Assembly (NCBI GenBank): GCA_016180645.1
Contig: JACPAV010000015.1
Span: forward strand, 1 to 64,000
Source: Nitrospirota bacterium
Lineage (GTDB): Bacteria; JACPQY01
Direction: 5' to 3'
Length of the DNA: 64,000 nt
Below are positions 1 to 64,000 of the stretch, one piece after another. The notes beneath the pieces are model-generated. The model had not been told where the DNA came from and did no database searches. It saw only the letters and a list, made by a program, of their open reading frames with translations. Both the position numbers and the translations under genes were made by a program. Positions within the stretch are counted from its first letter, which is position 1, and each line of letters starts with the position of its first letter.

Positions 1-161
1 TCAGACCCTCCCGACAAGAGGGAGCATCTGAAGATGCTCCCCTACGAATCGCTTGAGCGGTGTCTGAAGATACCTTCCCATCCGAGCGAGATTCTGAGCA
101 TGGAAAAATGGCAAAAGTCGAGCTAAGAGGGAAGTGAACATTTCGGCCGCCGTGTGCCATA

Positions 162-347
162 ATGACAGGCGCCATGGAGCGGAAAACGATTTGGAGAAAA
201 TCAGGGCCTGACTGGGAATCATACATTACGGCTTGGAGAGAACGGTTCCGGAGGCGGGCCATCGAAAACGAGAAACATCGGAAAGCCACACTGGGCTCGG
301 CGCGGGCCATCGCAAGACATCTCGCCCGCCATCGGGCGGTCAAATAG
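162..347 (+). pseudogene. N-terminal remnant of a MNT-type nucleotidyltransferase
   Basis: A 61-codon open frame whose protein is rich in Arg/Lys/Ala and has the amphipathic opening helix (WRERFRRRAIENEKHRKA, then ARAIARHLARH) that precedes the GS-x-DxD catalytic core in minimal nucleotidyltransferases of HEPN/MNT modules. The frame stops just before that core should begin, so no catalytic residues remain. A HEPN-like fragment follows 19 bp downstream, and an intact HEPN/nucleotidyltransferase pair lies at 4097-4793, which supports reading this as a decayed second module. The family assignment rests on helix pattern and context and is tentative. Confidence 0.4.
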
Positions 348-366
348 GCCCGAAGGCAGTGGCCCG

Positions 367-456
367 ATGACGATTCGCTTCCAAGAATGGATGCGTCAGC
401 CTCATGCTGACGTCAACCGTCACATCATCGGTATCGGTCATGAATCTGCCCCCTGA
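367..456 (+). pseudogene. N-terminal remnant of a HEPN-domain protein
   Basis: The frame opening at ATG 367 reads MTIRFQEWMRQPHADVNRH before losing similarity and stopping after 29 codons. This lines up with the first residues of the intact HEPN protein at 4097 (MGNRYKDWMRQAEADLGHAR), sharing the R-[FY]-x-[ED]-WMRQ-x-x-AD core. The rest of the domain, including the RYP region, is absent. Together with the nucleotidyltransferase fragment just upstream it looks like a broken toxin-antitoxin module. The gene order (nucleotidyltransferase then HEPN) is the reverse of the intact copy. Confidence 0.5.
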
Positions 457-517
457 AGGCCGTTTCTCACCCCGGAAAGACCGGAGTTTAGGGCGACTCT
501 GGACATGGAGGAACCCA

Positions 518-675
518 GTACCATGTTGCTCAAGTTCTTGAGCAGTTCTTTCATCAGTTGGTGCACGGCAACATGGTACATACGCCCCGCCTCCATTCAG
601 AATTTCGGGATGAGAGCGGGTCTACCGTACCGCGCATTCGCGGGTATCCGCTCAAAGACTTTCTCAACGCGGTAC
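518..675. repeat. Nested inverted repeats upstream of the methyltransferase gene
   Basis: A perfect 12-bp inverted repeat GTACCATGTTGC / GCAACATGGTAC (518-529 and 568-579) encloses a second perfect hairpin GCTCAAG-TT-CTTGAGC (528-543). A third pair, GTACCGCG / CGCGGTAC, lies at 627-634 and 668-675, ending just before the GTG at 680. No gene is visible here. It may be a structured leader RNA, a miniature mobile element or a regulator-binding region. I do not recognise the family. Confidence 0.45.
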
Positions 676-679
676 TAGG

Positions 680-1645
680 GTGAACATCCCAGGGAAGCAA
701 GTGACGGCGCTTCATCTGAAGGGAGGCAATGACTTCGATGACATGAGGGTAGACATAGCCGGGAGTCACCGCCGTCTGGATCACTTGGCTCTCGAACCCA
801 AGAGCATCAAGAGGTCGAGACTCCGAAATATCATCCGGCTTCGCCTCACACGAATATTGATGCGGCTTCGGATCTACGAGCTCCTGGTCGTGAGCGGGAT
901 CGTCCATAGGTGGTTTGACGATTTTTCGCGCTATTGGTCGAACGTGCTGCACGGGAGGCCCTTCTGGAGCGTTCTCGATTTTTTCCTGCTGCTTCACGAC
1001 TATAGAAAACGTCAACAACATGTCGCGCCTCTCGAATGGGGTGATCCTGCGCGACACCTCGCGAACTGGCAACACCCCAGTCAGATCTACGCCACGCTGC
1101 ACGGCGTAAGGCACTTGGCACTGCATCCGGTAGAGTGCCTGGAGCTTTGGCACAGGGTAGCCCCGGGCACACGCATTCTGGAATATGGTTGCTCGTTCGC
1201 GCCCTTCTACTCCTGCTATATTGAATTCTTCTCTCATTTGGATTGCCATTGGGTCCTCGCCGATATTCCAGGGTTTCCATTTCACTATGCAAAATATCTC
1301 TACAGAAATGATGCTCAGGTCGATTTCATTACGATTAACGAAGGCGATTTTCAAAATCCGTTGGGGGGGGGTGATTTTGACGTCATCATTCTGACAACGG
1401 TCCTCGAGCATTTGGACAATCCCCTCTTCGTCTCAAGATACTTGCTGAAGAAATTGAAACCGGGGGGATTGTTCATTTTCGACTATATCAAGTCGGATGG
1501 GATTGGGCTCGATCATCCCAAGGCTCTCGAGCTTAGAGAGGATTGTCTGAACGCAATTCTTGAGGAGACACGAATTGTTTTCGGAAGGATCGACGATATC
1601 AACAAGAGTGTGGGCTTATGCATTGCTGAGAAGAACAAACACTGA
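680..1645 (+). CDS. Class I SAM-dependent methyltransferase
   Basis: 321 residues from a GTG start. The C-terminal half is a Rossmann-fold methyltransferase: motif I-like RILEYGCSFAPF (E-x-G-x), an acidic strand end VLADIPG, then DVIILTTVLEHLDNP and LKPGGLFIFDY, the usual post-motif pattern of Methyltransf_11/23 enzymes. The first ~140 residues are basic and unlike known domains, so translation could also start further downstream. Its setting next to glycan genes suggests it methylates a sugar or lipid-linked intermediate, but the substrate cannot be read from the sequence. A run of nine G residues (1363-1371) lies inside the catalytic domain. A decayed tail of a different methyltransferase follows directly. 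Confidence 0.8.
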   Translation: MNIPGKQVTALHLKGGNDFDDMRVDIAGSHRRLDHLALEPKSIKRSRLRNIIRLRLTRILMRLRIYELLVVSGIVHRWFDDFSRYWSNVLHGRPFWSVLDFFLLLHDYRKRQQHVAPLEWGDPARHLANWQHPSQIYATLHGVRHLALHPVECLELWHRVAPGTRILEYGCSFAPFYSCYIEFFSHLDCHWVLADIPGFPFHYAKYLYRNDAQVDFITINEGDFQNPLGGGDFDVIILTTVLEHLDNPLFVSRYLLKKLKPGGLFIFDYIKSDGIGLDHPKALELREDCLNAILEETRIVFGRIDDINKSVGLCIAEKNKH

Positions 1646-1660
1646 CACGACGTGGGTCGC

Positions 1661-1894
1661 TCTTGTCGGAGAACTTCGCGGCCGGGGTTGGGACGGACAT
1701 CGCCGGAAGTGATATGCTCTGGAGCATGGTCGAGTTGCAAGCGCGAGGGATCATGCCATATCTCCGCATGGGGGTGATGAAACGCACGACATCGAATACA
1801 CCTTGGAAGGTTTCGCTCACGAGCCGCGAACGGCAGGACTGAAAGTCCAGCACCGCGAAATCCAATGGGGTGAAACTTGGGTACAAGCGCAATG
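1661..1894 (+). pseudogene. Decayed C-terminal tail of a second methyltransferase
   Basis: Translating this stretch in the frame that ends at TGA 1892 gives DETHDIEYTLEGF and then AGLKVQHREIQWGETW. These match the C-terminus of the intact methyltransferase at 4812-5567 (DETHETEYTPESF ... AGLKIAHHEIRWGEIW). Upstream of that block there is an in-frame stop and a probable frameshift (ELQ-x-RM traces appear in another frame), so it is not expressed as a protein. The next gene's start codon lies inside the remnant. It shows that the methyltransferase and HEPN/nucleotidyltransferase segment once existed in two copies flanking the 688-residue membrane protein. Confidence 0.7.
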
Positions 1895-3943
1895 AGCGAA
1901 CGGGGTTTGAGCGCAACGGCGACCCCTGCGGAGCCAACGGACAGAGCAGGGAAAGCTCGGATAGAAAGCTCGATTTGGCCGGACCTCTGGCCGGTTTGTA
2001 TTTTGCTGATCGCCTATTCACTCGTGCTCGCAATAATCACTGGGAATATTGGATTTTTCGGAGATGACTGGTCTGACCTCGGTAGGATTTACCGCCACGA
2101 CTTTCTTGATGCTTTTGCAAAACAGATGTCCGCATCGCCCCGCCCTGTATACAGCCTTTATATCATCCTGATGTTCAGAACTTTTGGGTTCGACAGCGTC
2201 GCGTTCCACTTTGGATCGTTGATCCTCCTAGGCGCCGGAAGCGTGCTCATGGGTTGGGCATTGTTGAATGCCTTTCCATCGAGACGTTCTTTCGCGCGGG
2301 CAAGCGTTCTATTCGCTTTTTTGCTTCCCACAATTTCCACGATCACTTACACCAAGCACACCGACCCCGGCCGCCTGTGCAATGTCTTCTTTTGGCTCTC
2401 CGTCGTCGGCTTTCAAAAATGGGCGTTGGGCCGTAGGACAGCCGGCGGTCTCATCTTTCCTGTCGTGGCCTATGTTCTTTGCAATCTTGCCTACGAATCG
2501 GCCAGCCTGCTTATCGTCGCTGTCCCCTTGTTGGTCTACCCCGTGCTGGTCAGGGGCATCAAGAAAGACCAAGGGAGCTGGAATACGTCTTTCAAATCAG
2601 GCAGGGACGCTCTGGGTTGGGGAACCGTTGGTTGTTTCGCCCTGGGTGTGATCTTGTGGATATCAACTCCTACGCTGGCCACCGAGATCACAGAGTATGT
2701 GTATTACAGCGACTCCGGCATCTGGAAATCCATGTTCGATGGACTAGGCACCTGGCCTATTGAACAGTATCAGTGGAAGGGAGAGAAGGTCCTTCGCAAT
2801 CTAGTCGGCCTCGGCATCTTCCTGCTCATTTTCATCTTCACCATGCAGTGGGCGCGCAGGCTACCGCGAGATTCCGCGCATCACTCCTTGTTGCGGTTGA
2901 TGTCATCCGGCACCTTGGCATTCGTTCTTCTTCTACTGGCGCGGCTTGTCGGTTTTGGTGGCGGTCATCCTAGCATCAACGGGACTCTGCGCACGGTTGT
3001 CCGTTTCTACACAGACCTATCCGCGCCGGCATACTTTCTTGCAGCGCCTTTCCTGGATATCCATAAGGGCGATGTCTGGGCGTATACGTTAGGCATTGGA
3101 ATGTTCGCGCTGAGCTGGATCTTGATGATGGACAAGAGGCGCGGTCATTCAACAGGAGGAAATTACGAAGGGGTCTCGTATGTTCTCCTCATCGGCATCC
3201 TCATTTATGTTTTGGGCATGCTGCCCTTCGCGATGGCGAGCTACGGTATCGGGCAAAACTTCTATCTGTCAGGGCGCATATTCACAACTTCCAGTTATGG
3301 CCTTGCCATAGTCTTGGGTCTTGGGTCTTGGGCCTTGGGGCAGAAGATCAAGCACCCCCTCACCCATGTGGCCGCTGCGGTTGTTCTGGGCTGTTTCTCG
3401 TGCTTTCAGGTGGGGCTGCGGCGAGACTGGCAGGAGGCAACCCGGAAGAACTGTGAGATATGGACCTCTTTCCTGAGCAGCGTTCCGAACATTGCACCGG
3501 GAACGACATTGCTTTTCCTTGACCTGGAACATTCGATCGGCAACCGTGCGGTTGTTTTCAGCGGGGCGGGCGCGGTGGTTGATTTTGTCCGCCTCCTCTA
3601 TGGTCAAACCAACGTCAATGGCTTATTTCTTTATCCTCATCAAGTTGCTCCTCCGGGAACGAAGGAAAGCAGGATGCTAGTATCGCCAAGAGGCATTTTT
3701 CATCCAGGATGGGAGTCCCATCCCAGTCCGATTCTTCTCGATAGGCTTTTGATTGCAGAAAGGCGGGGTTCAAGGCTTGTCGTACTCGACCAACTCTCGG
3801 CTGAGGAGCGGAAGGCCGATCTCCGTTGGGAAGGCGTCTCTAGTCTTCATTCGAACATGGATCTAATCAGACCTTCGCCTCAACCCGGCGCGGAGAGGCT
3901 GCGGGAACTGGGATTCTCCTGCCCTCAGGGGTCCATCTCATGA
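1877..3943 (+). CDS. Large polytopic membrane protein, possible lipid-linked glycosyltransferase-like
   Basis: 688 residues with about ten or more hydrophobic membrane segments and a soluble C-terminal region of roughly 170 residues. The loop after the first membrane segment carries the acidic motif FFGDDWSDL, and a membrane-spanning core with small extramembrane loops follows, an arrangement like the GT-C fold of membrane glycosyltransferases (first-loop Asp motif). I do not recognise a named family. The ATG at 1877 overlaps the methyltransferase remnant; ATG 1892 is an alternative. At 3311-3338 the gene contains a perfect heptamer tract (GTCTTGG three times, then GCCTTGG), translated within VLGLGSWALG. 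Location beside the glycan operon suggests a role in surface polysaccharide assembly. Confidence 0.7.
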   Translation: MGTSAMSERGLSATATPAEPTDRAGKARIESSIWPDLWPVCILLIAYSLVLAIITGNIGFFGDDWSDLGRIYRHDFLDAFAKQMSASPRPVYSLYIILMFRTFGFDSVAFHFGSLILLGAGSVLMGWALLNAFPSRRSFARASVLFAFLLPTISTITYTKHTDPGRLCNVFFWLSVVGFQKWALGRRTAGGLIFPVVAYVLCNLAYESASLLIVAVPLLVYPVLVRGIKKDQGSWNTSFKSGRDALGWGTVGCFALGVILWISTPTLATEITEYVYYSDSGIWKSMFDGLGTWPIEQYQWKGEKVLRNLVGLGIFLLIFIFTMQWARRLPRDSAHHSLLRLMSSGTLAFVLLLLARLVGFGGGHPSINGTLRTVVRFYTDLSAPAYFLAAPFLDIHKGDVWAYTLGIGMFALSWILMMDKRRGHSTGGNYEGVSYVLLIGILIYVLGMLPFAMASYGIGQNFYLSGRIFTTSSYGLAIVLGLGSWALGQKIKHPLTHVAAAVVLGCFSCFQVGLRRDWQEATRKNCEIWTSFLSSVPNIAPGTTLLFLDLEHSIGNRAVVFSGAGAVVDFVRLLYGQTNVNGLFLYPHQVAPPGTKESRMLVSPRGIFHPGWESHPSPILLDRLLIAERRGSRLVVLDQLSAEERKADLRWEGVSSLHSNMDLIRPSPQPGAERLRELGFSCPQGSIS
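3311..3338 (+). repeat. Perfect heptanucleotide tract (GTCTTGG)3-GCCTTGG
   Basis: Inside the 688-residue membrane protein gene, in a membrane segment translated VLGLGSWALG. It demonstrates that 7-bp tandem repeats are not confined to the lipoprotein genes. Confidence 0.85.
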
Positions 3944-4096
3944 AATCTTTACGACGAACCGAGCTTGGACGCGCTGCGCGTGAACGGGCGGTCGAAAAGT
4001 TCAATCTGTAAGAAGTGGGCGGATGCCCATCGACGGATCTTCCAAGGCCTACCCACTCCGTGTGATCTCCTCCGAGGGATCGTGTAACATTCCCAG

Positions 4097-4486
4097 ATGG
4101 GCAACCGCTACAAAGACTGGATGAGGCAGGCCGAAGCGGATCTGGGCCACGCGCGGCATTCTTTGAAGGATGGAGATTTCGAGTGGAGCTGCTTCGCCGC
4201 ACATCAGGCAGCGGAAAAGGCCCTGAAGGCGCTGTTTTGTATACTGGGAGGCGAGGCGTGGGGCCACACGCTCAAGGATCTGGTTGAACACTTGCCGACG
4301 AAGGTGAAGACGCCGTCTACCGTCGTGAAGGCGGCGAAACACCTCGACCGGCACTACATCCCGGCGCGTTATCCCAACGGATACGAGTCCGGCGCCCCCG
4401 TGGATTATTACGAAAAGGAGGATGCCCAAGGTGCAATCCAAGAGGCGGAAATCGTCCTTGAATTCTGTCGTCGTCAAGTGGGCTGA
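4097..4486 (+). CDS. HEPN-domain protein (toxin-like half of a HEPN/MNT module)
   Basis: 129 residues, the usual HEPN length, all-helical. It opens with YKDWMRQAEADLGHAR, has the FAAHQAAEKALKALF helix that defines this family, and ends with HLDRHYIPARYPNG and a final helix. In HepT/MntA-type modules the HEPN protein is a putative RNase inhibited by the partner nucleotidyltransferase. The downstream nucleotidyltransferase gene overlaps it by 65 bp, so the two are surely co-expressed. It is the first gene of the overlapping glycan operon. A broken homologue lies at 367-456. Toxicity is inferred from family, not shown. Confidence 0.85.
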   Translation: MGNRYKDWMRQAEADLGHARHSLKDGDFEWSCFAAHQAAEKALKALFCILGGEAWGHTLKDLVEHLPTKVKTPSTVVKAAKHLDRHYIPARYPNGYESGAPVDYYEKEDAQGAIQEAEIVLEFCRRQVG

Positions 4487-4793
4487 CCGAGCGGGAGTTG
4501 AGCGGGCCGTCCTCGAGTACGCGGCTCGGATTCGACAATCGCATCCGGAGGTCACTCGCATCGTCTGGTTCGGCTCATGGGTAAATGGAATTCCCATGCC
4601 CCACAGCGATGTGGACCTCTGCATCATCCTCCGCGATTCGAACAAGTCTTTTCGGGACAGGATTCCGGACTATCTGGGCGGCCGCTTCCCCGGAGGAATG
4701 GACCTATTCCCTTACACCGAAGCGGAATTCAGGAAGTTGGAGGCCGGCAGTCCCTCCTTCTACGCCGCCATCCGGTCCGGAAGGGAACTCTGA
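4422..4793 (+). CDS. MNT-type nucleotidyltransferase (antitoxin-like partner)
   Basis: Up to 123 residues. It carries the polymerase-beta nucleotidyltransferase signature: WFGSWVNG (GS motif), then HSDVDLCII (DxD), and a third acidic position in GGMDLFPY. MntA-type antitoxins AMPylate or otherwise modify their HEPN partner. ATG 4422 lies deep inside the HEPN gene; GTG 4431 or TTG 4458 are possible later starts that still keep the first helix (RAGVERAVLEYAARI). The stop at 4793 is 18 bp before the next gene, so it is part of the same transcript as the glycan genes, an unusual place for such a module. Confidence 0.85.
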   Translation: MPKVQSKRRKSSLNSVVVKWADRAGVERAVLEYAARIRQSHPEVTRIVWFGSWVNGIPMPHSDVDLCIILRDSNKSFRDRIPDYLGGRFPGGMDLFPYTEAEFRKLEAGSPSFYAAIRSGREL

Positions 4794-4811
4794 TACTCCA
4801 GGACGATCCGG

Positions 4812-5567
4812 TTGCACATTCTTCGAAATCTCATCCATCGACTGATCCACGCGCTTCCGGCCGCATGGGCGGAACGGATGGCCGTCCGGCTGCTGCGGCG
4901 CCTGACTGAAGAAAGGGAGCCTCCGGCCGTCCTTCGCTCCTTGTTCCGGGTGAACCTCGCGTTGGACCGCCTTCAGGACCTGGCCGCGATCGAATATGGG
5001 TCGGGCATCCATCCCAAGCACCGGCTCATGAGATACCACGACTTCTTTATTCAGCGAATCAGGGAGGACGATCGCATTCTGGACATCGGGTGCGGCGATG
5101 GGACCGTGGACTTCGACATCGTGCAGAAGACCGGGGCGCGCGTGGTCGGACTGGACTCGAATCCGGACAACGTGAGCAAGGCGACGGCGCGATATCAACA
5201 TGAGCGGCTGGAATTTCGACTCGGAGAAGCGAAGGGCGATCTTCCCGACGGTCCCTTCACGGCGGTTATTCTTTCCAACGTGCTCGAGCACCTTGCCGAG
5301 AGGGTGGATTTCCTCAAGCGGCTCTCGGACACGGTCCACCCCAATCGTATTCTGATCCGCGTCCCCTTGTTCGAGCGAGATTGGAGAGTGCCCCTCCGGA
5401 TGGAACTTCAGCTTGATTGGCGGATGGACGAGACGCACGAGACGGAATACACTCCTGAATCCTTTGTGAAAGAAATCGAGGCGGCGGGGTTGAAGATCGC
5501 GCACCACGAAATCCGCTGGGGTGAAATTTGGGCGGAGGTCGAACGACCGGCGCCCGTCCGGGAATGA
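4812..5567 (+). CDS. SAM-dependent methyltransferase
   Basis: 251 residues from a TTG start 18 bp after the nucleotidyltransferase. A clear class I methyltransferase: RILDIGCGDGTVDFDI (motif I), RVVGLDSNPDNV (acidic end of strand 2), TAVILSNVLEHLAERVDFL (motif IV/V) and a C-terminal block IRVPLFERDW ... DETHETEYTPESF. The protein continues to a 4-bp ATGA overlap with the following glycosyltransferase-like gene. The same C-terminal block survives as a remnant at 1661-1894. Operon context points to methylation of a glycan or lipid-linked sugar; substrate unknown. Confidence 0.87.
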   Translation: MHILRNLIHRLIHALPAAWAERMAVRLLRRLTEEREPPAVLRSLFRVNLALDRLQDLAAIEYGSGIHPKHRLMRYHDFFIQRIREDDRILDIGCGDGTVDFDIVQKTGARVVGLDSNPDNVSKATARYQHERLEFRLGEAKGDLPDGPFTAVILSNVLEHLAERVDFLKRLSDTVHPNRILIRVPLFERDWRVPLRMELQLDWRMDETHETEYTPESFVKEIEAAGLKIAHHEIRWGEIWAEVERPAPVRE

Positions 5568-6895
5568 ACAGCACTGTCCAAAAGACCGGACTGGTAGCGG
5601 GGATCACCGCCCTGTTCACAATTCCGATCGCATACGCGTCGTATCATCTCTGGGTCCGTAGCGGCCAATTCCTCTTCCATGATCACCTGACCGGGCTTTC
5701 CATCGCCCGATCATGGATGGAGGGGAAGGGATTTTTCCTCTCGACGGCCTACTACGAGCCGATCCCACCGCTCTTTCTGGCGGTTTTCCTCCGTTTTTCC
5801 GATCTTCAACTCGCCGGCACGGTGCTCCCGTATGTCTTCCTCCATGTATTGACCACCGCGGCGGCGTATTTCCTTGCCCGGCGGTTCTTGGCTCCAACGC
5901 CGAGTACGTGGGTCGGTTTTCTGGTCGGTTTCGATCCCGTTCTCACGGCCATTTCCGGCCGAATGTATGCCGAGAATTCATCCGTGCTTCTGACCACGGC
6001 GACTTTGTTGGTGCTCGCAAAGACTTACCCTGTGGTGCGGATTCGGCATACCTGTCTGCTGGGAGTCTTGTTCGCGATATGCCTGCTCGCGCGAGTCCAG
6101 TCCCTGGCCGTCACCTTCGGGTTGCTTCTCGCTCTGGTCCTGTTTCCCTGGAGGCGCCTTCCCATTGTGCGACGGTGCACCTTGACCGCCCTATTTCTTC
6201 TTAGCTGGGGGCTGGCCCTTCTGCCGCTGGCCTACTGGAACCACAGAACAACCGGTGAAGCCCGCATCACTCCTACCAGGACCATGCACACGCTCTGCGG
6301 AGGAGCGCTGGCGACACGCTATTCCGCGCAGGAACTTGTTGTCGCCGCCATTTCCCGATTCTCCACCGGTTTGGTGCGGAGAATGCTGGAAGCCGACCGA
6401 CCGCTCCTGACGCAAGATGCGTATTGTGGGGAGCGATGGGGCCGCTTGCTGGCCGAGGCGAACGGGAACGAGAGCGTTGCGGATCGCGCCATGGGGAAGG
6501 AGGTTATCGGGTTGATTCGGGAGGCTCCATTGAAGTACATGCTTTGGATCGCCCTCTCCCCCATACCGTTCCTTGCTTTCGAGCACGAGGCCATCAACTA
6601 CCTACGGCCGGGTTTGGACCGATACCTCCCTGTTAGGGTCATCGACGCCCTAAGCCTGGGACTGTGGCTGTACTCGATTTCAATCGTGGCCTTCGCACTG
6701 ATCGGGACATGGATTCTCGTCAAACGGAGGAACCCCACAGGCATGATTCTGGCGCTGGTGACGTGGGTGTATCTGGCTGTCCACGCCCCCTCCACCGGCC
6801 AATACCGGTTCGCCGCAACCGTGATCCCTGCTCTCATTGTGCTGGCCGTGATAGGGGCCTCCGGGAAGCTGACCGTCGCGGAGGCCGGTCGTTGA
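5564..6895 (+). CDS. Membrane glycosyltransferase-like protein (GT39/GT-C type)
   Basis: 443 residues from the ATG that overlaps the preceding stop (ATGA), which I prefer to the upstream TTG at 5528. Around ten hydrophobic segments are visible. The first periplasmic loop contains FHDHLTGLSIARSWMEGKGF, with the charged/aromatic pattern seen in the first loop of dolichol- or undecaprenyl-phosphate sugar transferases (ArnT/PMT family). A later loop has a conserved-looking SGRMYAENSSVLL. These enzymes move sugars from polyprenyl carriers to acceptors on the outer face of the membrane. Specificity cannot be assigned. The stop overlaps the TTG start of the next gene by 4 bp. Confidence 0.75.
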   Translation: MNSTVQKTGLVAGITALFTIPIAYASYHLWVRSGQFLFHDHLTGLSIARSWMEGKGFFLSTAYYEPIPPLFLAVFLRFSDLQLAGTVLPYVFLHVLTTAAAYFLARRFLAPTPSTWVGFLVGFDPVLTAISGRMYAENSSVLLTTATLLVLAKTYPVVRIRHTCLLGVLFAICLLARVQSLAVTFGLLLALVLFPWRRLPIVRRCTLTALFLLSWGLALLPLAYWNHRTTGEARITPTRTMHTLCGGALATRYSAQELVVAAISRFSTGLVRRMLEADRPLLTQDAYCGERWGRLLAEANGNESVADRAMGKEVIGLIREAPLKYMLWIALSPIPFLAFEHEAINYLRPGLDRYLPVRVIDALSLGLWLYSISIVAFALIGTWILVKRRNPTGMILALVTWVYLAVHAPSTGQYRFAATVIPALIVLAVIGASGKLTVAEAGR

Positions 6896-7872
6896 AGAGC
6901 CGTTTGGTCGCCCTGCTCGATGACGTCGACGCCGCGCTCTCCGGAGCCTACCTTCGTGCCTTCGGGGAGCGGGCGGCCCTGCTGACGTTCCTGTTCCACG
7001 GAATCTTTCGCAATGAAAAAGAGATGAAAGAGAACCTCGTGGATCCCCAGCAAGGCACTACCCTGGAACATTTTCGGGATTTCATCGACTATTTTCTCAG
7101 CAGGGGATACAGCTTCGTGGGAGAAAAGAATTTGGCCGAAGCGCCACTGCCATCCGGAAAGCTCGCGCTGATCACGCTGGACGACGGATACTTCAGCAGC
7201 CGCCACGCGCAGGACCCCATGAATGAATTCAAAGTCCCGGCTATTTTCTACCTGGCCACGGGGTTCGTCGAGGAAAACCGCTGCTTCTGGTGGGATGTCG
7301 TCTACCGCGAGCGGATTCGAAGAGGATCGTCCCTTTCGACCATCAGACAAGAACAGGCCCAGCTCAAGGAGTCCTCTCCGGAGAAGATCAGGATTTATTT
7401 ATCGGAGCAATTCGGGGAAAAAGCGTCCCATCCGATCGGCGAAATCGACCGTCCTCTTACCCCCCGAGAAGTACGCTCCATGGCCGACGACCCTCTCGTG
7501 GCCTTCGGGAACCACACGCGTGACCACGCCATCCTCACCCGGTTGCTTTCCGACCAGGCTGAGCACCAGATCCGGATCGCGCAGGAGCAAATCGAGCAGT
7601 GGACCGGAAGAGCACCCCAATCCGTTTCATACCCCAACGGCGACTACTCGCAAGAACACATCGCCCTCGCCCGAAAATTGGGCTTCCGGTTTGGGCTGAC
7701 CGTGGAGCCGAGAAAGAACTACCTTCCGCTGGACGAAAGCAACCATAATCGGATGAAGCTGGGCCGGTTCTACTTTTTCGGCGGGCAACGGATGCGCGCG
7801 TCTTGGGATCTCATGCGCTCCGAATTCAGGCTGCGAACCTTCCTGCGAAAGGCCAAGGACCGACTTGGGTAG
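6892..7872 (+). CDS. Polysaccharide deacetylase (NodB-homology, CE4) protein
   Basis: 326 residues. The TTG at 6892 overlaps the preceding stop (TTGA), and a GGAGG sequence sits 7 bp upstream at 6881-6885, which decides this start over the longer open frame. The NodB domain shows LALITLDDGYFSS (TFDDG-like motif 1 with the catalytic Asp pair), FGNHTRDHAILTRL (H-T-x-x-H metal-binding motif 2) and APQSVSYPNGDYSQE (motif 3, RxPNG-like). An insertion between motifs 1 and 2 holds a WWDVVYRERIRRG segment often seen in capsule-associated deacetylases. It probably removes N-acetyl or O-acetyl groups from a surface glycan or its precursor. Confidence 0.88.
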   Translation: MKSRLVALLDDVDAALSGAYLRAFGERAALLTFLFHGIFRNEKEMKENLVDPQQGTTLEHFRDFIDYFLSRGYSFVGEKNLAEAPLPSGKLALITLDDGYFSSRHAQDPMNEFKVPAIFYLATGFVEENRCFWWDVVYRERIRRGSSLSTIRQEQAQLKESSPEKIRIYLSEQFGEKASHPIGEIDRPLTPREVRSMADDPLVAFGNHTRDHAILTRLLSDQAEHQIRIAQEQIEQWTGRAPQSVSYPNGDYSQEHIALARKLGFRFGLTVEPRKNYLPLDESNHNRMKLGRFYFFGGQRMRASWDLMRSEFRLRTFLRKAKDRLG

Positions 7873-8734
7873 CCGACTCTGCATTGTCTGCCTCATCCGG
7901 TGGGGGACGCCCCTCATCTTTTTCGCCAACCGGCTGCACAGAGCACATGGACTTTCTCTCGTGGTGGTGGAATCCCCGCCGCCACCTGATACATCCGTGG
8001 CAAGACGGCTAGCCGCACTCGGACGGCGGGTCCGAGATGAAGGTCCGGCTGCCGCGATAAGAATCCTCCGGTCGAAGTGGTCCCACCACCAGATTGAAAA
8101 ACAGCATGACCAGGACTACCATCGCTACTTCGGCATCCTCGGCCGGCAGCTCAACCCCGGCATTCCCCTGTTAAGGACCGAAGACATCAATTCACCGGAA
8201 GTGCGCGATCGCTTGAAAAAGATCCGTCCGTCGCTGCTCGTCGATCACGGCACATCCATCGTCAAACCTCACATCCTGCGCACGGCCCGATTGGCGCTTA
8301 ACGTCCACTGGGGACTCTCGCCCTACTACCGAGGAACGCATTGCACGGAGTGGGCGGTATTGAACGGCGATCTTCACAATATCGGCGTCACGATCCATCG
8401 ATTGGCCGACACAGTCGACGGGGGTGACATTGTCGCGCAGGAGAGAGCCTTTGTCCGGCTGACCGATACGGCCCACTCGATCGACATGCAACTGACACGC
8501 AAGGGATCCAAGATCATGTCAAAGGCGATCGATGCGATGCAAAAAGGCCGCACGCTGCATTTTGTGAAGCAGGACCTCACCCGGGGGCGGCTCTACCTCA
8601 ACAGGGAGTGGACTCCACGTCATGAGGATCGGGTACGTGCTTTGGAACGCAACGGAGGAATCGGCCGCATGCTTCGGATTCCGATGACGGGTCGAAAGCT
8701 CCCGATTGTTTCATTTCGGTCTCTTCCCCGATGA
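7865..8734 (+). CDS. Formyltransferase-family protein (probable sugar N-formyltransferase)
   Basis: 289 residues from TTG 7865, overlapping the deacetylase by 8 bp. The formyltransferase core is intact: NVHWGLSPYYRG corresponds to the N-x-H-x-SLLPxYRG motif, giving Asn146 and His148, and TVDGGDI supplies the catalytic Asp185. These three residues carry out formyl transfer from N10-formyltetrahydrofolate. Methionyl-tRNA formyltransferase is the relative, but the glycan operon and the atypical N-terminal half suggest an N-formylated amino sugar instead, as in the WbkC/VioF group. The stop shares 4 bp with the start of the next gene. Confidence 0.85.
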   Translation: MGSRLCIVCLIRWGTPLIFFANRLHRAHGLSLVVVESPPPPDTSVARRLAALGRRVRDEGPAAAIRILRSKWSHHQIEKQHDQDYHRYFGILGRQLNPGIPLLRTEDINSPEVRDRLKKIRPSLLVDHGTSIVKPHILRTARLALNVHWGLSPYYRGTHCTEWAVLNGDLHNIGVTIHRLADTVDGGDIVAQERAFVRLTDTAHSIDMQLTRKGSKIMSKAIDAMQKGRTLHFVKQDLTRGRLYLNREWTPRHEDRVRALERNGGIGRMLRIPMTGRKLPIVSFRSLPR

Positions 8735-10938
8735 CCATGCCCCTCGTCACCGTGCTCATGGGCGTCCACAACGGGGAGAAATTCCTGGTTGAATCCATCG
8801 AAAGCCTGTTCCGGCAAACCTTATCCGACTTCGAGATCGTCATTGTGGATGACGGGTCGACGGATTCCACACCCCGCCTCCTGGAAACGCTGGCGCGGCA
8901 GGATGATCGTGTGAAACTTTTGCAAAACAGCCGCAAGATGGGTTTGGCCGCGTCGCTCAATAAGGGACTGTCCGTCGCGCGGGGCGAATTCGTAGCCCGG
9001 CAGGATGTCGACGATCTCTCCCTCCCCGAGAGAATCGGCGTCCAGGTGTCCTATTTGAAAAGTCACCCCGAGATCGGAGTGGCAGGATGCGACCACTACT
9101 TGATCGATGAAACGGGCGCCATTCTCGAATTGGTCCGGCCATTCAGGACCGACACGGAAATCCGCTGGGGAATGTTGTTTGCCAATACGATGAGCCATCC
9201 AACGGTCATGTACAGGCGACACTTGGCGCCGGTCGGGGCGCCCTTCTACAACGAAGCCGTCCGATACTGCGATGATTATGAGCTCTGGTTCCGCCTGCTC
9301 CGAAAAACAAGATTCGCCAACGTTTCCGTTCCACTCTGCCTCTGCCGGGTGCATTGCGGCCAACTCTCGGAATTTCATGCCCGGGGGGGGGGGAGGAATC
9401 TCGAAGCCGCAGGAGTGGCCCTGGCCGCCTGGCAGGAACTCGTCCCCGGGTCGAACGTCACCCGGGAAGACCTCTCGACGATCAGGCGATGGCATGGACA
9501 CCTGCCCCGCAGGCTTGCCCCCCGTGACCGCCCCCGGGCGGAGATCATGCTCCGGGCGTTCGAGAGTTTCCTCCACCGTGAAACCGTTGATCCCGACGCG
9601 GCCGCGGGAATCAGAGAGAAATGGATTACGCCCCTTGTTGGCCTCATGTGCCGCGGGGAGACCCTGCCGCATCCATCGAATGGGTTGCCGTGTCAGGAGG
9701 ATCCCTGGTCTCGCACTCTCAGGGTTCGCCGACTCCGTCAAATGGCACGGGACCGACTTGGGCGCGTCAAGCGACATGTCCTCGGGCGGCTGGGGGCGGG
9801 GACTCCGTCACGGCCCATTCTCGGCTACCGCGCGGCCTGCGCAGGCTCGCCGGGCCGGAGGGCACTGATGACGTTTCTGACGGAGCCTTTTCGGCAAAGC
9901 CCGGAGCAGGTTCGCGCCTCCAGCCACACTTTCACCGTTCAGGCCCTTGAAATCGCGCGGGCGTTTAACCGGCTGGGTTACAGTGTGGACGTGGCCGACT
10001 GGCTGGATGGGACTTTCGTCCCTCAAGTCCCATACGACGCCTACTTCGGCATGCACGTCAATTTTGAGCGCATGCTGCCATACCTCCCGCCTCGATGCGT
10101 CAAGATCTATTACGGCACGGGGGAGTACTGGGCCGATGAAAAAGCAGCCATTCAGGAGCGTGCCCGTGGCTTGATGTCCAGACGGGGAATATTGATTCCC
10201 CATCGGATACCGCTCGATTTTAACACCTGGGTGGAGCAAGCCGATGCGGTCGTGGTCCTCGGAAATGAAACGACCTCTTCGGGCTACCGATCGCACCACC
10301 CCCACGTACACCTACTCGACAACAATACGATTGTGGAGAGAGAATCCAGTCTCTCGGAGAAGAACTTTCACGCGGCCCGAAAACATTTCCTCATGCTCTG
10401 CGGCAATGGCCTTCTGAGGCGCGGGGTTGATCTCGCCCTTGAAGCATTTGCGGCCCAACCCGAACACCATCTGTGGGTGTGCGGCATGTTTCAAGTCGAT
10501 CACGATATCCCGTTTGTCAAGGCATTCAGAAGGGAACTTTTCCACACGCCCAACATCCATCCGGTTGGATGGGTGGACATACATTCTGAAACATTCTTGG
10601 AACTGACCCGCCGTTGCGCGTTCGTTCTCTATCCTACCGCCACCGAAGGAATTTCCGGCGCGGTGCTTTCGGCCATGGGGAAGGGGCTTATTCCCATTGT
10701 CAGCCCCAAGACGGGCGTGGATGTGAATCCCTTCGGAATCGTGATGAACGAATGCAGCGTGGCGGAGATCGAAGAACAAGTGCGGACCCTGGCGGGCACC
10801 GATCCCGAACGACTTCGTGACCGCGCCCGTGAGGCGCATGAAAGGGCGCACACCCGCTACTCTTTGGCCTCGTTCAGGAAGAACATTGAATCGATCTTGA
10901 AAACCATACTCGCGCGCCATGGGCAAACGACCGGATAG
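8731..10938 (+). CDS. Bifunctional glycosyltransferase: GT2 domain fused to GT4-like domain
   Basis: 735 residues. Residues ~1-230 are a GT-A fold family 2 glycosyltransferase: VTVLMGVHNGEKFLVESIESL, IVIVDDGSTDST, and FVARQDVDD as the metal-binding DxD. A ~140-residue linker follows. Residues ~370-735 resemble a GT-B glycosyltransferase C-terminal half: KHFLMLCGNGLLRRGVDLAL, then VLYPTATEGISGAVLSAMGKG as the E-x7-E sugar-nucleotide region. Two transferases in one chain suggest two consecutive sugar additions. A run of 11 G (9383-9393) lies near the end of the GT2 domain, where loss or gain of one base would cut off the second domain. Confidence 0.87.
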   Translation: MTMPLVTVLMGVHNGEKFLVESIESLFRQTLSDFEIVIVDDGSTDSTPRLLETLARQDDRVKLLQNSRKMGLAASLNKGLSVARGEFVARQDVDDLSLPERIGVQVSYLKSHPEIGVAGCDHYLIDETGAILELVRPFRTDTEIRWGMLFANTMSHPTVMYRRHLAPVGAPFYNEAVRYCDDYELWFRLLRKTRFANVSVPLCLCRVHCGQLSEFHARGGGRNLEAAGVALAAWQELVPGSNVTREDLSTIRRWHGHLPRRLAPRDRPRAEIMLRAFESFLHRETVDPDAAAGIREKWITPLVGLMCRGETLPHPSNGLPCQEDPWSRTLRVRRLRQMARDRLGRVKRHVLGRLGAGTPSRPILGYRAACAGSPGRRALMTFLTEPFRQSPEQVRASSHTFTVQALEIARAFNRLGYSVDVADWLDGTFVPQVPYDAYFGMHVNFERMLPYLPPRCVKIYYGTGEYWADEKAAIQERARGLMSRRGILIPHRIPLDFNTWVEQADAVVVLGNETTSSGYRSHHPHVHLLDNNTIVERESSLSEKNFHAARKHFLMLCGNGLLRRGVDLALEAFAAQPEHHLWVCGMFQVDHDIPFVKAFRRELFHTPNIHPVGWVDIHSETFLELTRRCAFVLYPTATEGISGAVLSAMGKGLIPIVSPKTGVDVNPFGIVMNECSVAEIEEQVRTLAGTDPERLRDRAREAHERAHTRYSLASFRKNIESILKTILARHGQTTG
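9383..9393 (+). repeat. G11 homopolymer in the GT2-GT4 gene
   Basis: Eleven consecutive G. In the present length the frame is open. Similar tracts: G9 at 1363-1371 (methyltransferase), G9 at 10977-10985 (GT4) and C10 at 32297-32306 (mfd, other strand). Confidence 0.85.
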
Positions 10939-12325
10939 GTCTCTACGCATCCTCTCGTTAAGCCCGGAAGATGGCCGGGGGGGGGCGGAGCAGATAGCCC
11001 TCCTGCTCCACAGGGCGTACAAGGCTGAGGGCTATGATGCCCGGCTTGCCGTAGGGCGCAAAACCTCCTCCGCGGAAGATACTCTCGCCCTGCCCCACGA
11101 TCCATATCGCACGCCGTGGGCGCGATTTCTGCTCCACGCAGCCGCGCGAATGAGGCGCGTCAACGGGGCTGGGGGATTCCCACGCCGCGCCGTAAAGGCG
11201 ATGGCGGAACCGATCCGGACCGCGCGTATGCTCCTGGGACATGAAGATTTCCAGTATCCGGCATCGGGCGGCCTGCTTGATCTTTTTCCCGACAGGCCCT
11301 CCATCCTTCACGCGCACAATTTACACGGCAGCTACTTCGACCTGAGGGCGCTTCCCTTACTCTCGTCACGCATCCCCACTGTGGTCACGCTCCACGACGC
11401 CTGGCTCCTAAGCGGACATTGCGCCCACTCGTTCGACTGTGAACGATGGAAGACGGGTTGCGGGAAATGTCCGGACCTCAACATCTATCCCTCCATCCGC
11501 CGCGATGCCACGGCCTACAACTGGCGGCGCAAGAGCAGGCTATTCGAGACATGTCGATTGTTCGTTGCAACCCCCTGCCGGTGGCTGATGGATAAAGTTG
11601 AACATTCCATGCTTCAGCAGGCGGTTGCCGAAAAACTCGTCATCCCGAATGGGATCGATCTGGACGTCTTCCGTCCGGGAGACAAACAGCAGGCCAGACA
11701 CGTGCTGGGACTGAGCCGGGACGCCGTCATCGTGCTCTACACGGGGCGCGGAATCCGCGACAGCGTTTGGAGGGACTATGCGATGCTGGTCGAATCGCTT
11801 CGAGCCTTCTCCGGCAGGCACGAAAAAGATGTCCTGTTTCTTGCCGTCGGCGAAGAACGTCCCGATGAGTCGGTGGGACGCATACGGATGCGATTCCCGC
11901 CCTTTGAACCCGACCCGGTGAAGCTGGTCCACTACTATCGGGCGGCGGATGTCTACGTGCAACCGAGTCGGGCCGACACCTTCCCGACCTCCGTGCTTGA
12001 GGCGTTGGCTTGCGGCACCCCGGTCATCGCAACGGCCGTGGGTGGAATCCCCGAACAGGTCAGATCGCTAGGGGTCGGATCGAACCCATCGAATCTGAAA
12101 CTGAACACCCAGAACTCCGCCACCGGCATTTTGACGGAAAAGAACGATGCGGAAGCGTTCGCCGGTGCGATGAACACATTGGTTGGGAACCGGGAGCTGC
12201 GCCTGGCACTCTCGGAGAACGCCCACCGGGATGCGGCCGATCGATTCGACATCCGAAAACAGGCCGGGGCCTACGTAACATGGTTCAGAGAAATTCTCTC
12301 TTCGCCACACGCCGGGCATGAATAA
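10919..12325 (+). CDS. Family 4 glycosyltransferase
   Basis: 468 residues, overlapping the previous gene by 20 bp. The N-terminal half opens with LRILSLSPEDGRGGAEQIALLLHRAY (acceptor-side Rossmann fold) and has VVTLHDAWLLSGHC, typical of WcaC/WcfA-like transferases. The C-terminal donor-binding half carries ADVYVQPSRADTFPTSVLEALACGTPVIATAVGGIPE, the E-x7-E motif of GT4 enzymes. A cysteine-containing stretch (HCAHSFDCERWKTGCGKCPD) is a common feature of one GT4 subgroup. Codons 20-23 run through a nine-G tract (10977-10985), so slippage would abolish the enzyme. It probably adds one sugar to a surface oligosaccharide. Confidence 0.9.
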   Translation: MGKRPDRSLRILSLSPEDGRGGAEQIALLLHRAYKAEGYDARLAVGRKTSSAEDTLALPHDPYRTPWARFLLHAAARMRRVNGAGGFPRRAVKAMAEPIRTARMLLGHEDFQYPASGGLLDLFPDRPSILHAHNLHGSYFDLRALPLLSSRIPTVVTLHDAWLLSGHCAHSFDCERWKTGCGKCPDLNIYPSIRRDATAYNWRRKSRLFETCRLFVATPCRWLMDKVEHSMLQQAVAEKLVIPNGIDLDVFRPGDKQQARHVLGLSRDAVIVLYTGRGIRDSVWRDYAMLVESLRAFSGRHEKDVLFLAVGEERPDESVGRIRMRFPPFEPDPVKLVHYYRAADVYVQPSRADTFPTSVLEALACGTPVIATAVGGIPEQVRSLGVGSNPSNLKLNTQNSATGILTEKNDAEAFAGAMNTLVGNRELRLALSENAHRDAADRFDIRKQAGAYVTWFREILSSPHAGHE

Positions 12326-13967
12326 GCCCGATAGCAAATTCACCGGGGTGGTGGCCCTTGCGGGCGGGCTCCTTCTTTATGCGCCGGTCATGGGCTATCT
12401 TGCCGCCGGCAACTACGCCGGTGAGGAGGCCAAGGATCTCATCTTCGTCCGGGGCGTCCTGCTGGGGAAAGGAATCTATCGGGAGATGGACTGGATGTAC
12501 GGACCCCTCTACCCGCACCTCATGGCATTTTTCTTCAAGGTGACGGGGCTCCCTCTCGAGGTTCTGACACTTCGGTACCTGGCGGTCGCCTCGGGGTGCA
12601 TCGGTTTCATCGGGGCGTACCTCATCGCGAGGCGTTTCCTGCGGCCCGCCTGGAGCAGCCTTGCCGCCTTCATGAGTTGCACGGTCTTCCTTCCTCCCAG
12701 CTACACCTACAATCATCATTGGGCCGCGGCGGCCGCGCTGCTCGGTCTGGGGGTTCTTATGGGTCAGATGGAATTCCCCCGGCGCTCCCGAGTGGTTCTT
12801 CTTGCCCTGACCACCTGCGCAGCGCTCCTGTCCAAGCCGCTCCCCATCGGGGTAGCCCTGATGGGCGTCATCCTCGTTGTTCTCCTCCGGCTGGGAATTC
12901 GGGGGAAGGGCGCGCATCGACTACGGGCGCCGGCCGAGTTCACCCTGGTCGTTCTGGCCCTGACGGGCGCCGTCTACTCACTCTTCTTCGCGCGCGAGGG
13001 TTTCCACAGGGTTCTCGAAAGAATGTATCCGGTCACGGTCGAAGGTGAGAACCTTTCCTTCCACCTCGTCACGCCATTCCTGCATCCGGAGCGAATCCTG
13101 CAAGCCTGGGGTTGGATTCTGGAAGGACCCTGGTCCGGAGCGGGGAGTCTGGTGGCCTTCGACCATGTATCCTACACCCTCGATTTTCTTGCGGTTCTCG
13201 CGGGGGCAGGGGCCGCTTTACAGCTCCACCGTGAAGGACGCCGCGGACCCTCACGGTTCATGGCCGTGCTTGCCCTGGCGGCCTACGCCATCGATTCAGA
13301 GGTGATCGCTTTTGGAAGGGAACTGCTTTTCAGCGGGGTGCGCGCTCCCGCCATTCTTCTCCTTGTCGTCCTCGCTTTTCGCTTCGCGGGCGTGGGATAC
13401 TCTGATTCAAGAGAGCGGCATGGGCGACGGTGGGGGCGGATTGGGGTTTCGGCCGCGCTGGTCGGAATCACGCAACTACGGTGGGTTCTTCTGCGCGCCA
13501 TCCCCATGTTTGCCGCTCTCGTCGCGCCCCACACGGCCGGACCGTTGCCGAGCCGATTCTCCGCCGAAATCGACATACCGGGGTTTCGCGGTATTCGCGT
13601 CATGCCGGAAACGAAAGCGCACTTCGACGCCGTGGCACTGGAGGTCGAACGGCGCCTTACGGCGGGAAGAACCGCCGCTTCGTGGGGTGTGCCGGGCCTG
13701 GTCACTTTCTTGATTGGAGACAGAAATATCCTCTGGCTGGGAGTGAACAACCCTTCGCCGGGAGTGCTGCCGGGTCTCGAATCCGGGGCGCGGCCCGACG
13801 ATGTCTTTCTCCAGGAAATCCTGCCTTTGTCGACTCCCGGAGGGTGCGGTCACGACCTCTGGCCGCGACGTTCGGAGCTGGGATACAGGATGGTTGACGA
13901 GCAGTGTGGGAAGGTGTCGCGCACTTACTTCAGTCTTTTTGCGGCCTACGAACGGGCCGCGCCCTGA
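12318..13967 (+). CDS. Membrane glycosyltransferase-like protein (GT39/GT-C type)
   Basis: 549 residues with about eleven hydrophobic segments, overlapping the preceding gene by 8 bp. The first extracytoplasmic loop reads NYAGEEAKDLIFVRGVLLGKGIYREMDWMYGPLYP. Its acidic pair and the G-x-x-x-Y-x-D-x-x-YGPLYP pattern are characteristic of polyprenyl-phosphate-dependent membrane glycosyltransferases. A soluble C-terminal domain (~150 residues) starts near MPETKAHFDAVALEVERRL. It is the last gene of the plus-strand operon and converges with the opposing gene, overlapping it by 22 bp. Confidence 0.78.
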   Translation: MNKPDSKFTGVVALAGGLLLYAPVMGYLAAGNYAGEEAKDLIFVRGVLLGKGIYREMDWMYGPLYPHLMAFFFKVTGLPLEVLTLRYLAVASGCIGFIGAYLIARRFLRPAWSSLAAFMSCTVFLPPSYTYNHHWAAAAALLGLGVLMGQMEFPRRSRVVLLALTTCAALLSKPLPIGVALMGVILVVLLRLGIRGKGAHRLRAPAEFTLVVLALTGAVYSLFFAREGFHRVLERMYPVTVEGENLSFHLVTPFLHPERILQAWGWILEGPWSGAGSLVAFDHVSYTLDFLAVLAGAGAALQLHREGRRGPSRFMAVLALAAYAIDSEVIAFGRELLFSGVRAPAILLLVVLAFRFAGVGYSDSRERHGRRWGRIGVSAALVGITQLRWVLLRAIPMFAALVAPHTAGPLPSRFSAEIDIPGFRGIRVMPETKAHFDAVALEVERRLTAGRTAASWGVPGLVTFLIGDRNILWLGVNNPSPGVLPGLESGARPDDVFLQEILPLSTPGGCGHDLWPRRSELGYRMVDEQCGKVSRTYFSLFAAYERAAP

Positions 13968-15193
13968 GCCGAGCCTTCGGGCTCCCCCTTGGTTCGTGAC
14001 GCAAAGTCGTCGCGGCCTGACTTTCGAATCGATCCTGCGAACCAACATGCAGCATAGGCCGCGAGCGCAATCCAAAGAACGTGGATCGGCACTCGGGTCC
14101 GGTCCAGGGACGTGAAAGCTACCATGGGAGCGGCGTAGCCCAGGAACATGAGGAGAAGCCAAAGCGGCGATCTCCCTGATGCCGGATCGCGAAGAAGAAT
14201 TCCGTAACCGACCGCGGCCAGAATGAGCAGGGCCAAAAGGGGAATCGTGTAGGAGATGTTTTCGAGCGGACTCTGGATCATTGCGCCGTCCCGTTTCACG
14301 TCGAAGATTTTCGCTATTTTCATGGCCACCGCTTCAGCCAGGAGACCCGGGTAGTTACGGACGAAGCGAGAGACTCTCATCTTGTGGAATTCATTGCCGG
14401 CCAACGGCCCCGTACGCTCTTCGGGAGGTATGTCGTCCGACATGGCCGATTCTGTCGTCCATCGCTCCGGCCCGTACCCGATAAGGGCGTCCCTCACCAA
14501 GCGATGGTAGTTGCTATCCAGGTTTTCCCACATGCTCCCGCTCCAAGGGAGGGAGGTTCTCGCGATGACGGTGTTGTGAACGAGCAGGAGTAGAATCGGA
14601 AAGATGACGGTCGCTATCCTGTGTCGCCATGAAACCTTTCGGGCCAGAGCTACGAATGCTCCGGCAAGGTAGTAGTCGGGCCGGGTTAAGAGGAGAAGCC
14701 ATCCGGCAACGCTGGAGGCGGCCGACCATCGCCACGGCCGCTCCACCACCCCCAGCACGGTGATCAGGTGAACGAGGACGAGGATGACCGGAATCAACGT
14801 GTGCCACCACGTCGCGGAAAGCATGAGAAGCGGGGGCAGGAAGACGGCCATCCAAGCGGCAAGAGCCGGGGCACCCCGGGCCGACGGTGGAAGGAGCCGT
14901 TGAGCCAGGAGAAGGATCAGCAGCGGTATCATCGCACCCACAACGCACAGCAGAATCCTGTAACGCTTCTCGCTCAGGCCCGAAATCCGGAACAGGGTTG
15001 CATTTGCGTATTGATTTCCAAAACCGTGGGCGGTGGTGTGATGCGGAATCCAATCTGGAACGACACCCTCATCCAAGTGGATATAGTAGTTCCTCGGGTT
15101 GGAGGTCAACGTTCCAGAAAGCGCCGAGACGCCGATCCGAAGAGCGAACCCCACCAGGAAGAGCGCGCACAGTTGAACGGCCTGCCTTTTCAT
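13946..15193 (-). CDS. Membrane protein, possible GT-C glycosyltransferase
   Basis: 415 residues, strongly hydrophobic with roughly nine membrane segments. After an N-terminal membrane anchor the first loop has RNYYIHLDEGVVPDWIPHHTTAHGFGNQ, an acidic/aromatic loop again like dolichol-phosphate-type transferases. Later loops include MSDDIPPEERTGPLAGNEFHKM and the C-terminus is basic. No named family recognised. It is transcribed towards the glycan operon and its 3' end overlaps that operon's last gene, so the two mRNAs would be antisense to each other over 22 bp. Confidence 0.68.
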   Translation of the reverse strand: MKRQAVQLCALFLVGFALRIGVSALSGTLTSNPRNYYIHLDEGVVPDWIPHHTTAHGFGNQYANATLFRISGLSEKRYRILLCVVGAMIPLLILLLAQRLLPPSARGAPALAAWMAVFLPPLLMLSATWWHTLIPVILVLVHLITVLGVVERPWRWSAASSVAGWLLLLTRPDYYLAGAFVALARKVSWRHRIATVIFPILLLLVHNTVIARTSLPWSGSMWENLDSNYHRLVRDALIGYGPERWTTESAMSDDIPPEERTGPLAGNEFHKMRVSRFVRNYPGLLAEAVAMKIAKIFDVKRDGAMIQSPLENISYTIPLLALLILAAVGYGILLRDPASGRSPLWLLLMFLGYAAPMVAFTSLDRTRVPIHVLWIALAAYAACWFAGSIRKSGRDDFASRTKGEPEGSAQGAARS

Positions 15194-15289
15194 TGTCGGG
15201 CGAGAGTCGGTGGTGCCATAGCGCCAATCTATATCAGGAAACCGGGAGGGCAGGCCAGTTCTGTTTCGCTGACTCCACAGGGGGTCGGC

Positions 15290-16795
15290 TCAGAATTTCG
15301 GTGGTGAGACGGCGCGCCGCTTGGATTCGAAGTCGCTCAGAAGTCCTCTGAGGCGGCGAGCCGCAAATGGGAAGCGCCATTCGATGATCGTCTTGAGCCG
15401 GTTCAAGTAGTCCTGCGCGTCCTCCCACTTGCCTCTGCGGATGAGTTCCTCAGACACTTCGGCGTAGAGATCCAGCTGATAGGGCGAACGGGTGAGACTG
15501 TGCTCGATCATCTGCATGTACTGGGCGAGATCGTTCGACTGTTTTGCGAGTGCCGCGCGTGCGTTGGCTACAAAGAGGCTCGTGGGGAAGAATCCGTGGG
15601 CCTTGGTGAGGGCCTTCCTGGCAGTGACCGAATCCCCCACGGCCGCTGCGGCGACGCCCTGGAAGAGGCTCGTCGCGAAACATTCGAAGGATGTATCCAA
15701 CTCCTTCAACGTCTCCGCAGCGGGAGCGTGGCGGCCGCTGAAATGATCGTCCATGGCGGAGGCAAAGGCGGTTTCATAGAGGACGGGATCGCAGCGGACA
15801 GGTGGGGAGGCCAGGACTTCCAAGTAGAGTTCGGAGTGCTTCTGAACGGCCTCCGCGATTCCGAATCGCTCGGTCGCACGTTCTCGCGCCTGGCGCCGCA
15901 TCTTCTGGAAACGGTCCGGATCTGATCGGCGCATCTCAAGAGCCGCATCGACGCATCGGACGGCCTCGTCGAGCGAGTCTTGACGGAGGAAGAAACCGTT
16001 CTTGCCCTCTTCGATGATTTCCAAGATGCCACCCACGCCGGTGGCCATCGGCACTGTGCCTTGGGCCATCGCTTCGATGACGACCAGGCCCAGACCTTCT
16101 TCCCATGGGAAATGGACGAGGAAATCAGACTCGCGGAGGGCCCCATTAACATCCGGTGTGAACTCCACGCATCTCAAGTTCGGCGGTCCGGATACAACGT
16201 GGCCCAGGATCAGGCCCTCCACGTTCGGCGCGTGCAGCCGCGGCAGAATGTCGGCCAGGGAAAAAAGGAACTTCTCGGGCCGACCGATTTGGATCAGCTG
16301 GACGCGATCTGTCAGGGACCGTTCCAGGGGCTCGGCCGGGATGGGGGCCGCGTTGTAGATGACCCGACAGCGATCGGGGTCGGGCTGAAGGTCGAGGATG
16401 TCGTTCGAAACGCAGACCGAGTGCAAGTCCGGGAAGAAGGCCTTTCCGAGTTGAGTGGTTTGGAGGGATTCGACGATACGGGGACAGGCGGCGCGGGCGG
16501 CAAAATAGACGAGCAGATTCACGGGGGAGTCCTGGACGTGGATGAGGTCGCAATCCTCCATGAGATCGACGAGGGAAGAAAACGGCTTGGCAGGGTCAGG
16601 GTGGTGGAGGGGGATGCCTGCTTTGGGCAGAGTTTCTTCGAGAAGCGCGCAGGGCTTGACCGTAATGACGTGGGGATCGAATCGATTGCGATCCAGATGA
16701 GTGGCAAGGTTCAGGACGGTCTTGACGATGCCGTCCGCGGCGCGACCGCCGGAAGTCAGATAGGCGATGGTGCGCCGGGGGGAGGATGAATTCAC
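15290..16795 (-). CDS. Family 4 glycosyltransferase with C-terminal helical repeats
   Basis: 501 residues. The N-terminal ~350 residues form a GT-B enzyme: RTIAYLTSGGRAADGIVKTVLNLA at the start, then FLVHFPWEEGLGLVVIEAMAQGTVPMATGVGGILE with the E-x7-E donor motif. Residues ~350-500 are alpha-helical and look like two to three TPR-type hairpins (ETLKELDTSFECFATSLFQG; LVAN..AALAKQSNDLAQYM; EELIRRGKWEDAQDYL), perhaps for docking to a partner. Its ATG overlaps the stop of thiD by 4 bp, so it is co-transcribed downstream of cdsA and thiD. Confidence 0.85.
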   Translation of the reverse strand: MNSSSPRRTIAYLTSGGRAADGIVKTVLNLATHLDRNRFDPHVITVKPCALLEETLPKAGIPLHHPDPAKPFSSLVDLMEDCDLIHVQDSPVNLLVYFAARAACPRIVESLQTTQLGKAFFPDLHSVCVSNDILDLQPDPDRCRVIYNAAPIPAEPLERSLTDRVQLIQIGRPEKFLFSLADILPRLHAPNVEGLILGHVVSGPPNLRCVEFTPDVNGALRESDFLVHFPWEEGLGLVVIEAMAQGTVPMATGVGGILEIIEEGKNGFFLRQDSLDEAVRCVDAALEMRRSDPDRFQKMRRQARERATERFGIAEAVQKHSELYLEVLASPPVRCDPVLYETAFASAMDDHFSGRHAPAAETLKELDTSFECFATSLFQGVAAAAVGDSVTARKALTKAHGFFPTSLFVANARAALAKQSNDLAQYMQMIEHSLTRSPYQLDLYAEVSEELIRRGKWEDAQDYLNRLKTIIEWRFPFAARRLRGLLSDFESKRRAVSPPKF

Positions 16796-17622
16796 GCGAA
16801 AAGCCGTACGCCGTTTGTGACGACGGTCTTGGAAAAACGCGTTCGGACGAATTCGATTGCTCGCGGAATGGCGCGGTCCGGTGGGAGTCCACGAGCGATG
16901 AAGGCCGCCACGGCGCTGGCCAGCGTGCAGCCCGATCCTCGGACCTCATAGGGACGCGGCCGGCGATTCTCATGCTCGACGTACTGGCTGCCGTTGAAGT
17001 GGAGGTCGATTTTGGACCGTCGACTCGCAGGGAGCTTCAGGAGGATGTGGGCGGCCCCCAAGCGGTGGAGAAGGAGAGCCGCCCCCTCCGCTTCGCTTCG
17101 AGGACGGCGAGAGGACCGGTCATGGAATGCCGGCGCCGCTACTCGGGGCCCCGTCCGCGCCCGACGGTTCTCCGGAGTCACCAGCGATCTCGCCTCCGCC
17201 AGATTCGGCGTGAGAACGGTGGCTTGGCGGATCAATCGCGGGTAGGCGGCGACGGCGTCCCGCGTCGCCAATTTCAATCCGCCCTTGGATTCGAGGACGG
17301 GATCGAGAACCACCGCAACCGGTTTGTGCCGATCGATCCAGGCGGCCAGCGCCTCGATGTTGGCTCGGCTGTACACCATGCCGATCTTGAGGACGAACGG
17401 CCCTTTGGAATGGGACGCCGAATTGAGCTGATCGAGTACCACGTGGCTCGACACCGGCTCGACGCGCCCCCGCCCGGAGGCGTCTTGCGTAGTGAGTGCT
17501 GCAACCACACCCGAGGCGTGGACCTTCAGATCACGTAGCGTCCTGAGGTCCCGAATCAGCCCCCCTCCACCCGAGGGGTCCCAGCCGGCGACTACGACGA
17601 CGTGATGGACCACCAATCCCAT
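16792..17622 (-). CDS. thiD: Hydroxymethylpyrimidine/phosphomethylpyrimidine kinase
   Basis: 276 residues from ATG 17622. A ribokinase-fold enzyme of thiamine synthesis that phosphorylates HMP and HMP-P. The signature GWDPSGGGGLIRDLRTL near the start corresponds to the G-x-DSSGGAG substrate loop; VVLDPVLESKGG and VLTPNLAEA are the next family blocks; RGSGCTLASAVAAFIARG is the G-[TS]-GC anion-hole motif with its catalytic region. A short inserted segment (NRRARTGPRVAAPAFHDRSS) lies in the middle, so function in thiamine synthesis is likely but not certain. The start overlaps cdsA by 31 bp. No other thi genes are in the window. Confidence 0.82.
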   Translation of the reverse strand: MGLVVHHVVVVAGWDPSGGGGLIRDLRTLRDLKVHASGVVAALTTQDASGRGRVEPVSSHVVLDQLNSASHSKGPFVLKIGMVYSRANIEALAAWIDRHKPVAVVLDPVLESKGGLKLATRDAVAAYPRLIRQATVLTPNLAEARSLVTPENRRARTGPRVAAPAFHDRSSRRPRSEAEGAALLLHRLGAAHILLKLPASRRSKIDLHFNGSQYVEHENRRPRPYEVRGSGCTLASAVAAFIARGLPPDRAIPRAIEFVRTRFSKTVVTNGVRLFA

Positions 17623-18443
17623 GCCTCGATGAAATAGTATGCCAGTGGCCCAGTGAAAACGAGACTGTCCAGCCGGTCGAGAACTCCTCCATGCCCGGGA
17701 AAGAACGCGCCTGCATCTTTGACCTGTGCGGATCGTTTGAGTTGGGATTCCGCGAGATCTCCCAGCATGCCGGAGACGTGAACGATGAGGGCGATACATA
17801 CGAAGGGAGCAACGGACGTTTGGACTTGAAATGCCCATCGCATGATGAGCGCCGTGGCGAGGGAGGCGATAGCCCCGCCGACGGCTCCTTCCCACGTCTT
17901 CTTCGGGCTGATGCCGGGGGCGAGTTGGTGCTCGCCGAAATACTTGCCGCCGAAGTAGGAGCCGGTGTCGTTAAGGAAAGTCACCCCGACGACGAGCATG
18001 AGAAAGATGAATCCATCCGTGATCGGCAGCGGCGTGAGATCAAAGGACATTTGTTTTTGTCGAAGGAAATAGAAGTGGCTCATGAGGAGGACCACATAGC
18101 CCTGGGGAAACAGCGTGCCCGCGATGCGCTGGAGGGCGGTTTCCTGATACGGACCGAGAATCGTGCTCAGCACGAGCAGGATCGAAAGGATGGCGATGAA
18201 CATGGCGGCCCCTTCGAGGCCATACGTGTACGCGACCAGGTTGAGACCGAGCGCGGCGACTACCCCGATGCCCTTGAAGGCGGGGATGCCCTTCTTCTCC
18301 TGAAGGTTGAAGAATTCGAGCACGCCGAACATGGTGACGGGGGCGATCAGCAGGATGAGGCTCCACGTTCCCTGCCAGAAGGCGAAAATGAGGTAGGGCA
18401 CGGCGACCACGGCCGTGAGGAGGCGCTTCGTCAACTCGGACAT
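17592..18443 (-). CDS. cdsA: Phosphatidate cytidylyltransferase (CDP-diglyceride synthase)
   Basis: About 283 residues from the ATG giving MSELTKRLLTAVVAVPY; ATG 18452 is 9 bp further out and an in-frame start at 18488 is also possible. Eight or so membrane segments. The C-terminal family signature is clear: KRSAQVKDAGAFFPGHGGVLDRLDSL, with the conserved K-D and GHGG-x-LDR-x-D residues, and YFGGKYFGEHQLAPGISPKKTWEGAVGG upstream. It converts phosphatidic acid and CTP to CDP-diacylglycerol at the inner membrane. It heads a cdsA-thiD-glycosyltransferase operon, divergent from gltX. Confidence 0.93.
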   Translation of the reverse strand: MSELTKRLLTAVVAVPYLIFAFWQGTWSLILLIAPVTMFGVLEFFNLQEKKGIPAFKGIGVVAALGLNLVAYTYGLEGAAMFIAILSILLVLSTILGPYQETALQRIAGTLFPQGYVVLLMSHFYFLRQKQMSFDLTPLPITDGFIFLMLVVGVTFLNDTGSYFGGKYFGEHQLAPGISPKKTWEGAVGGAIASLATALIMRWAFQVQTSVAPFVCIALIVHVSGMLGDLAESQLKRSAQVKDAGAFFPGHGGVLDRLDSLVFTGPLAYYFIEAWDWWSITSS

Positions 18444-18495
18444 GCCCGCCATGCCGGAACCTATGCCACAAAGCCGAAGGGACTGCACTCTTTTC

Positions 18496-18523
18496 TTGCA
18501 CGCTTCCCGCTGCCTGATACACT
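18496..18523 (+). promoter_or_regulatory. Putative extended -10 promoter of gltX
   Basis: TTGCAC (18496-18501), a 16-bp gap, then TGA-TACACT (-10 at 18518-18523 with the TGn extension). The GTG of gltX is only 9 bp past the -10 box, so the mRNA would start at or within about 3 nt of the start codon. No Shine-Dalgarno sequence is visible. Predicted by eye. Confidence 0.45.
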
Positions 18524-18532
18524 CGTGCGGCT

Positions 18533-19999
18533 GTGAATATCCGAACTCGATTCGCTCCCAGTCCGACGGGGTTCCTCCACATCGGAGGCGCCCGGACGGC
18601 CCTTTATAGTTGGCTGTTCGCGCGAAAGCATGGGGGAAAGTTCGTCCTTCGCATTGAGGATACGGACCGCGAGCGAAGCAAGCCGGAGTTTGAGCATGAC
18701 ATCATTGAGAGCCTCAAATGGCTCGGGCTCGATTGGGACGAGGGGCCGTTCCGCCAAACGGAGCGGTTCGATGTGTATCGTGAGTTTGCGAAAAAGCTGG
18801 AGCAGGCCGGTGCGTTGTACCGCTGCACCTGCTCCGCGGCTGAACTGGACGAGCGGCGCAAGCAGGCCATGAAAGAAGGACGGCCGCCGCAGTATGACGG
18901 CCGGTGCCGGTCTCGAACCGATCAGACCGACAAACCGTACGCGCTCCGGTTCAAGATGCCGAAAGAGGGAGAGACCGTCGTCAAAGATCTTGTGCTCGGA
19001 GAGGTGCGGTTTGCCAACAGGGAGCTTGAAGACCTGATCATCCTGAGAAGCAACGGTATCCCAACGTACAATTTCACCGTGGTGGTGGATGACGCCGAGC
19101 ACGGGATATCCCACGTGATCCGAGGAAACGATCATCTCAACAACACTCCGAAGCAGATCCACATGTTCAAGGCGCTCGGGCTGGAATCGCCGCAATTCGC
19201 CCATCTTCCGTTGATCCTGGGCACCGATCGTTCCCGGTTGTCGAAACGGCACGGGGCGGTTTCGGTTACGGCTTACAAGGAGGAGGGTTTTCTTCCCGAA
19301 CCGTTCCTGAATTTTCTGGCGCGGATCGGCTGGTCGCACGGCGATCAGGAAGAATTCACTCTGGAAGAGCTGAAGGAGAAGTTCGGCTTGGATGGAGTGG
19401 GAAAGACATCGGGAGCGTTCAACGAGGACAAGTTGATCTGGCTCAACTCCCAGTACATCAACCGGATGAACGGCTCCGTGGAGGGTAAAGAGAAGTTGCG
19501 AGCCGCCCTCCAGCCCTTTCTCGCCAAGGCGGTGGGGGAGGCGGGCAATCCGGCCGGAATCCCCGGAGATCAGGCGGCTTGGTGGACGCAGGCGCTTGGA
19601 GCCTTCGGTCAGAGAGCGGATACGCTGAAAGTCTTGGCCGACAGCATGGCGTTCCTCTTCCAGGAAGAAGTCCGGTGGGACGACAAGGCGAAGAAGAAGT
19701 TCCTTCAGCCGGGGGTGCTGGAGGTACTTGAGCGGCTATGCCGAAAATTGGATGAGATGGAATCCTTTTCCGACCTTGCGTTGTTGGAATCGCTCTTCAA
19801 AGGCATCTGTTCGGACAACGACCCGCCGCTTCAGATGGGCCAGCTTGCACAACCGGTCCGCGTGGCCCTCACGGGAAAATCCGTCAGCCCCGGCATCTTC
19901 GACGTCCTCCAGCTTCTCGGCAAGGAGAAATCCCTGGCCCGCCTCCGCGCCGCCCTCTCCGAAATCCGCGCGGGCGTTGCCGACCGCTCACTTGAATAG
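18533..19999 (+). CDS. gltX: Glutamyl-tRNA synthetase
   Basis: 488 residues from GTG 18533, normal length for bacterial GluRS. Class I signature FAPSPTGFLHIGGARTAL (HIGH as HIGG) at the N-terminus, FVLRIEDTDRERS, a cysteine cluster CTCSAAELDE...GRC that matches the zinc-binding region of some GluRS, and RLSKRHGAVSV as the KMSKS loop. The C-terminal anticodon-binding helical domain is complete. It charges tRNA-Glu (or tRNA-Gln as well if no GlnRS is present, which cannot be judged here). The transcript seems leaderless. Confidence 0.96.
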   Translation: MNIRTRFAPSPTGFLHIGGARTALYSWLFARKHGGKFVLRIEDTDRERSKPEFEHDIIESLKWLGLDWDEGPFRQTERFDVYREFAKKLEQAGALYRCTCSAAELDERRKQAMKEGRPPQYDGRCRSRTDQTDKPYALRFKMPKEGETVVKDLVLGEVRFANRELEDLIILRSNGIPTYNFTVVVDDAEHGISHVIRGNDHLNNTPKQIHMFKALGLESPQFAHLPLILGTDRSRLSKRHGAVSVTAYKEEGFLPEPFLNFLARIGWSHGDQEEFTLEELKEKFGLDGVGKTSGAFNEDKLIWLNSQYINRMNGSVEGKEKLRAALQPFLAKAVGEAGNPAGIPGDQAAWWTQALGAFGQRADTLKVLADSMAFLFQEEVRWDDKAKKKFLQPGVLEVLERLCRKLDEMESFSDLALLESLFKGICSDNDPPLQMGQLAQPVRVALTGKSVSPGIFDVLQLLGKEKSLARLRAALSEIRAGVADRSLE

Positions 20000-20022
20000 A
20001 GAGTCCGGCTCTGCGTTTGCAA

Positions 20023-20050
20023 TTGGAGGCCTGTGAAACGCTGGTATAAT
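20023..20050 (+). promoter_or_regulatory. Putative promoter of the radC-hsd operon
   Basis: Perfect TATAAT at 20045-20050 with a TG-G extension, and TTGGAG 16 bp upstream (20023-20028). Transcription would start about 7 nt before the radC ATG at 20065, leaving too little room for a Shine-Dalgarno sequence. This is the best sigma-70-type -10 box seen near here and would drive radC, hsdR and, by coupling, the restriction genes. Confidence 0.6.
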
Positions 20051-20064
20051 GCCCCCCAGCCAAA

Positions 20065-20757
20065 ATGGGAGCATCATCCAGTGTGGGCCATAGAAAGCGT
20101 CTTCGCCAACGCTTCCTCCGTGTCGGTTTGGCGGGCCTCGCCGACTATGAGTTGCTTGAACTGGTGCTCACCTTTGCGATTCCCCGACGGGATGTGAAGC
20201 CGACCGCGAAGGAGTTGCTTCACCGGTTCGGATCGCTGAAGTCCGTTCTCGACGCATCACCCGATCAATTGGCGGGAATAGAGGGAGTCGGTTCCAGAAC
20301 CGGAGACTACCTTCAGGTGCTTCGCGCCGCGATGCGCCGCTACCACGAGCTTGGAGTGGCGGAGAGCAAAGTGCTCAATTCGCCCAAGGCGGTACTTGAG
20401 CTTTGCCGGTCAAGCCTCGAAGCGGAAAAGAACGAAGTGTTTGAGGTCATCTATGTGTCTTCCAAGAATCGCTACCTTGGCACCGAACGATTTTCCGAGG
20501 GAACCATCGATCGGGCCACCGTCCACCCAAGGAGGATCTTGGAGAGCGCCTTTTCGAGAAAGGCCGCTGCCCTGATCCTGGTCCACAACCACCCGTCCGG
20601 CGATCCGGCGCCCTCCGAGGCGGACAAGCGGTTGACGAAAGCGGTCCTCGATGCGGCTGAGCCGATCGGATTGACCGTTCACGATCACCTCATTATCGGG
20701 AACGGACGCCATTTCAGTTTCCGCTCGGAAGGTCTTCTCGCGGAGATGCGCGGATGA
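20065..20757 (+). CDS. radC: RadC-family JAB/MPN domain protein
   Basis: 230 residues. N-terminal helix-hairpin-helix region (LADYELLELVLTFAIPRRDVKPTAKELL, then LAGIEGVGSRTGDYL) followed by the UPF0758/RadC JAMM metalloprotease-like domain with HNHPSGDPAPSEAD, the H-x-H-x10-D zinc motif, and HDHLIIGNG. RadC's biochemical role is unsettled; it is widespread on chromosomes and also in genomic islands. Its TGA overlaps the ATG of hsdR (ATGA), so the two are translationally coupled, an uncommon arrangement that ties RadC to the restriction operon. Confidence 0.93.
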   Translation: MGASSSVGHRKRLRQRFLRVGLAGLADYELLELVLTFAIPRRDVKPTAKELLHRFGSLKSVLDASPDQLAGIEGVGSRTGDYLQVLRAAMRRYHELGVAESKVLNSPKAVLELCRSSLEAEKNEVFEVIYVSSKNRYLGTERFSEGTIDRATVHPRRILESAFSRKAAALILVHNHPSGDPAPSEADKRLTKAVLDAAEPIGLTVHDHLIIGNGRHFSFRSEGLLAEMRG

Positions 20758-23153
20758 GCATGAGAGCCGTCGATTCGGAGGCCGACACCTGCCGGAAATA
20801 CATCGTCCCGAAACTTCACGACGCCGGATGGAACGACGATCTGATCAACGAACAGAGGACGATCACGGACGGGCGAATTGTGGTCGCGGGCGACAAGGTG
20901 CGGCGGAAGAAGTCGGGTCGGGTCGATTATCTCCTCCGCATTGCGCGTGATTTCTCAATGGCCGTCGTTGAGGCCAAAGCATCCTACAAAAAGCCGGCGG
21001 ACGGTCTTCAGCAGGCGAAGGACTACGCCCAAATGCTGGGTCTGAAGTTCGCCTTTTCCAGCAATGGACTGGGCATCGTTGAATTCGATTTCCTCACGGG
21101 CCAGATCGCGGAGCGGGCCGACTTCCCCTCGCCGACGGAACTGTGGACCCGACTGCGCAAGAGTCAGGGGCCGACGGACGACGCAGCCGCAACGCGGCTT
21201 CTAACTCCCGGATCGCGCGTTCAAGGCAAGCAGCCCCGATACTACCAGGAGATCGCGGTGAATCGGGTAGTGCAGGCGATGCTCCAAGGCCAACGTCGGG
21301 TCCTTCTCACCATGGCGACCGGCACGGGAAAAACCTTCGTGGCCTTCCAGATCATTTGGAAACTCTGGAACAGTCGATGGAATGCGCGGGGCGATCACCG
21401 AAAGCCGAGGGTCCTGTATCTCGCGGATCGGAATTTCCTCGTGGATGTGCCCAAAGACCGGGAGTTCGCGGTGTTCGAGGATGCTCGACACAAGATTGAA
21501 TCGGGACAGATCGTGAAATCCCGGGAAATCTACTTTGCGATCTACCAAGCCATCGCCCAAGACGAGCGTCGATCGGGACTATACAAGGAATTCACGCGAG
21601 ATTTCTTCGACCTGATCGTGGTTGACGAGTGCCACCGGGGCAGCGCAAAGGACGAAAGCAACTGGCGCGATATTCTTGAGCACTTCCAGCCGGCTTATCA
21701 GCTTGGAATGACCGCCACTCCGCTCCGGGACGACAACGTGGACACGTATGGATATTTCGAAAATCCGGTCTACACCTACAGCCTCAAACAGGGGATCGAG
21801 GACGGCTTTCTCGCCCCGTACAAGGTTCGACGCATCGTGACCACGGCGGACGCGGTCGGCTGGCGTCCCAAGCCCGGAGAGATCGACCGGGATGGTCGCC
21901 CGATCCCGGACCAAGTCTACCAGACCCCGGAATTCGATAGGCTCCTGGCTCTGAAGCCCCGAACGGAGGCCATCGCCCGCCATCTCACGGATCACCTCCG
22001 GCAGACCAATCGATACGACAAGACCATCGTGTTCTGTGTCGACCAGGAGCACGCGCTGGAAATGATGAAGGCACTGACCAATCTGAACGCCGATTTGGCG
22101 CAAAGGCACGCGGACTACGTTGTGCGAATTACGTCCGACGAGGAGGAAATCGGGCGGGGGCACCTGGATCGATTCAGCGACGTGGAGAAGACAACCCCCG
22201 TGATCGTTACCACTTCCAAATTACTCACCACGGGCGTGGACGTTCCGACGTGCAAGAACATCGTTATCGCCCGGGTCGTGAATTCCATGACCGAGTTCAA
22301 GCAAATCATCGGTCGGGGCACGCGGGTGCGGGACGACTATGGGAAGTACTACTTCACGATTCTTGACTATACGGGGAGCGCGACGCGGCTGTTTGCCGAC
22401 CCGGTTTTCGACGGTGAGCCGGCGCTGCTGACTGAAGAAGGGATCGATGGGCAGGGTCGGGTTACATCCCCGCCGCGTGAGCCGGAACCGGCAGAAGAGT
22501 ACGAATCCCGCGAATCACAAGATGAATTCGTGGATGACTCCCCAACCGACTGCTCCTTTCCGGGACCGGCCGGAGGGGAAAGGCGCAAGTTCCATGTGGA
22601 CCAGGGTTATGTTGAGATCGCAGCCGATGTGGCCTACGAGATGGACGAGCATGGAAATCAACTGAAGGCGACCAAGTACACCGACTACACGATGGAGCAG
22701 GTGAGGTCGATGTTTTCCAGCGCGGCGGAGCTTCGAAGCAAGTGGACCCGCGCGGAGGAGCGGTCGCGGATCATCGACGCGCTGGCGGAGCGCGGAATCA
22801 CAATCGAACGTCTGGCCGAGGTCGCGGGTCAGCACGACGCCGACCCGTTCGATCTGCTATGCAACGTAGCTTACAGCCTTCCACTCCGAAGTCGACGTGA
22901 GCGAGCGGAACAAGTGCGCAAAGGGAATACGGACTTCCTGGGTCGATACACTAAGGAAGCGAGAGAGATACTGAACCTGCTTCTGGACAAGTACATTGAG
23001 CACGGGGTAGCAGAATTCAGAATCCCGGACATCTTGAAAGTCTCGCCCCTTTCGAGCCATGGCAACATCATCGAAATCGCGGCGCGATTTGGGGGGACCG
23101 ACAAACTCCGCGAGGCGGTGGCCGAACTCCAGTCGCTCCTCTACGCCGCCTGA
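20754..23153 (+). CDS. hsdR: Type I restriction enzyme R subunit
   Basis: 799 residues, the length of EcoEI/EcoR124-relative HsdR proteins. N-terminal nuclease: GRVDYLLRI...MAVVEAKAS (PD-(D/E)xK with D and E-x-K). Then SF2 translocase: TMATGTGKTFVAF (Walker A), LIVVDECHRGSAKD (DEAD-like box), LGMTATPLRDDN (motif III), ITSDEE and MTEFKQIIGRGTRVRDDYGK (motif VI). The C-terminal ~170 residues match an EcoEI_R_C helical domain that binds the methyltransferase core. It cleaves unmethylated foreign DNA after translocation in complex with HsdM and HsdS. Confidence 0.95.
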   Translation: MSMRAVDSEADTCRKYIVPKLHDAGWNDDLINEQRTITDGRIVVAGDKVRRKKSGRVDYLLRIARDFSMAVVEAKASYKKPADGLQQAKDYAQMLGLKFAFSSNGLGIVEFDFLTGQIAERADFPSPTELWTRLRKSQGPTDDAAATRLLTPGSRVQGKQPRYYQEIAVNRVVQAMLQGQRRVLLTMATGTGKTFVAFQIIWKLWNSRWNARGDHRKPRVLYLADRNFLVDVPKDREFAVFEDARHKIESGQIVKSREIYFAIYQAIAQDERRSGLYKEFTRDFFDLIVVDECHRGSAKDESNWRDILEHFQPAYQLGMTATPLRDDNVDTYGYFENPVYTYSLKQGIEDGFLAPYKVRRIVTTADAVGWRPKPGEIDRDGRPIPDQVYQTPEFDRLLALKPRTEAIARHLTDHLRQTNRYDKTIVFCVDQEHALEMMKALTNLNADLAQRHADYVVRITSDEEEIGRGHLDRFSDVEKTTPVIVTTSKLLTTGVDVPTCKNIVIARVVNSMTEFKQIIGRGTRVRDDYGKYYFTILDYTGSATRLFADPVFDGEPALLTEEGIDGQGRVTSPPREPEPAEEYESRESQDEFVDDSPTDCSFPGPAGGERRKFHVDQGYVEIAADVAYEMDEHGNQLKATKYTDYTMEQVRSMFSSAAELRSKWTRAEERSRIIDALAERGITIERLAEVAGQHDADPFDLLCNVAYSLPLRSRRERAEQVRKGNTDFLGRYTKEAREILNLLLDKYIEHGVAEFRIPDILKVSPLSSHGNIIEIAARFGGTDKLREAVAELQSLLYAA

Positions 23154-23202
23154 GAAGAGTAATGCACACACCTTACATCTTGTGAAAGGTTCACGTTCAC
23201 TG

Positions 23203-24759
23203 ATGGGCAAACCGAGAGCGACACCTCCCACACCCGTCACCACAGCTCAGCAGCTTGCCTCCATCGTCAAGTCGGCGCGGGACATCATGCGCAAAGACAA
23301 GGGTCTCAACGGCGACCTGGACCGGCTGCCCATGCTCACGTGGATCATGTTCCTGAAATTCCTGGACGACAGCGAGCAGATCCGGGAGGCGGAGGCGAAA
23401 ATGGCGGGCAAACGTTTTCGCCCGGCCGTCGAGCCGCCGTACCGCTGGCGGGATTGGGCGGCCAGGGAAGACGGCGTCACCGGGCAGGAAATGATGGATT
23501 TCATCAACAACGAAGAGCCGATTCGACCCGATGGAACCCGAGGTCCGGGTTTGTTCGCGTATCTTCGCGGACTCCAGGGCGCCAACGGGGGCGACCGGCG
23601 GGACGTGATCGCGACGATCTTCCGCGGAGTGATCAACCGCATGATCAACGGCTATCTCCTTCGGGACATCCTGAACAAGGTGAATCAGATCCATTTCACC
23701 TCCAGCGAGGAAATGCACACTCTCAGTCGCCTGTACGAGTCCTTGCTCAAGGAGATGCGCGACGCGGCGGGCGATTCCGGCGAGTTCTACACTCCGAGGG
23801 CCGTGGTGAAATTCATCGTCCAGGCCGTGAATCCGCGGATGGGGGAGGTGGCGCTCGATCCGGCCGCAGGCACCGGCGGATTCCTCGTGGAATCCTTCGA
23901 GCATCTCAAGACGCAGTGCCGGAAAACGGAGGACTACCGGGTCCTCCAACGAGAAAGCATCTTCGGCATCGAAGCCAAGCCCCTGCCGTATCTGCTCTGC
24001 CAGATGAATCTGCTGCTGCACGGTCTGGAATATCCTCAAATCGACCCCCTGAACGCGCTCCGGTTCCCACTCAGAGAAATGGGGGATCGAGAACGAGTGG
24101 ACGTGATCGTGACGAATCCGCCGTTCGGTGGGGAGGAGGAAAAGGGCATTCTCTCGAACTTTCCGGAGGACCGGAAGACGAGCGAGACGGCGCTCTTGTT
24201 TCTCCAGCTCATCATGAGAAAACTTCGAAGATTGGGGACCGGCTTCAAGGGGGAGGGCGGACGATGCGGAATGATCGTTCCGAACGGGATCCTGTTCGGC
24301 GACGGCGTCTGCGCCCGGATCAAGGAGGAACTGCTCAAGGAGTTCAACCTTCACACGATTGTGCGCCTTCCAAACGGCGTCTTCGCGCCGTACACGAGCA
24401 TTCCCACGAACATTTTGTTTTTCGACCGTTCCGGGCCGACCGAGGATGTTTGGTACTACGAACATCCGCTGCCGGAAGGAAAGAAGAACTACACCAAGAC
24501 GCGGCCCATCCAGTTCGATGAGTTCAAGTCCTGCCTGGAGTGGTGGAGCAAGCGCGAGGAGAGCGACCGCGCATGGAAGGTGTCCGCCGACGAGATCCGA
24601 AAGACCGGATTCAACCTCGACCGAAAGAACCCCCGCGCCCGGCAGGACATCTCCCATCTTCCTCCCGAACAGATTGCCGAAAGCATCCTGGCCAAAGAAC
24701 ACCGCATCGTGCAGATCATGGCGAACATCAAAGGACTTCTCGGAAAACGCGAGGCATGA
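23203..24759 (+). CDS. hsdM: Type I restriction-modification M subunit (N6-adenine methyltransferase)
   Basis: 518 residues from ATG 23203, chosen because the upstream in-frame extension lies inside hsdR and is low-complexity. N-terminal HsdM helical domain (LASIVKSARDIMRKDKG; LTWIMFLKFLDDSEQ) followed by the N6_Mtase domain: LYESLLKEMRDAAGDSGEFYTPR, VALDPAAGTGGFL (motif I, SAM binding) and VDVIVTNPPFGGEEE (motif IV, NPPF catalytic). It methylates adenines at sites chosen by HsdS. It ends in a 4-bp ATGA overlap with hsdS, while the 49-bp gap from hsdR is the only break in the operon. Confidence 0.95.
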   Translation: MGKPRATPPTPVTTAQQLASIVKSARDIMRKDKGLNGDLDRLPMLTWIMFLKFLDDSEQIREAEAKMAGKRFRPAVEPPYRWRDWAAREDGVTGQEMMDFINNEEPIRPDGTRGPGLFAYLRGLQGANGGDRRDVIATIFRGVINRMINGYLLRDILNKVNQIHFTSSEEMHTLSRLYESLLKEMRDAAGDSGEFYTPRAVVKFIVQAVNPRMGEVALDPAAGTGGFLVESFEHLKTQCRKTEDYRVLQRESIFGIEAKPLPYLLCQMNLLLHGLEYPQIDPLNALRFPLREMGDRERVDVIVTNPPFGGEEEKGILSNFPEDRKTSETALLFLQLIMRKLRRLGTGFKGEGGRCGMIVPNGILFGDGVCARIKEELLKEFNLHTIVRLPNGVFAPYTSIPTNILFFDRSGPTEDVWYYEHPLPEGKKNYTKTRPIQFDEFKSCLEWWSKREESDRAWKVSADEIRKTGFNLDRKNPRARQDISHLPPEQIAESILAKEHRIVQIMANIKGLLGKREA

Positions 24760-25904
24760 GCGCGGAGTGGCCGGAGATCCCATTGGGGGAGGTTCTGCGA
24801 AGAAGCACGGAGACCATTTCACTACAGCCAGAGAGCGAGTATCGGGAAATTACCGTCAAACTTTGGGGAAAGGGTGTTTGCCAACGGGGGATTATTAGCG
24901 GAGCAAGGTTGGCCGGCGCACGCCGGTTCATCGCCAGAACAGGGCAGTTCATCTTTTCCCGAATCGATGCTCGAAATGGCGCACTCGGCGTCGTGCCGCC
25001 GGAGCTTGATGGCGCGGTGGTTACCAATGACTTTCCAGTGTTTGAGGTCGACCAAGATCATCTATCGACGGCATACATTGGGTGGATGTGTCGGACGGCC
25101 TGGTTTGTCGAGCAATGCCGACGGGCGAGTGAGGGGACAACCAACCGAGTGCGGTTGCAGGAAGACAAGCTCCTTTCCACCGAGATTCCGCTTCCGGCCT
25201 TGCCCGAGCAGCGGTGGATCGTGGCCCGCCTCGACGCCCTCGCCTCCCAAATCTCCGAAGCCCGGGGGCTCCGGCAGCAGGTGGCCGAAGAGGCGGAGGA
25301 GCTTTGCCGCTCAATCCTCAGCCACGACCCGGATGCGCATCAGACGCGCATGGCTGAGCTGGTGCGACTACGGCCCCCCGACGTAACGGTCAGACCGGAT
25401 GGAACGTATCGCTTTGCTGGTGTTTATTGCTTCGGGCGAGGTGTTTTTCCTGGAGGGTGGAAGTCCGGCTCGGAGTTCTCGTACAAGAAACTCACGAGAC
25501 TCAACGTGGGTGATTTCGTATATCCGAAACTGATGGCTTGGGAGGGGGCCTTGGGCATCGTCCCACCAGAATGTGAAGGCTGCGTCGTCTCCACGGAGTT
25601 TCCGGTGTTTGAGGTTCTTGAAGAGCGGGTCCTGCCGGTGGTCTTGGACACGTATTTCAGAACTCCATCCGTTTGGCCGAATCTCTCCGGCGCGAGTACC
25701 GGCACCAATGTGCGGCGCCGCCGCCTCAACCCGGCTGACTTCCTTGACTATTCGATTCCCCTCCCTTCACGGGGGACGCAAGAGCGCCTTCGTGAAGTAC
25801 GGAAGGGGGTCGATTCGCTCAAGCGCCTCCAATCCGAAACCGCCGCCGAGTTGGACGCCCTCCTCCCCTCCCTCCTCGACAAAGCCTTCAAGGGTGAACT
25901 ATAG
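24756..25904 (+). CDS. hsdS: Type I restriction specificity subunit
   Basis: 382 residues starting at the ATGA overlap with hsdM. Two half-repeats are visible. TRD1 (PEIPLGEVLRRS ... EIPLPALPEQRWIVARLD) is followed by a helical spacer (EARGLRQQVAEEAEELCRSIL). TRD2 (WPNLSGASTGTNVRRRRL ... YSIPLPSRGTQERLREV) leads to the conserved terminal helix AAELDALLPSLLDKAFKGEL. It sets the DNA target. The final 25 codons recur as diverged, orphan copies at 28008-28082 and 29855-29923, marking recombination events in this locus. Confidence 0.94.
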   Translation: MSAEWPEIPLGEVLRRSTETISLQPESEYREITVKLWGKGVCQRGIISGARLAGARRFIARTGQFIFSRIDARNGALGVVPPELDGAVVTNDFPVFEVDQDHLSTAYIGWMCRTAWFVEQCRRASEGTTNRVRLQEDKLLSTEIPLPALPEQRWIVARLDALASQISEARGLRQQVAEEAEELCRSILSHDPDAHQTRMAELVRLRPPDVTVRPDGTYRFAGVYCFGRGVFPGGWKSGSEFSYKKLTRLNVGDFVYPKLMAWEGALGIVPPECEGCVVSTEFPVFEVLEERVLPVVLDTYFRTPSVWPNLSGASTGTNVRRRRLNPADFLDYSIPLPSRGTQERLREVRKGVDSLKRLQSETAAELDALLPSLLDKAFKGEL

Positions 25905-25954
25905 AGAATCGATTCCCACCAATTGGATTCTGTGATACTTCGACTGGGTAGGCG

Positions 25955-27670
25955 ATGCTGACGAAACTTACGATCTCCAACTTCAAACTCTTCGACAGGG
26001 TGGAGATTGATCTTGCAGAACGGGTGGTCTTTGTCGGACCGAACAACGCCGGCAAGACCTCGGCGTTGCAGGCCCTCGCGCTTTGGAGCATCGGTCTGCG
26101 TCGCTGGGTGGAAAAGCGCGGACGAGGAAACGTTCCGAAGGAGCGCGCGGGTGTGACCATCAACCGGCGAGATCTCATTGCCCTTCCGGTCCCTTCCGCG
26201 AATCTCCTCTGGCGTGATCTTCATGTGCGCGAAAGCGTTCACGAGACGGAGAAGCCCAAAACACGCAACGTTCTGATCGAGATCAGCGTTGCAGGTGTGG
26301 ATGAAGGGAAGGAGTGGACGACGAGTTTCGAATTTGACTACGCGAACGAGGAGTCTTTCTATTGCCGATCGAAGCTGGGTCCGGGGGGATCCAGACTGGA
26401 GATATCGGAAGCGGCGGCAAACGTGGTCTTGGCGTACCTCCCGCCCATGTCAGGCCTGGCCTCCAACGAAACCCGGCTTGACGAAGGTGCAATCGCCGTC
26501 AGGATCGGGGAAGGAAGGACCGCGGAAGTCCTCAGGAACCTCTGCTGGCAGGCACTCCAGGGGAAAGGGGATCAATGGAGAAAGATTGTGGACAGGATGA
26601 AGGCTCTGTTCGGGGTCAGACTGGATGAACCGAAATACGTTAAGGAACGGGGTGAAGTAGTCATGTCTTTCGTAGGGCAAGGGGGAGTGCGTCTGGATTT
26701 GTCCTCCAGTGGTCGAGGCCAGCAACAGACGCTGCTTCTGCTCGCTCATATGGCGGCAAATCCTGGAGCGGTTCTCCTATTGGACGAGCCGGATGCCCAT
26801 CTTGAAATACTCCGGCAGCGTCAGATCTACCAAGTCCTGACGGATACGGCCGCGGAAACGGGCAGCCAAATAATCGCCGCCAGCCACTCGGAAGTCATCT
26901 TGAATGAAGCCGCGGACCGAGATTCTGTCGTCGCATTTGTGGGGGCCCCGCATCGAATCGACGGTCAGGGAAGTCAGGTTTTGAAGGCTCTGAAGGAAAT
27001 CGGCTTCGAGCAGTACGTTCAGGCCGAAGAGACCGGTTGGGTGCTCTACCTGGAAGGGTCTACGGATCTCGCCATTCTCCGCGCATTTGCGGCAAAGCTC
27101 ACTCACCCCGCCAGCGCGATGCTTGAGCGTCCGTTCGTTCACTATGTAGCGAATCAGCCGGGAAAGGCCCGGGACCATTTCTATGGTCTTCGTGAGGCAA
27201 AGCCCGATCTCGTCGGAATAGCATTATACGATCGATTGGATCAAACGCTCTCCAACGACCCCAACCTCGTCCAAACCCAGTGGCGCAGACGCGAGATCGA
27301 GAACTATCTTTGCCAACGCGACACCCTGCTGGCTTGGGCTGAAGCTCAGGGCCGGCCCCAAGGCGATCTGTTCGCGTCCGCTTGGCGATCAAGGATGAAC
27401 GAGTCCATTGATGAGATTGCCTCGGCACTGGCCGCGCTTCGCAAGCCGGCGCCGTGGAGTCCGGATATCAAAGCGAGTGACGACTTTCTTGACCCATTGT
27501 TCAAGAGATTTTACGAAGCTTTGAGCCTGCCCGGTCTCCTGAGGAAAACCGACTACCACACACTCGCGCCCTTCGTGCCCATTGACCAGATTGACAAGGA
27601 AGTTCGGGAAAAGCTCGATACTATTGTCGCGACCGCATTGATAGCTCACCCGCGTGGGGGTCCGGCATAG
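25955..27670 (+). CDS. OLD-like AAA ATPase with C-terminal Toprim domain (probable defence protein)
   Basis: 571 residues. SMC/RecF-type ATPase domain: VVFVGPNNAGKTSALQAL (Walker A, residues ~26-40), LSSSGRGQQQTLLLLAHM (signature), AVLLLDEPDAHLE (Walker B) and IIAASHSEVIL (switch His). Residues ~360-571 look like a Toprim nuclease: VLYLEGSTDLAILRAF gives the first acidic residue and VGIALYDRLDQ the acidic pair. This is the architecture of OLD-family proteins, including GajA of the Gabija system, but no UvrD-type GajB partner is adjacent. It starts 50 bp after hsdS and is the first of three cargo blocks. Antiphage function is inferred from family and location. Confidence 0.8.
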   Translation: MLTKLTISNFKLFDRVEIDLAERVVFVGPNNAGKTSALQALALWSIGLRRWVEKRGRGNVPKERAGVTINRRDLIALPVPSANLLWRDLHVRESVHETEKPKTRNVLIEISVAGVDEGKEWTTSFEFDYANEESFYCRSKLGPGGSRLEISEAAANVVLAYLPPMSGLASNETRLDEGAIAVRIGEGRTAEVLRNLCWQALQGKGDQWRKIVDRMKALFGVRLDEPKYVKERGEVVMSFVGQGGVRLDLSSSGRGQQQTLLLLAHMAANPGAVLLLDEPDAHLEILRQRQIYQVLTDTAAETGSQIIAASHSEVILNEAADRDSVVAFVGAPHRIDGQGSQVLKALKEIGFEQYVQAEETGWVLYLEGSTDLAILRAFAAKLTHPASAMLERPFVHYVANQPGKARDHFYGLREAKPDLVGIALYDRLDQTLSNDPNLVQTQWRRREIENYLCQRDTLLAWAEAQGRPQGDLFASAWRSRMNESIDEIASALAALRKPAPWSPDIKASDDFLDPLFKRFYEALSLPGLLRKTDYHTLAPFVPIDQIDKEVREKLDTIVATALIAHPRGGPA

Positions 27671-27763
27671 GCGACGCGGTTTAAGACTGGCCGCGAGCAA
27701 GACGTTTGGGGCTTCGCTGGCAGTAGATCCCGCAGGCGAAAAGGCACGGGCGAGAGGACAGGA

Positions 27764-27797
27764 AAAGAAAAAGCCCCGTGATTAACCGGCTCACGGG
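27764..27797 (-). terminator. Rho-independent terminator of the small RNA
   Basis: Perfect 7-bp stem CCCGTGA / TCACGGG (27775-27781 and 27791-27797) with a 9-nt loop. On the minus strand it is followed at once by a T-rich run (GGCTTTTTCTTTTCC). On the plus strand there is no T-run, so it works only for leftward transcription. Confidence 0.72.
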
Positions 27798-27857
27798 ACC
27801 AGAAGCCATGTCCAGCGCCATGAGGCGTGGAGTAGCTGCTTGGTTTCCCAAGCATCA
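27765..27857 (-). ncRNA. Candidate small RNA in the defence island
   Basis: A ~93-nt transcript is predicted between a good minus-strand promoter (27863-27891) and a terminator (27764-27797). Reading 5' to 3' on the minus strand it has three stem-loops. The first is a perfect 6-bp stem closed by a GAAA tetraloop (27838-27853). The second is an 8-bp stem with one bulge, TCCA-CGCC / GGCG-x-TGGA (27811-27831). The third is the terminator. No open reading frame of note lies inside and no gene follows on that strand, so it is not a leader. Its 5' region does not match any RNA family I know. It could be a regulator of the flanking defence genes, an RNA antitoxin or an antisense RNA to the 3' end of the upstream AAA/Toprim mRNA. 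Confidence 0.6.
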
Positions 27858-27862
27858 GTACC

Positions 27863-27891
27863 ATCCTAAATGAATTGTCATGACATGTCAA
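27863..27891 (-). promoter_or_regulatory. Promoter and palindromic operator of the small RNA
   Basis: On the minus strand: TTGACA (consensus -35, 27886-27891), 17-bp spacer, TAGGAT (-10, 27863-27868). Two overlapping perfect 10-bp palindromes, TGTCATGACA (27877-27886) and TGACATGTCA (27881-27890), cover the -35 box and spacer and look like a repressor site. Confidence 0.62.
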
Positions 27892-28007
27892 TCATTTCCG
27901 GTCATTTACCGTCATCGCATGCCGGCATGTACCGTGATTGTTTGGGAATCGCAAGCATGACGGGAAGTTCCAGACGGGAACGTAGCACGTGAGGCAGTGG
28001 AATACCT

Positions 28008-28082
28008 CAATCGGAAATCGCAGCCGAACTCGACGCCCTCCTTCCCTCCCTCCTCGACAAAGCCTTCAAAGGTGAATTATAG
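28008..28082 (+). pseudogene. Orphan hsdS 3' end (copy 2)
   Basis: 25 codons reading QSEIAAELDALLPSLLDKAF then KGEL and TAG, one residue different from the end of the intact HsdS (25830-25904). At the DNA level 9 of 75 bases differ and eight of those changes are silent, so this is the tail of a different hsdS allele and not a recent duplication. Nothing HsdS-like lies upstream of it. The next gene starts 9 bp after its stop. The remaining DNA from 27671 to 28007 holds the small-RNA gene and otherwise no gene that I can see. Confidence 0.88.
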
Positions 28083-28091
28083 TTTGGTGAA

Positions 28092-29246
28092 ATGAGATTC
28101 ACGGCGCTTCAAATCGGGAACTGGCGAAACTTTGAGAAGGCGGAAGTCGAGCTTCAGGACCGCGTGTTCCTGGAGGGGCCGAACGCCTCCGGAAAATCCA
28201 ATCTTCTCGACGTGTTTCGATTTCTGCATGATGTGGTGGCGGTGGGCGGCGGTTTTCAAGAAGCGGTGAGGCGGCGTGGCGGAGTGTCAAGCTTGAGATC
28301 GCTGGCTGCCAGGCGTTACTCGGACATTGTGATCAAGGCATCCCTGGGAACTGACCGGGACAGAACCGCCTGGGAGTACGAGGTGTGCTTTAATCAGGAC
28401 AATACGGCTCAGCCCGGTACCCCTCGGCCACTGATCAAGAAGGAAACGGTGACGCATCACGGCAAAATTCTGCGGAATCGACCCGACGAATCGGACGCTC
28501 AGGACCCGGAGCGACTGACCCAGACGTATCTTGAGCAGGTTCATGCCAACAAAGACTTCCGGGAAGTAGCCGAGTTTTTCAGCACTGTTCGCTACCTGCA
28601 CATCGTTCCCCAATTGGTCCGTGACCCGGATCGTTCGAAGGGAATGAAAGACGACCCCTACGGAGGTGATTTCATCGAACAGATCGCCCGAACTCAGAAA
28701 CGAACTCGCGAAGCATGGCTCCGGCGCATCCAAGACGCATTGCGCGTCGCGGTGCCGCAACTTAAGGAGTTGACACTCCAGCAGGACTCTCGGGGCGTTC
28801 CGCATCTCCAAGGCAGATACGAGCACTGGCGCCCACAGGGCGCGTGGCAGACGGAAGAGTTGTTCTCTGATGGCACATTGAGGCTCATGGGCCTGCTGTG
28901 GGCCGCTTTGGACGGCAGCGGACCTTTGTTGCTGGAAGAACCTGAAATCTCACTCCATCCTGAGGTCGTCCGATACATTCCACAGATGTTTTTCCGACTA
29001 CAGCGAAAATCCGGACGGCAATTTGTCGTAAGTACGCATTCACTCGAGGTGGTGGGAGACGAGGGTGTCGGTGTGGACGAGGTTCTGCTTCTTCAGCCCG
29101 GATCAGAGGGAACGGTCTTGCTCCCGGCGAGTCGCCTGAAAGATGTCAAGTCGCTCCTCGAAGGCGGACTCTCATTGGCCGAGGCAGTGATGCCTCACAC
29201 ACGCCCTGAAAGAGCGGAGCAGCTCCCTCTTCTTGCCGACGAATAA
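28092..29246 (+). CDS. RecF/SMC-like AAA ATPase (AAA_21 type)
   Basis: 384 residues. VFLEGPNASGKSNLLDVF (Walker A, residues ~26-43), a long middle insertion, LFSDGTLRLMGLLWA (signature region), GPLLLEEPEISLHPEVV (Walker B with catalytic Glu) and FVVSTHSLEVV (switch His). This is the ATPase type that pairs with small nuclease-like partners in anti-phage modules. The next gene, a DUF4276-like protein, starts 9 bp downstream from a TTG, so they form a two-gene unit bounded on both sides by orphan hsdS tails. The defence role is inferred. Confidence 0.83.
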   Translation: MRFTALQIGNWRNFEKAEVELQDRVFLEGPNASGKSNLLDVFRFLHDVVAVGGGFQEAVRRRGGVSSLRSLAARRYSDIVIKASLGTDRDRTAWEYEVCFNQDNTAQPGTPRPLIKKETVTHHGKILRNRPDESDAQDPERLTQTYLEQVHANKDFREVAEFFSTVRYLHIVPQLVRDPDRSKGMKDDPYGGDFIEQIARTQKRTREAWLRRIQDALRVAVPQLKELTLQQDSRGVPHLQGRYEHWRPQGAWQTEELFSDGTLRLMGLLWAALDGSGPLLLEEPEISLHPEVVRYIPQMFFRLQRKSGRQFVVSTHSLEVVGDEGVGVDEVLLLQPGSEGTVLLPASRLKDVKSLLEGGLSLAEAVMPHTRPERAEQLPLLADE

Positions 29247-29255
29247 CCTTCTCCC

Positions 29256-29858
29256 TTGCCGGTCGTTTTCTCAGGTGCAGTAGAAGGTGTGTTGGACGAA
29301 GCGGTTCTCCGCCGACTTCTCCTGCATATCGGGGCAGGAATTGGACCCATCCATCGAAGGAACGGCAAGGACTCATTGAGACGCAGGGTATCCGCCTTCA
29401 ACAATGCCGCACGGCACTCCCCCTGGATCGTAGTCGTAGACCTGAACCATGAGGCGCACTGCGCTCCGCCGCTGCGAGCATCTTGGCTGCCAAGCCCGGC
29501 TCCAGGAATGTGTTTCCGTGTCGCCGTTCGAGAAATCGAGTCCTGGATCATGGCGGACCGAGCAAGGCTCGCCCGTTACTTGCGGGTCCAGCAGGCTCGG
29601 GTTCCCTCGGACCCGGAGGCGCTCGATGATCCAAAAACAGCGCTGGTTAACCTGGCTCGTACTTCGACCAAGAAAGCCGTCCGGGAAGACATGGTTCCGA
29701 GGCTGGGAAGCGGCAGGAAGATCGGTCCCGCCTATACATCTCGACTGATCGAATTCGTGTCGGACCAGGAACGCGGATGGCGCCCGGACGTGGCAGCGGC
29801 GGGGTCCGACAGCCTGGGAAGATGTCTCAGGTCACTCAGGAATCTTGTCCATTCGTGA
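29256..29858 (+). CDS. DUF4276-like protein, Toprim-like partner of the AAA ATPase
   Basis: 200 residues from TTG 29256. The pattern VFSGAVEGVLDEAVLRRLL at the start (the position of G-E-G-x-T-E in relatives), SPWIVVVDLNHEA (acidic strand end) and CFRVAVREIESWIMADRARLARYL in the centre matches DUF4276 proteins, which share the Toprim-like layout of conserved acids. The usual GEGxTE is altered to AVEGVLDE, so activity may differ. A basic C-terminal region follows. It most likely acts with the preceding ATPase as an effector subunit. Its stop codon overlaps the third hsdS tail by 4 bp. Confidence 0.65.
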   Translation: MPVVFSGAVEGVLDEAVLRRLLLHIGAGIGPIHRRNGKDSLRRRVSAFNNAARHSPWIVVVDLNHEAHCAPPLRASWLPSPAPGMCFRVAVREIESWIMADRARLARYLRVQQARVPSDPEALDDPKTALVNLARTSTKKAVREDMVPRLGSGRKIGPAYTSRLIEFVSDQERGWRPDVAAAGSDSLGRCLRSLRNLVHS

Positions 29859-29923
29859 TCGCCGCCGAACTGGACGCCCTCCTCCCCACCCTCCTCGACA
29901 AGGCCTTCCGGGGTGAATTGTGA
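29855..29923 (+). pseudogene. Orphan hsdS 3' end (copy 3)
   Basis: 23 codons reading VIAAELDALLPTLLDKAFRG then EL and TGA. It is a third version of the conserved HsdS terminal helix, with Thr and Arg replacements and a TGA instead of TAG stop. It abuts the end of the DUF4276-like gene and precedes the next cargo gene by 29 bp. Confidence 0.86.
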
Positions 29924-29952
29924 TTCTCGAGTCCGTCCGCTAGGATGACCCG

Positions 29953-30705
29953 GTGGCAGTCGAAAGAGAAATCTTCCCCAATGCGCCGATTACAGAAGCA
30001 CTGCTGGATGTTCGCGCCAATCTGCCGACCGGCACATCCATCGAGACTCTCGCCGCCTATCACGATTCCATCAGGGCCCGTTACCCGCTCAAACGGGAAA
30101 GGCAGCGGTGGCAAGTCGGTCATGAATTCAGGCCTGCCGGCCCGCCTTCAATTTTGGGGCCGACGGGGGGGCCGGACGGCTACATCTTTGAATCTCAGGA
30201 CAAGAAACAGGCGGTTCAGGCGCGATTGGATGGTTTCACGTTCAACAGGCTGAAACCGTATCATCAATGGGAATCGCTTCGGGAGGAGGCGATGGATCTC
30301 TGGGGTCAATATGTAGAACTTGCGAAACCCACTGCGATCACGCGGCTTGCGCTACGGTACATCAATCGGATCGAAATTCCCTTGCCCGCAGTTGATCTGA
30401 AAGAATACATCCTTACCGGGCCGGAAGTGGCAAGAGGATTGCCTCAGGGGTTGGCCAATTTCTTCATGCGCGTAATGATCCCCAGCCCGGATTCGAGGGC
30501 GACGGCCCTGGTAACGCTGACGATGGAAGTCCCGACAACGGTGGAAGGTCCTTTGCCTTTCATTTTCGATATCGACGTTTTCCATGAGGAGTCCATGGTA
30601 CCGGGAAGCGGTGGAATGCCGAAAGTGCTTGAAAATCTTCACGAATTCAAGAATAATATCTTCTTCGGAAGCATTACGGATAAGTGCAAGAAGCTTTTTA
30701 GATGA
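29953..30705 (+). CDS. TIGR04255-family protein
   Basis: 250 residues from GTG 29953. The opening EIFPNAPITEALLDVRANLP, the middle TRLALRYINRIEIP and the ending LENLHEFKNNIFFGSITDKCKKLF are the conserved blocks of TIGR04255, a family of unknown function frequent in genomic islands. The family often pairs with small hypothetical partners, as here: the next gene begins within its stop codon (ATGA). I cannot assign an activity. Position behind an orphan hsdS tail suggests an island-borne, possibly defensive or stress-related unit. Confidence 0.72.
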   Translation: MAVEREIFPNAPITEALLDVRANLPTGTSIETLAAYHDSIRARYPLKRERQRWQVGHEFRPAGPPSILGPTGGPDGYIFESQDKKQAVQARLDGFTFNRLKPYHQWESLREEAMDLWGQYVELAKPTAITRLALRYINRIEIPLPAVDLKEYILTGPEVARGLPQGLANFFMRVMIPSPDSRATALVTLTMEVPTTVEGPLPFIFDIDVFHEESMVPGSGGMPKVLENLHEFKNNIFFGSITDKCKKLFR

Positions 30706-31187
30706 ACCTGCAGATTGTGGATTCCTCAGGCCACGCTGGGCGTTCTTGGTACGCCCAACCTCCACATGCCATTCTTGTCCATGATTTCTACAATGCCGGC
30801 GGCGCCACCAGCCTCGAGGCGGGGGCCGTCTCTCTGGCCTTGGAGAGAATCGTCGAACACTATGCCGAACCCATTACGAGGAAGCAGAATCCGATTGAGC
30901 AGCGGTTCCGAACCCTTGCCTCAAAATGGAAAGCTGAGACGAAACATCTCTCCTTCATTTCGGCCATGGCTGTTCATCCAGCTTATCAAGGCATAATCGG
31001 CATGGGACCCGCCGTGGTTCCGTACTTGCTGGATGAGTTGGCCCGAGAGCCTGATCACTGGTTTTGGGCGCTCCGGTCCATCACTGGAGTCGATCCCGTT
31101 CCCCCATCCATGCGCGGGCGAGTCCGGGAGATGGCGGCTGCCTGGCTCGATTGGGGCAAACTTCAGGGATATGGCCAGCCGAGGTGA
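30702..31187 (+). CDS. Conserved hypothetical protein of the TIGR04255 unit
   Basis: 161 residues. The C-terminal ~85 residues are a recognisable conserved block: RFRTLASKWKAETKHLSF, then MAVHPAYQGIIGMGPAVVPYLLDEL and DHWFWALRSITGVDPVPP. The block recurs in small proteins of unknown function, where it precedes a DUF7689-type protein exactly as here. The helical GMGPAVVPYLLDELAREPDHWFWAL segment resembles a single HEAT-like hairpin. The N-terminal half is unassigned. Overlaps both neighbours (4 and 17 bp). Confidence 0.68.
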   Translation: MNLQIVDSSGHAGRSWYAQPPHAILVHDFYNAGGATSLEAGAVSLALERIVEHYAEPITRKQNPIEQRFRTLASKWKAETKHLSFISAMAVHPAYQGIIGMGPAVVPYLLDELAREPDHWFWALRSITGVDPVPPSMRGRVREMAAAWLDWGKLQGYGQPR

Positions 31188-31608
31188 CATCGAACAAATC
31201 TTTCCACGCCTGAGGTCCTCCCGGTACGACGTAACGAGTCCGAGGACGATTGAATACAACTGCGTTGCGTGGGCCGCGGGAGACACTCAGCGACGCTGGG
31301 ACCCCGACCCAGATTACTATTGGCCTGAGGGAATTCCGAGGGAATCAACCCTCGTTGCAGTCCAAGCCGTCTTCCTGAATTTGGGGTTTGAAGCCTGTGA
31401 GTCCCCCGACCTGGAATCGGGCTTCGACAAAGTCGCCATCTTCTCCATGCCTCCAAGAATTCCCACCCATGTGGCACGGCAATTGCCCAATGGGAACTGG
31501 ACAAGCAAGTTGGGGGATCTCGAGGACATTGAACATGAATTGAACGGCGTGGAGGGTGAAGAGTACGGGTCAATTAGCCTCATTCTGAAGCGGCCGAAAT
31601 CCAAGTAG
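31171..31608 (+). CDS. DUF7689-like protein
   Basis: 145 residues from ATG 31171, the start that leaves a 17-bp overlap with the previous gene and removes an implausible 46-residue extension. Conserved features: YNCVAWAAGDTQRRWDPDPDYYWPEG with a Cys and a downstream His/Asn pattern that hints at a papain-like or NlpC-like fold, then FDKVAIFSMPPRIPTHVARQL and WTSKLGDLEDIEHELNGVEGEEYG. The invariant-looking NC-x-AWA and TH-x-ARQ could form a Cys-His pair, but this is inference. Last gene of the three-gene unit, converging on mfd. Confidence 0.68.
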   Translation: MASRGDIEQIFPRLRSSRYDVTSPRTIEYNCVAWAAGDTQRRWDPDPDYYWPEGIPRESTLVAVQAVFLNLGFEACESPDLESGFDKVAIFSMPPRIPTHVARQLPNGNWTSKLGDLEDIEHELNGVEGEEYGSISLILKRPKSK

Positions 31609-31715
31609 TTTCCCACTCCCGCCCCTCCTGGCTGTAGCGGCATGAGGCATCGCATGGCGCAGCCGATCGGGCGATGGACTAGCCGAAGCTGTCGCGGTAC
31701 GGGTGACGGGTGGAG

Positions 31716-34700
31716 TCAGTTTTCAGGGGCTGGAGGTTTTTCCGGGAGGAGAGTCCGTCTAATGTTCTTGAGGATTTCGGCGGCTGACTCAGCGGGTTGT
31801 TTGCCTTTGGGAAGCGAAGTGACGAGTTCCAAGGGCGGGGCAAGCTTGAACTCCGCAGGCCGGCTCCGGACCAGTCGAACAAGGCTGTCGGGCGGAACCG
31901 GCGAGGTCGGATCAAAATGCAATGTAAGCGTTGATCCCTTCACCACGAGGCGGACGATTCCGAGACGCTTGAGTTCCAGGCGAAGAATCAGCTCATGAAA
32001 GAATCGCGTCGTGTCCTCCGGGAGGGAGCCGAAGCGGTCGATCATCTCCGACCGGATTTCGTCGAGGACCGACTCGTCCCCGGCCCGGGCGCATTTCCGA
32101 TAGAAGTAGATTCGAAGAGGCATATCCTCCACGTAAAATTCCGGGATGGAGCCGCGGTGGGGCAGGCGGATCTCCGGCTCCATTTCGGGCGTCGTGGGCT
32201 GACCCTTCAGCTCCCGCACGGCCTCCTCGATCAGGCGCAGGTAGGTGTGGAATCCCATTCGGGCGATATGGCCTGACTGGTTCTTCCCCAGGACGTCCCC
32301 CCCCCCGCGGATTTCGAGGTCCCGCTTGGCGAGCCGGTATCCCGATCCGAGGCCGCTCTCCTGAACGGCCTCCAGCCGTTTCACGGCTTCGGGTGTCATC
32401 TGGCCCTCGGGAACGATCAAGTAGGCCTTCGCCTGGATGCCGGAACGGCCGACGCGGCCCCGGAGTTGATAGAGCTGGGCGAGACCGAAGTGATCGGCGT
32501 CGAAAACGATGATCGTGTTGGCATTCGGGATATCGAGGCCCGCCTCGATGATCGACGTGGAGAGGAGCACGTCGATGTCTTTCCGAACGAAATCCATCAG
32601 GACTTTTTCCAGTTCGTCCTCCTTCATTTTTCCGTGGGCCACGCCCAGGCGGGCGGAAGGAACCAGCTTTTCCAGATATTCCGCCGTGGCCCAGATGCCT
32701 CGGATGCGCGGGTGGACGCAGAAGACCTGTCCTTCGCGGTCGAGTTCCTCCTCGATCGCGTGGCGGAGGATGGAATCGTCGTGCGGAGCCACGTAGGTCA
32801 TGATGTCTTTCCGCTCCTGGGGCGGTGTGGCGATGGTGGTGAGGTCGCGAATGCCCAGGAGGGCGAGGTGGAGCGTTCGGGGAATCGGCGTGGCGGTCAG
32901 CGTGAGCACGTCGACCTTCTCGCGGATTTTCTTGATTTTCTCCTTGTGGAGCACGCCGAACCGGTGCTCTTCGTCCACGACGAGCAGGCCCAGATCCGGA
33001 AAGGCGATGTCCGCGCTCAGGAGGCGGTGCGTGCCGATGACCATGTCCACCGCCCCTCCGGAGATCTCGCGAACAATGCGTTTCTGCTCCGCCGGAGGTA
33101 CGAATCGGGACAGCATGCGCACCTTGAGCGGGTAGTCCTTGAGGCGTCGCTCGAACGTTTGGAAATGCTGATAGGCGAGGAGGGTGGTGGGCACGAGAAC
33201 GGCCACTTGTTTCCCGTTCATGGCGACATGGAATGCGGCCCGCAAGGCCACTTCGGTCTTGCCGTAGCCTACGTCGCCGCAAACCAGCCGATCCATGGGT
33301 TGTTGGCGGGATAAGTCCTGGTAGACGGCTTCAATGGCTTCTCTCTGATCCGGTGTTTCCTCGTGCGGGAAGGCGGCCTCGAATTCGCGGAGGTAGTCGT
33401 CGGGGGGCGGGAAGGCGTGGCCGGGGAGACTCTCACGCCGGGCGTAGAGAGCGGCCAGTTCCTTGGCGAGGGCCTTCACCTCTTCTTTAAGTTTCTCTTT
33501 CGAGTTGCGCCAGAACGCGGTGCCGAGCCGGTCCAACTTCGGGGTGATCCCCTCGGAGCCTACGTATTTCTCAAGGAGGCTGATCCGGTCCACCGGCAGG
33601 TAGACGATCGCTTCTTCCGCATACTCGATCTTCAGGTACTGAGCTTCCACGCCGTGGATCGTCAATTCGGCGGCGCCGCGAAAGAGGCCGACTCCGTAGT
33701 CCACGTGGACGACAAAGTCGCCCTCTCGCAGGTCTTCGACGGAGATCTCTTCCCGGGGCTTCTTCGACTTGACCTGTTTTAGTCTCGGTACTGGTGCGCC
33801 GAAGACTTCGTGGTCGGGCACCAAGGCGAGGCGAGCCTCTTCCCAGATGAAGCCTTCGTGGAGGCGACGTCGGATCAGGGTGACGGATGCGGGCTCTTCA
33901 CCGGGGCCGGTCAGGGTGGGCAGAACCTCGAAGGGAATCGATTCCCGCGCGAGGATGCTGCGGAGCCTTTCCTCGCGGGCGTCGTCTTCGACGAAGAAAA
34001 CGCATCGCGTTCCGGAGGCGAGAAGATCCCGGACAAATGGGCCAATGGGGTTCGTGGTCCCTTCCGCTCTGCTCCACGGACGATCCCCTTCGCTACGCTT
34101 CGGGGACGACGACAGGAATCGACAAGAGATCTTCGCGTCGCGAGTTGAGGAATCATGAGGCCTCTGCGTCGTTCCTGCCGGTGAAGCGATCCGGGTCCTG
34201 AACGTTTCGACGGCGTGGCGAAGTTCCAGAAGATCCGAGCAGGTGGTGTGCCACTCGCGGCCCGGATCGGCTCCCGGCCTCAGAACTCGCAGGGGTTCAA
34301 AAATCAGCCGGGTGAATCGGTGGAGGGGCTTGTCCAAATCATTTCCGCGCAATTCGTCTTGCTGTGCATCCTCCCCTGCGCTCCGCTTCGGGGACGACGA
34401 ATGGAATGGCCATGAATGAGTTGCGTCGAATCCATCGATCAGCAGCAGCGTGTTCCCCGGAAGGAGATCCACCACGCGCGCTCCGGCGGGGGATTCCTCG
34501 ACTTGCGGTGGGAAGAGGCTGACCTCATCGAGCTTGCGGATGGATCTCTGAGTTTCCGAGTCGAATTCGCGGAGATCGTCCACGGCGTCGCCCGCCAGTT
34601 CGACCCGGACCGGCTGTGAGGAGAGCGGGGGAAAGATATCCACGACGAACCCGCGAACCGCGTAGTCACCACGACGCTCCACGAGCGTTTTCCGGACATA

Positions 34701-35189
34701 GCCGTGGTCTTCCAGGAAGCGCGCGAGTTCTTCGCGATCGGCCACTCCGCCGCGCCGGATGAGGTAGGTGTTTCGGATGAACCAGGAGGGTTCGGGAGGA
34801 CGCCAGGCGAGGGCTTCTTTCGACAGGACCCAAAGGGGAGGAGGATCCGAGGGTTGGACGAGAAGGCGGAGACCCAGTAGATCGAGGCCCGTTCGGTCGC
34901 CGATATCCGAGAGCCGGCGACTGACTCGGGCGGGCGATTCTTCTTCATGGCCCGGAAATGTGGCCAGCGGTGTGGACGAGCCGGCCAGGAGAGTTTGAAG
35001 GTCTCCCAGCCAGCGGGAGACCAGTGGCGGATTCGCCACCAGCACGGCGATCGGTCGTCCAGCCAGTTGCGCCAGGCGGGCAGTAAGGTACGCGCCGGCG
35101 CTTCCCTTGAGTCCGGTGAGGCGGCCATGGCGACCTTTGTCGAATTCCCCTGCGCGGAGCGCGGCGATGAGTTCATCCAGTACCGGCAT
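31716..35189 (-). CDS. mfd: Transcription-repair coupling factor
   Basis: 1157 residues from ATG 35189 (MPVLDELIAALRAG), preferred to the longer frame starting 57 bp upstream. Order: UvrB-homology N-terminal region, RNA-polymerase-interacting domain (VEDLREGDFVVHVDYGVGLFRG), translocase with CGDVGYGKTEVALRAAF (Walker A), VVDEEHRFGV (DEEH), TLTATPIPRTLHLALLG, and QLRGRVGRSG, then the TRCF C-terminal domain. It removes stalled RNA polymerase and recruits UvrA. Two in-frame repeat insertions (34085-34118, 34373-34406) enlarge the N-terminal half, giving serine/arginine-rich SSSPKRS segments. A ten-C run at 32297-32306 (G10 in the gene) encodes the conserved RGGGDVLG motif. Confidence 0.95.
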   Translation of the reverse strand: MPVLDELIAALRAGEFDKGRHGRLTGLKGSAGAYLTARLAQLAGRPIAVLVANPPLVSRWLGDLQTLLAGSSTPLATFPGHEEESPARVSRRLSDIGDRTGLDLLGLRLLVQPSDPPPLWVLSKEALAWRPPEPSWFIRNTYLIRRGGVADREELARFLEDHGYVRKTLVERRGDYAVRGFVVDIFPPLSSQPVRVELAGDAVDDLREFDSETQRSIRKLDEVSLFPPQVEESPAGARVVDLLPGNTLLLIDGFDATHSWPFHSSSPKRSAGEDAQQDELRGNDLDKPLHRFTRLIFEPLRVLRPGADPGREWHTTCSDLLELRHAVETFRTRIASPAGTTQRPHDSSTRDAKISCRFLSSSPKRSEGDRPWSRAEGTTNPIGPFVRDLLASGTRCVFFVEDDAREERLRSILARESIPFEVLPTLTGPGEEPASVTLIRRRLHEGFIWEEARLALVPDHEVFGAPVPRLKQVKSKKPREEISVEDLREGDFVVHVDYGVGLFRGAAELTIHGVEAQYLKIEYAEEAIVYLPVDRISLLEKYVGSEGITPKLDRLGTAFWRNSKEKLKEEVKALAKELAALYARRESLPGHAFPPPDDYLREFEAAFPHEETPDQREAIEAVYQDLSRQQPMDRLVCGDVGYGKTEVALRAAFHVAMNGKQVAVLVPTTLLAYQHFQTFERRLKDYPLKVRMLSRFVPPAEQKRIVREISGGAVDMVIGTHRLLSADIAFPDLGLLVVDEEHRFGVLHKEKIKKIREKVDVLTLTATPIPRTLHLALLGIRDLTTIATPPQERKDIMTYVAPHDDSILRHAIEEELDREGQVFCVHPRIRGIWATAEYLEKLVPSARLGVAHGKMKEDELEKVLMDFVRKDIDVLLSTSIIEAGLDIPNANTIIVFDADHFGLAQLYQLRGRVGRSGIQAKAYLIVPEGQMTPEAVKRLEAVQESGLGSGYRLAKRDLEIRGGGDVLGKNQSGHIARMGFHTYLRLIEEAVRELKGQPTTPEMEPEIRLPHRGSIPEFYVEDMPLRIYFYRKCARAGDESVLDEIRSEMIDRFGSLPEDTTRFFHELILRLELKRLGIVRLVVKGSTLTLHFDPTSPVPPDSLVRLVRSRPAEFKLAPPLELVTSLPKGKQPAESAAEILKNIRRTLLPEKPPAPEN
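34085..34118. repeat. Repeat insertion within mfd (copy A)
   Basis: 34-bp core starting CCCCTTCGCTACGCTTCGGG and ending in GACGACGACAGGAA, matching 30 of 34 bases of the copy at 34373-34406. Translated in mfd as part of LSSSPKRSEGDR. The flanking ~35 bp (34050-34084) also look inserted because they have no counterpart in Mfd proteins. Confidence 0.75.
34373..34406. repeat. Repeat insertion within mfd (copy B)
   Basis: 34-bp core starting CCCCTGCGCTCCGCTTCGGG and ending in GACGACGAATGGAA. Translated as HSSSPKRSAGEDAQQDELRG. Both copies have the same orientation and reading frame relative to mfd. Confidence 0.75.
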
Positions 35190-35196
35190 GCGCGGG

Positions 35197-35202
35197 ATTG
35201 TA
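35197..35202 (-). promoter_or_regulatory. Putative -10 box of mfd
   Basis: TACAAT seven bases before the chosen mfd ATG; no good -35 box is visible. If used, the mRNA would begin at or next to the start codon, as for gltX and radC. Confidence 0.35.
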
Positions 35203-35253
35203 TCGGAGCGGATCGAAGAAACCAGAGGCGGCGGATCCTCACACATTCGTGAC

Positions 35254-35301
35254 TTGACAAGTCCACATTAAGGCGGTATTTGTCTACCGATCGGTCGGTA
35301 G
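35254..35301 (+). promoter_or_regulatory. Promoter and TetR-type operator of the tetR-ferritin operon
   Basis: Consensus TTGACA (35254-35259), 17-bp spacer, TATTTG (35277-35282), then a perfect inverted repeat CTACCGA-TCGG-TCGGTAG at 35284-35301 covering the transcription start. The operator form (ACCGA..TCGGT) is typical for autoregulated TetR proteins, so the regulator encoded just downstream probably represses its own operon and might also affect divergent mfd. Confidence 0.78.
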
Positions 35302-35303
35302 GC

Positions 35304-35960
35304 ATGATCTCGAAGAGGAATTACCGTGAAAGCAAGACCCGCGAGCGGATCATGGAGGTGGCCGAGGCGCTCTTCGCCGACAAAGGGTACTATGGAGCGA
35401 GCCTCGGCAACATGGCGAAGAAAGTGGGCATCGCCAAGGCGTCGCTTCTCCATCATTTCCCGTCGAAAAAAGCATTGTACGAGGCCATTCTCACACGCGG
35501 ATTTGGCGAGTTGGCGAGGGTTCTGGGGGCCACTCTGGAGGGTGAGGGGGACGGGTTCGAAAAACTATCCTCCATGCTGGCGGGCTATTCGCGGTGGCTC
35601 AGGGCGAATCCCCATCGCTGCCGGCTGCTGATGCGCGAGCAACTCGACAATCCGAGGCAGTCGAGGGAGGGCGCTCGAAAGTATGTGGCGCCCATGGTGG
35701 CCAAAGTCGAAGCCTTCGTCGATGAGGCGCAGCGCCGGGGCGAGTTTTCTGGGGTTGACGCCCGCCTGTTGCTGTTCCAAGTCGCGGGTTCGATGACGCA
35801 CTTCGCCCTCGTCCTGCCTTCGATTTCGTTCTTGATGGACGATGGGGGGCGCCGCTCGAACGATGAGATTTGGTCCAACTTTCAATCCCACGTTTTCGAA
35901 ATGGCCCGCAGGGCGCTGACGGCGCCATCGCAAGTTCACGAAGGAGGTTCACATGCCTGA
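35304..35960 (+). CDS. TetR-family transcriptional regulator
   Basis: 218 residues from ATG 35304; the longer TTG frame would begin inside the promoter. The N-terminal helix-turn-helix is canonical: RIMEVAEALFADKGYYGASLGNMAKKVGIAKASLLHHFPSKKALYEAIL. The C-terminal ligand domain (residues ~65-218) is helical with a hydrophobic stretch RLLLFQVAGSMTHFALVLPSISFLM, suggesting a lipophilic ligand. It overlaps the diiron gene by 8 bp and has its own palindromic operator upstream, so it likely controls that enzyme in response to the enzyme's substrate or product. Confidence 0.92.
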   Translation: MISKRNYRESKTRERIMEVAEALFADKGYYGASLGNMAKKVGIAKASLLHHFPSKKALYEAILTRGFGELARVLGATLEGEGDGFEKLSSMLAGYSRWLRANPHRCRLLMREQLDNPRQSREGARKYVAPMVAKVEAFVDEAQRRGEFSGVDARLLLFQVAGSMTHFALVLPSISFLMDDGGRRSNDEIWSNFQSHVFEMARRALTAPSQVHEGGSHA

Positions 35961-36984
35961 ACTGAATCGGCAGGGATCGAATGGGTTCGGCCATCCGAGT
36001 CCCGCGACCGAATCGCTCTTTGCAGAACTCGAAACGATCTACACTTGGAATTACGAGACGGAGAAGCAGGACCTATACAACCTCTACGAGAAAGCCAAGA
36101 AGGAGCAGTGGAACGCCACGACGCAACTGGCGTGGGAGACCGAGGTGATTCCCGGCGAGGAGTACGTGCCGGACATCAACATCCCCATCTATGGCACCCA
36201 TCTGTGGGACAAGCTCACGAAGCAGGAGATACGAAAGCTCAGGAAGGAACAGTTGGCGTGGACGCTGAGCCAGTTCCTTCACGGCGAGCAAGGGGCGCTG
36301 CTCGTCACCGCTCAGATCGTGAACAGTGTTCCGTGGGTCGATGGGAAACTGTATGGATCAACGCAGGTGGTCGATGAGGGCCGCCATGTGGAGGTCTTCA
36401 AGAGGTATCTGACCGAAAAGGTGAGACACCAATACCCAGTCAACGTTCATCTGAAGACGCTGCTCGACACGATCCTCAAGGATACCCGGTGGGATATGAA
36501 GTACCTGGGCATGCAGGTTCTGGTGGAGGGCTTGGCGCTCGCGGCCTTTGCGCTGATTCGCGACTACACCTCCGAGCCTCTCATGAAAGAGATGCTCGCC
36601 TACGTGATGCAGGATGAGGCGAGGCACGTGGCCTTTGGGGTCCTCTCATTGCGCCTGGCCTACGAGGGAATGTCCGACTCAGATCGCAAGATCCGGGAGG
36701 AGTTTGCTTTCGAGGGGTGCCAGCTTATGTACCATCGGTTCCTGGCCGAGGAAGTGGCGGAGTCCATGGGCATGCCGAAAAACGAGTGGATCGAGATTCA
36801 AAAGAATTCGGATGTGATGAAGGAGTTCCGGAAACTGTTATTCTCCCGCGTTGTGCCGATCCTCAAGCGGCTCGATCTTCTGACCGACCGGATGAGGCCG
36901 CACTACGCCGAACTCGGCATTCTCCGCTGGGAAAACGAAAAGACGGGATTGCCCGTCGTAGAGCCGGCGGCGCAGGCTCAGTAG
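35953..36984 (+). CDS. Ferritin-like diiron protein (oxidase/oxygenase type)
   Basis: 343 residues with a very strong Shine-Dalgarno sequence GAAGGAGG at 35940-35947. Four-helix diiron ligands are visible in order: SQFLHGEQGALL, VDEGRHVEVFKRYL (E-x-x-H type), VLVEGLALAAFALI and MQDEARHVAFGVL (E-x-x-H). This pattern fits R2-like or AurF-like oxidases and related fatty-acid or arene-modifying enzymes rather than storage ferritin. Substrate unknown; the lipophilic look of the TetR ligand domain suggests fatty or aromatic acids. Converges with the retropepsin-like gene (7-bp overlap). Confidence 0.8.
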   Translation: MPELNRQGSNGFGHPSPATESLFAELETIYTWNYETEKQDLYNLYEKAKKEQWNATTQLAWETEVIPGEEYVPDINIPIYGTHLWDKLTKQEIRKLRKEQLAWTLSQFLHGEQGALLVTAQIVNSVPWVDGKLYGSTQVVDEGRHVEVFKRYLTEKVRHQYPVNVHLKTLLDTILKDTRWDMKYLGMQVLVEGLALAAFALIRDYTSEPLMKEMLAYVMQDEARHVAFGVLSLRLAYEGMSDSDRKIREEFAFEGCQLMYHRFLAEEVAESMGMPKNEWIEIQKNSDVMKEFRKLLFSRVVPILKRLDLLTDRMRPHYAELGILRWENEKTGLPVVEPAAQAQ

Positions 36985-37334
36985 TGGTGGATCGCCGGAA
37001 GGGGGAACAGCTTCCGGTCAATCGGATCCACGGAGAGTCCGCAAGCTTCGAGCGTCAGCAATCCGATGAGGACCGCATCCCCCTCCTGGCCTAGAATGAT
37101 GGGGTTGGCGGCGCGTATCCCTTCAAGTTCTACGAGGACATTCGCCACGTGCCGCCGGATCACCCGCCCATCCGCCAGTTCCAACGTAATTTCCCGTTCA
37201 GGCCTGATGCCGGCCGGGAGCGATTTCTTGGGAAGAGTGGTGTAGGTCGCCCCCGTATCGACCAAAGTTTCGATTTCGACGCTTCCGTTTGGGATGAAGC
37301 CGGTGACCTTGATTCTCGCTCGCGTTTCCCCCAT
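36978..37334 (-). CDS. Clan AA (retropepsin-like) aspartic protease-family protein
   Basis: 118 residues. The single active-site motif IETLVDTGATYTTLP is clear (D-T-G-A), and VLIGLLTLEACGLSVDPIDRKLFPL is the second conserved block of the small bacterial clan AA family. Such proteins act as dimers, each subunit giving one Asp. No signal peptide. Function unknown; these genes are often found near toxin-antitoxin or mobile loci. Confidence 0.85.
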   Translation of the reverse strand: MGETRARIKVTGFIPNGSVEIETLVDTGATYTTLPKKSLPAGIRPEREITLELADGRVIRRHVANVLVELEGIRAANPIILGQEGDAVLIGLLTLEACGLSVDPIDRKLFPLPAIHHY

Positions 37335-37715
37335 GTTCGGAGTCCAACACCGGTTGGACGCATGCTCAAGCCTCGCTTACGATCAGGTACGCACGGAGGG
37401 CAGAGGCACACGCTGGGTGTGTGCGTAGACTGGGAGGGATGAGCGTAGTGGTGTCAAGTGACCCCGGCGGCCGGCAGGAGGCCGAAATCGTTGACCCTTC
37501 AAGGTTGCGCCCCCAACCCGATGGTTTCTATCACCCCGGGGAACGCTGCTCCGGGAGATACGGTAGATCGACGGATCCTCGAGCGAACTCGGAAGATGCT
37601 ACGCTCGCCAATCGGCCGCTGGTGTTACCGGAGGGCCACGGATGGCTGCGCAGGGTGACCGCTGATGGCTGAATGCTTACCTCCAGTGTACGCCCACCCC
37701 GGGGGTTTCATGCCC
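37335..37715. other. Intergenic region without a supported gene
   Basis: Short frames of 60-83 codons exist on the plus strand (for example from 37421 and 37458), but they show no family resemblance and share the DNA in different frames. A hairpin GCACAC / GTGTGTGC occurs near 37408-37426. It may be decayed coding sequence. Confidence 0.4.
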
Positions 37716-40700
37716 TCACTTGTTGGCGGTCCGCAGCCCGTAGACCCTGGCCCAGCGCGTGAGCAGATTGCGGTCCACCTTGAGTGACCGCGCGGCGGCG
37801 CTGATGTTGCCGCCGGACTCGCGCAGCGCCTCCTCGATGAGGTGTTTACGCAGTTCCAGCTCCGCCTCCCGCAATGACTGTCCTTCCTTTCGCTGCACGG
37901 CGGGCGCTCCCGCAAAGAGATCCTCGTTGTCGCGAAGACTCTCGATGCCGATGGTGTCCCCGTCCGACAGGGCATACGCGTTCTGGATTGCGTTCTCCAA
38001 CTCCCGCACGTTGCCGGGCCAATGGTGGCGGGTCAGGAGGCGGAGAGCCGCCTCGGAGACTTCCTTGGGCGGCCTGCCGTCGCGTCGGGCGATCTCGGAG
38101 AGGAAATGCCGGGCGAGCTGCGGGATGTCCTCGCGCCTCTCCCTCAACGGCGGGATGGAGACCCGGAACACCCGCAGGCGGTAGTACAAATCTTCCCTGA
38201 ACTTTTTCAGCCGGATCATCTCTTTCAGGTCCAGGTTGGTTGCGGCGATGAGACGGACGTCCACCTTGATTTCTCTCGAATCCCCGACGCGCCGGATCGA
38301 TCCCTCCTGAACCGCCCGTAGGAGTTTGGGCTGCAAGGGCGGGGGAAGGTCTCCAATCTCGTCCAGGAAGAGCGTTCCACCGTCAGCCGCTTCGAACAAC
38401 CCCGGCCGTTCCCGATCCGCCCCCGTGAACGCCCCCTTGGCGTGGCCGAAGAGTTCGGATTCAAACAGATCGTGCGGCACTGCGGCGCAGTTCACGGGCA
38501 CGAAGGCCCGCTGTTTCCGGATCGAGTTGAAATGGACGGCCCGGGCGACAAGCTCCTTGCCCGTGCCGCTTTCCCCGAAAATGAGAACGGGCAGACTGCT
38601 TTCGACCGCCCGGTCGACCATCGGGAGAATCCGCCTCATGGCGGGACTCGATCCCACGATCCGGTCATATGGATACCTGGGTTTTTCCTGCCGGACCAGG
38701 AATTCCACTCGCTGCTGGGTGGCCTCCAGTTCCTTTTCCTGGTGGGCGACCTTCTCCCGGAGTGACCTGTTCGATTCCTCGAGTTCCGCGTTCAATTGTT
38801 CGATCCTCTCCTTGGCCTGCCTCAATTCCCGCATGACCCGACGAATCTCCCGCTGGTCCTTCACGGTCTGTGCAATGAGTTGTGCCTTGTAGAGGGCCAC
38901 GGCGGCCAGATCGGTCAATGCCTGGAGGGCGGGAAGATGGTGTTCGCCGAAACGACCGGACTGCAGCCGGCTGTCCAGATAAAGCGCGCCTACCGCTTCC
39001 CCCCTCAGCAAGAGGGGAACGCACATCACGGAGCGAAGCTGGAGTTGGTGAACGCTATGCGATTCCTTGAAGCGGGGATCGCTCATGGCATCCAAGGTGA
39101 TGACCGGCTTCCCCGCTTCCAGGGTTTCCTCGGCCACGGTTTGACTGAAGCTGTCGATGGTTCCGGAGTCGCCCCCGGGTTCATCAGTCCGCGCCACGCG
39201 CACGGTCAATGCCTTTCCTTGCTTCTGGAGCAGGAAACCCCGCTCGGCCCCGGTAAACGCCACCAGGGAACTGACGATTTCGGATAGAACGTCCTGAACA
39301 TCAACAGCCGAATTGATCTTCCGGGCGATGGCCAGCCACGCCAGACCCTCCGGATTCCGCGGAGGCACGGCCGGGGGCGGCGTCCACGCCTCCGTCGCGC
39401 TCATCCCGTCATCGGCGGAACAGGCGCTACCCTGTTCGGGTCGCGTTACGGTGGATGCCGGAGGCGGAAGCTGGGAGAGGAGCGACAGTACTTTTCTTTT
39501 CAGGCTGAAGTCCACCTCCACCTGACTTTGCATCCTGCTCAGGGCCGCCTCGACGCACTTGCGCGCTTCGGCCGGTTTCTTCCCCCGAAGAAGAAGTCCC
39601 CTGACGTAGAAGCACCACACCTCGACGTGGGGGTTGTTTTTTCCCTCCAGGGCCTTCTCGCATTTCTCCACTTCAATGGCCGCGAGTTCCGGCGCGTCCC
39701 GGCCCACCCCGATTTCGATCCTTCTCAGCCTGGCGAGCAGGATGTCCTCTTGGGCGCCCACTTTCCGGAAGAGGGCTTCCGCCTGCTCGGACTCCCTCAG
39801 CGCGTCGTCCACGGTCCCGGCGCGGAGGTGGCACTCCGCAAGCTGCAACCGAGCTTTGCCCTCGATGTGCGTCATCGCGAGATCCCGGGCGAGACGCACC
39901 GTCTCGTCCATGACGTCCCGGGCTTGATTCAGATCGTCGTTCACCAGGTGGAGCGCGCCCAGGTTGAATAGTGTCCGAGCCTCCGTGGCCCTGTCGGAAA
40001 TCTTTCGAAACGTCGCGATGGCTTTCTCGTAGTTCTGTGCCGCAAGGTCCATCTTTTCCTCACGAAAATGCGCCAGGGCAAGGTTGGAGTGGGCCAGGCC
40101 CATGGTTCGCAGATCGCCGATCTCGCGGCTGATGGCGGAGCATGATTGCAGGCACGCCAGGGCCTCGGTGAGGTTTCCCCGGCAGATGTGAGCGGCCCCG
40201 AGGGAGTTGAGGGAGAGGGCATGACGGGCCGGCCGACCCGTTCTTTCGGTCTCGGCGCAGTTCTGTTCAAAAAGCGGGATCGCCCGCTCGTAGTCGTGCT
40301 TGTAGAAGTGGACCTTGGCCATGACGTGTCGAAAAGCGATGACCTCGTCCAGGCCGCATGGACGCCCTCCCGAGAGGTAAGGTTGGGCGATCTGCGCGGC
40401 TCCCTCATAGTCGGCCTGTTCGAGGAGAACGTCCGCCAAGAGGGCGTCAAGCGAGGGCTCTTCCGGCGATCCGCGGCCGACGAGGAGTTTGGCTGCGCGG
40501 ATCGCTTCCGAGGCCTCGCTCAGGCGACCTCCGTAGCGGTACGCCTGCGCCAGCAGCGTCTTGACGTCCACACGTTGCGCCGTCTCACCCGTCCCCGTCA
40601 CGAGCGTCTTCAGTATTTGGATGGCCTTGGGGAAATCCGCAACCCGGAGGTATGCCTCGCCCAGAAGACGGTGGTAGGCCCGGTTGCGCGCGGGAGGGAG

Positions 40701-43010
40701 ACCGGCCGCGGACTCGATATGAGTTTCCAGGAAAGGGAGGATTCTCTCGGCTTGGTTCAGTCGCAGGACCGTGCGCAACTCCTGTTCGGCCAGAGCGAAA
40801 CCTTGAAGAGGATCCCCGCCGCGGAAAAACGCATCAGCCGTTTCGAGAACCGAGCCTGTTTCCCCGCCCTGCATCTTTTCGGCCAGGCGACGATGCATAG
40901 ACCGTCGAACCTCGACGGGAACCTCCCGAAGAACGGTCTCCCGTCTCGGTTCGTTTGCCGGCCGCAAACCCAGGAGGCCGGCCCGTATCCATCCCTGTTC
41001 CTGGAGTCGGCGCAATGCAAATCCGAGTCCCGGACTCAGACTCGGATCCACCTCTGCAATCTCCCGTGCTCCCAGTTCCTTGGGACTGAGCGACAGCCAC
41101 TCCAGGACCCTCCGTTCCGGAAGGGCCGGATCCGGAAGCAATTCCCGGTAGCGAGCCGGCAGATCCCGCGCGGACAAGAAATCGCTCGGGGAAAGGTTTT
41201 CGATTTGCGCATCGACGTTCTCGCCGGGCTGAAACACCCGGCCGACGAGAAGCCGCAGCCGTTCCACCACCAGCCCGGGGACACCATCGGATTGCTCATG
41301 GAACGCGCGAACGATTCGGGCCGGGATCGCGTCGAGAGCCAGAAGGTTTTGCAGGACCCGGCCGACCTCCTCGCTCGTCCATGGACGGAGTTCCACCCAC
41401 CCGTCGGGCGGCAATTCCGAAGGGATTTCGCTTCGGGTTCGGACGGTCAGGACGGCAAACAGCTTGTGCCGTCCAGCCGCGCCGACGCCCTGCGTCTCGG
41501 GAAAGCGGTGCCGCGCACAGTACGCAAGAAGATCCAGGAGTCCTGCGCGGTCCAGCGCATCGTCGAGCAGGAGGACGACCGGACGACACGCCAGGATGAC
41601 GGCGAGGACCTCGGCGAGCTTTTCCCTTGTGCGGATCTGCTCGGCCATGGGGCCCCCATCCAGGGGTTCCGGGTCGCGGGCGTGGGCAAATCGGCTAGGC
41701 AGGATGCTCTTGAGAAAGGGCAGGTGGGGATCCAACAGCTTCTCATCCTCGGCGAGGATCAGGCGATCGAAGAGTTCCGGGACCCCGTCGCCCGGACGGC
41801 AGAGGTCGACGACTTGATGGTCCCTCACTTGGACCCGCCTCTTGAATTCCAGCAAGACGGCCGTTTTCCCGAAATCACGATCTCCCACCATGGCGATGGT
41901 GCGGACCTCCTTGTCGTTTTCCAAGAACTCATCAAAGAGACGCTCCAGTTCCGCAAGCTCCGCCTGGCGGCCGAGCAGGACTGCGCCGGCCAGATCGGGC
42001 AACCGCAGTCGCCCCGGTTCCAACGGATGGTCGGAACCCAGCCTCTTGTTGATGCGCCGGATGGCGTGGTTGGCCGAATGAAAACGGTTCTGAGGGTGGG
42101 GCTGAAGGAGAGTCGTCAAGATCTCTCGAAAGTCCGCCGGGGTGCCATCGGGGAAATCGTCCGCCGGCGGAGCTTTCCATTCGAGCGAGCTCTTGACCTC
42201 CTTTTGAAGCGACCCGCCGGAGGGTGGGCGCCAGGAAGAGCGCCCGTACTCGCAACCTGTTGACGCGGCCGGGAGGGCCGCATTGGGGGGCGAGTACGTG
42301 ATGGACCTGCCTTTTCCACCGCCTCGAACAGCCTCCCAGAAAAACATGCCAAGGGAAAAGAGATCGGCACGGCCGTCAACGGCGTCGCCCCAGACGACCT
42401 CGGGGGCGACGTAAGGGAACGTGCCCGATACGACCCCCTTCTCGCGATAACGGCCGATTTCGGAAGCGATCCCGAAATCCAGGATCCGAACCTGAAGCTC
42501 TTCGGGCCCCCGGCCAAGGTCATGCACGAGCACGTTGGACGGCTTGATGTCCAAATGAATGACGCCGTTCTGATGGAGATATTCCAGTCCTCGAAGGAGC
42601 TGGACCAATACTTGCCGGCGCTCGTCCCAGGAGGCGTTCCGAACATAGCGGCCCGCGTCCTCTCCCCGCGCCAGTTCCTGAACGAGGTAATGCCGGCCGC
42701 TCGGCTCATCGACAAGGAGATCGAAGACTTTCACGAGGCTGGGATGGTTCAGGCGCGAAAGAAATCTCAACTCGTGCCTGAACGTGACGTCGCCTCCTTC
42801 CAACCACTTCTCGGAAAACTCCTTGACGGCAACCTCCGTCTTGAGAACACGGTCGTAGGCTTGGTAGACCCTCCCTGTCTGGCCTTCCCCAAGGAGTTCC
42901 AGAATCTCCAACCGACCAAGAACCACCCTGCCGGAGTCCACAGCGGGCACATTGTAGCCCAAAAGGCAGTTTTCCACTACCCGAACGGAATATCGGATAC
43001 TTGGTGACAA
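37716..43010 (-). CDS. Ser/Thr protein kinase - AAA/TPR - GAF - sigma-54 activator fusion
   Basis: 1764 residues from TTG 43010 (GTG 42950 or 42941 possible). Kinase domain ~33-300: GEGQTGRVY, VAVKEF, IHLDIKPSNV (catalytic Asp154), DFG at 178-180. ATPase domain from ~345 with LLGRQAELAELE and GDRDFGKT (Walker A 376-383). TPR-type helical repeats ~700-1170. GAF ~1220-1380, coiled coil ~1381-1440. Sigma-54 AAA+ domain with GESGTGKE (1479-1486), GAFTGA (1526-1531), and a Fis-type helix-turn-helix GGNISAAARSLKVDRNLLTRW at the C-terminus. The GAFTGA loop is intact, so it should activate RNA polymerase containing sigma-54. Myxobacteria have such fusions. It diverges from a subtilase with a sigma-54-like promoter, its likely target. 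Confidence 0.92.
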   Translation of the reverse strand: MSPSIRYSVRVVENCLLGYNVPAVDSGRVVLGRLEILELLGEGQTGRVYQAYDRVLKTEVAVKEFSEKWLEGGDVTFRHELRFLSRLNHPSLVKVFDLLVDEPSGRHYLVQELARGEDAGRYVRNASWDERRQVLVQLLRGLEYLHQNGVIHLDIKPSNVLVHDLGRGPEELQVRILDFGIASEIGRYREKGVVSGTFPYVAPEVVWGDAVDGRADLFSLGMFFWEAVRGGGKGRSITYSPPNAALPAASTGCEYGRSSWRPPSGGSLQKEVKSSLEWKAPPADDFPDGTPADFREILTTLLQPHPQNRFHSANHAIRRINKRLGSDHPLEPGRLRLPDLAGAVLLGRQAELAELERLFDEFLENDKEVRTIAMVGDRDFGKTAVLLEFKRRVQVRDHQVVDLCRPGDGVPELFDRLILAEDEKLLDPHLPFLKSILPSRFAHARDPEPLDGGPMAEQIRTREKLAEVLAVILACRPVVLLLDDALDRAGLLDLLAYCARHRFPETQGVGAAGRHKLFAVLTVRTRSEIPSELPPDGWVELRPWTSEEVGRVLQNLLALDAIPARIVRAFHEQSDGVPGLVVERLRLLVGRVFQPGENVDAQIENLSPSDFLSARDLPARYRELLPDPALPERRVLEWLSLSPKELGAREIAEVDPSLSPGLGFALRRLQEQGWIRAGLLGLRPANEPRRETVLREVPVEVRRSMHRRLAEKMQGGETGSVLETADAFFRGGDPLQGFALAEQELRTVLRLNQAERILPFLETHIESAAGLPPARNRAYHRLLGEAYLRVADFPKAIQILKTLVTGTGETAQRVDVKTLLAQAYRYGGRLSEASEAIRAAKLLVGRGSPEEPSLDALLADVLLEQADYEGAAQIAQPYLSGGRPCGLDEVIAFRHVMAKVHFYKHDYERAIPLFEQNCAETERTGRPARHALSLNSLGAAHICRGNLTEALACLQSCSAISREIGDLRTMGLAHSNLALAHFREEKMDLAAQNYEKAIATFRKISDRATEARTLFNLGALHLVNDDLNQARDVMDETVRLARDLAMTHIEGKARLQLAECHLRAGTVDDALRESEQAEALFRKVGAQEDILLARLRRIEIGVGRDAPELAAIEVEKCEKALEGKNNPHVEVWCFYVRGLLLRGKKPAEARKCVEAALSRMQSQVEVDFSLKRKVLSLLSQLPPPASTVTRPEQGSACSADDGMSATEAWTPPPAVPPRNPEGLAWLAIARKINSAVDVQDVLSEIVSSLVAFTGAERGFLLQKQGKALTVRVARTDEPGGDSGTIDSFSQTVAEETLEAGKPVITLDAMSDPRFKESHSVHQLQLRSVMCVPLLLRGEAVGALYLDSRLQSGRFGEHHLPALQALTDLAAVALYKAQLIAQTVKDQREIRRVMRELRQAKERIEQLNAELEESNRSLREKVAHQEKELEATQQRVEFLVRQEKPRYPYDRIVGSSPAMRRILPMVDRAVESSLPVLIFGESGTGKELVARAVHFNSIRKQRAFVPVNCAAVPHDLFESELFGHAKGAFTGADRERPGLFEAADGGTLFLDEIGDLPPPLQPKLLRAVQEGSIRRVGDSREIKVDVRLIAATNLDLKEMIRLKKFREDLYYRLRVFRVSIPPLRERREDIPQLARHFLSEIARRDGRPPKEVSEAALRLLTRHHWPGNVRELENAIQNAYALSDGDTIGIESLRDNEDLFAGAPAVQRKEGQSLREAELELRKHLIEEALRESGGNISAAARSLKVDRNLLTRWARVYGLRTANK

Positions 43011-43030
43011 GAGTCACAATTCACGAAATT

Positions 43031-43054
43031 CTGCTGCTACTGAATACTGCTGCT
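43031..43054. promoter_or_regulatory. Possible enhancer sites for the sigma-54 activator
   Basis: CTGCTGCT occurs twice, 16 bp apart (43031-43038 and 43047-43054), in the AT-richer intergenic region about 100-120 bp before the sigma-54-type promoter, the usual place for an activator-binding site. Assignment to this activator is speculative. Confidence 0.3.
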
Positions 43055-43152
43055 CCGATACTAAACGCAGCATCATTACCAGTCAAGCCTGTGGCGTGTT
43101 AGGAATCTTGTTGTATATTAGACTGTTACGCTGAACAATCAAATATTGGGTC

Positions 43153-43168
43153 TGGCCTTTCCCTTGCT
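43153..43168 (+). promoter_or_regulatory. Sigma-54-type (-24/-12) promoter of the subtilase gene
   Basis: TGGC (43153-43156), seven bases, then TTGCT (43164-43168). This keeps both invariant dinucleotides GG and GC of the -24/-12 consensus at the correct 10-bp distance. Transcription would start near 43179, just before the Shine-Dalgarno GGAAAGGAGG (43187-43196) and the ATG at 43205, and it rules out the in-frame start at 43175. Confidence 0.68.
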
Positions 43169-43204
43169 CTTGCTATGCTTGTGACCGGAAAGGAGGAGAA
43201 GAAA

Positions 43205-44890
43205 ATGACCCATAAAGTTGCACATATTCGTGCTGTTTCGGTTTTGGTTGGGGGCATGGTTTTCCTTCCACAAATTCTTCTCGGCTATGAGCAAAACCAA
43301 GTGATGTTCCCGGAGCGACCGAACGCCCCTTTCATCTCGAATGAAATCATTGTGAAGTACAAACCCCACGCCAAGTCGGATCCCAAGTCGAAAAAAATCT
43401 TTCATGGAAGGGGAACTCCCGGAAACCTGGCCGACATCCGTCGAGTCGAGGTCCCGAAGGGGAAAAACGTCGAGACCTTTGTCGAGGAGCAAAGGATGAA
43501 TCCCGACGTGGAATACGCCGAGATGAATTACGTTCTGGAGATTTCCGGGACCCTGGGGACGGCAGCCGTTCCAAACGACCCCCTCTATTCGCAGCAGTGG
43601 GCCCTCCCGAAAATCCAGGCTCCCCAGGCTTGGGATCTGGAAACGGGAAAACCGCGGGTCGTCGTCGCGGTGGTGGACACGGGGGTGGACTACCGCCACC
43701 CGGATCTGTCCGCGAACATCTGGACCAACGAGAAGGAGATTCCGGAGAACGGCATGGATGACGATGGAAACGGGTTTGTCGATGACTATTGCGGCTACGA
43801 TTTTGTGAGCATCGATCCTCGCGTGGTCTACCCAGGAGAGGATGCCGGTCCGCGTGACAACGATCCCATGGATGTTCATGGCCATGGCACCCATGTGTCG
43901 GGAATTGTAGGGGCGGTTCCCAACAACGCAATCGGAATATCAGGAGTGAATTGGGGTTCGAGAATCATGGCCTTGCGCGCCGGATTCAAGAATATGTGGG
44001 GCGGAGGAAGTTTGCTCGCTTCGGATATAGCAGCGGCTATGGTCTATGCCGCGGATAACGGCGCAAAGGTGATCAACATGAGCTGGGGTGCGTATGGGCT
44101 TTCAAAGCTTCTAACGGATGCTATCAACTATGCCCATGATTCGGGAGTGGTTCTGGTAGCTGCCGCCGGCAACTATAATCGGAGCGATAAATTCTATCCC
44201 GCGGCTTTCCCCAACGTGATCGCCGTTTCGGCAACGGATCCCAGTGATAACAAAGCTTACTTTTCCAATTATGGAGATTGGATAGAACTGGCCGCCCCCG
44301 GTACTTACATTTATAGTACGCTGCCGGGGGGCCGCTATGCGGCGTGGAGCGGGACCAGCATGGCTGCTCCCTTCGTCGCAGGGCTGGCGGGGTTGGTTCT
44401 ATCGCAAACGCCAGGTTATACGAACGAGGAAGTCAGACAAGTCCTGGCCGACGGCGCGGATGATTTGGGCGCGCCCGGTCGAGATCCTTACTTCGGTTTC
44501 GGAAGGATCAACGTCTTCAACTCCCTCAGGATCGTCCCGGTCACTCCCATCTTGATCGACATCAAGCCGGGAAGTTTTCCCAATTCCATCAACCTGCGAA
44601 GCTCAGGCGTTATCCCCGTGGCCATTCCGAGCACGGAGGAATTCCAAGCGGCCTCGGTGGATGTTGAAACGGTCCGTTTCGGTCCCGCGGGCGCCGGGAT
44701 GGACCATTCGGCTTTTGAAGACGTAGACCAAGACGGCGACCTCGACCTCGTCCTGCATTTCAGAACGCAGGAGACGGGACTGGAGCCCGGTGACACACAA
44801 GCGGCCTTGACCGGCAAGACCCTCAAGGAACATGGCAGCCGGCCCATCGTGGGTGTCGATTCGGTCCGAATCGTGCCCGTCACGAGGTAG
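43205..44890 (+). CDS. Secreted subtilisin-like serine protease (S8)
   Basis: 561 residues from ATG 43205 (MTHKVAHIRAVSVLVGGMVF, a signal peptide). Pro-region with FISNEIIVKYKP. Catalytic triad complete: VVVAVVDTGVDYRHP (Asp), DVHGHGTHVSGIV (His) and WSGTSMAAPFVAG (Ser), with AAAGNYN as the oxyanion Asn. A C-terminal domain of ~130 residues (IDIKPGSFPNSINLRSSGVI; EDVDQDGDLDLVLHF) is a module common at the ends of secreted bacterial proteins and contains a Ca-binding-like DxDxDG loop. Likely exported and self-processed, under sigma-54 control by the adjacent kinase-activator. An XRE gene starts 1 bp after its stop. Confidence 0.93.
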   Translation: MTHKVAHIRAVSVLVGGMVFLPQILLGYEQNQVMFPERPNAPFISNEIIVKYKPHAKSDPKSKKIFHGRGTPGNLADIRRVEVPKGKNVETFVEEQRMNPDVEYAEMNYVLEISGTLGTAAVPNDPLYSQQWALPKIQAPQAWDLETGKPRVVVAVVDTGVDYRHPDLSANIWTNEKEIPENGMDDDGNGFVDDYCGYDFVSIDPRVVYPGEDAGPRDNDPMDVHGHGTHVSGIVGAVPNNAIGISGVNWGSRIMALRAGFKNMWGGGSLLASDIAAAMVYAADNGAKVINMSWGAYGLSKLLTDAINYAHDSGVVLVAAAGNYNRSDKFYPAAFPNVIAVSATDPSDNKAYFSNYGDWIELAAPGTYIYSTLPGGRYAAWSGTSMAAPFVAGLAGLVLSQTPGYTNEEVRQVLADGADDLGAPGRDPYFGFGRINVFNSLRIVPVTPILIDIKPGSFPNSINLRSSGVIPVAIPSTEEFQAASVDVETVRFGPAGAGMDHSAFEDVDQDGDLDLVLHFRTQETGLEPGDTQAALTGKTLKEHGSRPIVGVDSVRIVPVTR

Positions 44891-44891
44891 C

Positions 44892-45359
44892 ATGGTCGCG
44901 CAAGAGGGAAGCCATGCACTCGTTGCCAAGGTCGGTCGGCGGATTACCCTGGCCCGCAAACAGACCGGGCTTACGCAGGAACGTCTCGCGGAGCGGGCCG
45001 GGATCACGCAACAGATGCTGGGCCGGACCGAGAAGGCACGCCACCCGGGCGTCTCCCTCGCGACGATATTCCGGATCGCGTCCGGTCTGGGGTGGACCGT
45101 GGCCGATCTCCTCGATGTGGCGGCGCCCGAGCCGGTTCTATGTCCCTGCCGAACCCGTTTCCTGGGTTCGATGGAGGCAATCGACCTGAAACTTCGGCGG
45201 TTGCCGCCGCTCGACAGGCGACGGACGGAAAAGATCCTGCACGAGATCGTGACTCATGTCGTTCGGGCCAAGCCGGATATTCGACCCGGAATGCTGGGTC
45301 ACCTTTCAGCCGCCTGCCGACAAACCTCGCGCACAAGCCGGACAATGAATGAAGACTGA
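44892..45359 (+). CDS. XRE-family helix-turn-helix regulator
   Basis: 155 residues from ATG 44892, immediately after the protease stop. N-terminal XRE domain: VGRRITLARKQTGLTQERLAERAGITQQMLGRTEKARHPGVSLATIFRIASGLG. The rest holds CPCRTRF and a helical region LKLRRLPPLDRRRTEKILHEIVTHVVRA. No repeats of a palindromic operator were spotted at its start, so it probably shares the protease promoter. Target genes unknown; the lipoprotein gene that follows at 45539 is one candidate. Confidence 0.87.
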   Translation: MVAQEGSHALVAKVGRRITLARKQTGLTQERLAERAGITQQMLGRTEKARHPGVSLATIFRIASGLGWTVADLLDVAAPEPVLCPCRTRFLGSMEAIDLKLRRLPPLDRRRTEKILHEIVTHVVRAKPDIRPGMLGHLSAACRQTSRTSRTMNED

Positions 45360-45538
45360 ATCGGTGCACAATGGTAACCCTTACGCCTTATAGGTTGTTG
45401 ACCGACCGTTTGGATTGGGCAAGCATGGATCAACAATTAGTGTCACTTGTGCCACGGGGCTTCGACAGGGGAATGAAAACGAAAAGGGAGGATGGATGTG
45501 TCGGTTCTTGCTTTCCCGCGAGGCCATCGGGTAACCCC

Positions 45539-48500
45539 ATGACTCGCCTGTCCCTGCCTCGATCCTGGATCCGATCTCTCCGGCTTTCTCTCCCTTTTTA
45601 CCTTTTACTTTTGACTTTTTCCTTGCCTCTGGCCGCCTGCTATCGCAAAACCAAGCACACGGAGTCGAACAAGATCCCGTCCGACAGTCTCCCACTCGAC
45701 GTATCTCTCCCGCTGTCCACCGAGGTGGCCGCGGCCCTCAACGGCGTGGCCGATCAGGATGAGCTCGTTGTGGATGTCCTGGTGAACGACGAACTCGTGG
45801 CGGAGGGCGTTCGCGGCGGCATCCGCGCGGGGGTTCGCGCCTCGGAGCAGTCGGGTGTTCGGGGAGGAATACGCGCCTCCCAAGCGGGAGGTGTTCGCGG
45901 GGGTGTGCGCGGCGGCGTGCGAGGCGCGGGAGGAACCGAACCCATACCCGGCGCTCCCGCGCGTGAACCCGTAAATCGTGACCCCGTGAACCAGATCGGA
46001 ACTTCTGGCTCACGGGGTCACGGGATCACGGGATCACGGAAGCAGGCGAGCGAGAGCGAGCTTGCGTTTGCGTTCGAGGTAACCTCCTTCCTGCCCAGGA
46101 AGTCCGCCCGGGACGGAGAGAACAACTTCCACACGCGAGTGCGTCCCGGCCGGCATCCCGACGTGTCTCTCGTCGAAGTTAAAACAACCGTCAAAATGTC
46201 TGTCCCTTCTTCTGTAGCGGCCGGTTTTACACCGGACGGATCTTCCACCGGCGACGGGCGACCGACGACCGACGACTTTGAGTTCGAAATAGAGATCGAA
46301 GACACCGACATCGACCTTTCCGAGGTGGACCTTCCCGATCTCGACGGCAACGGGATCGCCACGATCACCGAGGTTGCCGCTCTCATTGGAAGCGAGGCCG
46401 TAGGGGCGGGCTTGCCCGCCCGTTCGTTGGATGACGCCATCGCCATCGCCTCGGATGCCACCAGCACGCAGAAGCCCACGCAGGAGCAGGCGCAGGCGGC
46501 CTTCCAATCTCTCGCCGCCAAGCTGGAGAAAAAAGTCGTCGCGGACTTCAAAGCCGCAGGGGTCACGCCTCCGGCCGAGGTCAAGATCGAGATCAAGGAA
46601 ATCGATCTGACGCCGCCGGAGACGACGGTCGACGGTCGACGGACGACGGTCGACGGTTCTTGGACCTTCACCTTCACGTGCAATGAAACATTCTGCACGT
46701 TCCGTTGCTCTGTGGACGGGGCCGAGTTTGCGCCGTGTTCCTCTCCGGTCACCCTGAGTTGCGCCGCGGTAGTCGCGGGCTTCACGCCTGCGCGTCCCGT
46801 ACCGGTAGCCGCAGGCTTTAGCCTGCGTCCGAAAGACGCACCCGTAAAGGGTGCGCCTACCTCGTGTACACCTGGCGAACATGAGCTCGCCGTCTTCGCC
46901 CTCGACGCCCTCGGCAACCGCGACACGACCCCCGCCGAGATCACATTCACCGTTCTCCCCTCCTGCATCCCCTCCGCCGAAATCTGCGACGGCCTCGACA
47001 ACGACTGCGATCAATTGGTCGATGAAGACTGGGTAGCCGCACCCTTTACGGGTGCGTCTTCAGACGCAGGCATAAAGCCTGCGGCTACCGTTGCTTCGCT
47101 CGGCCAATCCTGCACCGTGGGCGTCGGCGCCTGCCAGACCACGGGCGCGTTTATCTGCAAGTCGGACGGGACGGGGACGGTTTGCGATGCCGTGGCCGGT
47201 TCGCCTTCCGCCGAGATCTGCGACGGCAAGGACAACGACTGCGACGGGAAAACCGATGAAGACATCCCTTCCGCCTCGTGCTCAACCGGCTCCCCGGGAA
47301 TCTGTAGCGCAGGCCTTCAGGCCTGCGTGAACGGTTCCCTCACCTGCGCCCAACGCCTATCGCCCATCGCCGAAATCTGCGACGGCCTCGACAACGACTG
47401 CGACGGCCAGACGGACGAGGACTTCGTAGCGTCCGGTTTTACACCGGACGGTCCCTTGGGCCAGACTTGCTCGACCGGCGTGGGTGAGTGCGCGAGGGCG
47501 GGCACGTTCGTGTGCAAGGCGGATGGCACGGGGACATCGTGCAATACGGTCGCCGGATCGCCTGCCGCCGAGACCTGCGACTCAAAGGACAACGATTGCG
47601 ACGGTTTGACGGACGAAAACTTCGTGTGCGATACAACCGCGCCCACCTTCTCCGGCCTCACCTCCGCCACCGCCATCTCCGCCTCCCAGATCAACCTCTC
47701 CTGGACCGCCGCGTCCGACGCCGTGAGTCCCGCGTCCTCCCTGATCTACGACATCTGCCAGACCACCACCTCCGGCGGTTGCTCCGCGTTCACGCCTACC
47801 TACACCACTGCCGCGGGAGCCACTTCCTATTCGCCAGGAACTCTGTCACCAGGAACCAGGTACTTCTATGTTGTTCGGGCAAGAGATGAGGTGGGAAATG
47901 CAGATACGAACAACATAGAACGGTCGGCCCGCACGTGGTCCACCATCGGCGTGGCCCAAGCCGTCACCACCCACCTCGGCTATCACACCTGCTCGCTCCA
48001 ATCCGATGGAACGGTGAAATGCTGGGGGCTCAATGACTTCGGTCAGCTCGGGGATGGAACGACGGTGAACAAGTCCACGCCCGTTGCCGTCAGCACGCTC
48101 TCGGGCGCCATCGCCGTCGCGGGAGGGACCAGCCACACTTGCTCGCTTCTTTCAAATGGTACAGTAGCGTGCTGGGGGAACAATGGTGATGGCCGGCTTG
48201 GGGACGGGACGGTCGTCAATAAATCCACGCCGGTTATGGTCAGCACGCTGACGAATGCCGTGGCCGTCGCGGTAGGGGGCGGCCACAATTGTTCGCTCCA
48301 TTCGGACGGCACGGCCAAGTGCTGGGGGTACAACCGCAACAATATCGCGACCGGAACCGGCCAGCTTGGAGATGGGACAACGACCGATAAGTCCACCCCG
48401 GTGGCCGTGAGTTCCTTGTCGAACGGCGTGGCCGTCGCGGCAGGGACCTATCACACGTGTTTCCTTCTTTCGGACGGTGCGGTCCGGTGTTGCGGGGACA

Positions 48501-50146
48501 ACCAATACGGCCAGCTTGGGGATGGAACGCTCGCCAGCAAATCCACTCCGGTGGCCGTCAGCACGCTCACGAATGTTGTGGCCATCGCGGGAGCGTGGTG
48601 GCACGTCTGTTCGCTTCTTTCGGACGGTACGGTGAAGTGCTGGGGACAGAATACCTACGGTGGGCTTGGGGACGGGACAGTTGCCAGCAAATCCACTCCG
48701 GTGGCCGTCAGTACGCTCACGAATGTTGTGGCCATCGCGGGAGGATCGAATCACACCTGTTCCCTACTTTCCGACGGCACGGTGAAATGCTGGGGGTGGA
48801 ATCCCTACGGTCAGCTTGGGGATGGGGCGACGGTGCAAAAGACGACTCCCGTGGCCGTCGCCACGCTTTCCGGTGCGATCTCCGTTGCGGGAGGGAGCGG
48901 CCACTCATGCTCGCTTCTTTGGGACGGCACGGTCAAATGCTGGGGGTACAATCTCTACGGCCAGCTAGGAGACGGGACGACGGTGAACAGATGGGCCCCC
49001 GTGGCCGTCTCGATGCCCCCCGCCGCAGGCGGGGTGAAACTTCCGCGCCTCCACGAATCCACCGCCTCCGGCGCCCCCGCCCGCCCCTTCCGCGAAGGGA
49101 TCTCCGCCCACCGCGGCAACCATTCTTGCGCGCTCGTTTCAAACGGAACGGTCAGATGCTGGGGATGGAACACTAATGGTCAGGTTGGGGATGGGACCAC
49201 CGCCAACCGCCTAACGCCCACCGCCGTTTCTTCTTTGACGAACGTCGTGGCCGTAGCGGATGGGGGCATTCACACCTGCGCGTTGGCATCGGATGGAACG
49301 GTAAAATGCTGGGGAGACAATGCTTACGGCCAGTTGGGGGACGGCACGACGGTCGACAAATCGACGCCTGTTTTCGTCTCCACACTCACGAACACCGTGG
49401 CGGTGACGGGTGGGAACGCTCACACCTGCGCGCTCACCTCGGACGGCTCGGCCACATGTTGGGGATACAATTTGTTCGGGCAGTTGGGGGACGGCACGGG
49501 GGCCGGCAAATCGACGCCTGTTTTCGTCTCCACACTCACGAACACCGTGGCGGTGACGGGTGGGGACAACTACACCTGCGCGCTCGCATCGGACGGAACG
49601 GTAAAATGCTGGGGACGCAACAATTACGGCCAATTGGGCGACGGGACGACAGCGGGCAAGTCGACGCCCGTGGCTGTCTCGACGCTTTCGGGCGCCGTTG
49701 CCGTCGCGGCAGGGGCCGATCACACCTGCGCCCTGGCTGCCGACGGAACAGTCAAATGCTGGGGCGCCAATGCCGATGGCCGGTTGGGGGACGGCACCAC
49801 AGTTGACAAGTGGACGCCCGTTTCCGTCTCAACGCTCACGAACGTCGTGGCCGTAACGGGCGGCGGGACCGCTCACAGCTGCGCCTTGGCTGCCGACGGA
49901 ACAGTCAAATGCTGGGGAGCCAATGGACAGGGCCAACTGGGCGACGGGACGACGGTGAACAAGTCCACCCCGGTCGCCGTCTCCATGCTCACGAACGCCG
50001 TAGCGATAGCGGGTGGGGACGTTCACACCTGCGCCCTGGCTGCCGACGGAACAGTCAAATGCTGGGGATCTAACAATGTCGGCCAACTCGGCGACGGGAC
50101 GACGGTGAATCGGTTGACCCCCGTCCCGGTAATCAACTTGCCATGA
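45539..50146 (+). CDS. Giant lipoprotein 1: Arg-rich repeats, MopE motifs, two RCC1 propellers
   Basis: 1535 residues from ATG 45539, chosen because it gives a lipoprotein signal (LLLLTFSLPLAAC). Order: LPLDVSLPLSTEVAAALNGV block; VAEGVRGGIRAGVR-type Arg/Gly repeats; a Ca-loop-like LPDLDGNGIATITE; an Ig-like Cys-rich domain (FTCNETFCTFRCSVDG); four MopE motifs CDGxDNDCDGxxDE; an FN3-type domain; then 14 RCC1 repeats (HTCSLLSDGTVKCWGxN.GQLGDGT) split 7+7 by a proline-rich linker containing ESTASGAPARPFREG, which equals two seven-bladed propellers. Surface-exposed binding protein, ligand unknown. The gene holds many palindromic and heptamer repeats translated in frame. Confidence 0.88.
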   Translation: MTRLSLPRSWIRSLRLSLPFYLLLLTFSLPLAACYRKTKHTESNKIPSDSLPLDVSLPLSTEVAAALNGVADQDELVVDVLVNDELVAEGVRGGIRAGVRASEQSGVRGGIRASQAGGVRGGVRGGVRGAGGTEPIPGAPAREPVNRDPVNQIGTSGSRGHGITGSRKQASESELAFAFEVTSFLPRKSARDGENNFHTRVRPGRHPDVSLVEVKTTVKMSVPSSVAAGFTPDGSSTGDGRPTTDDFEFEIEIEDTDIDLSEVDLPDLDGNGIATITEVAALIGSEAVGAGLPARSLDDAIAIASDATSTQKPTQEQAQAAFQSLAAKLEKKVVADFKAAGVTPPAEVKIEIKEIDLTPPETTVDGRRTTVDGSWTFTFTCNETFCTFRCSVDGAEFAPCSSPVTLSCAAVVAGFTPARPVPVAAGFSLRPKDAPVKGAPTSCTPGEHELAVFALDALGNRDTTPAEITFTVLPSCIPSAEICDGLDNDCDQLVDEDWVAAPFTGASSDAGIKPAATVASLGQSCTVGVGACQTTGAFICKSDGTGTVCDAVAGSPSAEICDGKDNDCDGKTDEDIPSASCSTGSPGICSAGLQACVNGSLTCAQRLSPIAEICDGLDNDCDGQTDEDFVASGFTPDGPLGQTCSTGVGECARAGTFVCKADGTGTSCNTVAGSPAAETCDSKDNDCDGLTDENFVCDTTAPTFSGLTSATAISASQINLSWTAASDAVSPASSLIYDICQTTTSGGCSAFTPTYTTAAGATSYSPGTLSPGTRYFYVVRARDEVGNADTNNIERSARTWSTIGVAQAVTTHLGYHTCSLQSDGTVKCWGLNDFGQLGDGTTVNKSTPVAVSTLSGAIAVAGGTSHTCSLLSNGTVACWGNNGDGRLGDGTVVNKSTPVMVSTLTNAVAVAVGGGHNCSLHSDGTAKCWGYNRNNIATGTGQLGDGTTTDKSTPVAVSSLSNGVAVAAGTYHTCFLLSDGAVRCCGDNQYGQLGDGTLASKSTPVAVSTLTNVVAIAGAWWHVCSLLSDGTVKCWGQNTYGGLGDGTVASKSTPVAVSTLTNVVAIAGGSNHTCSLLSDGTVKCWGWNPYGQLGDGATVQKTTPVAVATLSGAISVAGGSGHSCSLLWDGTVKCWGYNLYGQLGDGTTVNRWAPVAVSMPPAAGGVKLPRLHESTASGAPARPFREGISAHRGNHSCALVSNGTVRCWGWNTNGQVGDGTTANRLTPTAVSSLTNVVAVADGGIHTCALASDGTVKCWGDNAYGQLGDGTTVDKSTPVFVSTLTNTVAVTGGNAHTCALTSDGSATCWGYNLFGQLGDGTGAGKSTPVFVSTLTNTVAVTGGDNYTCALASDGTVKCWGRNNYGQLGDGTTAGKSTPVAVSTLSGAVAVAAGADHTCALAADGTVKCWGANADGRLGDGTTVDKWTPVSVSTLTNVVAVTGGGTAHSCALAADGTVKCWGANGQGQLGDGTTVNKSTPVAVSMLTNAVAIAGGDVHTCALAADGTVKCWGSNNVGQLGDGTTVNRLTPVPVINLP
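45593..45627 (+). repeat. Heptanucleotide repeat in the signal-peptide codons of lipoprotein 1
   Basis: Five 7-bp units: CCTTTTT, ACCTTTT, ACTTTTG, ACTTTTT, CCTTGCC. They encode the hydrophobic core of the lipoprotein signal. Confidence 0.6.
45978..46021. repeat. Long hairpin repeat inside lipoprotein 1
   Basis: Perfect 12-bp arms GTGACCCCGTGA / TCACGGGGTCAC continued by CCAGA / TCTGG, giving a ~18-bp stem with one mismatch and an 8-nt loop. Followed by tandem copies of CACGGGAT. Translated within REPVNRDPVNQIGTSGSRGH. Confidence 0.8.
46214..46238. repeat. Palindromic element translated in lipoprotein 1 (CCGGT-type)
   Basis: GTAGCGGCCGGTTTTACACC followed by GGACG; the arms CCGGT/ACCGG flank TTTAC. 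The same element recurs at 47427-47452 and, inverted, at 57089-57112. Translated VAAGFTPDG here. Confidence 0.75.
46401..46421. repeat. GGCGGGC-TT-GCCCGCC palindrome in lipoprotein 1
   Basis: Same GTAGGGGCGGGCTTGCCCGC element as at 52601, 62340 and 62601. Translated VGAGLPA in all four places. Confidence 0.78.
46626..46653 (+). repeat. Heptanucleotide tract (CGGTCGA)4
   Basis: Units CGGTCGA, CGGTCGA, CGGACGA, CGGTCGA, translated VDGRRTTVDG. Confidence 0.75.
46804..46860. repeat. Compound palindromic element, copy 1
   Basis: Two adjacent hairpins: CGCAGGC-TTTA-GCCTGCG (46810-46827) and CGCACCC-GTAAA-GGGTGCG (46837-46855), bounded by GGTAGCC and CCTAC. Translated VAAGFSLRPKDAPVKGAPT. An inverted copy lies 170 bp downstream. 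Confidence 0.85.
47033..47089. repeat. Compound palindromic element, copy 2 (inverted)
   Basis: The reverse complement matches copy 1 at 46804-46860 almost base for base, including both hairpins and the GTAGCC/GGCTAC ends. Because it is inverted it is read as a different peptide, VAAPFTGASSDAGIKPAAT, yet no stop codon arises. Confidence 0.85.
47303..47328. repeat. CGCAGGCC-TTCA-GGCCTGCG... hairpin in lipoprotein 1
   Basis: Perfect 8-bp stem with a 4-nt loop (47308-47327) preceded by GTAG, placed between two MopE motifs and translated CSAGLQACV. Confidence 0.75.
47347..47374 (+). repeat. Heptanucleotide tract in lipoprotein 1
   Basis: Units CGCCCAA, CGCCTAT, CGCCCAT, CGCCGAA. Related tracts (CCGCCAA, CCGCCTA...) occur at the matching RCC1 positions near 49200 and 54840. 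Confidence 0.6.
47427..47452. repeat. GTCCGGT-TTTAC-ACCGGAC palindrome in lipoprotein 1
   Basis: Perfect 7-bp arms preceded by GTAGC. Second copy of the element at 46214, translated VASGFTPDGP after a MopE motif. Confidence 0.8.
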
Positions 50147-50179
50147 GAATACGGATGAGCGGTCAGGCCGCCCCCGAGG

Positions 50180-50299
50180 CTAGGACCCCGATGCTTCCTT
50201 GCGCTGACGCTCGTACTGGTGGCCCATGATGAACGCAAAAACGAGGATGCCGGCCATGACCGCCAGAAACACATATCCAACGATTTCCGCGTTGCTCAT
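50180..50299 (-). CDS. Small membrane protein, 39 residues
   Basis: Reads MSNAEIVGYVFLAVMAGILV then FAFIMGHQYERQRKEASGS: one membrane helix followed by a basic cytoplasmic tail. Its ATG overlaps the stop of the upstream 68-72-residue gene (ATGA), which strongly suggests translational coupling and a real gene. Nothing similar is recognised. The N-out/C-in layout with a short charged tail resembles small bitopic regulatory subunits. Confidence 0.6.
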   Translation of the reverse strand: MSNAEIVGYVFLAVMAGILVFAFIMGHQYERQRKEASGS

Positions 50300-50502
50300 G
50301 GTCCCATCCTATCGCCATCCAGCTTTCCCGTCAACCAGAACCCGGCCGCCAAACAGCCGACACCAATTGCCATCCCCAGGAAATCCACACCCAGCCTGGT
50401 TCCATCGACAAAAGCGTCCGCCACGCTGCCCGAAAGAACAACGAGACTTGCACTCTTCAAAAAATCCGCCATCCACTCAACCTGCCGCCTCGTCCACTTC
50501 AT
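50296..50502 (-). CDS. Small two-helix membrane protein, 68 residues
   Basis: From ATG 50502 (MKWTRRQVEWMADFLKSASL); ATG 50514 would add four residues. Two hydrophobic helices (LKSASLVVLSGSVADAF and LGVDFLGMAIGVGCLAAGFWL) joined by a short loop DGTRLG. Small proteins with this V-x-L-G-S/L-G-x-x-x-G-x-x-x-A pattern are common but uncharacterised. It forms a two-gene operon with the 39-residue membrane protein, opposite in direction to the surrounding lipoprotein genes. Together they fill most of the 480-bp gap between lipoproteins 1 and 2. Confidence 0.62.
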   Translation of the reverse strand: MKWTRRQVEWMADFLKSASLVVLSGSVADAFVDGTRLGVDFLGMAIGVGCLAAGFWLTGKLDGDRMGP

Positions 50503-50626
50503 CAAGCCGTTCATACGCCTCTTTCACCACCTACTCAAGTATCTTCTTGGCGGCCAGTTCGCCCGCCTCCTACCATCAGAAACTTGCCTCCCTCACTTTG
50601 GCCGTGCCAAGGGGAGAAAACGGTCG

Positions 50627-53600
50627 ATGAGACGACATCCAGCAATCCTACTCCTTGTTGTCCTCCTTACCTTCTCTTGCAGCGGTTCCAGGAAGTCTGA
50701 GAGGGGTCCATCTGCTCCAGTCGGCGGCGTCGAAGTGACCTTGGCCATTCCGCTCACGCCGGAGCAGGCGGCGGCTTTGGAGGGGGTCCGCGCGGGCCGG
50801 CGGGGTATCACCCGACCGGATGAAATCACGCGAGTGGATGATATTTCGAGAGTAGATGACCTTGTGCGCGTTGACGAGGTGGTGGCGGACATCGCCGTCA
50901 ACGAAGAGGTGGTGGCCGAAGGCGTCCGCGGCGGCATCCGCGCGGGCGTCCGCGGGGGGATTCGCGCCGCGGAGGCCGGAGGAGTCCGGGGAGGCGTGCG
51001 CGGCGCAAGCGCCCGTTTCCCGTCTACTGTCTACCGTCTACTGTCTACCCGCCGCCAGATCGCCGAACCGCCTGCGCTGGCCTTCGAAGTCGTCTTCGCT
51101 CTGCCCGGGCAATACGCCGTGGCGGGGGAGTACCCTCTCATGGCGCGCCTGCGGTCCGCCGCCCAACCCGACGTCGGTTACGTCCAAGTCAAGACGACCC
51201 TCAAGGTCAAGGGGACGCAAGACGCAGGGCGCACGACGCAGGGTGAAGGCGAGGAGGGAGCCGACCAGGAACGAGGAACCAGGAACGAGGAACTTGGCTT
51301 TGTCATCGCAATCGAAGAGACCCCCATCGAGGTGAGGGATGTGGAGTTGCCGGATGACGACCAGGACGGCATCGCCACCCTTGTGGAGGTGGCTACGGTG
51401 CTCGCCCTGAGCGATGCGGAGGGGCCTGCGGCATTGGAGCAAGCTCTATCGGCAGCCACGAACCGCGAGTCACGCGTCACGAGTAACGACGTGCAAATCG
51501 CCTTCGGCCGGCTCACCGAGGCGTTGGACTCGACCTTGCAGAAGCAGGGGGTGGAGACGCCGATAACGCTGGCCGCGATCGACCTCACACCACCGGACAC
51601 CGCGCTGAGCGCGGTCAGTGGCGCGTTGCCAGTGGCGAGTGGCGCGTCCATCAAGAGCGGACAAGAAATCACCCTCACGTTTTCCTGCTCCGATACGAGC
51701 AACGAGCTATGCTTCTTCCGTTGTTCCCTTGACGGCGCTCCGTTCTCTCCCTGTTCCTCGCCTGCCGCCTATCGCCCACCGCACGGCGACCACGTGCTCG
51801 CCGTGCGGGCCGTGGACGCCATGGGCAACACCGATCCCACGCCGGCCTCCTTCACCTTCAAGGTTGTTTCGACCTTTGGTCCCAACGATCATCTCCCTCG
51901 CGGCCAGATGATGGAGGCCAAGGTGTCTTCCAAGGGCGCCGCCGTGGCCGCCGATGCGGGCAAGGCGAAGCTGGTGTTTCCTCCCGGCGCGGTGACGCAG
52001 GAGTTGAGCGTCAAGATCAAGAAGCTGGACCCGGTTTCGACGCCGGTGCCGCCCGGGTCCCACGGCGAGGTTTATGAGTTCGGCCCGGAAGGCACGGTGT
52101 TCAAAGCGCCGGTCGAGATGACGCTGGCGTATCAGGAGACGGACGTTCCCAAAGACTCGCTGGAGGGCCAATTGACCTTGGCGACGGAGGTGAGCGGATC
52201 GTGGCAGGTGATTCCCGGATCGGGTGTGGATGTCGCCCTGAACGAAGTGAAGGGTCCCGCCACGCATTTCTCCCGGTTCACCATCATCACAGACACGACC
52301 CCACCCCTTGCGCCGGATCCTGCGAAGCTCACGGTTGCCATGAATCCTCCCGGTACAGCCGATACCATCCAAGGCTCCTCCGGTTCCGTCGAAGCCGGCA
52401 GTAGCGTCCGAATTTATTCGGACGGTCTTGTCACCTCCCTCATTGCTCAAACCTCATCGCTCGCTGACGGCAGTTTCCCTGCCGTCAGCGTGGGCGATAA
52501 CGCAAACGCCACGGTCTACATCACCGCCACGGACGGAGCCGGCAACCAGAGCGCGGTGACGATCATGACCAACGACATCACCCCTCCCGACACAACGCTC
52601 GTAGGGGCGGGCTTGCCCGCCCTCCTGACGAACCAAACCTCGGCTTCATTCTCGTTTTCCTGCTCCGACGTAGGGGCGACGTCCACGTCCCCCGCGTGCT
52701 CCTTCGAATGTTCCCTCGATTCCGCGTCTTTTTCTTCCTGCTCATCACCCACAACCCTCAACTCACAACTTGGCGGCGCCCACACCTTCTCCGTCCGCGC
52801 CCTCGACGCCGCCAGCAACCCCGATCCCACCCCGGCTTCCTACACATGGACCGTCGAGACGACTCCTCCCTCGGCCGGTGCGGTCACCCCCTCCAACGCC
52901 GCCACGGCCACTCACGTGGACAGCCCCTTCGACCTCTCGGCCACGTTCGCGGATACCGCGGGTGTCATCTCCTGCGAGCACTGCAAATCCACCGACGGGA
53001 CGTGCGACACCGAATGGGCTGCCGGGACGTGGGGTGCCGGAACCTGTTCGGTTACGGCTCTTGCATGTACGGACGGCCAAACCCTCACGCTCAACATGAG
53101 AGCAACGGATGGGGTCGGCAACGTCGGGACGGCCTCGACCGTGACACGCACCTGCGACACGGCCGGCTCTACCTGCTCCGTCTCGTCCATCACCGAGGGT
53201 ACGAATCCGGGTGACCAGCATGTTTCGGGTGCAACGCTTTACTATCGCAACGCGGGGGCTGGGAACTTCACGGTCAATGTGACCGCGAGCGACGGGGGCT
53301 CCGGCGTGCAGAAGCTGGTATTCCCCACCACGGTTTCGGCGGGGGGAGAGGATACGTCTTCTCCGTACTCGCTCGCGTATTCCTGGACGACCTCTTCCAC
53401 GTTCGACGGTTCCGCGGCGATTACGGCCCACGACAACGTGGGAAACACAGGGACCTGCTCGTTTACGGTTACGCTGGACACGATGGCGCCTTCGGGCGGG
53501 TCGGTGAGCATCACGGACGGCTGGTACAACACGGCGAGCGTGCCGGTCACGTTTGTCAACGGGACGGATGCTTCATCGGGGTTGGGGCAGAGGCTGTTGC

Positions 53601-56143
53601 AGCGGCGTTCCGCAACGCTTTCAAGCGGGGCGTGCGGCACCTATGGGTCCTACACTACGATTGCAACCGATCCATCGTCTTCGCCCTACAACGACACCAC
53701 GGTGGCCAATGGCAACTGCTACCAGTATCAGTTCGTCGTCAACGACAACGTTGGAAACGCAAATACGTACAGTTCGGCCTCCACGGCAAGGGTGGATACC
53801 GCGGCACCGACGTTCGGCGGTGTTACGAGCGCCACGGCGGTTTCGGCGAGCCAGATTGATCTCAGTTGGACGGCAGCCACGGATACCGTAAGCGTACAGG
53901 CGAACATCGTCTACGAAATCTGCCAGACGACAACCTCCGGTGGTTGTTTGACCTTCACGGCAACTTACACGACCACTGCCGGTGCCACTTCTTATCCCGT
54001 TGTTACCTTGTCCCCTGGTACCCGTTATTATTTTGTCGTTCGTGCGAAAGATGAAGCGAACAATGTGGACGCCAACACCGTCGAAAACTCCACCGTCACG
54101 TGGGGACAGAACATTATTCAGGCCGTAGCAGTTGGAGGGACTCTTACATGTGCCCTTATCGCCAATGGGACCGTCAAGTGCTGGGGACGCAATGACTACG
54201 GTCAACTCGGCGACGGGACGACGGTGGACAAGAGCACCCCCGTGGCCGTCTCCACGCTCACCAGTGCCGTCGCCATCACGGGAGGGAACTTGCACACCTG
54301 CGCGCTGGTCTCGGGCGGGACGGTCAAATGCTGGGGATACAATAACAACGGTCAGCTCGGCGACGGGACGAAAGGGCCGACGGCGGACAAGAGCACCCCT
54401 GTGGCGGTCTCCACGCTCACCGGCGCCATCGCGATCACGGGAGGGTGGGGGCACACCTGCGCGCTGGTCTCGGACGGGACGGTCAAGTGCTGGGGAGCCA
54501 ATTACTACGGTCAACTCGGCGACGGGACGACCGGGCCGACGGCAGACAAGAGCACCCCTGTGGCGGTCTCCACACTCACCGGCGCCATCGCGATCACGGG
54601 AGGCGACTACCACACTTGCGCGCTGGTCTCGGACGGGACAGGCAAATGCTGGGGAGACAATGTCTACGGTGAACTCGGCGACGGGACGCTGGTGGACAAG
54701 AGCACCCCTGTGGCGGTCTCCACGTTCACCGGTGCCGTCGCGATCACGGGAGGGAACGGCCACACTTGCGCGCTGGTCTCGGACGGGACAGGCAAATGCT
54801 GGGGGAAAAATCTCAACGGTCAGCTTGGGGACGGGACGACCGCCAACCGCCTAGCGCCCATCGCCGTGTCTTTCCTTTCCAGCGCCGCGGCCATCGCGGG
54901 GGGTAGCGCTCACACCTGTTCCCTCCTATCCGACGGCACGGTGAAATGCTGGGGCTACAATGCCTACGGCGAACTCGGCGACGGGACGACGGCGGATAAG
55001 ACCACCCCCGTTGCCGTCTCCATGCCCGCCGGCCCAATGGGCATAAAACTCCCCCGCCTCCACGAATCCACCGCCTCCGGCGCCCCCGCCCGCCCCTTCC
55101 GCGAAGGGCTTACCGCCCACCTCGGCTCTCACACCTGTTCCCTTCTTTCGGACGGAACGGTGAAGTGCTGGGGGTCGAATTGGCAGAATCAGCTTGGGGA
55201 TGGGACGGCCGCTGATAGATCCACGCCGGTCGCCGTGAGCACGCTCACGAATGCCGTGGCCGTGACGGGAGGGGAGTATCACACTTGCTCGCTGCTTTCC
55301 AATGGGACGGTCAAGTGCTGGGGGCCCAATGGTTACGGCCAACTGGGCGACGGGACAGTGGCTAACAAGTCCACCCCGGTGGCCGTCAGCACGCTCACGA
55401 GCGCCGTGGCCATCGCGGGCGGATTCTATCACACCTGTTCACTCCTCGCGGACGGCTCGGTCAACTGCTGGGGCTACAATGCTAACGGCCAGCTTGGGGA
55501 CGGGTCGAACGCCGGCAAGTCCACGCCGGTGGCCGTGAGTACGCTCACGAATGCTGTGGCCATAGCGACAGGGGGTAGGCACACCTGCTCGCTGCTTTCG
55601 GATGGGACGGTCAAGTGCTGGGGGTACGCGGTGCTCGGGGACGGGACGTGGGTCGATAAGACCACGCCGGTCGCTGTCAGCACGCTCACGAATGCCGTGG
55701 CCGTGGCGGGAGGGAGCAATCACACCTGTTCGCTTTCCGCTGATGGTGGAATCAAGTGCTGGGGGTTCAATGACTTCGGCCAACTCGGGGATGGGACGAC
55801 CACCGATAAATCCACACCGGTCGCTGTCAGCACGCTCACGAACGCCGTGGCCGTGACGGGAGGGAACCTTCACACCTGTTCGCTCCTTTCCGATGGTTCG
55901 GTTAGATGCTGGGGAAACAATCCATTCGGTCAGCTTGGGGATGGGACGACCACCGATAAATGGGCCCCTGTCGTTGTGAGCACAGTCACGGCTGCCGTGG
56001 CCGTTGCAGGAGGGCAGGTTCACACCTGTGTGCTCCTTTCGGACGGCTCGGTCAAGTGCTGGGGGAACAATGCCAACGGCCGGCTCGGCGACGGAACGAC
56101 GGCCAGCAAATCAACGCCTGTTCAGGTGTTGTATTTGCCGTGA
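50627..56143 (+). CDS. Giant lipoprotein 2: Arg-rich repeats, ZU5-like domain, RCC1 propellers
   Basis: 1838 residues from ATG 50627 (MRRHPAILLLVVLLTFSC, lipobox Cys18), with GGGGAG 10 bp upstream; the 136-codon in-frame extension overlaps the minus-strand small genes. Order: VEVTLAIPLTPEQAAALEGV block; VNEEVVAEGVRGGIRAGVRG repeats; helical region; LPDDDQDGIATLVEVA; Cys-rich Ig-like domain; ZU5-like domain (LVFPPGAVTQELSVKIKKLD, EFGPEGTVFKAPVEMTLAY); more Ig-like and FN3 domains; then 13 RCC1 repeats (6 + linker + 7). The linker is nearly identical to that of lipoprotein 1. Probably a surface adhesin or scaffold. Confidence 0.88.
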   Translation: MRRHPAILLLVVLLTFSCSGSRKSERGPSAPVGGVEVTLAIPLTPEQAAALEGVRAGRRGITRPDEITRVDDISRVDDLVRVDEVVADIAVNEEVVAEGVRGGIRAGVRGGIRAAEAGGVRGGVRGASARFPSTVYRLLSTRRQIAEPPALAFEVVFALPGQYAVAGEYPLMARLRSAAQPDVGYVQVKTTLKVKGTQDAGRTTQGEGEEGADQERGTRNEELGFVIAIEETPIEVRDVELPDDDQDGIATLVEVATVLALSDAEGPAALEQALSAATNRESRVTSNDVQIAFGRLTEALDSTLQKQGVETPITLAAIDLTPPDTALSAVSGALPVASGASIKSGQEITLTFSCSDTSNELCFFRCSLDGAPFSPCSSPAAYRPPHGDHVLAVRAVDAMGNTDPTPASFTFKVVSTFGPNDHLPRGQMMEAKVSSKGAAVAADAGKAKLVFPPGAVTQELSVKIKKLDPVSTPVPPGSHGEVYEFGPEGTVFKAPVEMTLAYQETDVPKDSLEGQLTLATEVSGSWQVIPGSGVDVALNEVKGPATHFSRFTIITDTTPPLAPDPAKLTVAMNPPGTADTIQGSSGSVEAGSSVRIYSDGLVTSLIAQTSSLADGSFPAVSVGDNANATVYITATDGAGNQSAVTIMTNDITPPDTTLVGAGLPALLTNQTSASFSFSCSDVGATSTSPACSFECSLDSASFSSCSSPTTLNSQLGGAHTFSVRALDAASNPDPTPASYTWTVETTPPSAGAVTPSNAATATHVDSPFDLSATFADTAGVISCEHCKSTDGTCDTEWAAGTWGAGTCSVTALACTDGQTLTLNMRATDGVGNVGTASTVTRTCDTAGSTCSVSSITEGTNPGDQHVSGATLYYRNAGAGNFTVNVTASDGGSGVQKLVFPTTVSAGGEDTSSPYSLAYSWTTSSTFDGSAAITAHDNVGNTGTCSFTVTLDTMAPSGGSVSITDGWYNTASVPVTFVNGTDASSGLGQRLLQRRSATLSSGACGTYGSYTTIATDPSSSPYNDTTVANGNCYQYQFVVNDNVGNANTYSSASTARVDTAAPTFGGVTSATAVSASQIDLSWTAATDTVSVQANIVYEICQTTTSGGCLTFTATYTTTAGATSYPVVTLSPGTRYYFVVRAKDEANNVDANTVENSTVTWGQNIIQAVAVGGTLTCALIANGTVKCWGRNDYGQLGDGTTVDKSTPVAVSTLTSAVAITGGNLHTCALVSGGTVKCWGYNNNGQLGDGTKGPTADKSTPVAVSTLTGAIAITGGWGHTCALVSDGTVKCWGANYYGQLGDGTTGPTADKSTPVAVSTLTGAIAITGGDYHTCALVSDGTGKCWGDNVYGELGDGTLVDKSTPVAVSTFTGAVAITGGNGHTCALVSDGTGKCWGKNLNGQLGDGTTANRLAPIAVSFLSSAAAIAGGSAHTCSLLSDGTVKCWGYNAYGELGDGTTADKTTPVAVSMPAGPMGIKLPRLHESTASGAPARPFREGLTAHLGSHTCSLLSDGTVKCWGSNWQNQLGDGTAADRSTPVAVSTLTNAVAVTGGEYHTCSLLSNGTVKCWGPNGYGQLGDGTVANKSTPVAVSTLTSAVAIAGGFYHTCSLLADGSVNCWGYNANGQLGDGSNAGKSTPVAVSTLTNAVAIATGGRHTCSLLSDGTVKCWGYAVLGDGTWVDKTTPVAVSTLTNAVAVAGGSNHTCSLSADGGIKCWGFNDFGQLGDGTTTDKSTPVAVSTLTNAVAVTGGNLHTCSLLSDGSVRCWGNNPFGQLGDGTTTDKWAPVVVSTVTAAVAVAGGQVHTCVLLSDGSVKCWGNNANGRLGDGTTASKSTPVQVLYLP
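51022..51049 (+). repeat. Heptanucleotide tract (GTCTACN)4
   Basis: Units GTCTACT, GTCTACC, GTCTACT, GTCTACC, translated TVYRLLSTRR. Confidence 0.8.
51214..51295 (+). repeat. Two heptanucleotide tracts in lipoprotein 2
   Basis: 51214-51241: GACGCAA, GACGCAG, GGCGCAC, GACGCAG. 51268-51295: GGAACGA, GGAACCA, GGAACGA, GGAACTT. Both lie in the linker before the Ca-loop-like segment. Confidence 0.75.
51460..51487 (+). repeat. Heptanucleotide tract in lipoprotein 2
   Basis: Units GAACCGC, GAGTCAC, GCGTCAC, GAGTAAC. It falls at the same protein position (before DVQ-x-AF) as the tract at 57515-57542 in lipoprotein 3. Confidence 0.65.
51616..51650 (+). repeat. Heptanucleotide tract (CAGTGGC-like)
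   Basis: Units CAGTGGC, GCGTTGC, CAGTGGC, GAGTGGC, GCGTCCA. GAGTGGC units recur at 56961-56981, and inverted forms occur in lipoprotein 4 at 60862-60896. Confidence 0.65.
52601..52622. repeat. GGCGGGC-TT-GCCCGCC palindrome in lipoprotein 2
   Basis: GTAGGGGCGGGCTTGCCCGC followed by CCTCCTGA, at a domain boundary (PPDTTLVGAGLPALLTNQT). Identical placement to the copies at 62340 and 62601 in lipoprotein 4. Confidence 0.8.
52741..52768 (+). repeat. Heptanucleotide tract in lipoprotein 2
   Basis: Units CTCATCA, CCCACAA, CCCTCAA, CTCACAA. Same units in the same protein position as 58094-58121 of lipoprotein 3, translated SSPTTLNSQ. Confidence 0.7.
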
Positions 56144-56459
56144 CGAGTGGCGAGTGATGAGTGGCACGTTGAAAAACAGGTTGCGGACAACGATCCACGG
56201 GCCACGGAAAACGGACCTGTCTGCCGTGCCGGGCACGGCACAGGCAGGTCGGACGCCCGTCCCGGTCGCCAACGTCCCATGACCCATCTATATCAAATGC
56301 GTGCGCGTCTTGGGCTTGGGAATGGTAGCCGACCCGTTGCGAGGAATCGGCCGGATGTCGTATCTCTCCATCGTCACAATCGGGTAGGCAAGATCGTCCA
56401 CGACGTAGGTATCGGTCGATGGATTGCGCGGCATTGGCCATGCATAGGTCAGTAGGGTA
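56144..56459. other. Intergenic region with a strong hairpin
   Basis: Begins with GAGTGGC/GAGTGAT/GAGTGGC heptamers (56146-56167), then a hairpin with arms TGCCGTGC / GCACGGCA (56222-56240) and outer ACCTG / CAGGT (56215-56249). A 48-codon minus-strand frame (56288-56434) shows no family resemblance. No Shine-Dalgarno of note precedes the next gene. The hairpin lacks a T-run and is more likely another repeat element than a terminator. Confidence 0.55.
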
Positions 56460-59400
56460 ATGAAGCGTACCCTCCAATTCCTCCTCTGCGCCCTGGCTCT
56501 TTTTCTGCCTGCCTGCGCCGGCTGCTCAAAGAAGTCCCGGAGCGGCGACGTCAGGCCGACACCGCCGATCAATGTGCCCGAAGACTCCATGGGCGTCCGT
56601 TTGGCCGTTCCCTTGACGGCGGCGCAAGCCGCCGCCCTGGAGGGCGTGCGCGCGGGCGTTCGAGCCGGCGTCCGCGCGATCACGAGATCGGATGATATCA
56701 CCCGCCCCGACGACCTCCAGGAAGGAGGAAGTGCCGCAAGAGGGCACCCGGAAGGAATCGATGGAATCGGGCAGGGTACTTCGCAGCCTCCCGGAGCGGC
56801 TGACTTGGTCGCCGATATCTCCTGGAATAATGAACTCGTCGCCGAGGGGGTTCGTGCCGGCGTGCGCGCCGGAGTCCGAGCCGGCATAAGAGCCGGGGTG
56901 AGGGCGGCCGCGGGCGGCGAGACCGAACCTATCCCAGGCGCACCGCCTAGAACAAGGGGCGGGTGGCGAGTCGCGAGTGGCGCGCAAGAATCGCCCGATC
57001 TTACATCGGGCGGATTTTCCCCCGTAGCGCCCGATTTCGAGGCCGCAGGGACCGAATCGATCTTCTCGGCCTCGTCGGGCGGAGAATCGTCCGGTGTAAA
57101 ACCGGACGCTACTGCTCGCCACGGGGAACTTCGCACGTCGCACTTCGCACCACGGCGCCAGGCGTCCGAGCCGCCTGCATTGGCCCTTGGCTTGGAACTC
57201 CATTTCTTCCTGCCCAAGCGACTGGCCCTCACGGGCCTCCACAACCTACAAGCCCGCTTCCGTCCGAGAGGGTACCCCGATCTTTCCCTGCTCGACGTTC
57301 GAGTGGAGGTCGAGATCGCCCGCGTACAGGAGTCGGAAGAGGCCGAGGCGGTTGAAACCATCGTGGAGCGGGAGATCGCCTCTGCCAACGTGCTCCTGCC
57401 GGACGACGACGCGGACGGCGTCGCCACGCTGATCGAGATGGCGACGCACCTCACGCTCTACGGCAGCAAGGAGGAGGCGGACAAGTCTCTTGAAGAAGCC
57501 GTAGCGGCGGCCACGAGCAACGAACAACGGCCGACAAGCGACGACATTCAGTGGACCTTCTCCAAGCTGGAAAAGTTGCTCGAAAAAGAACTCGACGAAG
57601 GGGGCATCAAGACGGATATCGACCTTGGGGAAATCGATCTGACGCCGCCGGATACCGCCATCTCATCGAACGTCGAACGTCGAACATCGAACAAGCCGTT
57701 CACCTTCATGTTCACATGCACCGAGGAAATCTGCGTCTATTCGTGCGCCTTGGACGGGGCGGCTCTTGCGATTTGCGCCTCACCCTTCACGGTCTCGTCG
57801 CTTGCCGACGGGGCCCACACGCTTTCCGTCCGGGCGAGCGATCCCATGGGCAACTCCGACGCAACCCCCGCCACATTCACATGGACCGTCGACACCACGC
57901 CGCCGGAGACCGCGCTGAGCGCCGTAGCGGGGCCTTCAGGCTCCGCTACGAGCGTGGCGAGCGGCGCGTTACTGAACAAGACCGAGATCACCTTTACCTT
58001 CTCCTGCTCCGATACGAGCAACGGGCAACGGGCAACGGGCAACGAGGCATGCACCTTCCAATGCTCTCTCGACTCCGCTCCATTCTCCCCCTGCTCATCG
58101 CCCACAACCCTCAACTCACAACCCGAAGGTGCCCACACCTTCAGCGTCCGCGCCGTCGATCCCGCGGGCAACGTTGACTCCACACCGGCAGAATTCACGT
58201 GGACGCTCGACACCGCCCCCCCGTCCGGCGTGTCCGTCTCCATTAACTCCGGGGCCACAAGTTCGACTTCGCTCTCGGTAAGCCTGTCCCTCTCGGCCGG
58301 CGGCGCGGAAGAGATGCAAATCGCCGCGGACGGGACGCCCGATACCGAGCCATTTGAGAAATACTCGGCCACCAAGGCCGTTATCCTTCCTGCCGGCGAC
58401 GGCACAAGGATCGTCAAGGTCGTTTTCAGGGACGCCGCGGGCAATACCGCAACCGCGCAAGACGATATTCTCATGGATGCCGGCCCCCCCGGGTTCGGGG
58501 GGATAGCGTCTGCGACGGTCAACTGCTCGGACCGGATCGATCTCGCGTGGACGGCGGCGACGGACGCCGTGACTGCGTCGTCAAGCATCGTCTATGAGAT
58601 CTGTCGAAACACCGTGTCAGGAGCATGCAGCTCCACATGGACCGCGACGTACACAACGGCCGCGGGAGCGACGACTTTCACGGCGACCGGTCTTGCACAA
58701 GGGACTCCCTACTTCTTCGTCGTCCGGGCGCGCGACCAGTTGGCCAACGTCAGCGCCAATACCGAGCAAGCATCCGCCACCACTTCTACTCTCTCCACAC
58801 CGGCGCTGCTCAGGCCGATGGCCGACACGTACACGGGCACGAACAAGAAGCCGACCTTCACATGGACGACCGCGAACTGCGCGGACCAGTACGAACTCCA
58901 AGCAGACGACACATCGAATTATTCGAGCGCCTTGGAAATCAACGAGACATCCCTTGCGTCGGCAACCTTCACCCCCATATCGAACATGCCGACTTCCCTC
59001 GTTCAGCCCGTCGGCACTCGCTACTGGTGGCGCGTGAGGGCCAAGGACAACCAAGGCAACGTGTCCGGGTGGAGTTCGGCGAGAATTGTGAACGTGGGCC
59101 GGTTCGAGAACGATTTCAACGGCGACGGGTATGCGGACTGGATCGTCGGCGCCTACGGGCACGACGCGGGCGCAGGGGCCGGGGCAAACCGCGGCCGGGC
59201 GTACGTCTACCTCGGCGGGGGAACGCTGGACGGCACGGCGGATCTCACGCTCAGCGGCGATGAAAACAACGCGCGCTACGGCTTCTCCGTGTCGGGGGCA
59301 GGCGACGTGAACGGTGATGGATACGCGGACTGGATCGTCGGCGCCTACCTCCACGACGCCGGCGGAACAGACCGGGGACGCGCCTACCTCTACCTGGGTG

Positions 59401-60422
59401 GAAGCGGACTCGATGGGACGCCCGATCTCATGCTCAGTGGCGACGAGAACAGTGCCCAGTTCGGAATCATCGTAGCGCCTGCCGGAGACGTGAACGGAGA
59501 CGGGTATGCCGACTGGCTTGTTGGAGCCTCCGGGCACGACGCGGGAGGCACGGATCGAGGCCGCGCCTACCTCTACCTCGGGGGAAGCGCCTTGGACGGC
59601 ACGGCCGATCTCACGCTCAACGGCGACGAGAACAGCGCCAATCTCGGGATCTCGGCCTCCACGGCCGGCGACATCAATGGCGACGGGTATGCGGACTGGC
59701 TGGTCGGCGCCTACTTGCACGACGCGGGGGGCACGGATCGGGGGCGCACTTACCTCTACCTCGGGGCAAGCGGTTTGGACGGCACGGCCGATCTGACATT
59801 TTCCGGCGACGAAAACAGCGCGAAGCTGGGCAACTGGGTTGCCACGGCCGGCGACGCCGACAACGACGGCTACGCGGACTGGCTGGTTGCCGCCTACCAG
59901 CATGACGCGGGGGCCGGAGCCGCCGCCGACCGGGGTCGAATCTATGTCTACCTTGGAGGAACGTCGCCTGACAGCTCCGCCGATTTGATTCTAAGCGGCG
60001 ATGAGAACAGCGCCGAATTCGGCGTGACCGCAGCGTCGGCAGGAGATGCAAACGGCGACGGTTTCAGCGAGTGGATAGTTGGAGCATGGGCCCATGACGC
60101 CGGAGCCGGGGCCGCGGCGGACCGGGGACGCGCCTACGTGTTTCTCGGCGGCGCCTCGCTGGATGGCACGGCCGATCTTGTGCTGAGCGGCAACGAGAAC
60201 GGCGCGTCGCTCGGCGATTCCGTCGCCTCGGTTGGAGACGCCAATGCGGACGGAAAGGCCGACTGGCTCGTCGGCGCCGACGGGCACGATGCGGGAGGCG
60301 GCGCGAGCGCCGACCGTGGACAGGCATACGTGTACCTCGGGGCGAATCCGCTCGACGGCACTTCCGACCTCACCCTGAGCGGCGATGAAGACCTGGCCTC
60401 CTTCGGCCTCTCGGTGTTCTAG
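56460..60422 (+). CDS. Giant lipoprotein 3: Arg-rich repeats with an FG-GAP propeller
   Basis: 1320 residues. Lipoprotein signal MKRTLQFLLCALALFLPACAGC with the lipobox LPAC. Same N-terminal plan as its neighbours: MGVRLAVPLTAAQAAALEGV, then LVADISWNNELVAEGVRAGVR repeats, a helical region, LPDDDADGVATLIEMA, and three Cys-rich Ig-like domains, an FN3 domain and a second FN3-like module. The C-terminus differs: seven integrin-type FG-GAP repeats (DVNGDGYADWIVGAYLHDAG...GRAYLYLGG...LSGDEN) make one seven-bladed propeller with DxNxDG Ca loops, in place of RCC1. Packed with palindromic and heptamer repeats. Probably a surface binding protein. Confidence 0.88.
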   Translation: MKRTLQFLLCALALFLPACAGCSKKSRSGDVRPTPPINVPEDSMGVRLAVPLTAAQAAALEGVRAGVRAGVRAITRSDDITRPDDLQEGGSAARGHPEGIDGIGQGTSQPPGAADLVADISWNNELVAEGVRAGVRAGVRAGIRAGVRAAAGGETEPIPGAPPRTRGGWRVASGAQESPDLTSGGFSPVAPDFEAAGTESIFSASSGGESSGVKPDATARHGELRTSHFAPRRQASEPPALALGLELHFFLPKRLALTGLHNLQARFRPRGYPDLSLLDVRVEVEIARVQESEEAEAVETIVEREIASANVLLPDDDADGVATLIEMATHLTLYGSKEEADKSLEEAVAAATSNEQRPTSDDIQWTFSKLEKLLEKELDEGGIKTDIDLGEIDLTPPDTAISSNVERRTSNKPFTFMFTCTEEICVYSCALDGAALAICASPFTVSSLADGAHTLSVRASDPMGNSDATPATFTWTVDTTPPETALSAVAGPSGSATSVASGALLNKTEITFTFSCSDTSNGQRATGNEACTFQCSLDSAPFSPCSSPTTLNSQPEGAHTFSVRAVDPAGNVDSTPAEFTWTLDTAPPSGVSVSINSGATSSTSLSVSLSLSAGGAEEMQIAADGTPDTEPFEKYSATKAVILPAGDGTRIVKVVFRDAAGNTATAQDDILMDAGPPGFGGIASATVNCSDRIDLAWTAATDAVTASSSIVYEICRNTVSGACSSTWTATYTTAAGATTFTATGLAQGTPYFFVVRARDQLANVSANTEQASATTSTLSTPALLRPMADTYTGTNKKPTFTWTTANCADQYELQADDTSNYSSALEINETSLASATFTPISNMPTSLVQPVGTRYWWRVRAKDNQGNVSGWSSARIVNVGRFENDFNGDGYADWIVGAYGHDAGAGAGANRGRAYVYLGGGTLDGTADLTLSGDENNARYGFSVSGAGDVNGDGYADWIVGAYLHDAGGTDRGRAYLYLGGSGLDGTPDLMLSGDENSAQFGIIVAPAGDVNGDGYADWLVGASGHDAGGTDRGRAYLYLGGSALDGTADLTLNGDENSANLGISASTAGDINGDGYADWLVGAYLHDAGGTDRGRTYLYLGASGLDGTADLTFSGDENSAKLGNWVATAGDADNDGYADWLVAAYQHDAGAGAAADRGRIYVYLGGTSPDSSADLILSGDENSAEFGVTAASAGDANGDGFSEWIVGAWAHDAGAGAAADRGRAYVFLGGASLDGTADLVLSGNENGASLGDSVASVGDANADGKADWLVGADGHDAGGGASADRGQAYVYLGANPLDGTSDLTLSGDEDLASFGLSVF
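56961..57030. repeat. Heptamers and palindromes in lipoprotein 3
   Basis: GGGTGGC, GAGTCGC, GAGTGGC at 56961-56981, followed by CGCCCGAT / ATCGGGCG arms around TTAC (near 56994-57013) and a nearby GTAGCGCCCG, i.e. another version of the GTAGCG hairpin element. Translated without a stop. Confidence 0.6.
57089..57153. repeat. Inverted GTCCGGT element and heptamer tract in lipoprotein 3
   Basis: GTCCGGT-GTAAA-ACCGGAC followed by GCTAC (57089-57112) is the reverse complement of the element at 47427, translated SSGVKPDAT. Directly after it come heptamers GAACTTC, GCACGTC, GCACTTC, GCACCAC (57126-57153). Confidence 0.78.
57515..57542 (+). repeat. Heptanucleotide tract in lipoprotein 3
   Basis: Units GAGCAAC, GAACAAC, GGCCGAC, AAGCGAC, translated TSNEQRPTSDD. 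Confidence 0.65.
57666..57693 (+). repeat. Heptanucleotide tract (TCGAACR)4
   Basis: Units TCGAACG, TCGAACG, TCGAACA, TCGAACA, translated SNVERRTSN. Confidence 0.8.
57924..57949. repeat. GTAGCGGGGCC-TTCA-GGCTCCGCTAC palindrome
   Basis: 11-bp arms with one mismatch and a TTCA loop, translated VAGPSGSAT between two Ig-like domains of lipoprotein 3. GTAG/CTAC ends match the other elements. Confidence 0.78.
58021..58041 (+). repeat. Heptanucleotide tract (ACGGGCA)3
   Basis: Three perfect 7-bp units, translated NGQRATG within a Cys-rich domain. Loss or gain of a unit would shift the frame. Confidence 0.8.
58094..58121 (+). repeat. Heptanucleotide tract in lipoprotein 3
   Basis: Units CTCATCG, CCCACAA, CCCTCAA, CTCACAA; see the matching tract at 52741-52768. 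Confidence 0.7.
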
Positions 60423-60479
60423 ATGACAACGTGTCATTGCGCTGCTATCCGCCGACCGGCGGAGCCGCGGCAATCTCGC

Positions 60480-63400
60480 GTGAAGCTTCCACTACTCCTC
60501 TTCCTCTCGTGCGCCCTGTTGCCGACATTGCTTTCCTGCAACCGCAGGGTTCCGGATGAGGACAGGGGCAGCCCCGTTACCCTCACAATTCCCCTGGCGC
60601 CGGAGCAGGCCGTGTTCCTAAGCGGCGTGTTGGACGATGTGGCCGCTGATGTCGTCCTGAACGACGAGACCGTCGCCACCGGCATTCGTGGCGGCATCGG
60701 AAGTGATGCTCAGCCTGGCGTCCGCGGGGGCATCCGCGGCATCGCTCTTCGACGGGCTCATGGCAAACGTGAAACCGCTCGTGCCGATCCCGTCGAAGCA
60801 AGACGCCAAGCGGACGATGAAGGCGCTTTTACTTTCGCCATCACCTTTTTCCTTCCCCCCAACTCGCCACTGGCCACCAGCGACTCCCCACTTCCCCTCA
60901 CCTGCCGCCTGCGTTCGATCGCAAACCCCGACCTCGTCTACCTCGAAACCAAGACGGTTCTGGAATGGGCTGCGGACAACGGGCAGCCGGAGACCGGCGA
61001 CGCATTTGGGATCGACCTGCCCGACGACGATGGCGACGGCGTTTCCAACCTCGTGGAGGTCGCCTCCTCGTTCACCCTGAGCGTCGTCGAAGGGGGCGCT
61101 TCGACGGGCTCAACACGAGCGGCGCTTGAGCAAGCATGGGCCGCAGCCACTGACACGGAGCGACGACCCACAGCCGCCGACCTCCAAACCGCCTTCCAAG
61201 TCCTCGGTCAGAACCTTCAGACCAAGCTCAACCGGGAGTCTAAAACGTCCGGTCAAGACTCCCAAACTCTTGGACCCCTGAGCCTTGAAACTCCCGATTT
61301 TTCCCCACCGGAGACCACGATCACCAACGAGGCCCTCGCCAAGCGCCCGAAATGTCTGGTGGGCAAGGAACTGACGTTCGTCCTGAAGTGCTCCTATCCG
61401 GCGCATGACAGCCAATGTACGTTCCGCTGCTCGCTGGATGGTGGGGAATGGAAGCCTTGCGTATCTTCGGTCACCCTGAGCGTGGTCGAAGGGTCTCATG
61501 TTCTTTCCGTTCGGGCCGTGGATAGCTTGGGAACCCCTGACCCAACGCCTGCCGAAGTCATTTTCGCCGTCGTGTCCAAGTTCGGCCCGGGCGACCCCCT
61601 CTTCCCCGGCGAGACGGCCGAGGTCATGGTCTCCCCGCAGGGAGGATCGGTGTCGGCGGACACGGGCAATGTGAGTCTCAACTTTCCTTCGGGCGCGCTG
61701 AGTGCGGACGCCACCCTTACCGTTACCAAGCTCGACCCATCAACTTTCCCCTCCCCCTCGACGGGGGAGGGTGCGGGTGGGGGTGGTCCTATCGGATCGA
61801 TTTACGAATTCGGCCCCGAGGGAACGGTGTTCAACGCGTCTGTGGAGATGAGGTTGGCATATCAAGATGCGGATGTTCCTTCCGGAGTCGACGAGGCCAA
61901 GCTGGCCTTGGCGACCGAGGTGAACGGAGCCTGGCAGGTGATTCCTGGGTCGGGCGCCGATGTCACCCTGAACGAGGTGAAGGGCTTGGTCGACCATTTC
62001 TCCCGGTTCAGCCGGATTCAGGACACCACTCCACCCCCCGCGCCGGACCCTGCGAAGCTCACTGTGACAATGAATCCACCTGGCGCCGGTGATGCCCTGA
62101 GCGGGGCCGCGGGCGCGGTGGAGGCCTTGGCCGTGGTCCGTGTGTACAAGGATGGTCTCCTGACGACCTCTATCGGTTCCGGGCAGGCCACGGGCAATGG
62201 ATCACTGATCGCGATTTCGATCGGTGACAATCAGGCGGATGCGAACAACAAGATTTACCTCATCGCCGTAGACAAGGCGGGCAACATGAGCCCGGTAACA
62301 ACCATGACCAACGACATCATGCCTCCGGACACGTCTTTCGTAGGGGCGGGCTTGCCCGCCCTCCTGAGCAACTCCATTTCCGCAACATTCACCTTCACGT
62401 CCACCGACACGACGGCGACTTTCCAGTGTTCCGTGGACAGCGCAGCCTATTCCACCTGCCTCAGTCCGCTCGTCCTGAGCGTGTCGAAGGACGGTCTCCA
62501 CACCTTCGGCGTTCGCGCTGTAGATCAAGCCGGCAATCCGGACCCGACCCCCGCCTCCCACACCTGGACTCTGGATACGACGCCTCCGAACACGCTCTTC
62601 GTAGGGGCGGGCTTGCCCGCCCTCCTGACCAATTCCACGTCCGCCTCGTTCTCCTTCACATCCAATGATACGGCTGCCACTTTCGCGTGCAGTCTGGATG
62701 GTGCGACCTTCGCCTCCTGCACCTCGCCCAAGACGTACACCTCAATCCCGGACGGCCCTCATACCTTCCAAGTGAAAGCAACAGACCAGGCCGGCAACGA
62801 GTCCGCTGCCGCCTCATACACGTGGACGATCAACACGATCCCACCCGACACGATACCCCCCACGTTTGCGGGCCTGGTCTCCGCCACGGCGGTCTCCACT
62901 TCCCAGATTGACCTCACGTGGTCCCCTGGCTCCGACAATCTCAGTCCCGCCTCGGATATCACCTACGAAATCTGCCGGGCGACCGGCGCCGGTGCCTGCA
63001 CATCGACCTTCACCGCCACCTACATCACCTCCGCGGGTGCGACTTCTTACAGCGTCCCGAGTCTCGCGTCCGGCGTCCGCTATTATTTCGTCGCAAGAGC
63101 CAGAGACCAAGCCGGCAACATCGACGCCAACACAACCGAGAAATCTGCCCTCACATGGTCAAGCGGAGTAGTCCAGGCAATCAGTGCCCACCGAAGTTTC
63201 CACACCTGTGGGCTCCTTTCTGACGGAACGGTCAAATGCTGGGGAGTTAATTCTTTGGGTCAATGCGGAAACGGAGCGACAACGCTCCAGCAGACGACCC
63301 CTGTGGCTGTTAGCTCGCTTACGGGCGTTGTGACGCTGGGGGCTGGGGGTGGTGGTTCCGGCAGCGCGAATGGTCACACATGTGCGGTTCTGTCCGATGG

Positions 63401-64000
63401 CACGGTCAGGTGCTGGGGGGCGAACAGTGCTGGCCAACTGGGCGATGGGACAACGTCGCCTCGGACCACTCCCGTCGCTGTCAGTGGCCTCGCCGGTGCC
63501 GTCACTGTCGCGGGCGGATGGAAGCACACCTGTGCTGTCATTTCGGACGGTTCGGTCAAGTGCTGGGGGTACAACCTCCAAGGTCAGCTTGGGGACGGGA
63601 CGACAGCTAACGGATTGACTTCTGCGGCTGTCTCGTCGCTCACCGGTGCTGTTGCAGTCGGGGCAGGGAGCAGTCACACGTGCGCGCTGGTATCCGACAG
63701 CACAGTGAAATGCTGGGGATTCAATGGTTATGGTTCCCTGGGGGATGGAACGACAGCCGATAAGCTCACCCCCGTCGCGGTGTCGGCTCTTTCCGGCGTG
63801 ATGGCCTTAGCCATAGGGACTTTCCAGACCTGCGCGCTTCTTTCGGACGGGACGGTCAAATGCTGGGGACGCAATGAGTCTGGTCAGCTTGGGGACGGGA
63901 CAACAGTCAACACACCCACTCCCGTCGCGGTTAGCAATCTTACGGGGGCAACGGCCATAGGCGCAGGAAACATTTACACCTGCTCACTCGTTTCCGATGG
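60480..64000 (+). CDS. Giant lipoprotein 4 (partial, runs off the window): ZU5-like domain and RCC1 repeats
   Basis: At least 1173 residues, open to the window end. GTG 60480 gives a clean lipoprotein signal (MKLPLLLFLSCALLPTLLSC); ATG 60423, in frame and directly after the previous stop, is an alternative. Order: VTLTIPLAPEQAVFLSGV; DVVLNDETVATGIRGGIGS and GVRGGIRG (a shortened Arg repeat); LPDDDGDGVSNLVEVA; Cys-rich Ig-like domain; ZU5-like domain (LNFPSGALSADATLTVTKLD, EFGPEGTVFNASVEM); two more Ig-like domains; an FN3 domain; then RCC1 repeats, five complete and a sixth begun. Same family as lipoproteins 1-3. It also contains several palindromic and heptamer repeats in frame. Confidence 0.85.
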   Translation, partial: MKLPLLLFLSCALLPTLLSCNRRVPDEDRGSPVTLTIPLAPEQAVFLSGVLDDVAADVVLNDETVATGIRGGIGSDAQPGVRGGIRGIALRRAHGKRETARADPVEARRQADDEGAFTFAITFFLPPNSPLATSDSPLPLTCRLRSIANPDLVYLETKTVLEWAADNGQPETGDAFGIDLPDDDGDGVSNLVEVASSFTLSVVEGGASTGSTRAALEQAWAAATDTERRPTAADLQTAFQVLGQNLQTKLNRESKTSGQDSQTLGPLSLETPDFSPPETTITNEALAKRPKCLVGKELTFVLKCSYPAHDSQCTFRCSLDGGEWKPCVSSVTLSVVEGSHVLSVRAVDSLGTPDPTPAEVIFAVVSKFGPGDPLFPGETAEVMVSPQGGSVSADTGNVSLNFPSGALSADATLTVTKLDPSTFPSPSTGEGAGGGGPIGSIYEFGPEGTVFNASVEMRLAYQDADVPSGVDEAKLALATEVNGAWQVIPGSGADVTLNEVKGLVDHFSRFSRIQDTTPPPAPDPAKLTVTMNPPGAGDALSGAAGAVEALAVVRVYKDGLLTTSIGSGQATGNGSLIAISIGDNQADANNKIYLIAVDKAGNMSPVTTMTNDIMPPDTSFVGAGLPALLSNSISATFTFTSTDTTATFQCSVDSAAYSTCLSPLVLSVSKDGLHTFGVRAVDQAGNPDPTPASHTWTLDTTPPNTLFVGAGLPALLTNSTSASFSFTSNDTAATFACSLDGATFASCTSPKTYTSIPDGPHTFQVKATDQAGNESAAASYTWTINTIPPDTIPPTFAGLVSATAVSTSQIDLTWSPGSDNLSPASDITYEICRATGAGACTSTFTATYITSAGATSYSVPSLASGVRYYFVARARDQAGNIDANTTEKSALTWSSGVVQAISAHRSFHTCGLLSDGTVKCWGVNSLGQCGNGATTLQQTTPVAVSSLTGVVTLGAGGGGSGSANGHTCAVLSDGTVRCWGANSAGQLGDGTTSPRTTPVAVSGLAGAVTVAGGWKHTCAVISDGSVKCWGYNLQGQLGDGTTANGLTSAAVSSLTGAVAVGAGSSHTCALVSDSTVKCWGFNGYGSLGDGTTADKLTPVAVSALSGVMALAIGTFQTCALLSDGTVKCWGRNESGQLGDGTTVNTPTPVAVSNLTGATAIGAGNIYTCSLVSD
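60862..60896 (+). repeat. Heptanucleotide tract in lipoprotein 4
   Basis: Units ACTCGCC, ACTGGCC, ACCAGCG, ACTCCCC, ACTTCCC, the inverse-strand form of GAGTGGC-like units. Confidence 0.6.
61073..61094. repeat. CACCCTGAGCGTCGTCGAAGGG repeat element, copy 1
   Basis: Partly palindromic (CCCT...AGGG) and translated TLSVVEG. A second copy with one base changed is at 61472-61493 and a related CGTCCTGAGCG...AGGACG element at 62471-62494. Confidence 0.7.
61255..61296 (+). repeat. Heptanucleotide tract in lipoprotein 4
   Basis: Degenerate units AAGACTC, CCAAACT, CTTGGAC, CCCTGAG, CCTTGAA, ACTCCCG, similar to the complement of the GTCTTGG units at 3311-3338. Confidence 0.55.
61472..61493. repeat. CACCCTGAGCG element, copy 2
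   Basis: Differs by a single base from 61073-61094 and again reads TLSVVEG, though in a different domain of the protein. Confidence 0.7.
61751..61771. repeat. CCTCCCCC / GGGGGAGG palindrome in lipoprotein 4
   Basis: Perfect 8-bp arms around TCGAC, followed by GTGCGGGTGGGGGTGG. Translated PSPSTGEGAGGGGP, an insertion in the ZU5-like domain relative to lipoprotein 2. Confidence 0.75.
62340..62361. repeat. GGCGGGC-TT-GCCCGCC palindrome in lipoprotein 4, copy 1
   Basis: GTAGGGGCGGGCTTGCCCGC then CCTCCTGA, after PPDTSF; translated VGAGLPALL. Confidence 0.8.
62601..62622. repeat. GGCGGGC-TT-GCCCGCC palindrome in lipoprotein 4, copy 2
   Basis: Same element and frame, after PPNTLF, one Ig-like domain later. 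It shows that domain duplication carried the element along or that the boundary is an insertion hot spot. Confidence 0.8.

Follow-up and report, generated by a model that had tools for sequence, protein, structure and literature searches.

Repeated 3' ends of hsdS in front of cargo genes behind a type I restriction operon, and their probable role as a homology patch for cassette exchange

The window, i.e., the whole 64,000-nt stretch of a Nitrospirota bacterium contig (JACPAV010000015.1) analysed here, contains an 11.7-kb island whose features are listed in Table 1. Since hsdR, hsdM and hsdS are present with family-specific domains, the island encodes a type I restriction-modification system, where the true start of hsdS lies inside the tabulated open frame. 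Behind hsdS follow three blocks of cargo genes, and two of these are preceded by a further copy of the hsdS 3' end (orphan tail). The gene calls of the initial annotation could mostly be confirmed. That is, its AAA/Toprim gene is an AAA/OLD-like ATPase (cargo 1), while its DUF4276 assignment for the small partner in cargo 2 is not supported by a Pfam match. With both HEC-01A and HEC-01B found by PADLOC, cargo 2 is a HEC-01 defence candidate; its defence function is inferred from sequence. In the TIGR04255 trio, cargo 3a is the TIGR04255-family protein and starts with GTG (the ATG at 29945 is in another frame). The other two members are a small open reading frame without family match in Pfam, PADLOC or NCBIfam (3b) and a DUF7689 protein (3c), whose true start is probably near 31174. 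No Rfam RNA or tRNA target was found near the locus.

Table 1. Genes and hsdS tail copies of the island (window positions).
Feature	Position	Strand	Evidence or remark
radC-like gene	20065..20757	+	Pfam RadC 5e-40; first gene of the island
hsdR, EcoAI-type	20754..23153	+	NF046051 1029.8 bits (cut-off 550)
hsdM	23059..24759	+	N6_Mtase 2.5e-64; PADLOC MTase_I 1e-191
hsdS open frame, intact	24540..25904	+	PADLOC Specificity_I 1.1e-85, residues 76-452
Tail copy 1	25830..25904	+	last 24 codons and stop of intact hsdS; reference copy
Cargo 1: AAA_21/AAA_15 ATPase, OLD/AriA/GajA-like	25955..27670	+	Pfam AAA_21 3.7e-20; PADLOC matches at NsnB/AriA/GajA level
Orphan tail copy 2	28008..28082	+	88% identity to copy 1
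Cargo 2a: HEC-01A AAA ATPase	28092..29246	+	PADLOC PDLC04180 1.9e-156
Cargo 2b: HEC-01B	29256..29858	+	PADLOC PDLC04194 2.4e-61
Orphan tail copy 3	29849..29923	+	75-nt repeat; 80% identity to copy 1
Cargo 3a: TIGR04255-family protein	29953..30705	+	NCBIfam TIGR04255 3.4e-41
Cargo 3b: small protein, unknown family	30702..31187	+	ORF; 4-nt overlap with 3a
Cargo 3c: DUF7689 protein	31033..31608	+	PF24738 2.7e-38, residues 67-185

The tails form one direct-repeat family in the window, with three 75-nt copies on the plus strand. In an ungapped scan of the whole window, the three copies show 75, 66 and 60 matches per 75 nt, while elsewhere at most 37/75 (plus strand) and 38/75 (minus strand) are reached (mean 19.5, SD 4.1). 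A chance repeat is therefore ruled out, and the threefold occurrence of the hsdS end reported in the initial annotation holds. Outside these three, the 4.7-Mb genome contains no further tail copy. Copy 2 is preceded by an open frame of just 5 codons without further hsdS remains, and the HEC-01A ATG follows 9 nt downstream of its stop. For copy 3, recognisable homology begins at about 29858, i.e., at the HEC-01B stop codon, which abuts the left edge of the tail. The differences had been described as mainly silent. This is firm for copy 2 (8 synonymous and 1 non-synonymous change relative to copy 1; P about 1e-4 vs. neutral change) and weaker for copy 3 (5 and 4; P about 0.05).

Orphan hsdS tails are present in several phyla and stand directly before cargo in many other genomes. 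Within one Anaerolineales family, the tail was found in 46/152 species, with orphans outnumbering intact hsdS about 10:1 and arrays of up to nine tails. The arrays are regular, and their cassettes are diverse and mostly of a single gene. A DNA-profile search yielded 157 tails on the array strand and 0 on the opposite strand; an inverting hsdS locus, which needs inverted repeats plus a recombinase, is thus not what we observe. No adjacent hsdS was found for 27/40 Anaerolineales loci in the stretches read, some of which are cut by contig ends, such that exchange is not restricted to sites behind a live hsdS. Of 80 tail loci, 15 were at first scored as orphans, which was too many; 5 of the 15 (L020, L022, L047, L052, L066) have a broken hsdS upstream. 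Phages, plasmids and viral contigs are so far not supported as carriers; the tail search returned no phage record, four viral contigs and three plasmids, one of the latter without annotation and two with the match inside annotated specificity genes. HEC-01A is also not always found behind hsdS, as homologues (47-56% identity) in four tail-bearing genomes show no hsdS tail in about 4 kb of surrounding sequence.

The two edges of the tails behave differently. The right edge is the hsdS stop codon in every case, and for 90% of the orphans the similarity to the closest intact hsdS breaks off no more than 4 bp past that stop. The left edge is ragged; its distance to the stop is 13-311 bp, with a median of 88 and an interquartile range of 50-106. 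Repetition is confined to the final ~150 bp of hsdS, among which the last 75 are most alike. That is, when 75-nt windows of hsdS were searched for extra copies in 18 loci, the last two windows gave 46 and 26 and the other 14 in total 1, compared to 9/151 gene ends in the control, several of which encode repeat proteins.

Comparison of relatives places breakpoints at the tails in both Methanoperedens and Anaerolineales. In the former, one genome (G553) reads hsdS-tail-Z and another (G103) hsdS-tail-Y-tail-Z, with the same second-tail peptide and 94% identity in Z. Further genomes have the same Y-tail junction, while no two of the four compared continue with the same sequence downstream. Since the hsdS recognition domains differ between G103 and G553 too, a replacement of hsdS plus Y cannot be distinguished from a Y insertion with separate hsdS exchange. 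In the Anaerolineales pair G540 and G502, the flanks are 94% identical up to the tail on each side, while the contents between the tails are unrelated. Furthermore, at least 6 downstream blocks (cargo genes or non-coding) follow an intact hsdS in one genome but an orphan tail in a different one. The same cargo also occurs behind differing tail haplotypes, where only the last codon and the stop remain linked. The tails are thus mosaic, and crossovers run through the tail interior. Some cargo shared by L161 and L209 shows different, ragged right-side junctions, which requires later deletions or independent captures.

Given these observations, we consider it probable that the hsdS 3' end serves as a homology patch for the insertion of cassettes behind the restriction operon and for their exchange between genomes. 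A cassette would consist of cargo with tail sequence on either side. By crossover of an incoming tail piece with the resident tail, the hsdS reading frame would be preserved and new cargo placed directly behind the hsdS stop codon, while the earlier downstream gene moves away, now preceded by a tail piece. This orphan would inherit its ragged left edge from the incoming piece, its right edge would always coincide with the hsdS stop, and repeated rounds would give hsdS-tail-cargo-tail-cargo arrays. As agent we infer ordinary homologous recombination of the RecA type, using linear donor DNA or small circles; RecA dependence is part of that inference. Homology does not account for how cargo and tail were first joined, an event that would have to be illegitimate. 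The initial annotation had likewise assumed that cargo was acquired with a piece of foreign hsdS whose tail acts as homology patch. This idea withstands both checks, i.e., orphan tails before cargo in other genomes and breakpoints at tails in relatives, except for the tie of each cargo to one hsdS allele, which is not retained.

For the window itself, stepwise growth by this route and the order of events are inferred only. No near relative has the locus. In the only other family member (G001), the whole radC-hsdRMS-cargo block is missing and the island's flanking genes are adjacent, i.e., the site is empty. The array may thus have been acquired ready-made. It counts against the cassette model that no pair of close strains shows the window array before and after an insertion, as do the ambiguity of the Methanoperedens pair, the differing junctions of L161 and L209, the unexplained first junction and the integrase gene near the G103 array.

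The tails could instead be what remains of hsdS genes once arranged in tandem, where every cargo followed a complete hsdS whose body was deleted in place, with the tail kept as ribosome-binding site and without any exchange at the tails. Such an origin would fit the broken hsdS remains in front of orphan tails in the five loci named above and at L054:435, as well as the ribosome-binding motif in 141/154 orphan tails, even though the motif is largely a consequence of the codons. Differences of the common type among orphans are mostly found at third positions, which indicates descent from functional hsdS. Still, just the last ~150 bp is present, the other hsdS windows being gone from the 18 loci save for one copy. 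The explanation is already strained by the whole blocks that differ between relatives with tails at both ends, the Y-tail unit with its differing continuations in four genomes, and the same cargo behind differing haplotypes; we regard it as unlikely. An assembly or binning artefact, i.e., contigs misjoined at repeated tails, comes to mind because the majority of the genomes were assembled from metagenomes and contig ends cut several arrays short. We find this scarcely credible, given arrays within long contigs (4.4 Mb for G543:C1, 4.7 Mb for G502:C1), independent assemblies that repeat the Y-tail junction, the same array at 99.9% identity in G497 and G498, and a single 120-kb contig that carries all three window copies.

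A site-specific system, in which the tail is an attachment site and a recombinase encoded elsewhere excises and inserts cassettes, would resemble integrons. These hold same-strand arrays of mostly single-gene, diverse cassettes parted by a recurring element, and some arrays are separate from the founding locus. The hsdS-tail arrays share all these traits, those without hsdS resembling integron-less attC clusters, and across the 45-nt core the private substitutions per site drop from ~0.1 (5' end) to ~0.02 (near the stop). Unlike in integrons, the recurring element is the coding end of hsdS, its left edges are ragged, and exchange tracts shift position within the tail instead of using one short core or fixed base. 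The tail haplotypes also differ from each other in DNA at third codon positions. Moreover, in 10/11 genomes no tyrosine recombinase (Phage_integrase match) was found less than 40 kb from the arrays, serine recombinases being outside the search; the exception, G103, has an integrase gene ~8 kb from its array. We thus deem a site-specific mechanism quite improbable. The broader speculation that hsdS-tail arrays are a dedicated integron-like gene-capture system with its recombinase elsewhere, the hsdS-less arrays being mobile reservoirs of defence genes, has in our opinion only a small chance of being right.

The proposed homologous exchange at the hsdS tail can be related to further known systems. 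Accessory genes such as prrC with EcoprrI also place defence cargo beside hsdS within a type I operon, but we know of no repeated hsdS tails that bound prrC-type cargo. Restriction-modification genes reportedly insert with long target duplication (work of the Kobayashi group), such that a duplicated gene piece flanks the inserted DNA. Copies made that way should be identical at first, in contrast to the common differences between the tail copies, which are of the kind seen between distinct alleles of functional hsdS (in the window, 8 silent changes to 1 replacement). Recombination between repeated conserved parts of hsdS is also the basis of shuffling and inverting type I loci (PMC7394358, PMC4948785). 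There, the repeats are inverted, link whole or silent copies of hsdS, and serve to alter the recognition domains, while the arrays studied here repeat only the 3' end, in direct orientation, and affect downstream genes; the survey in PMC7394358 covers inverted repeats only. A close match is C-terminal tip displacement in Rhs, where a conserved gene is followed by displaced units, each beginning with a short conserved fragment whose length varies (Jackson et al. 2009, PMC2935791; orphan Rhs and CdiA tips). The hsdS-tail architecture and the proposed insertion step agree with it point for point. That is, orphan units lie downstream of an intact hsdS, each led by an hsdS fragment, these fragments vary in length, and a shared unit (Z) is displaced by a new one (Y). 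Rhs, however, exchanges its own C-terminal domain with the following genes, while the hsdS arrays are anchored at the extreme end of a restriction specificity subunit outside the rhs family, which keeps its full sequence, and separate, very diverse genes are exchanged. We conclude that hsdS-tail arrays are akin to Rhs tip displacement, yet with free-standing genes. No paper on repeated hsdS 3' ends bounding cargo was found in the open-licence literature searched.

How defence islands assemble without a transposase or integrase of their own is an open question. The hsdS tail offers a concrete and testable route, i.e., a docking point that would leave restriction intact and line up the docked gene behind it. 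Unknown defence-like genes can accordingly be sought behind hsdS tails, which also account for broken assemblies at such loci and keep a record of past insertions.

Expression of the orphan tails as small proteins is unsupported, since their private substitutions are spread evenly over the codon positions (76/100/97, P = 0.15) and several have just 5-9 open codons upstream. The retained tail end with its ribosome-binding motif may also aid cargo translation, which we infer only. The cargo start codon overlaps the tail stop in 21/142 orphans compared to 40/744 random points (P = 2e-4).

A repeat search of the window returned one family of three 75-nt copies of the hsdS end (the tail, running through the stop codon; see table). 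In an ungapped scan of both strands, these sites show 75, 66 and 60 matches to copy 1, compared to at most 38 elsewhere, i.e., the hsdS end is indeed present three times, as the initial annotation had it. No further copies were found in the rest of the 4.7-Mb genome. Copy 1 ends an intact EcoAI-type hsdS downstream of hsdR and hsdM. Upstream of copies 2 and 3 we found no further hsdS remains, such that both stand alone (orphan tails), and copy 3 starts exactly at the end of the HEC-01B stop codon. That the copies differ mainly at silent positions holds for copy 2, where eight silent changes against one replacement (P about 1e-4) imply that copies 1 and 2 diverged inside working hsdS genes; for copy 3 (5 silent, 4 replacement) the signal is less clear.

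Coordinates of the features discussed
Feature	Sequence	Position
Left neighbour of the island (matching gene)	window	18533-19999
radC-hsdRMS-cargo island	window	20000-31715
Tail copy 1 (hsdS end)	window	25830-25904
Tail copy 2	window	28008-28082
Tail copy 3	window	29849-29923
Right neighbour, long gene (presumably mfd)	window	31716-35246
Short palindromic element, two copies	window	34084-34140; 34372-34428
Repeat proteins	window	48000-56200; near 59200-60422
Integrase-family gene	G103:C5	278627-279163
Tails split by a palindromic insert	L082; L089; L169	10632; 6604; 7713
Palindromes inside tail remnants (examples)	L080	upstream of 11489; upstream of 12974

A single scan of 84,980 species with a tail profile identified 80 loci. 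The profile represents the window's hsdS type, leaving other types outside the scope; most genomes are metagenome assemblies, with one genome per species. In 15/80 loci, fewer than 100 open codons precede the tail by which the locus was identified, and 5 of these 15 are broken hsdS genes rather than bare tails. Chloroflexi loci carry up to eight tails within a few kilobases. In a census of one Anaerolineales family, 46/152 species have tails (about 150 in total, only some 15 inside open frames of at least 385 residues). Orphan tails precede cargo, i.e., accessory genes or non-coding blocks, in other genomes too. The resulting tail-cargo arrays lie inside long contigs, some exceeding 4 Mb. Since only 6/386 genomes of a broad sample have the tail type, the phenomenon is patchy, not universal. 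An intact hsdS is absent from the stretch examined in 27/40 Anaerolineales array loci (L158-L173, L198-L216), some of which lie where a contig ends. Apparently, arrays are maintained or spread in the absence of the restriction system.

Breakpoints between relatives were found at the tails in three comparisons, as anticipated by the initial annotation. In Methanoperedens genome G553, an hsdS tail is followed by cargo Z, while G103 shows a different hsdS tail, cargo Y, an orphan tail and then Z (94% identical). Here, the orphan tail peptide equals that of the G553 hsdS tail. The junction of Y with the orphan tail is identical in other genomes; the sequence after the tail differs in each of the four compared. 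Anaerolineales genomes G540 and G502 have common flanks (94% identity): the left match extends into the first tail, the right one restarts directly behind a half tail, and nothing but a stretch of tail is common in between. No intact hsdS was found within the 16 kb examined at either locus, and the G540 cargo recurs in a nine-tail array of G505. Finally, G112 and G107 share a 434-residue cargo along with its preceding tail; the shared sequence begins 11 bp upstream of that tail. For no fewer than six downstream blocks, the preceding element is an intact hsdS in one genome and an orphan tail in a different one. An integrase-family gene lies about 8 kb before Methanoperedens array L227, the only case in 11 genomes.

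A DNA profile derived exclusively from intact hsdS genes located 157 tails, all of them on the array strand, with no match on the opposite one. The homology ends on the right at the stop codon and has a ragged left edge, 13-311 bp before the end of that codon (median 88). In 18 loci with intact hsdS, the gene is repeated only over its last 150 bp: its last two 75-nt windows have 46 and 26 extra copies, fourteen others one in total. Among control gene ends, 9/151 have an extra copy, several in repeat proteins. A ribosome-binding motif is found in 141/154 orphan tails and is a by-product of Lys-Gly-Glu codons. Substitutions private to single orphans lack codon-position bias; orphan tails are therefore not maintained as proteins. 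In three tails (L082, L089, L169), a short insert with a CGCCGAAGGCGGACG-like palindromic sequence lies between the halves, which looks as though small palindromes insert into the patch.

In array L077, two forms of the first tail half occur with two forms of the second in all four combinations. When tails from different genomes are followed by the same cassette, the first halves of such pairs resemble each other no more than those of other pairs; the excess in likeness rises to 0.25 only at the final three bases. Judging from these sequences, the exchange thus passes through the tail and only its very end moves along with the cargo.

The initial annotation had inferred that cargo arrives with a foreign hsdS piece serving as homology patch. 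Accordingly phrased as a mechanism, a single crossover between the resident tail and a tail piece travelling with cargo would restore hsdS and put the new cargo behind it, while the old cargo would be displaced and come to follow a tail of mixed origin. For each cassette, the initial joining of cargo to tail would have to be illegitimate. For Rhs tip displacement, this scheme has already been put forward, with circular intermediates (PMC2935791). On sequence evidence alone, the crossover would account for a right edge that is fixed and a left edge that is ragged, for mosaic tails, and for a Methanoperedens orphan tail that is shared on its left side and different on its right. A recombinase acting in trans could also drive the exchange and is not excluded, but near the arrays of 10/11 genomes no tyrosine recombinase was found (serine recombinases were outside the search), which is why general homologous recombination is favoured.

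The window's three cargo blocks (an AAA/OLD-like gene, the HEC-01 pair and TIGR04255-unknown-DUF7689) are organised like such an array, for which growth in the lineage and complete arrival are indistinguishable. The family has one further genome, G001, and there the flanking genes are only about 180 bp apart; the 11.7-kb radC-hsdRMS-cargo stretch is therefore an island, either gained in the window's lineage or lost in G001. We take the right neighbour to be mfd from reading its sequence, without a family-library search. The short palindromic element (TCCCCT.CGCT.CGCTTCGGGGACGACG) has close counterparts within Anaerolineales hsdS tail remnants, e.g., in L080. The window's repeat proteins correspond to long reading frames that contain numerous internal repeats, now diverged. 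Close homologues of its HEC-01A (47-56% identity; L237-L240) lack an hsdS tail in the surrounding sequence examined (roughly 4 kb).

Behind each tail are mostly single genes, unrelated to one another. The 86 sampled cargo proteins (window's included) comprise 67 Pfam families, most seen once, e.g., TIR, PIN, HEPN, Schlafen AlbA, RelA/SpoT and pentapeptide repeats, with a few PADLOC candidates. Some cassettes are short, non-coding and hairpin-bearing. In L077, L082, L087, L089, L157 and L161, such short cassettes recur with strong hairpins (agaccctaaagg...cctttagggtct; ccccctctgtcc...ggggg), as does a unit of 65-75 nt in which cacgaat is repeated and which sometimes reads in frame into the tail. 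The cargo start codon overlaps the hsdS stop (ATGA or GTGA) in 21/142 orphans compared to 40/744 random points.

Follow-up and report, generated by a model that had tools for sequence, protein, structure and literature searches.

Does the one long gap in a string of phage-defence genes hold a gene of its own, and if so, how would that gene act on its surroundings? The question is raised by the window analysed here, a stretch of 64,000 nt from a Nitrospirota bacterium, in which hsdR (20754-23153), hsdM, hsdS (ending at 25904), an ATPase gene, HEC-01A and HEC-01B all lie on the plus strand. Successive genes of the string are separated by -4, 58, -4, 50, 421, 9, 94 and -4 nt. An earlier note, made from the sequence alone, had placed in the 421-nt gap, between the ATPase gene and HEC-01A, an undescribed gene for a small RNA, complete with promoter, operator and terminator, and had suggested that the RNA could control the neighbouring genes or be their effector or antitoxin. 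Table 1 gives the positions of the main features.

Table 1. Features of the candidate RNA gene, neighbouring defence genes, and occurrences of a promoter-region 17-mer in viral contigs
Feature	Position	Strand	Basis
-35 box TTGACA	27886..27891	-	sequence
-10 box TAGGAT, 4/6 consensus, 17-nt spacer	27863..27868	-	sequence
Possible operator TGACA-TGTCA-TGACA, two overlapping perfect 10-bp palindromes over -35 box and spacer	27876..27890	-	sequence
Predicted small RNA, ~94 nt, start inferred from -10 box	27764..27857	-	fold -43.6 kcal/mol, z about -5
Hairpin 1, 6 bp, GAAA tetraloop	27838..27853	-	fold
Hairpin 2, bulged 8-bp stem on 5-bp base	27804..27837	-	fold; z -3.7 alone
Intrinsic terminator, 10-bp stem, 9-nt loop, U tract	27764..27800	-	fold and terminator search
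hsdR-hsdM-hsdS	20754..25904	+	profile searches; EcoAI/FtnUII name from plasmid relatives
ATPase gene, AAA_21/AAA_15; AriA, AriAB, NsnB, OLD/Gabija-like; convergent with RNA	25955..27670	+	
HEC-01A ATPase gene, divergent from RNA	28092..29246	+	E 1.9e-156
HEC-01B gene	29256..29858	+	E 2.4e-61
17-mer TTGACATGTCATGACAA	L101 5529-5545; L102 3322-3338; L103 10354-10370; L104 246-262		viral contigs

Promoter, fold and terminator of the candidate gene

Inspection of the minus strand revealed a predicted promoter, TTGACA-17-TAGGAT, that matches 10 of the 12 consensus bases and that the main vegetative sigma factor would be expected to recognise. The consensus -35 box (27891-27886) and the 17-nt spacer described in the earlier note are both present. 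The -10 box is also where it had been placed (27868-27863), but with only 4 of 6 consensus bases it had been called good rather generously. Downstream of the promoter, the predicted fold of the RNA consists of three consecutive hairpins almost devoid of linkers, and these are the three structures that had been announced: a GAAA-tetraloop hairpin, a bulged 8-bp stem (UCCACGCC/GGCG-C-UGGA) standing on five further pairs, and a Rho-independent terminator, whose hairpin is followed by CUUUUUCUUUUCC. The terminator had been missed by the built-in scan because its loop is 9 nt long, whereas the scan allows loops of at most 8 nt.

The RNA (27857-27764) has a z-score of -5.1, none of 200 shuffled sequences being equally stable, and a larger test with dinucleotide shuffles gave a z-score of -4.9, with none of 1000 as stable. 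The same holds without the terminator, stems 1 and 2 alone also reaching -5.1. The complementary strand folds at -34.7 kcal/mol only, so that the fold and the U tract agree in pointing to the minus strand.

To what extent such a unit could arise by chance was estimated on a background sample of 392,566 bases, taken in stretches of the same genome and read on both strands. The sample contained 16 promoters with at least 10 of 12 consensus bases and seven strict terminators, and the element was the only case in which a promoter was followed by a terminator at a distance of 50-250 nt. Given the two densities, the entire sample should contain about 0.03 such pairs, an estimate made post hoc. This rarity, together with the independent statistic of the fold, makes a chance origin unlikely. 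A coincidental promoter-like match beside stable hairpins, or untranscribed debris, would agree with the incomplete -10 box, with the density of promoter-like matches in this region at a looser cut-off (~3 per 3 kb), with the 0.3% of same-composition windows that fold equally well, and with the lack of detected conservation. It accounts poorly for the joint occurrence of promoter and terminator, for the stability of the first two stems and for the agreement of the two strand indications, and we regard it as improbable. That the minus strand encodes instead a small protein is hardly credible. The absence of a coding frame, asserted in the earlier note, is not literally true, as an open frame of 81 codons (27891-27646) crosses the element, and an AGGA motif lies 8 nt upstream of an ATG at 27855; but this frame shows no sign of being a gene, with no match in Pfam or in plasmids, the terminator would cut it, and the antisense strand of this region is rich in open frames of 60-130 codons. 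The companion statement, that no gene follows downstream on that strand, held: there is no plausible one for ~9 kb.

A promoter at the right distance, a structure beyond chance and an intrinsic terminator, which are the marks of a stand-alone small RNA, were thus all found in the sequence, and the segment 27891-27764 of the minus strand is probably a transcribed, stand-alone small RNA gene. It is like the generic intergenic small RNAs of bacteria with a sigma-70 promoter and an intrinsic terminator, that is, structured RNAs of ~50-200 nt with no coding function, except that it has no sequence or structure match in Rfam, no known target, and no detected Hfq in its genome.

The overlapping perfect palindromes reported at the -35 region are indeed there: TGACATGTCA and TGTCATGACA overlap at 27890-27876, and together form a triple half-site TGACA/TGTCA/TGACA. 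By itself, this motif is near chance and not significant (in the 392-kb background, one observed versus 0.37 expected), and no second exact copy exists in the genome. Its position alone is notable: an operator is plausible because the triple half-site covers the -35 box, where a dimeric DNA-binding protein may repress the RNA gene. Four viral contigs contain the 17-mer TTGACATGTCATGACAA, always in a promoter-like position; in L102 and L104, which are related, it is flanked by a small HTH gene on one side and by a gene for a larger protein of 278-293 aa, likely a regulator, on the other. A phage repressor site was considered and rejected: the 15-mer core of the operator is no commoner than its mirror-image control (19 versus 26 occurrences), and this line of evidence was therefore dropped.

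Search for relatives of the element and for ties to the neighbouring systems

The element is present in a single copy in its genome. Searches of Rfam, at both the gathering and a relaxed threshold, returned no credible match to it; blastn against plasmids and phages gave no meaningful match, and viral contigs contained no homologue. A covariance model built on the single sequence detected no homologue, and so no conservation or compensatory base change, in about 475 genomes, with two genomes available for the phylum of the source genome. The model was run on 386 diverse genomes, on a further 85 + 3 + 2 genomes and on 40 loci, and these two additional sets gave no match at all. The one weak match among the 386 genomes (30 bits, L044) was discarded: it is a common terminator that follows a protein gene, and in it stem 1 is disrupted and most of stem 2 is lacking. 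Likewise, the exact stem-1 pattern occurred nine times in 84,980 species genomes, always in unrelated terminators with a GAAA-type loop. A tRNA-like RNA was also considered, and ARAGORN found none. Three hsdS relatives (L096-L098) and two plasmid loci (L099 and L100) were compared for gene order only; the genomes of the former three are within the 386 searched with the model. Being without an Rfam family, single-copy and the sole composite of its kind in 392 kb, the element is well supported by its sequence, and contradicted by no result, as the undescribed gene that had been proposed.

The claim that the RNA controls its neighbours, or serves them as effector or antitoxin, received no positive support. 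The ATPase matches the PADLOC profiles NsnB, AriA, AriAB and OLD/Gabija with E values from 1e-21 to 1e-12; it is a single-chain protein, these matches are only distant, and it possibly represents an unnamed PARIS/OLD-like defence family. Homologues at 56-72% identity are found in genomes of other lineages and in other settings; in L013, for instance, type III-like restriction genes lie next to one. Neither the ATPase homologues (30-72% identity, readable flanks) nor any of 29 HEC-01A homologues (flanks up to 1.5 kb) have the element beside them; it therefore does not belong invariably to either of the adjoining systems. Nor is its predicted pairing to the neighbours' start regions unusual, the duplex energies being no outlier relative to 243 other genes. 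The label "antitoxin or effector" is a guess.

The 3'-terminal 75 nt of hsdS recur as direct repeats (25830-25904, 28008-28082 and 29849-29923), from which the history of the region can be read in part: the first copy closes hsdS itself, the second precedes HEC-01A and the third an ORF at 29953, and each of the three downstream units has one copy ahead of it. Each copy ends with ELDALLPSLLDKAFKGEL or a close variant, then a stop codon. Copies 1 and 2 differ by seven synonymous and one replacement codon changes, and so look as if they came from the ends of distinct hsdS genes that were each functional. Recombination in the conserved hsdS tail may have stacked the defence cassettes here, and the RNA region is probably a recombination scar flanked by these repeats. 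The repeat arrangement was not seen in two hsdS relatives, L096 and L097. The third tail is followed by ORF250 and ORF161 (29953-31187, 4-nt overlap), neither of which has a Pfam or PADLOC match. Elsewhere in the window, positions 45371-60422 are occupied by a row of long tandem-repeat surface proteins (RCC1-like and FG-GAP-like repeats) of up to 1974 codons.

Proposed local action and its alternatives

The RNA lies in the sole long gap of the string and points against it, and a local effect is the simplest one to propose given this position and direction. A stand-alone small RNA acting locally as a counter-transcript or insulator is the best explanation overall, which we hold tentatively; supposing that the RNA is transcribed, the chances of a local mode of action are about even. 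Any message reading through from the ATPase gene into HEC-01A would contain 94 nt perfectly complementary to the RNA. The RNA, together with converging polymerases, would then oppose read-through, and HEC-01 would be uncoupled from the upstream genes. Gene order fits such a counter-transcript, as does the lack of a detected plus-strand terminator in the gap (27671-28091). Read-through may nevertheless not matter, since a predicted plus-strand promoter (28054-28083, 10/12), within the hsdS-tail repeat just upstream of HEC-01A, could give HEC-01 its own transcription. Another point against local antisense action is the compact fold with its GAAA loop, as efficient antisense RNAs typically have open loops. 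Like cis-encoded counter-transcript RNAs, the candidate stands opposite a same-strand string and is perfectly complementary to any read-through message; unlike them, it overlaps no coding sequence, its GAAA and UCAU loops lack the open form seen in antisense RNAs, and the read-through itself is putative.

Three other modes of action, and one further origin, have to be weighed against this local one. The RNA could act in trans, by base-pairing or protein-binding, on targets elsewhere, its place in a defence island being incidental or due to joint transfer. A complete stand-alone unit with a compact fold, tied to neither neighbour in other genomes, is what one would expect of such a regulator; against it, no homologue and no target were identified, and Hfq (PF17209) had no match in this 97%-complete genome, in a search that gave matches in 5 of 14 control genomes, among them E. 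coli and B. subtilis. The failure to detect Hfq weakens the usual trans-acting route, while leaving Hfq-independent action possible, and we consider action in trans rather unlikely. The element might also be what remains of a minus-strand gene, namely its leader or attenuator, the coding part having been displaced on arrival of the ATPase cassette. A terminated leader would look identical, and the probable recombination scar would suit such a loss, but further along the minus strand, in the stretch taken up by the ATPase gene, there is no coding remnant, and the odds are firmly against this origin.

Lower still we place an RNA antitoxin, or an RNA component, of the PARIS/OLD-like ATPase or of HEC-01. 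Other loci do have RNA antitoxins, or defence systems with an RNA part, AvcI of avcID (PMC10511110) being one example, and the RNA sits between both systems. With the antitoxins of type III toxin-antitoxin loci (ToxI, AvcI), it has in common a structured RNA and a phage-defence setting. It differs from them in having no tandem repeats of the RNA unit at the locus, no toxin gene downstream in the transcript and no association with relatives of its neighbours, as seen beside the homologues of both; moreover, it points away from HEC-01 and is co-transcribed with neither system. These differences speak against an antitoxin or component, which is very unlikely. Finally, a phage-responsive switch can be imagined, in which a phage-type repressor would bind the triple TGACA/TGTCA operator and the released RNA would set the expression or activity of the ATPase or HEC-01; we give it only a slim chance. 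If it were true, a small RNA regulator would be integral to such a defence cassette, of which we know of no described case.

An orphan intergenic small RNA of this anatomy is a known and common kind of object, and the candidate is a credible one-off whose link to defence is unproven; an effect on the ATPase or on HEC-01 would raise its significance. If transcribed, it would add a hitherto undescribed small RNA gene to a deep bacterial lineage that has scarcely been sampled and that shows no detectable Hfq, and the RNA would be placed where the expression of stacked defence systems could be separated.
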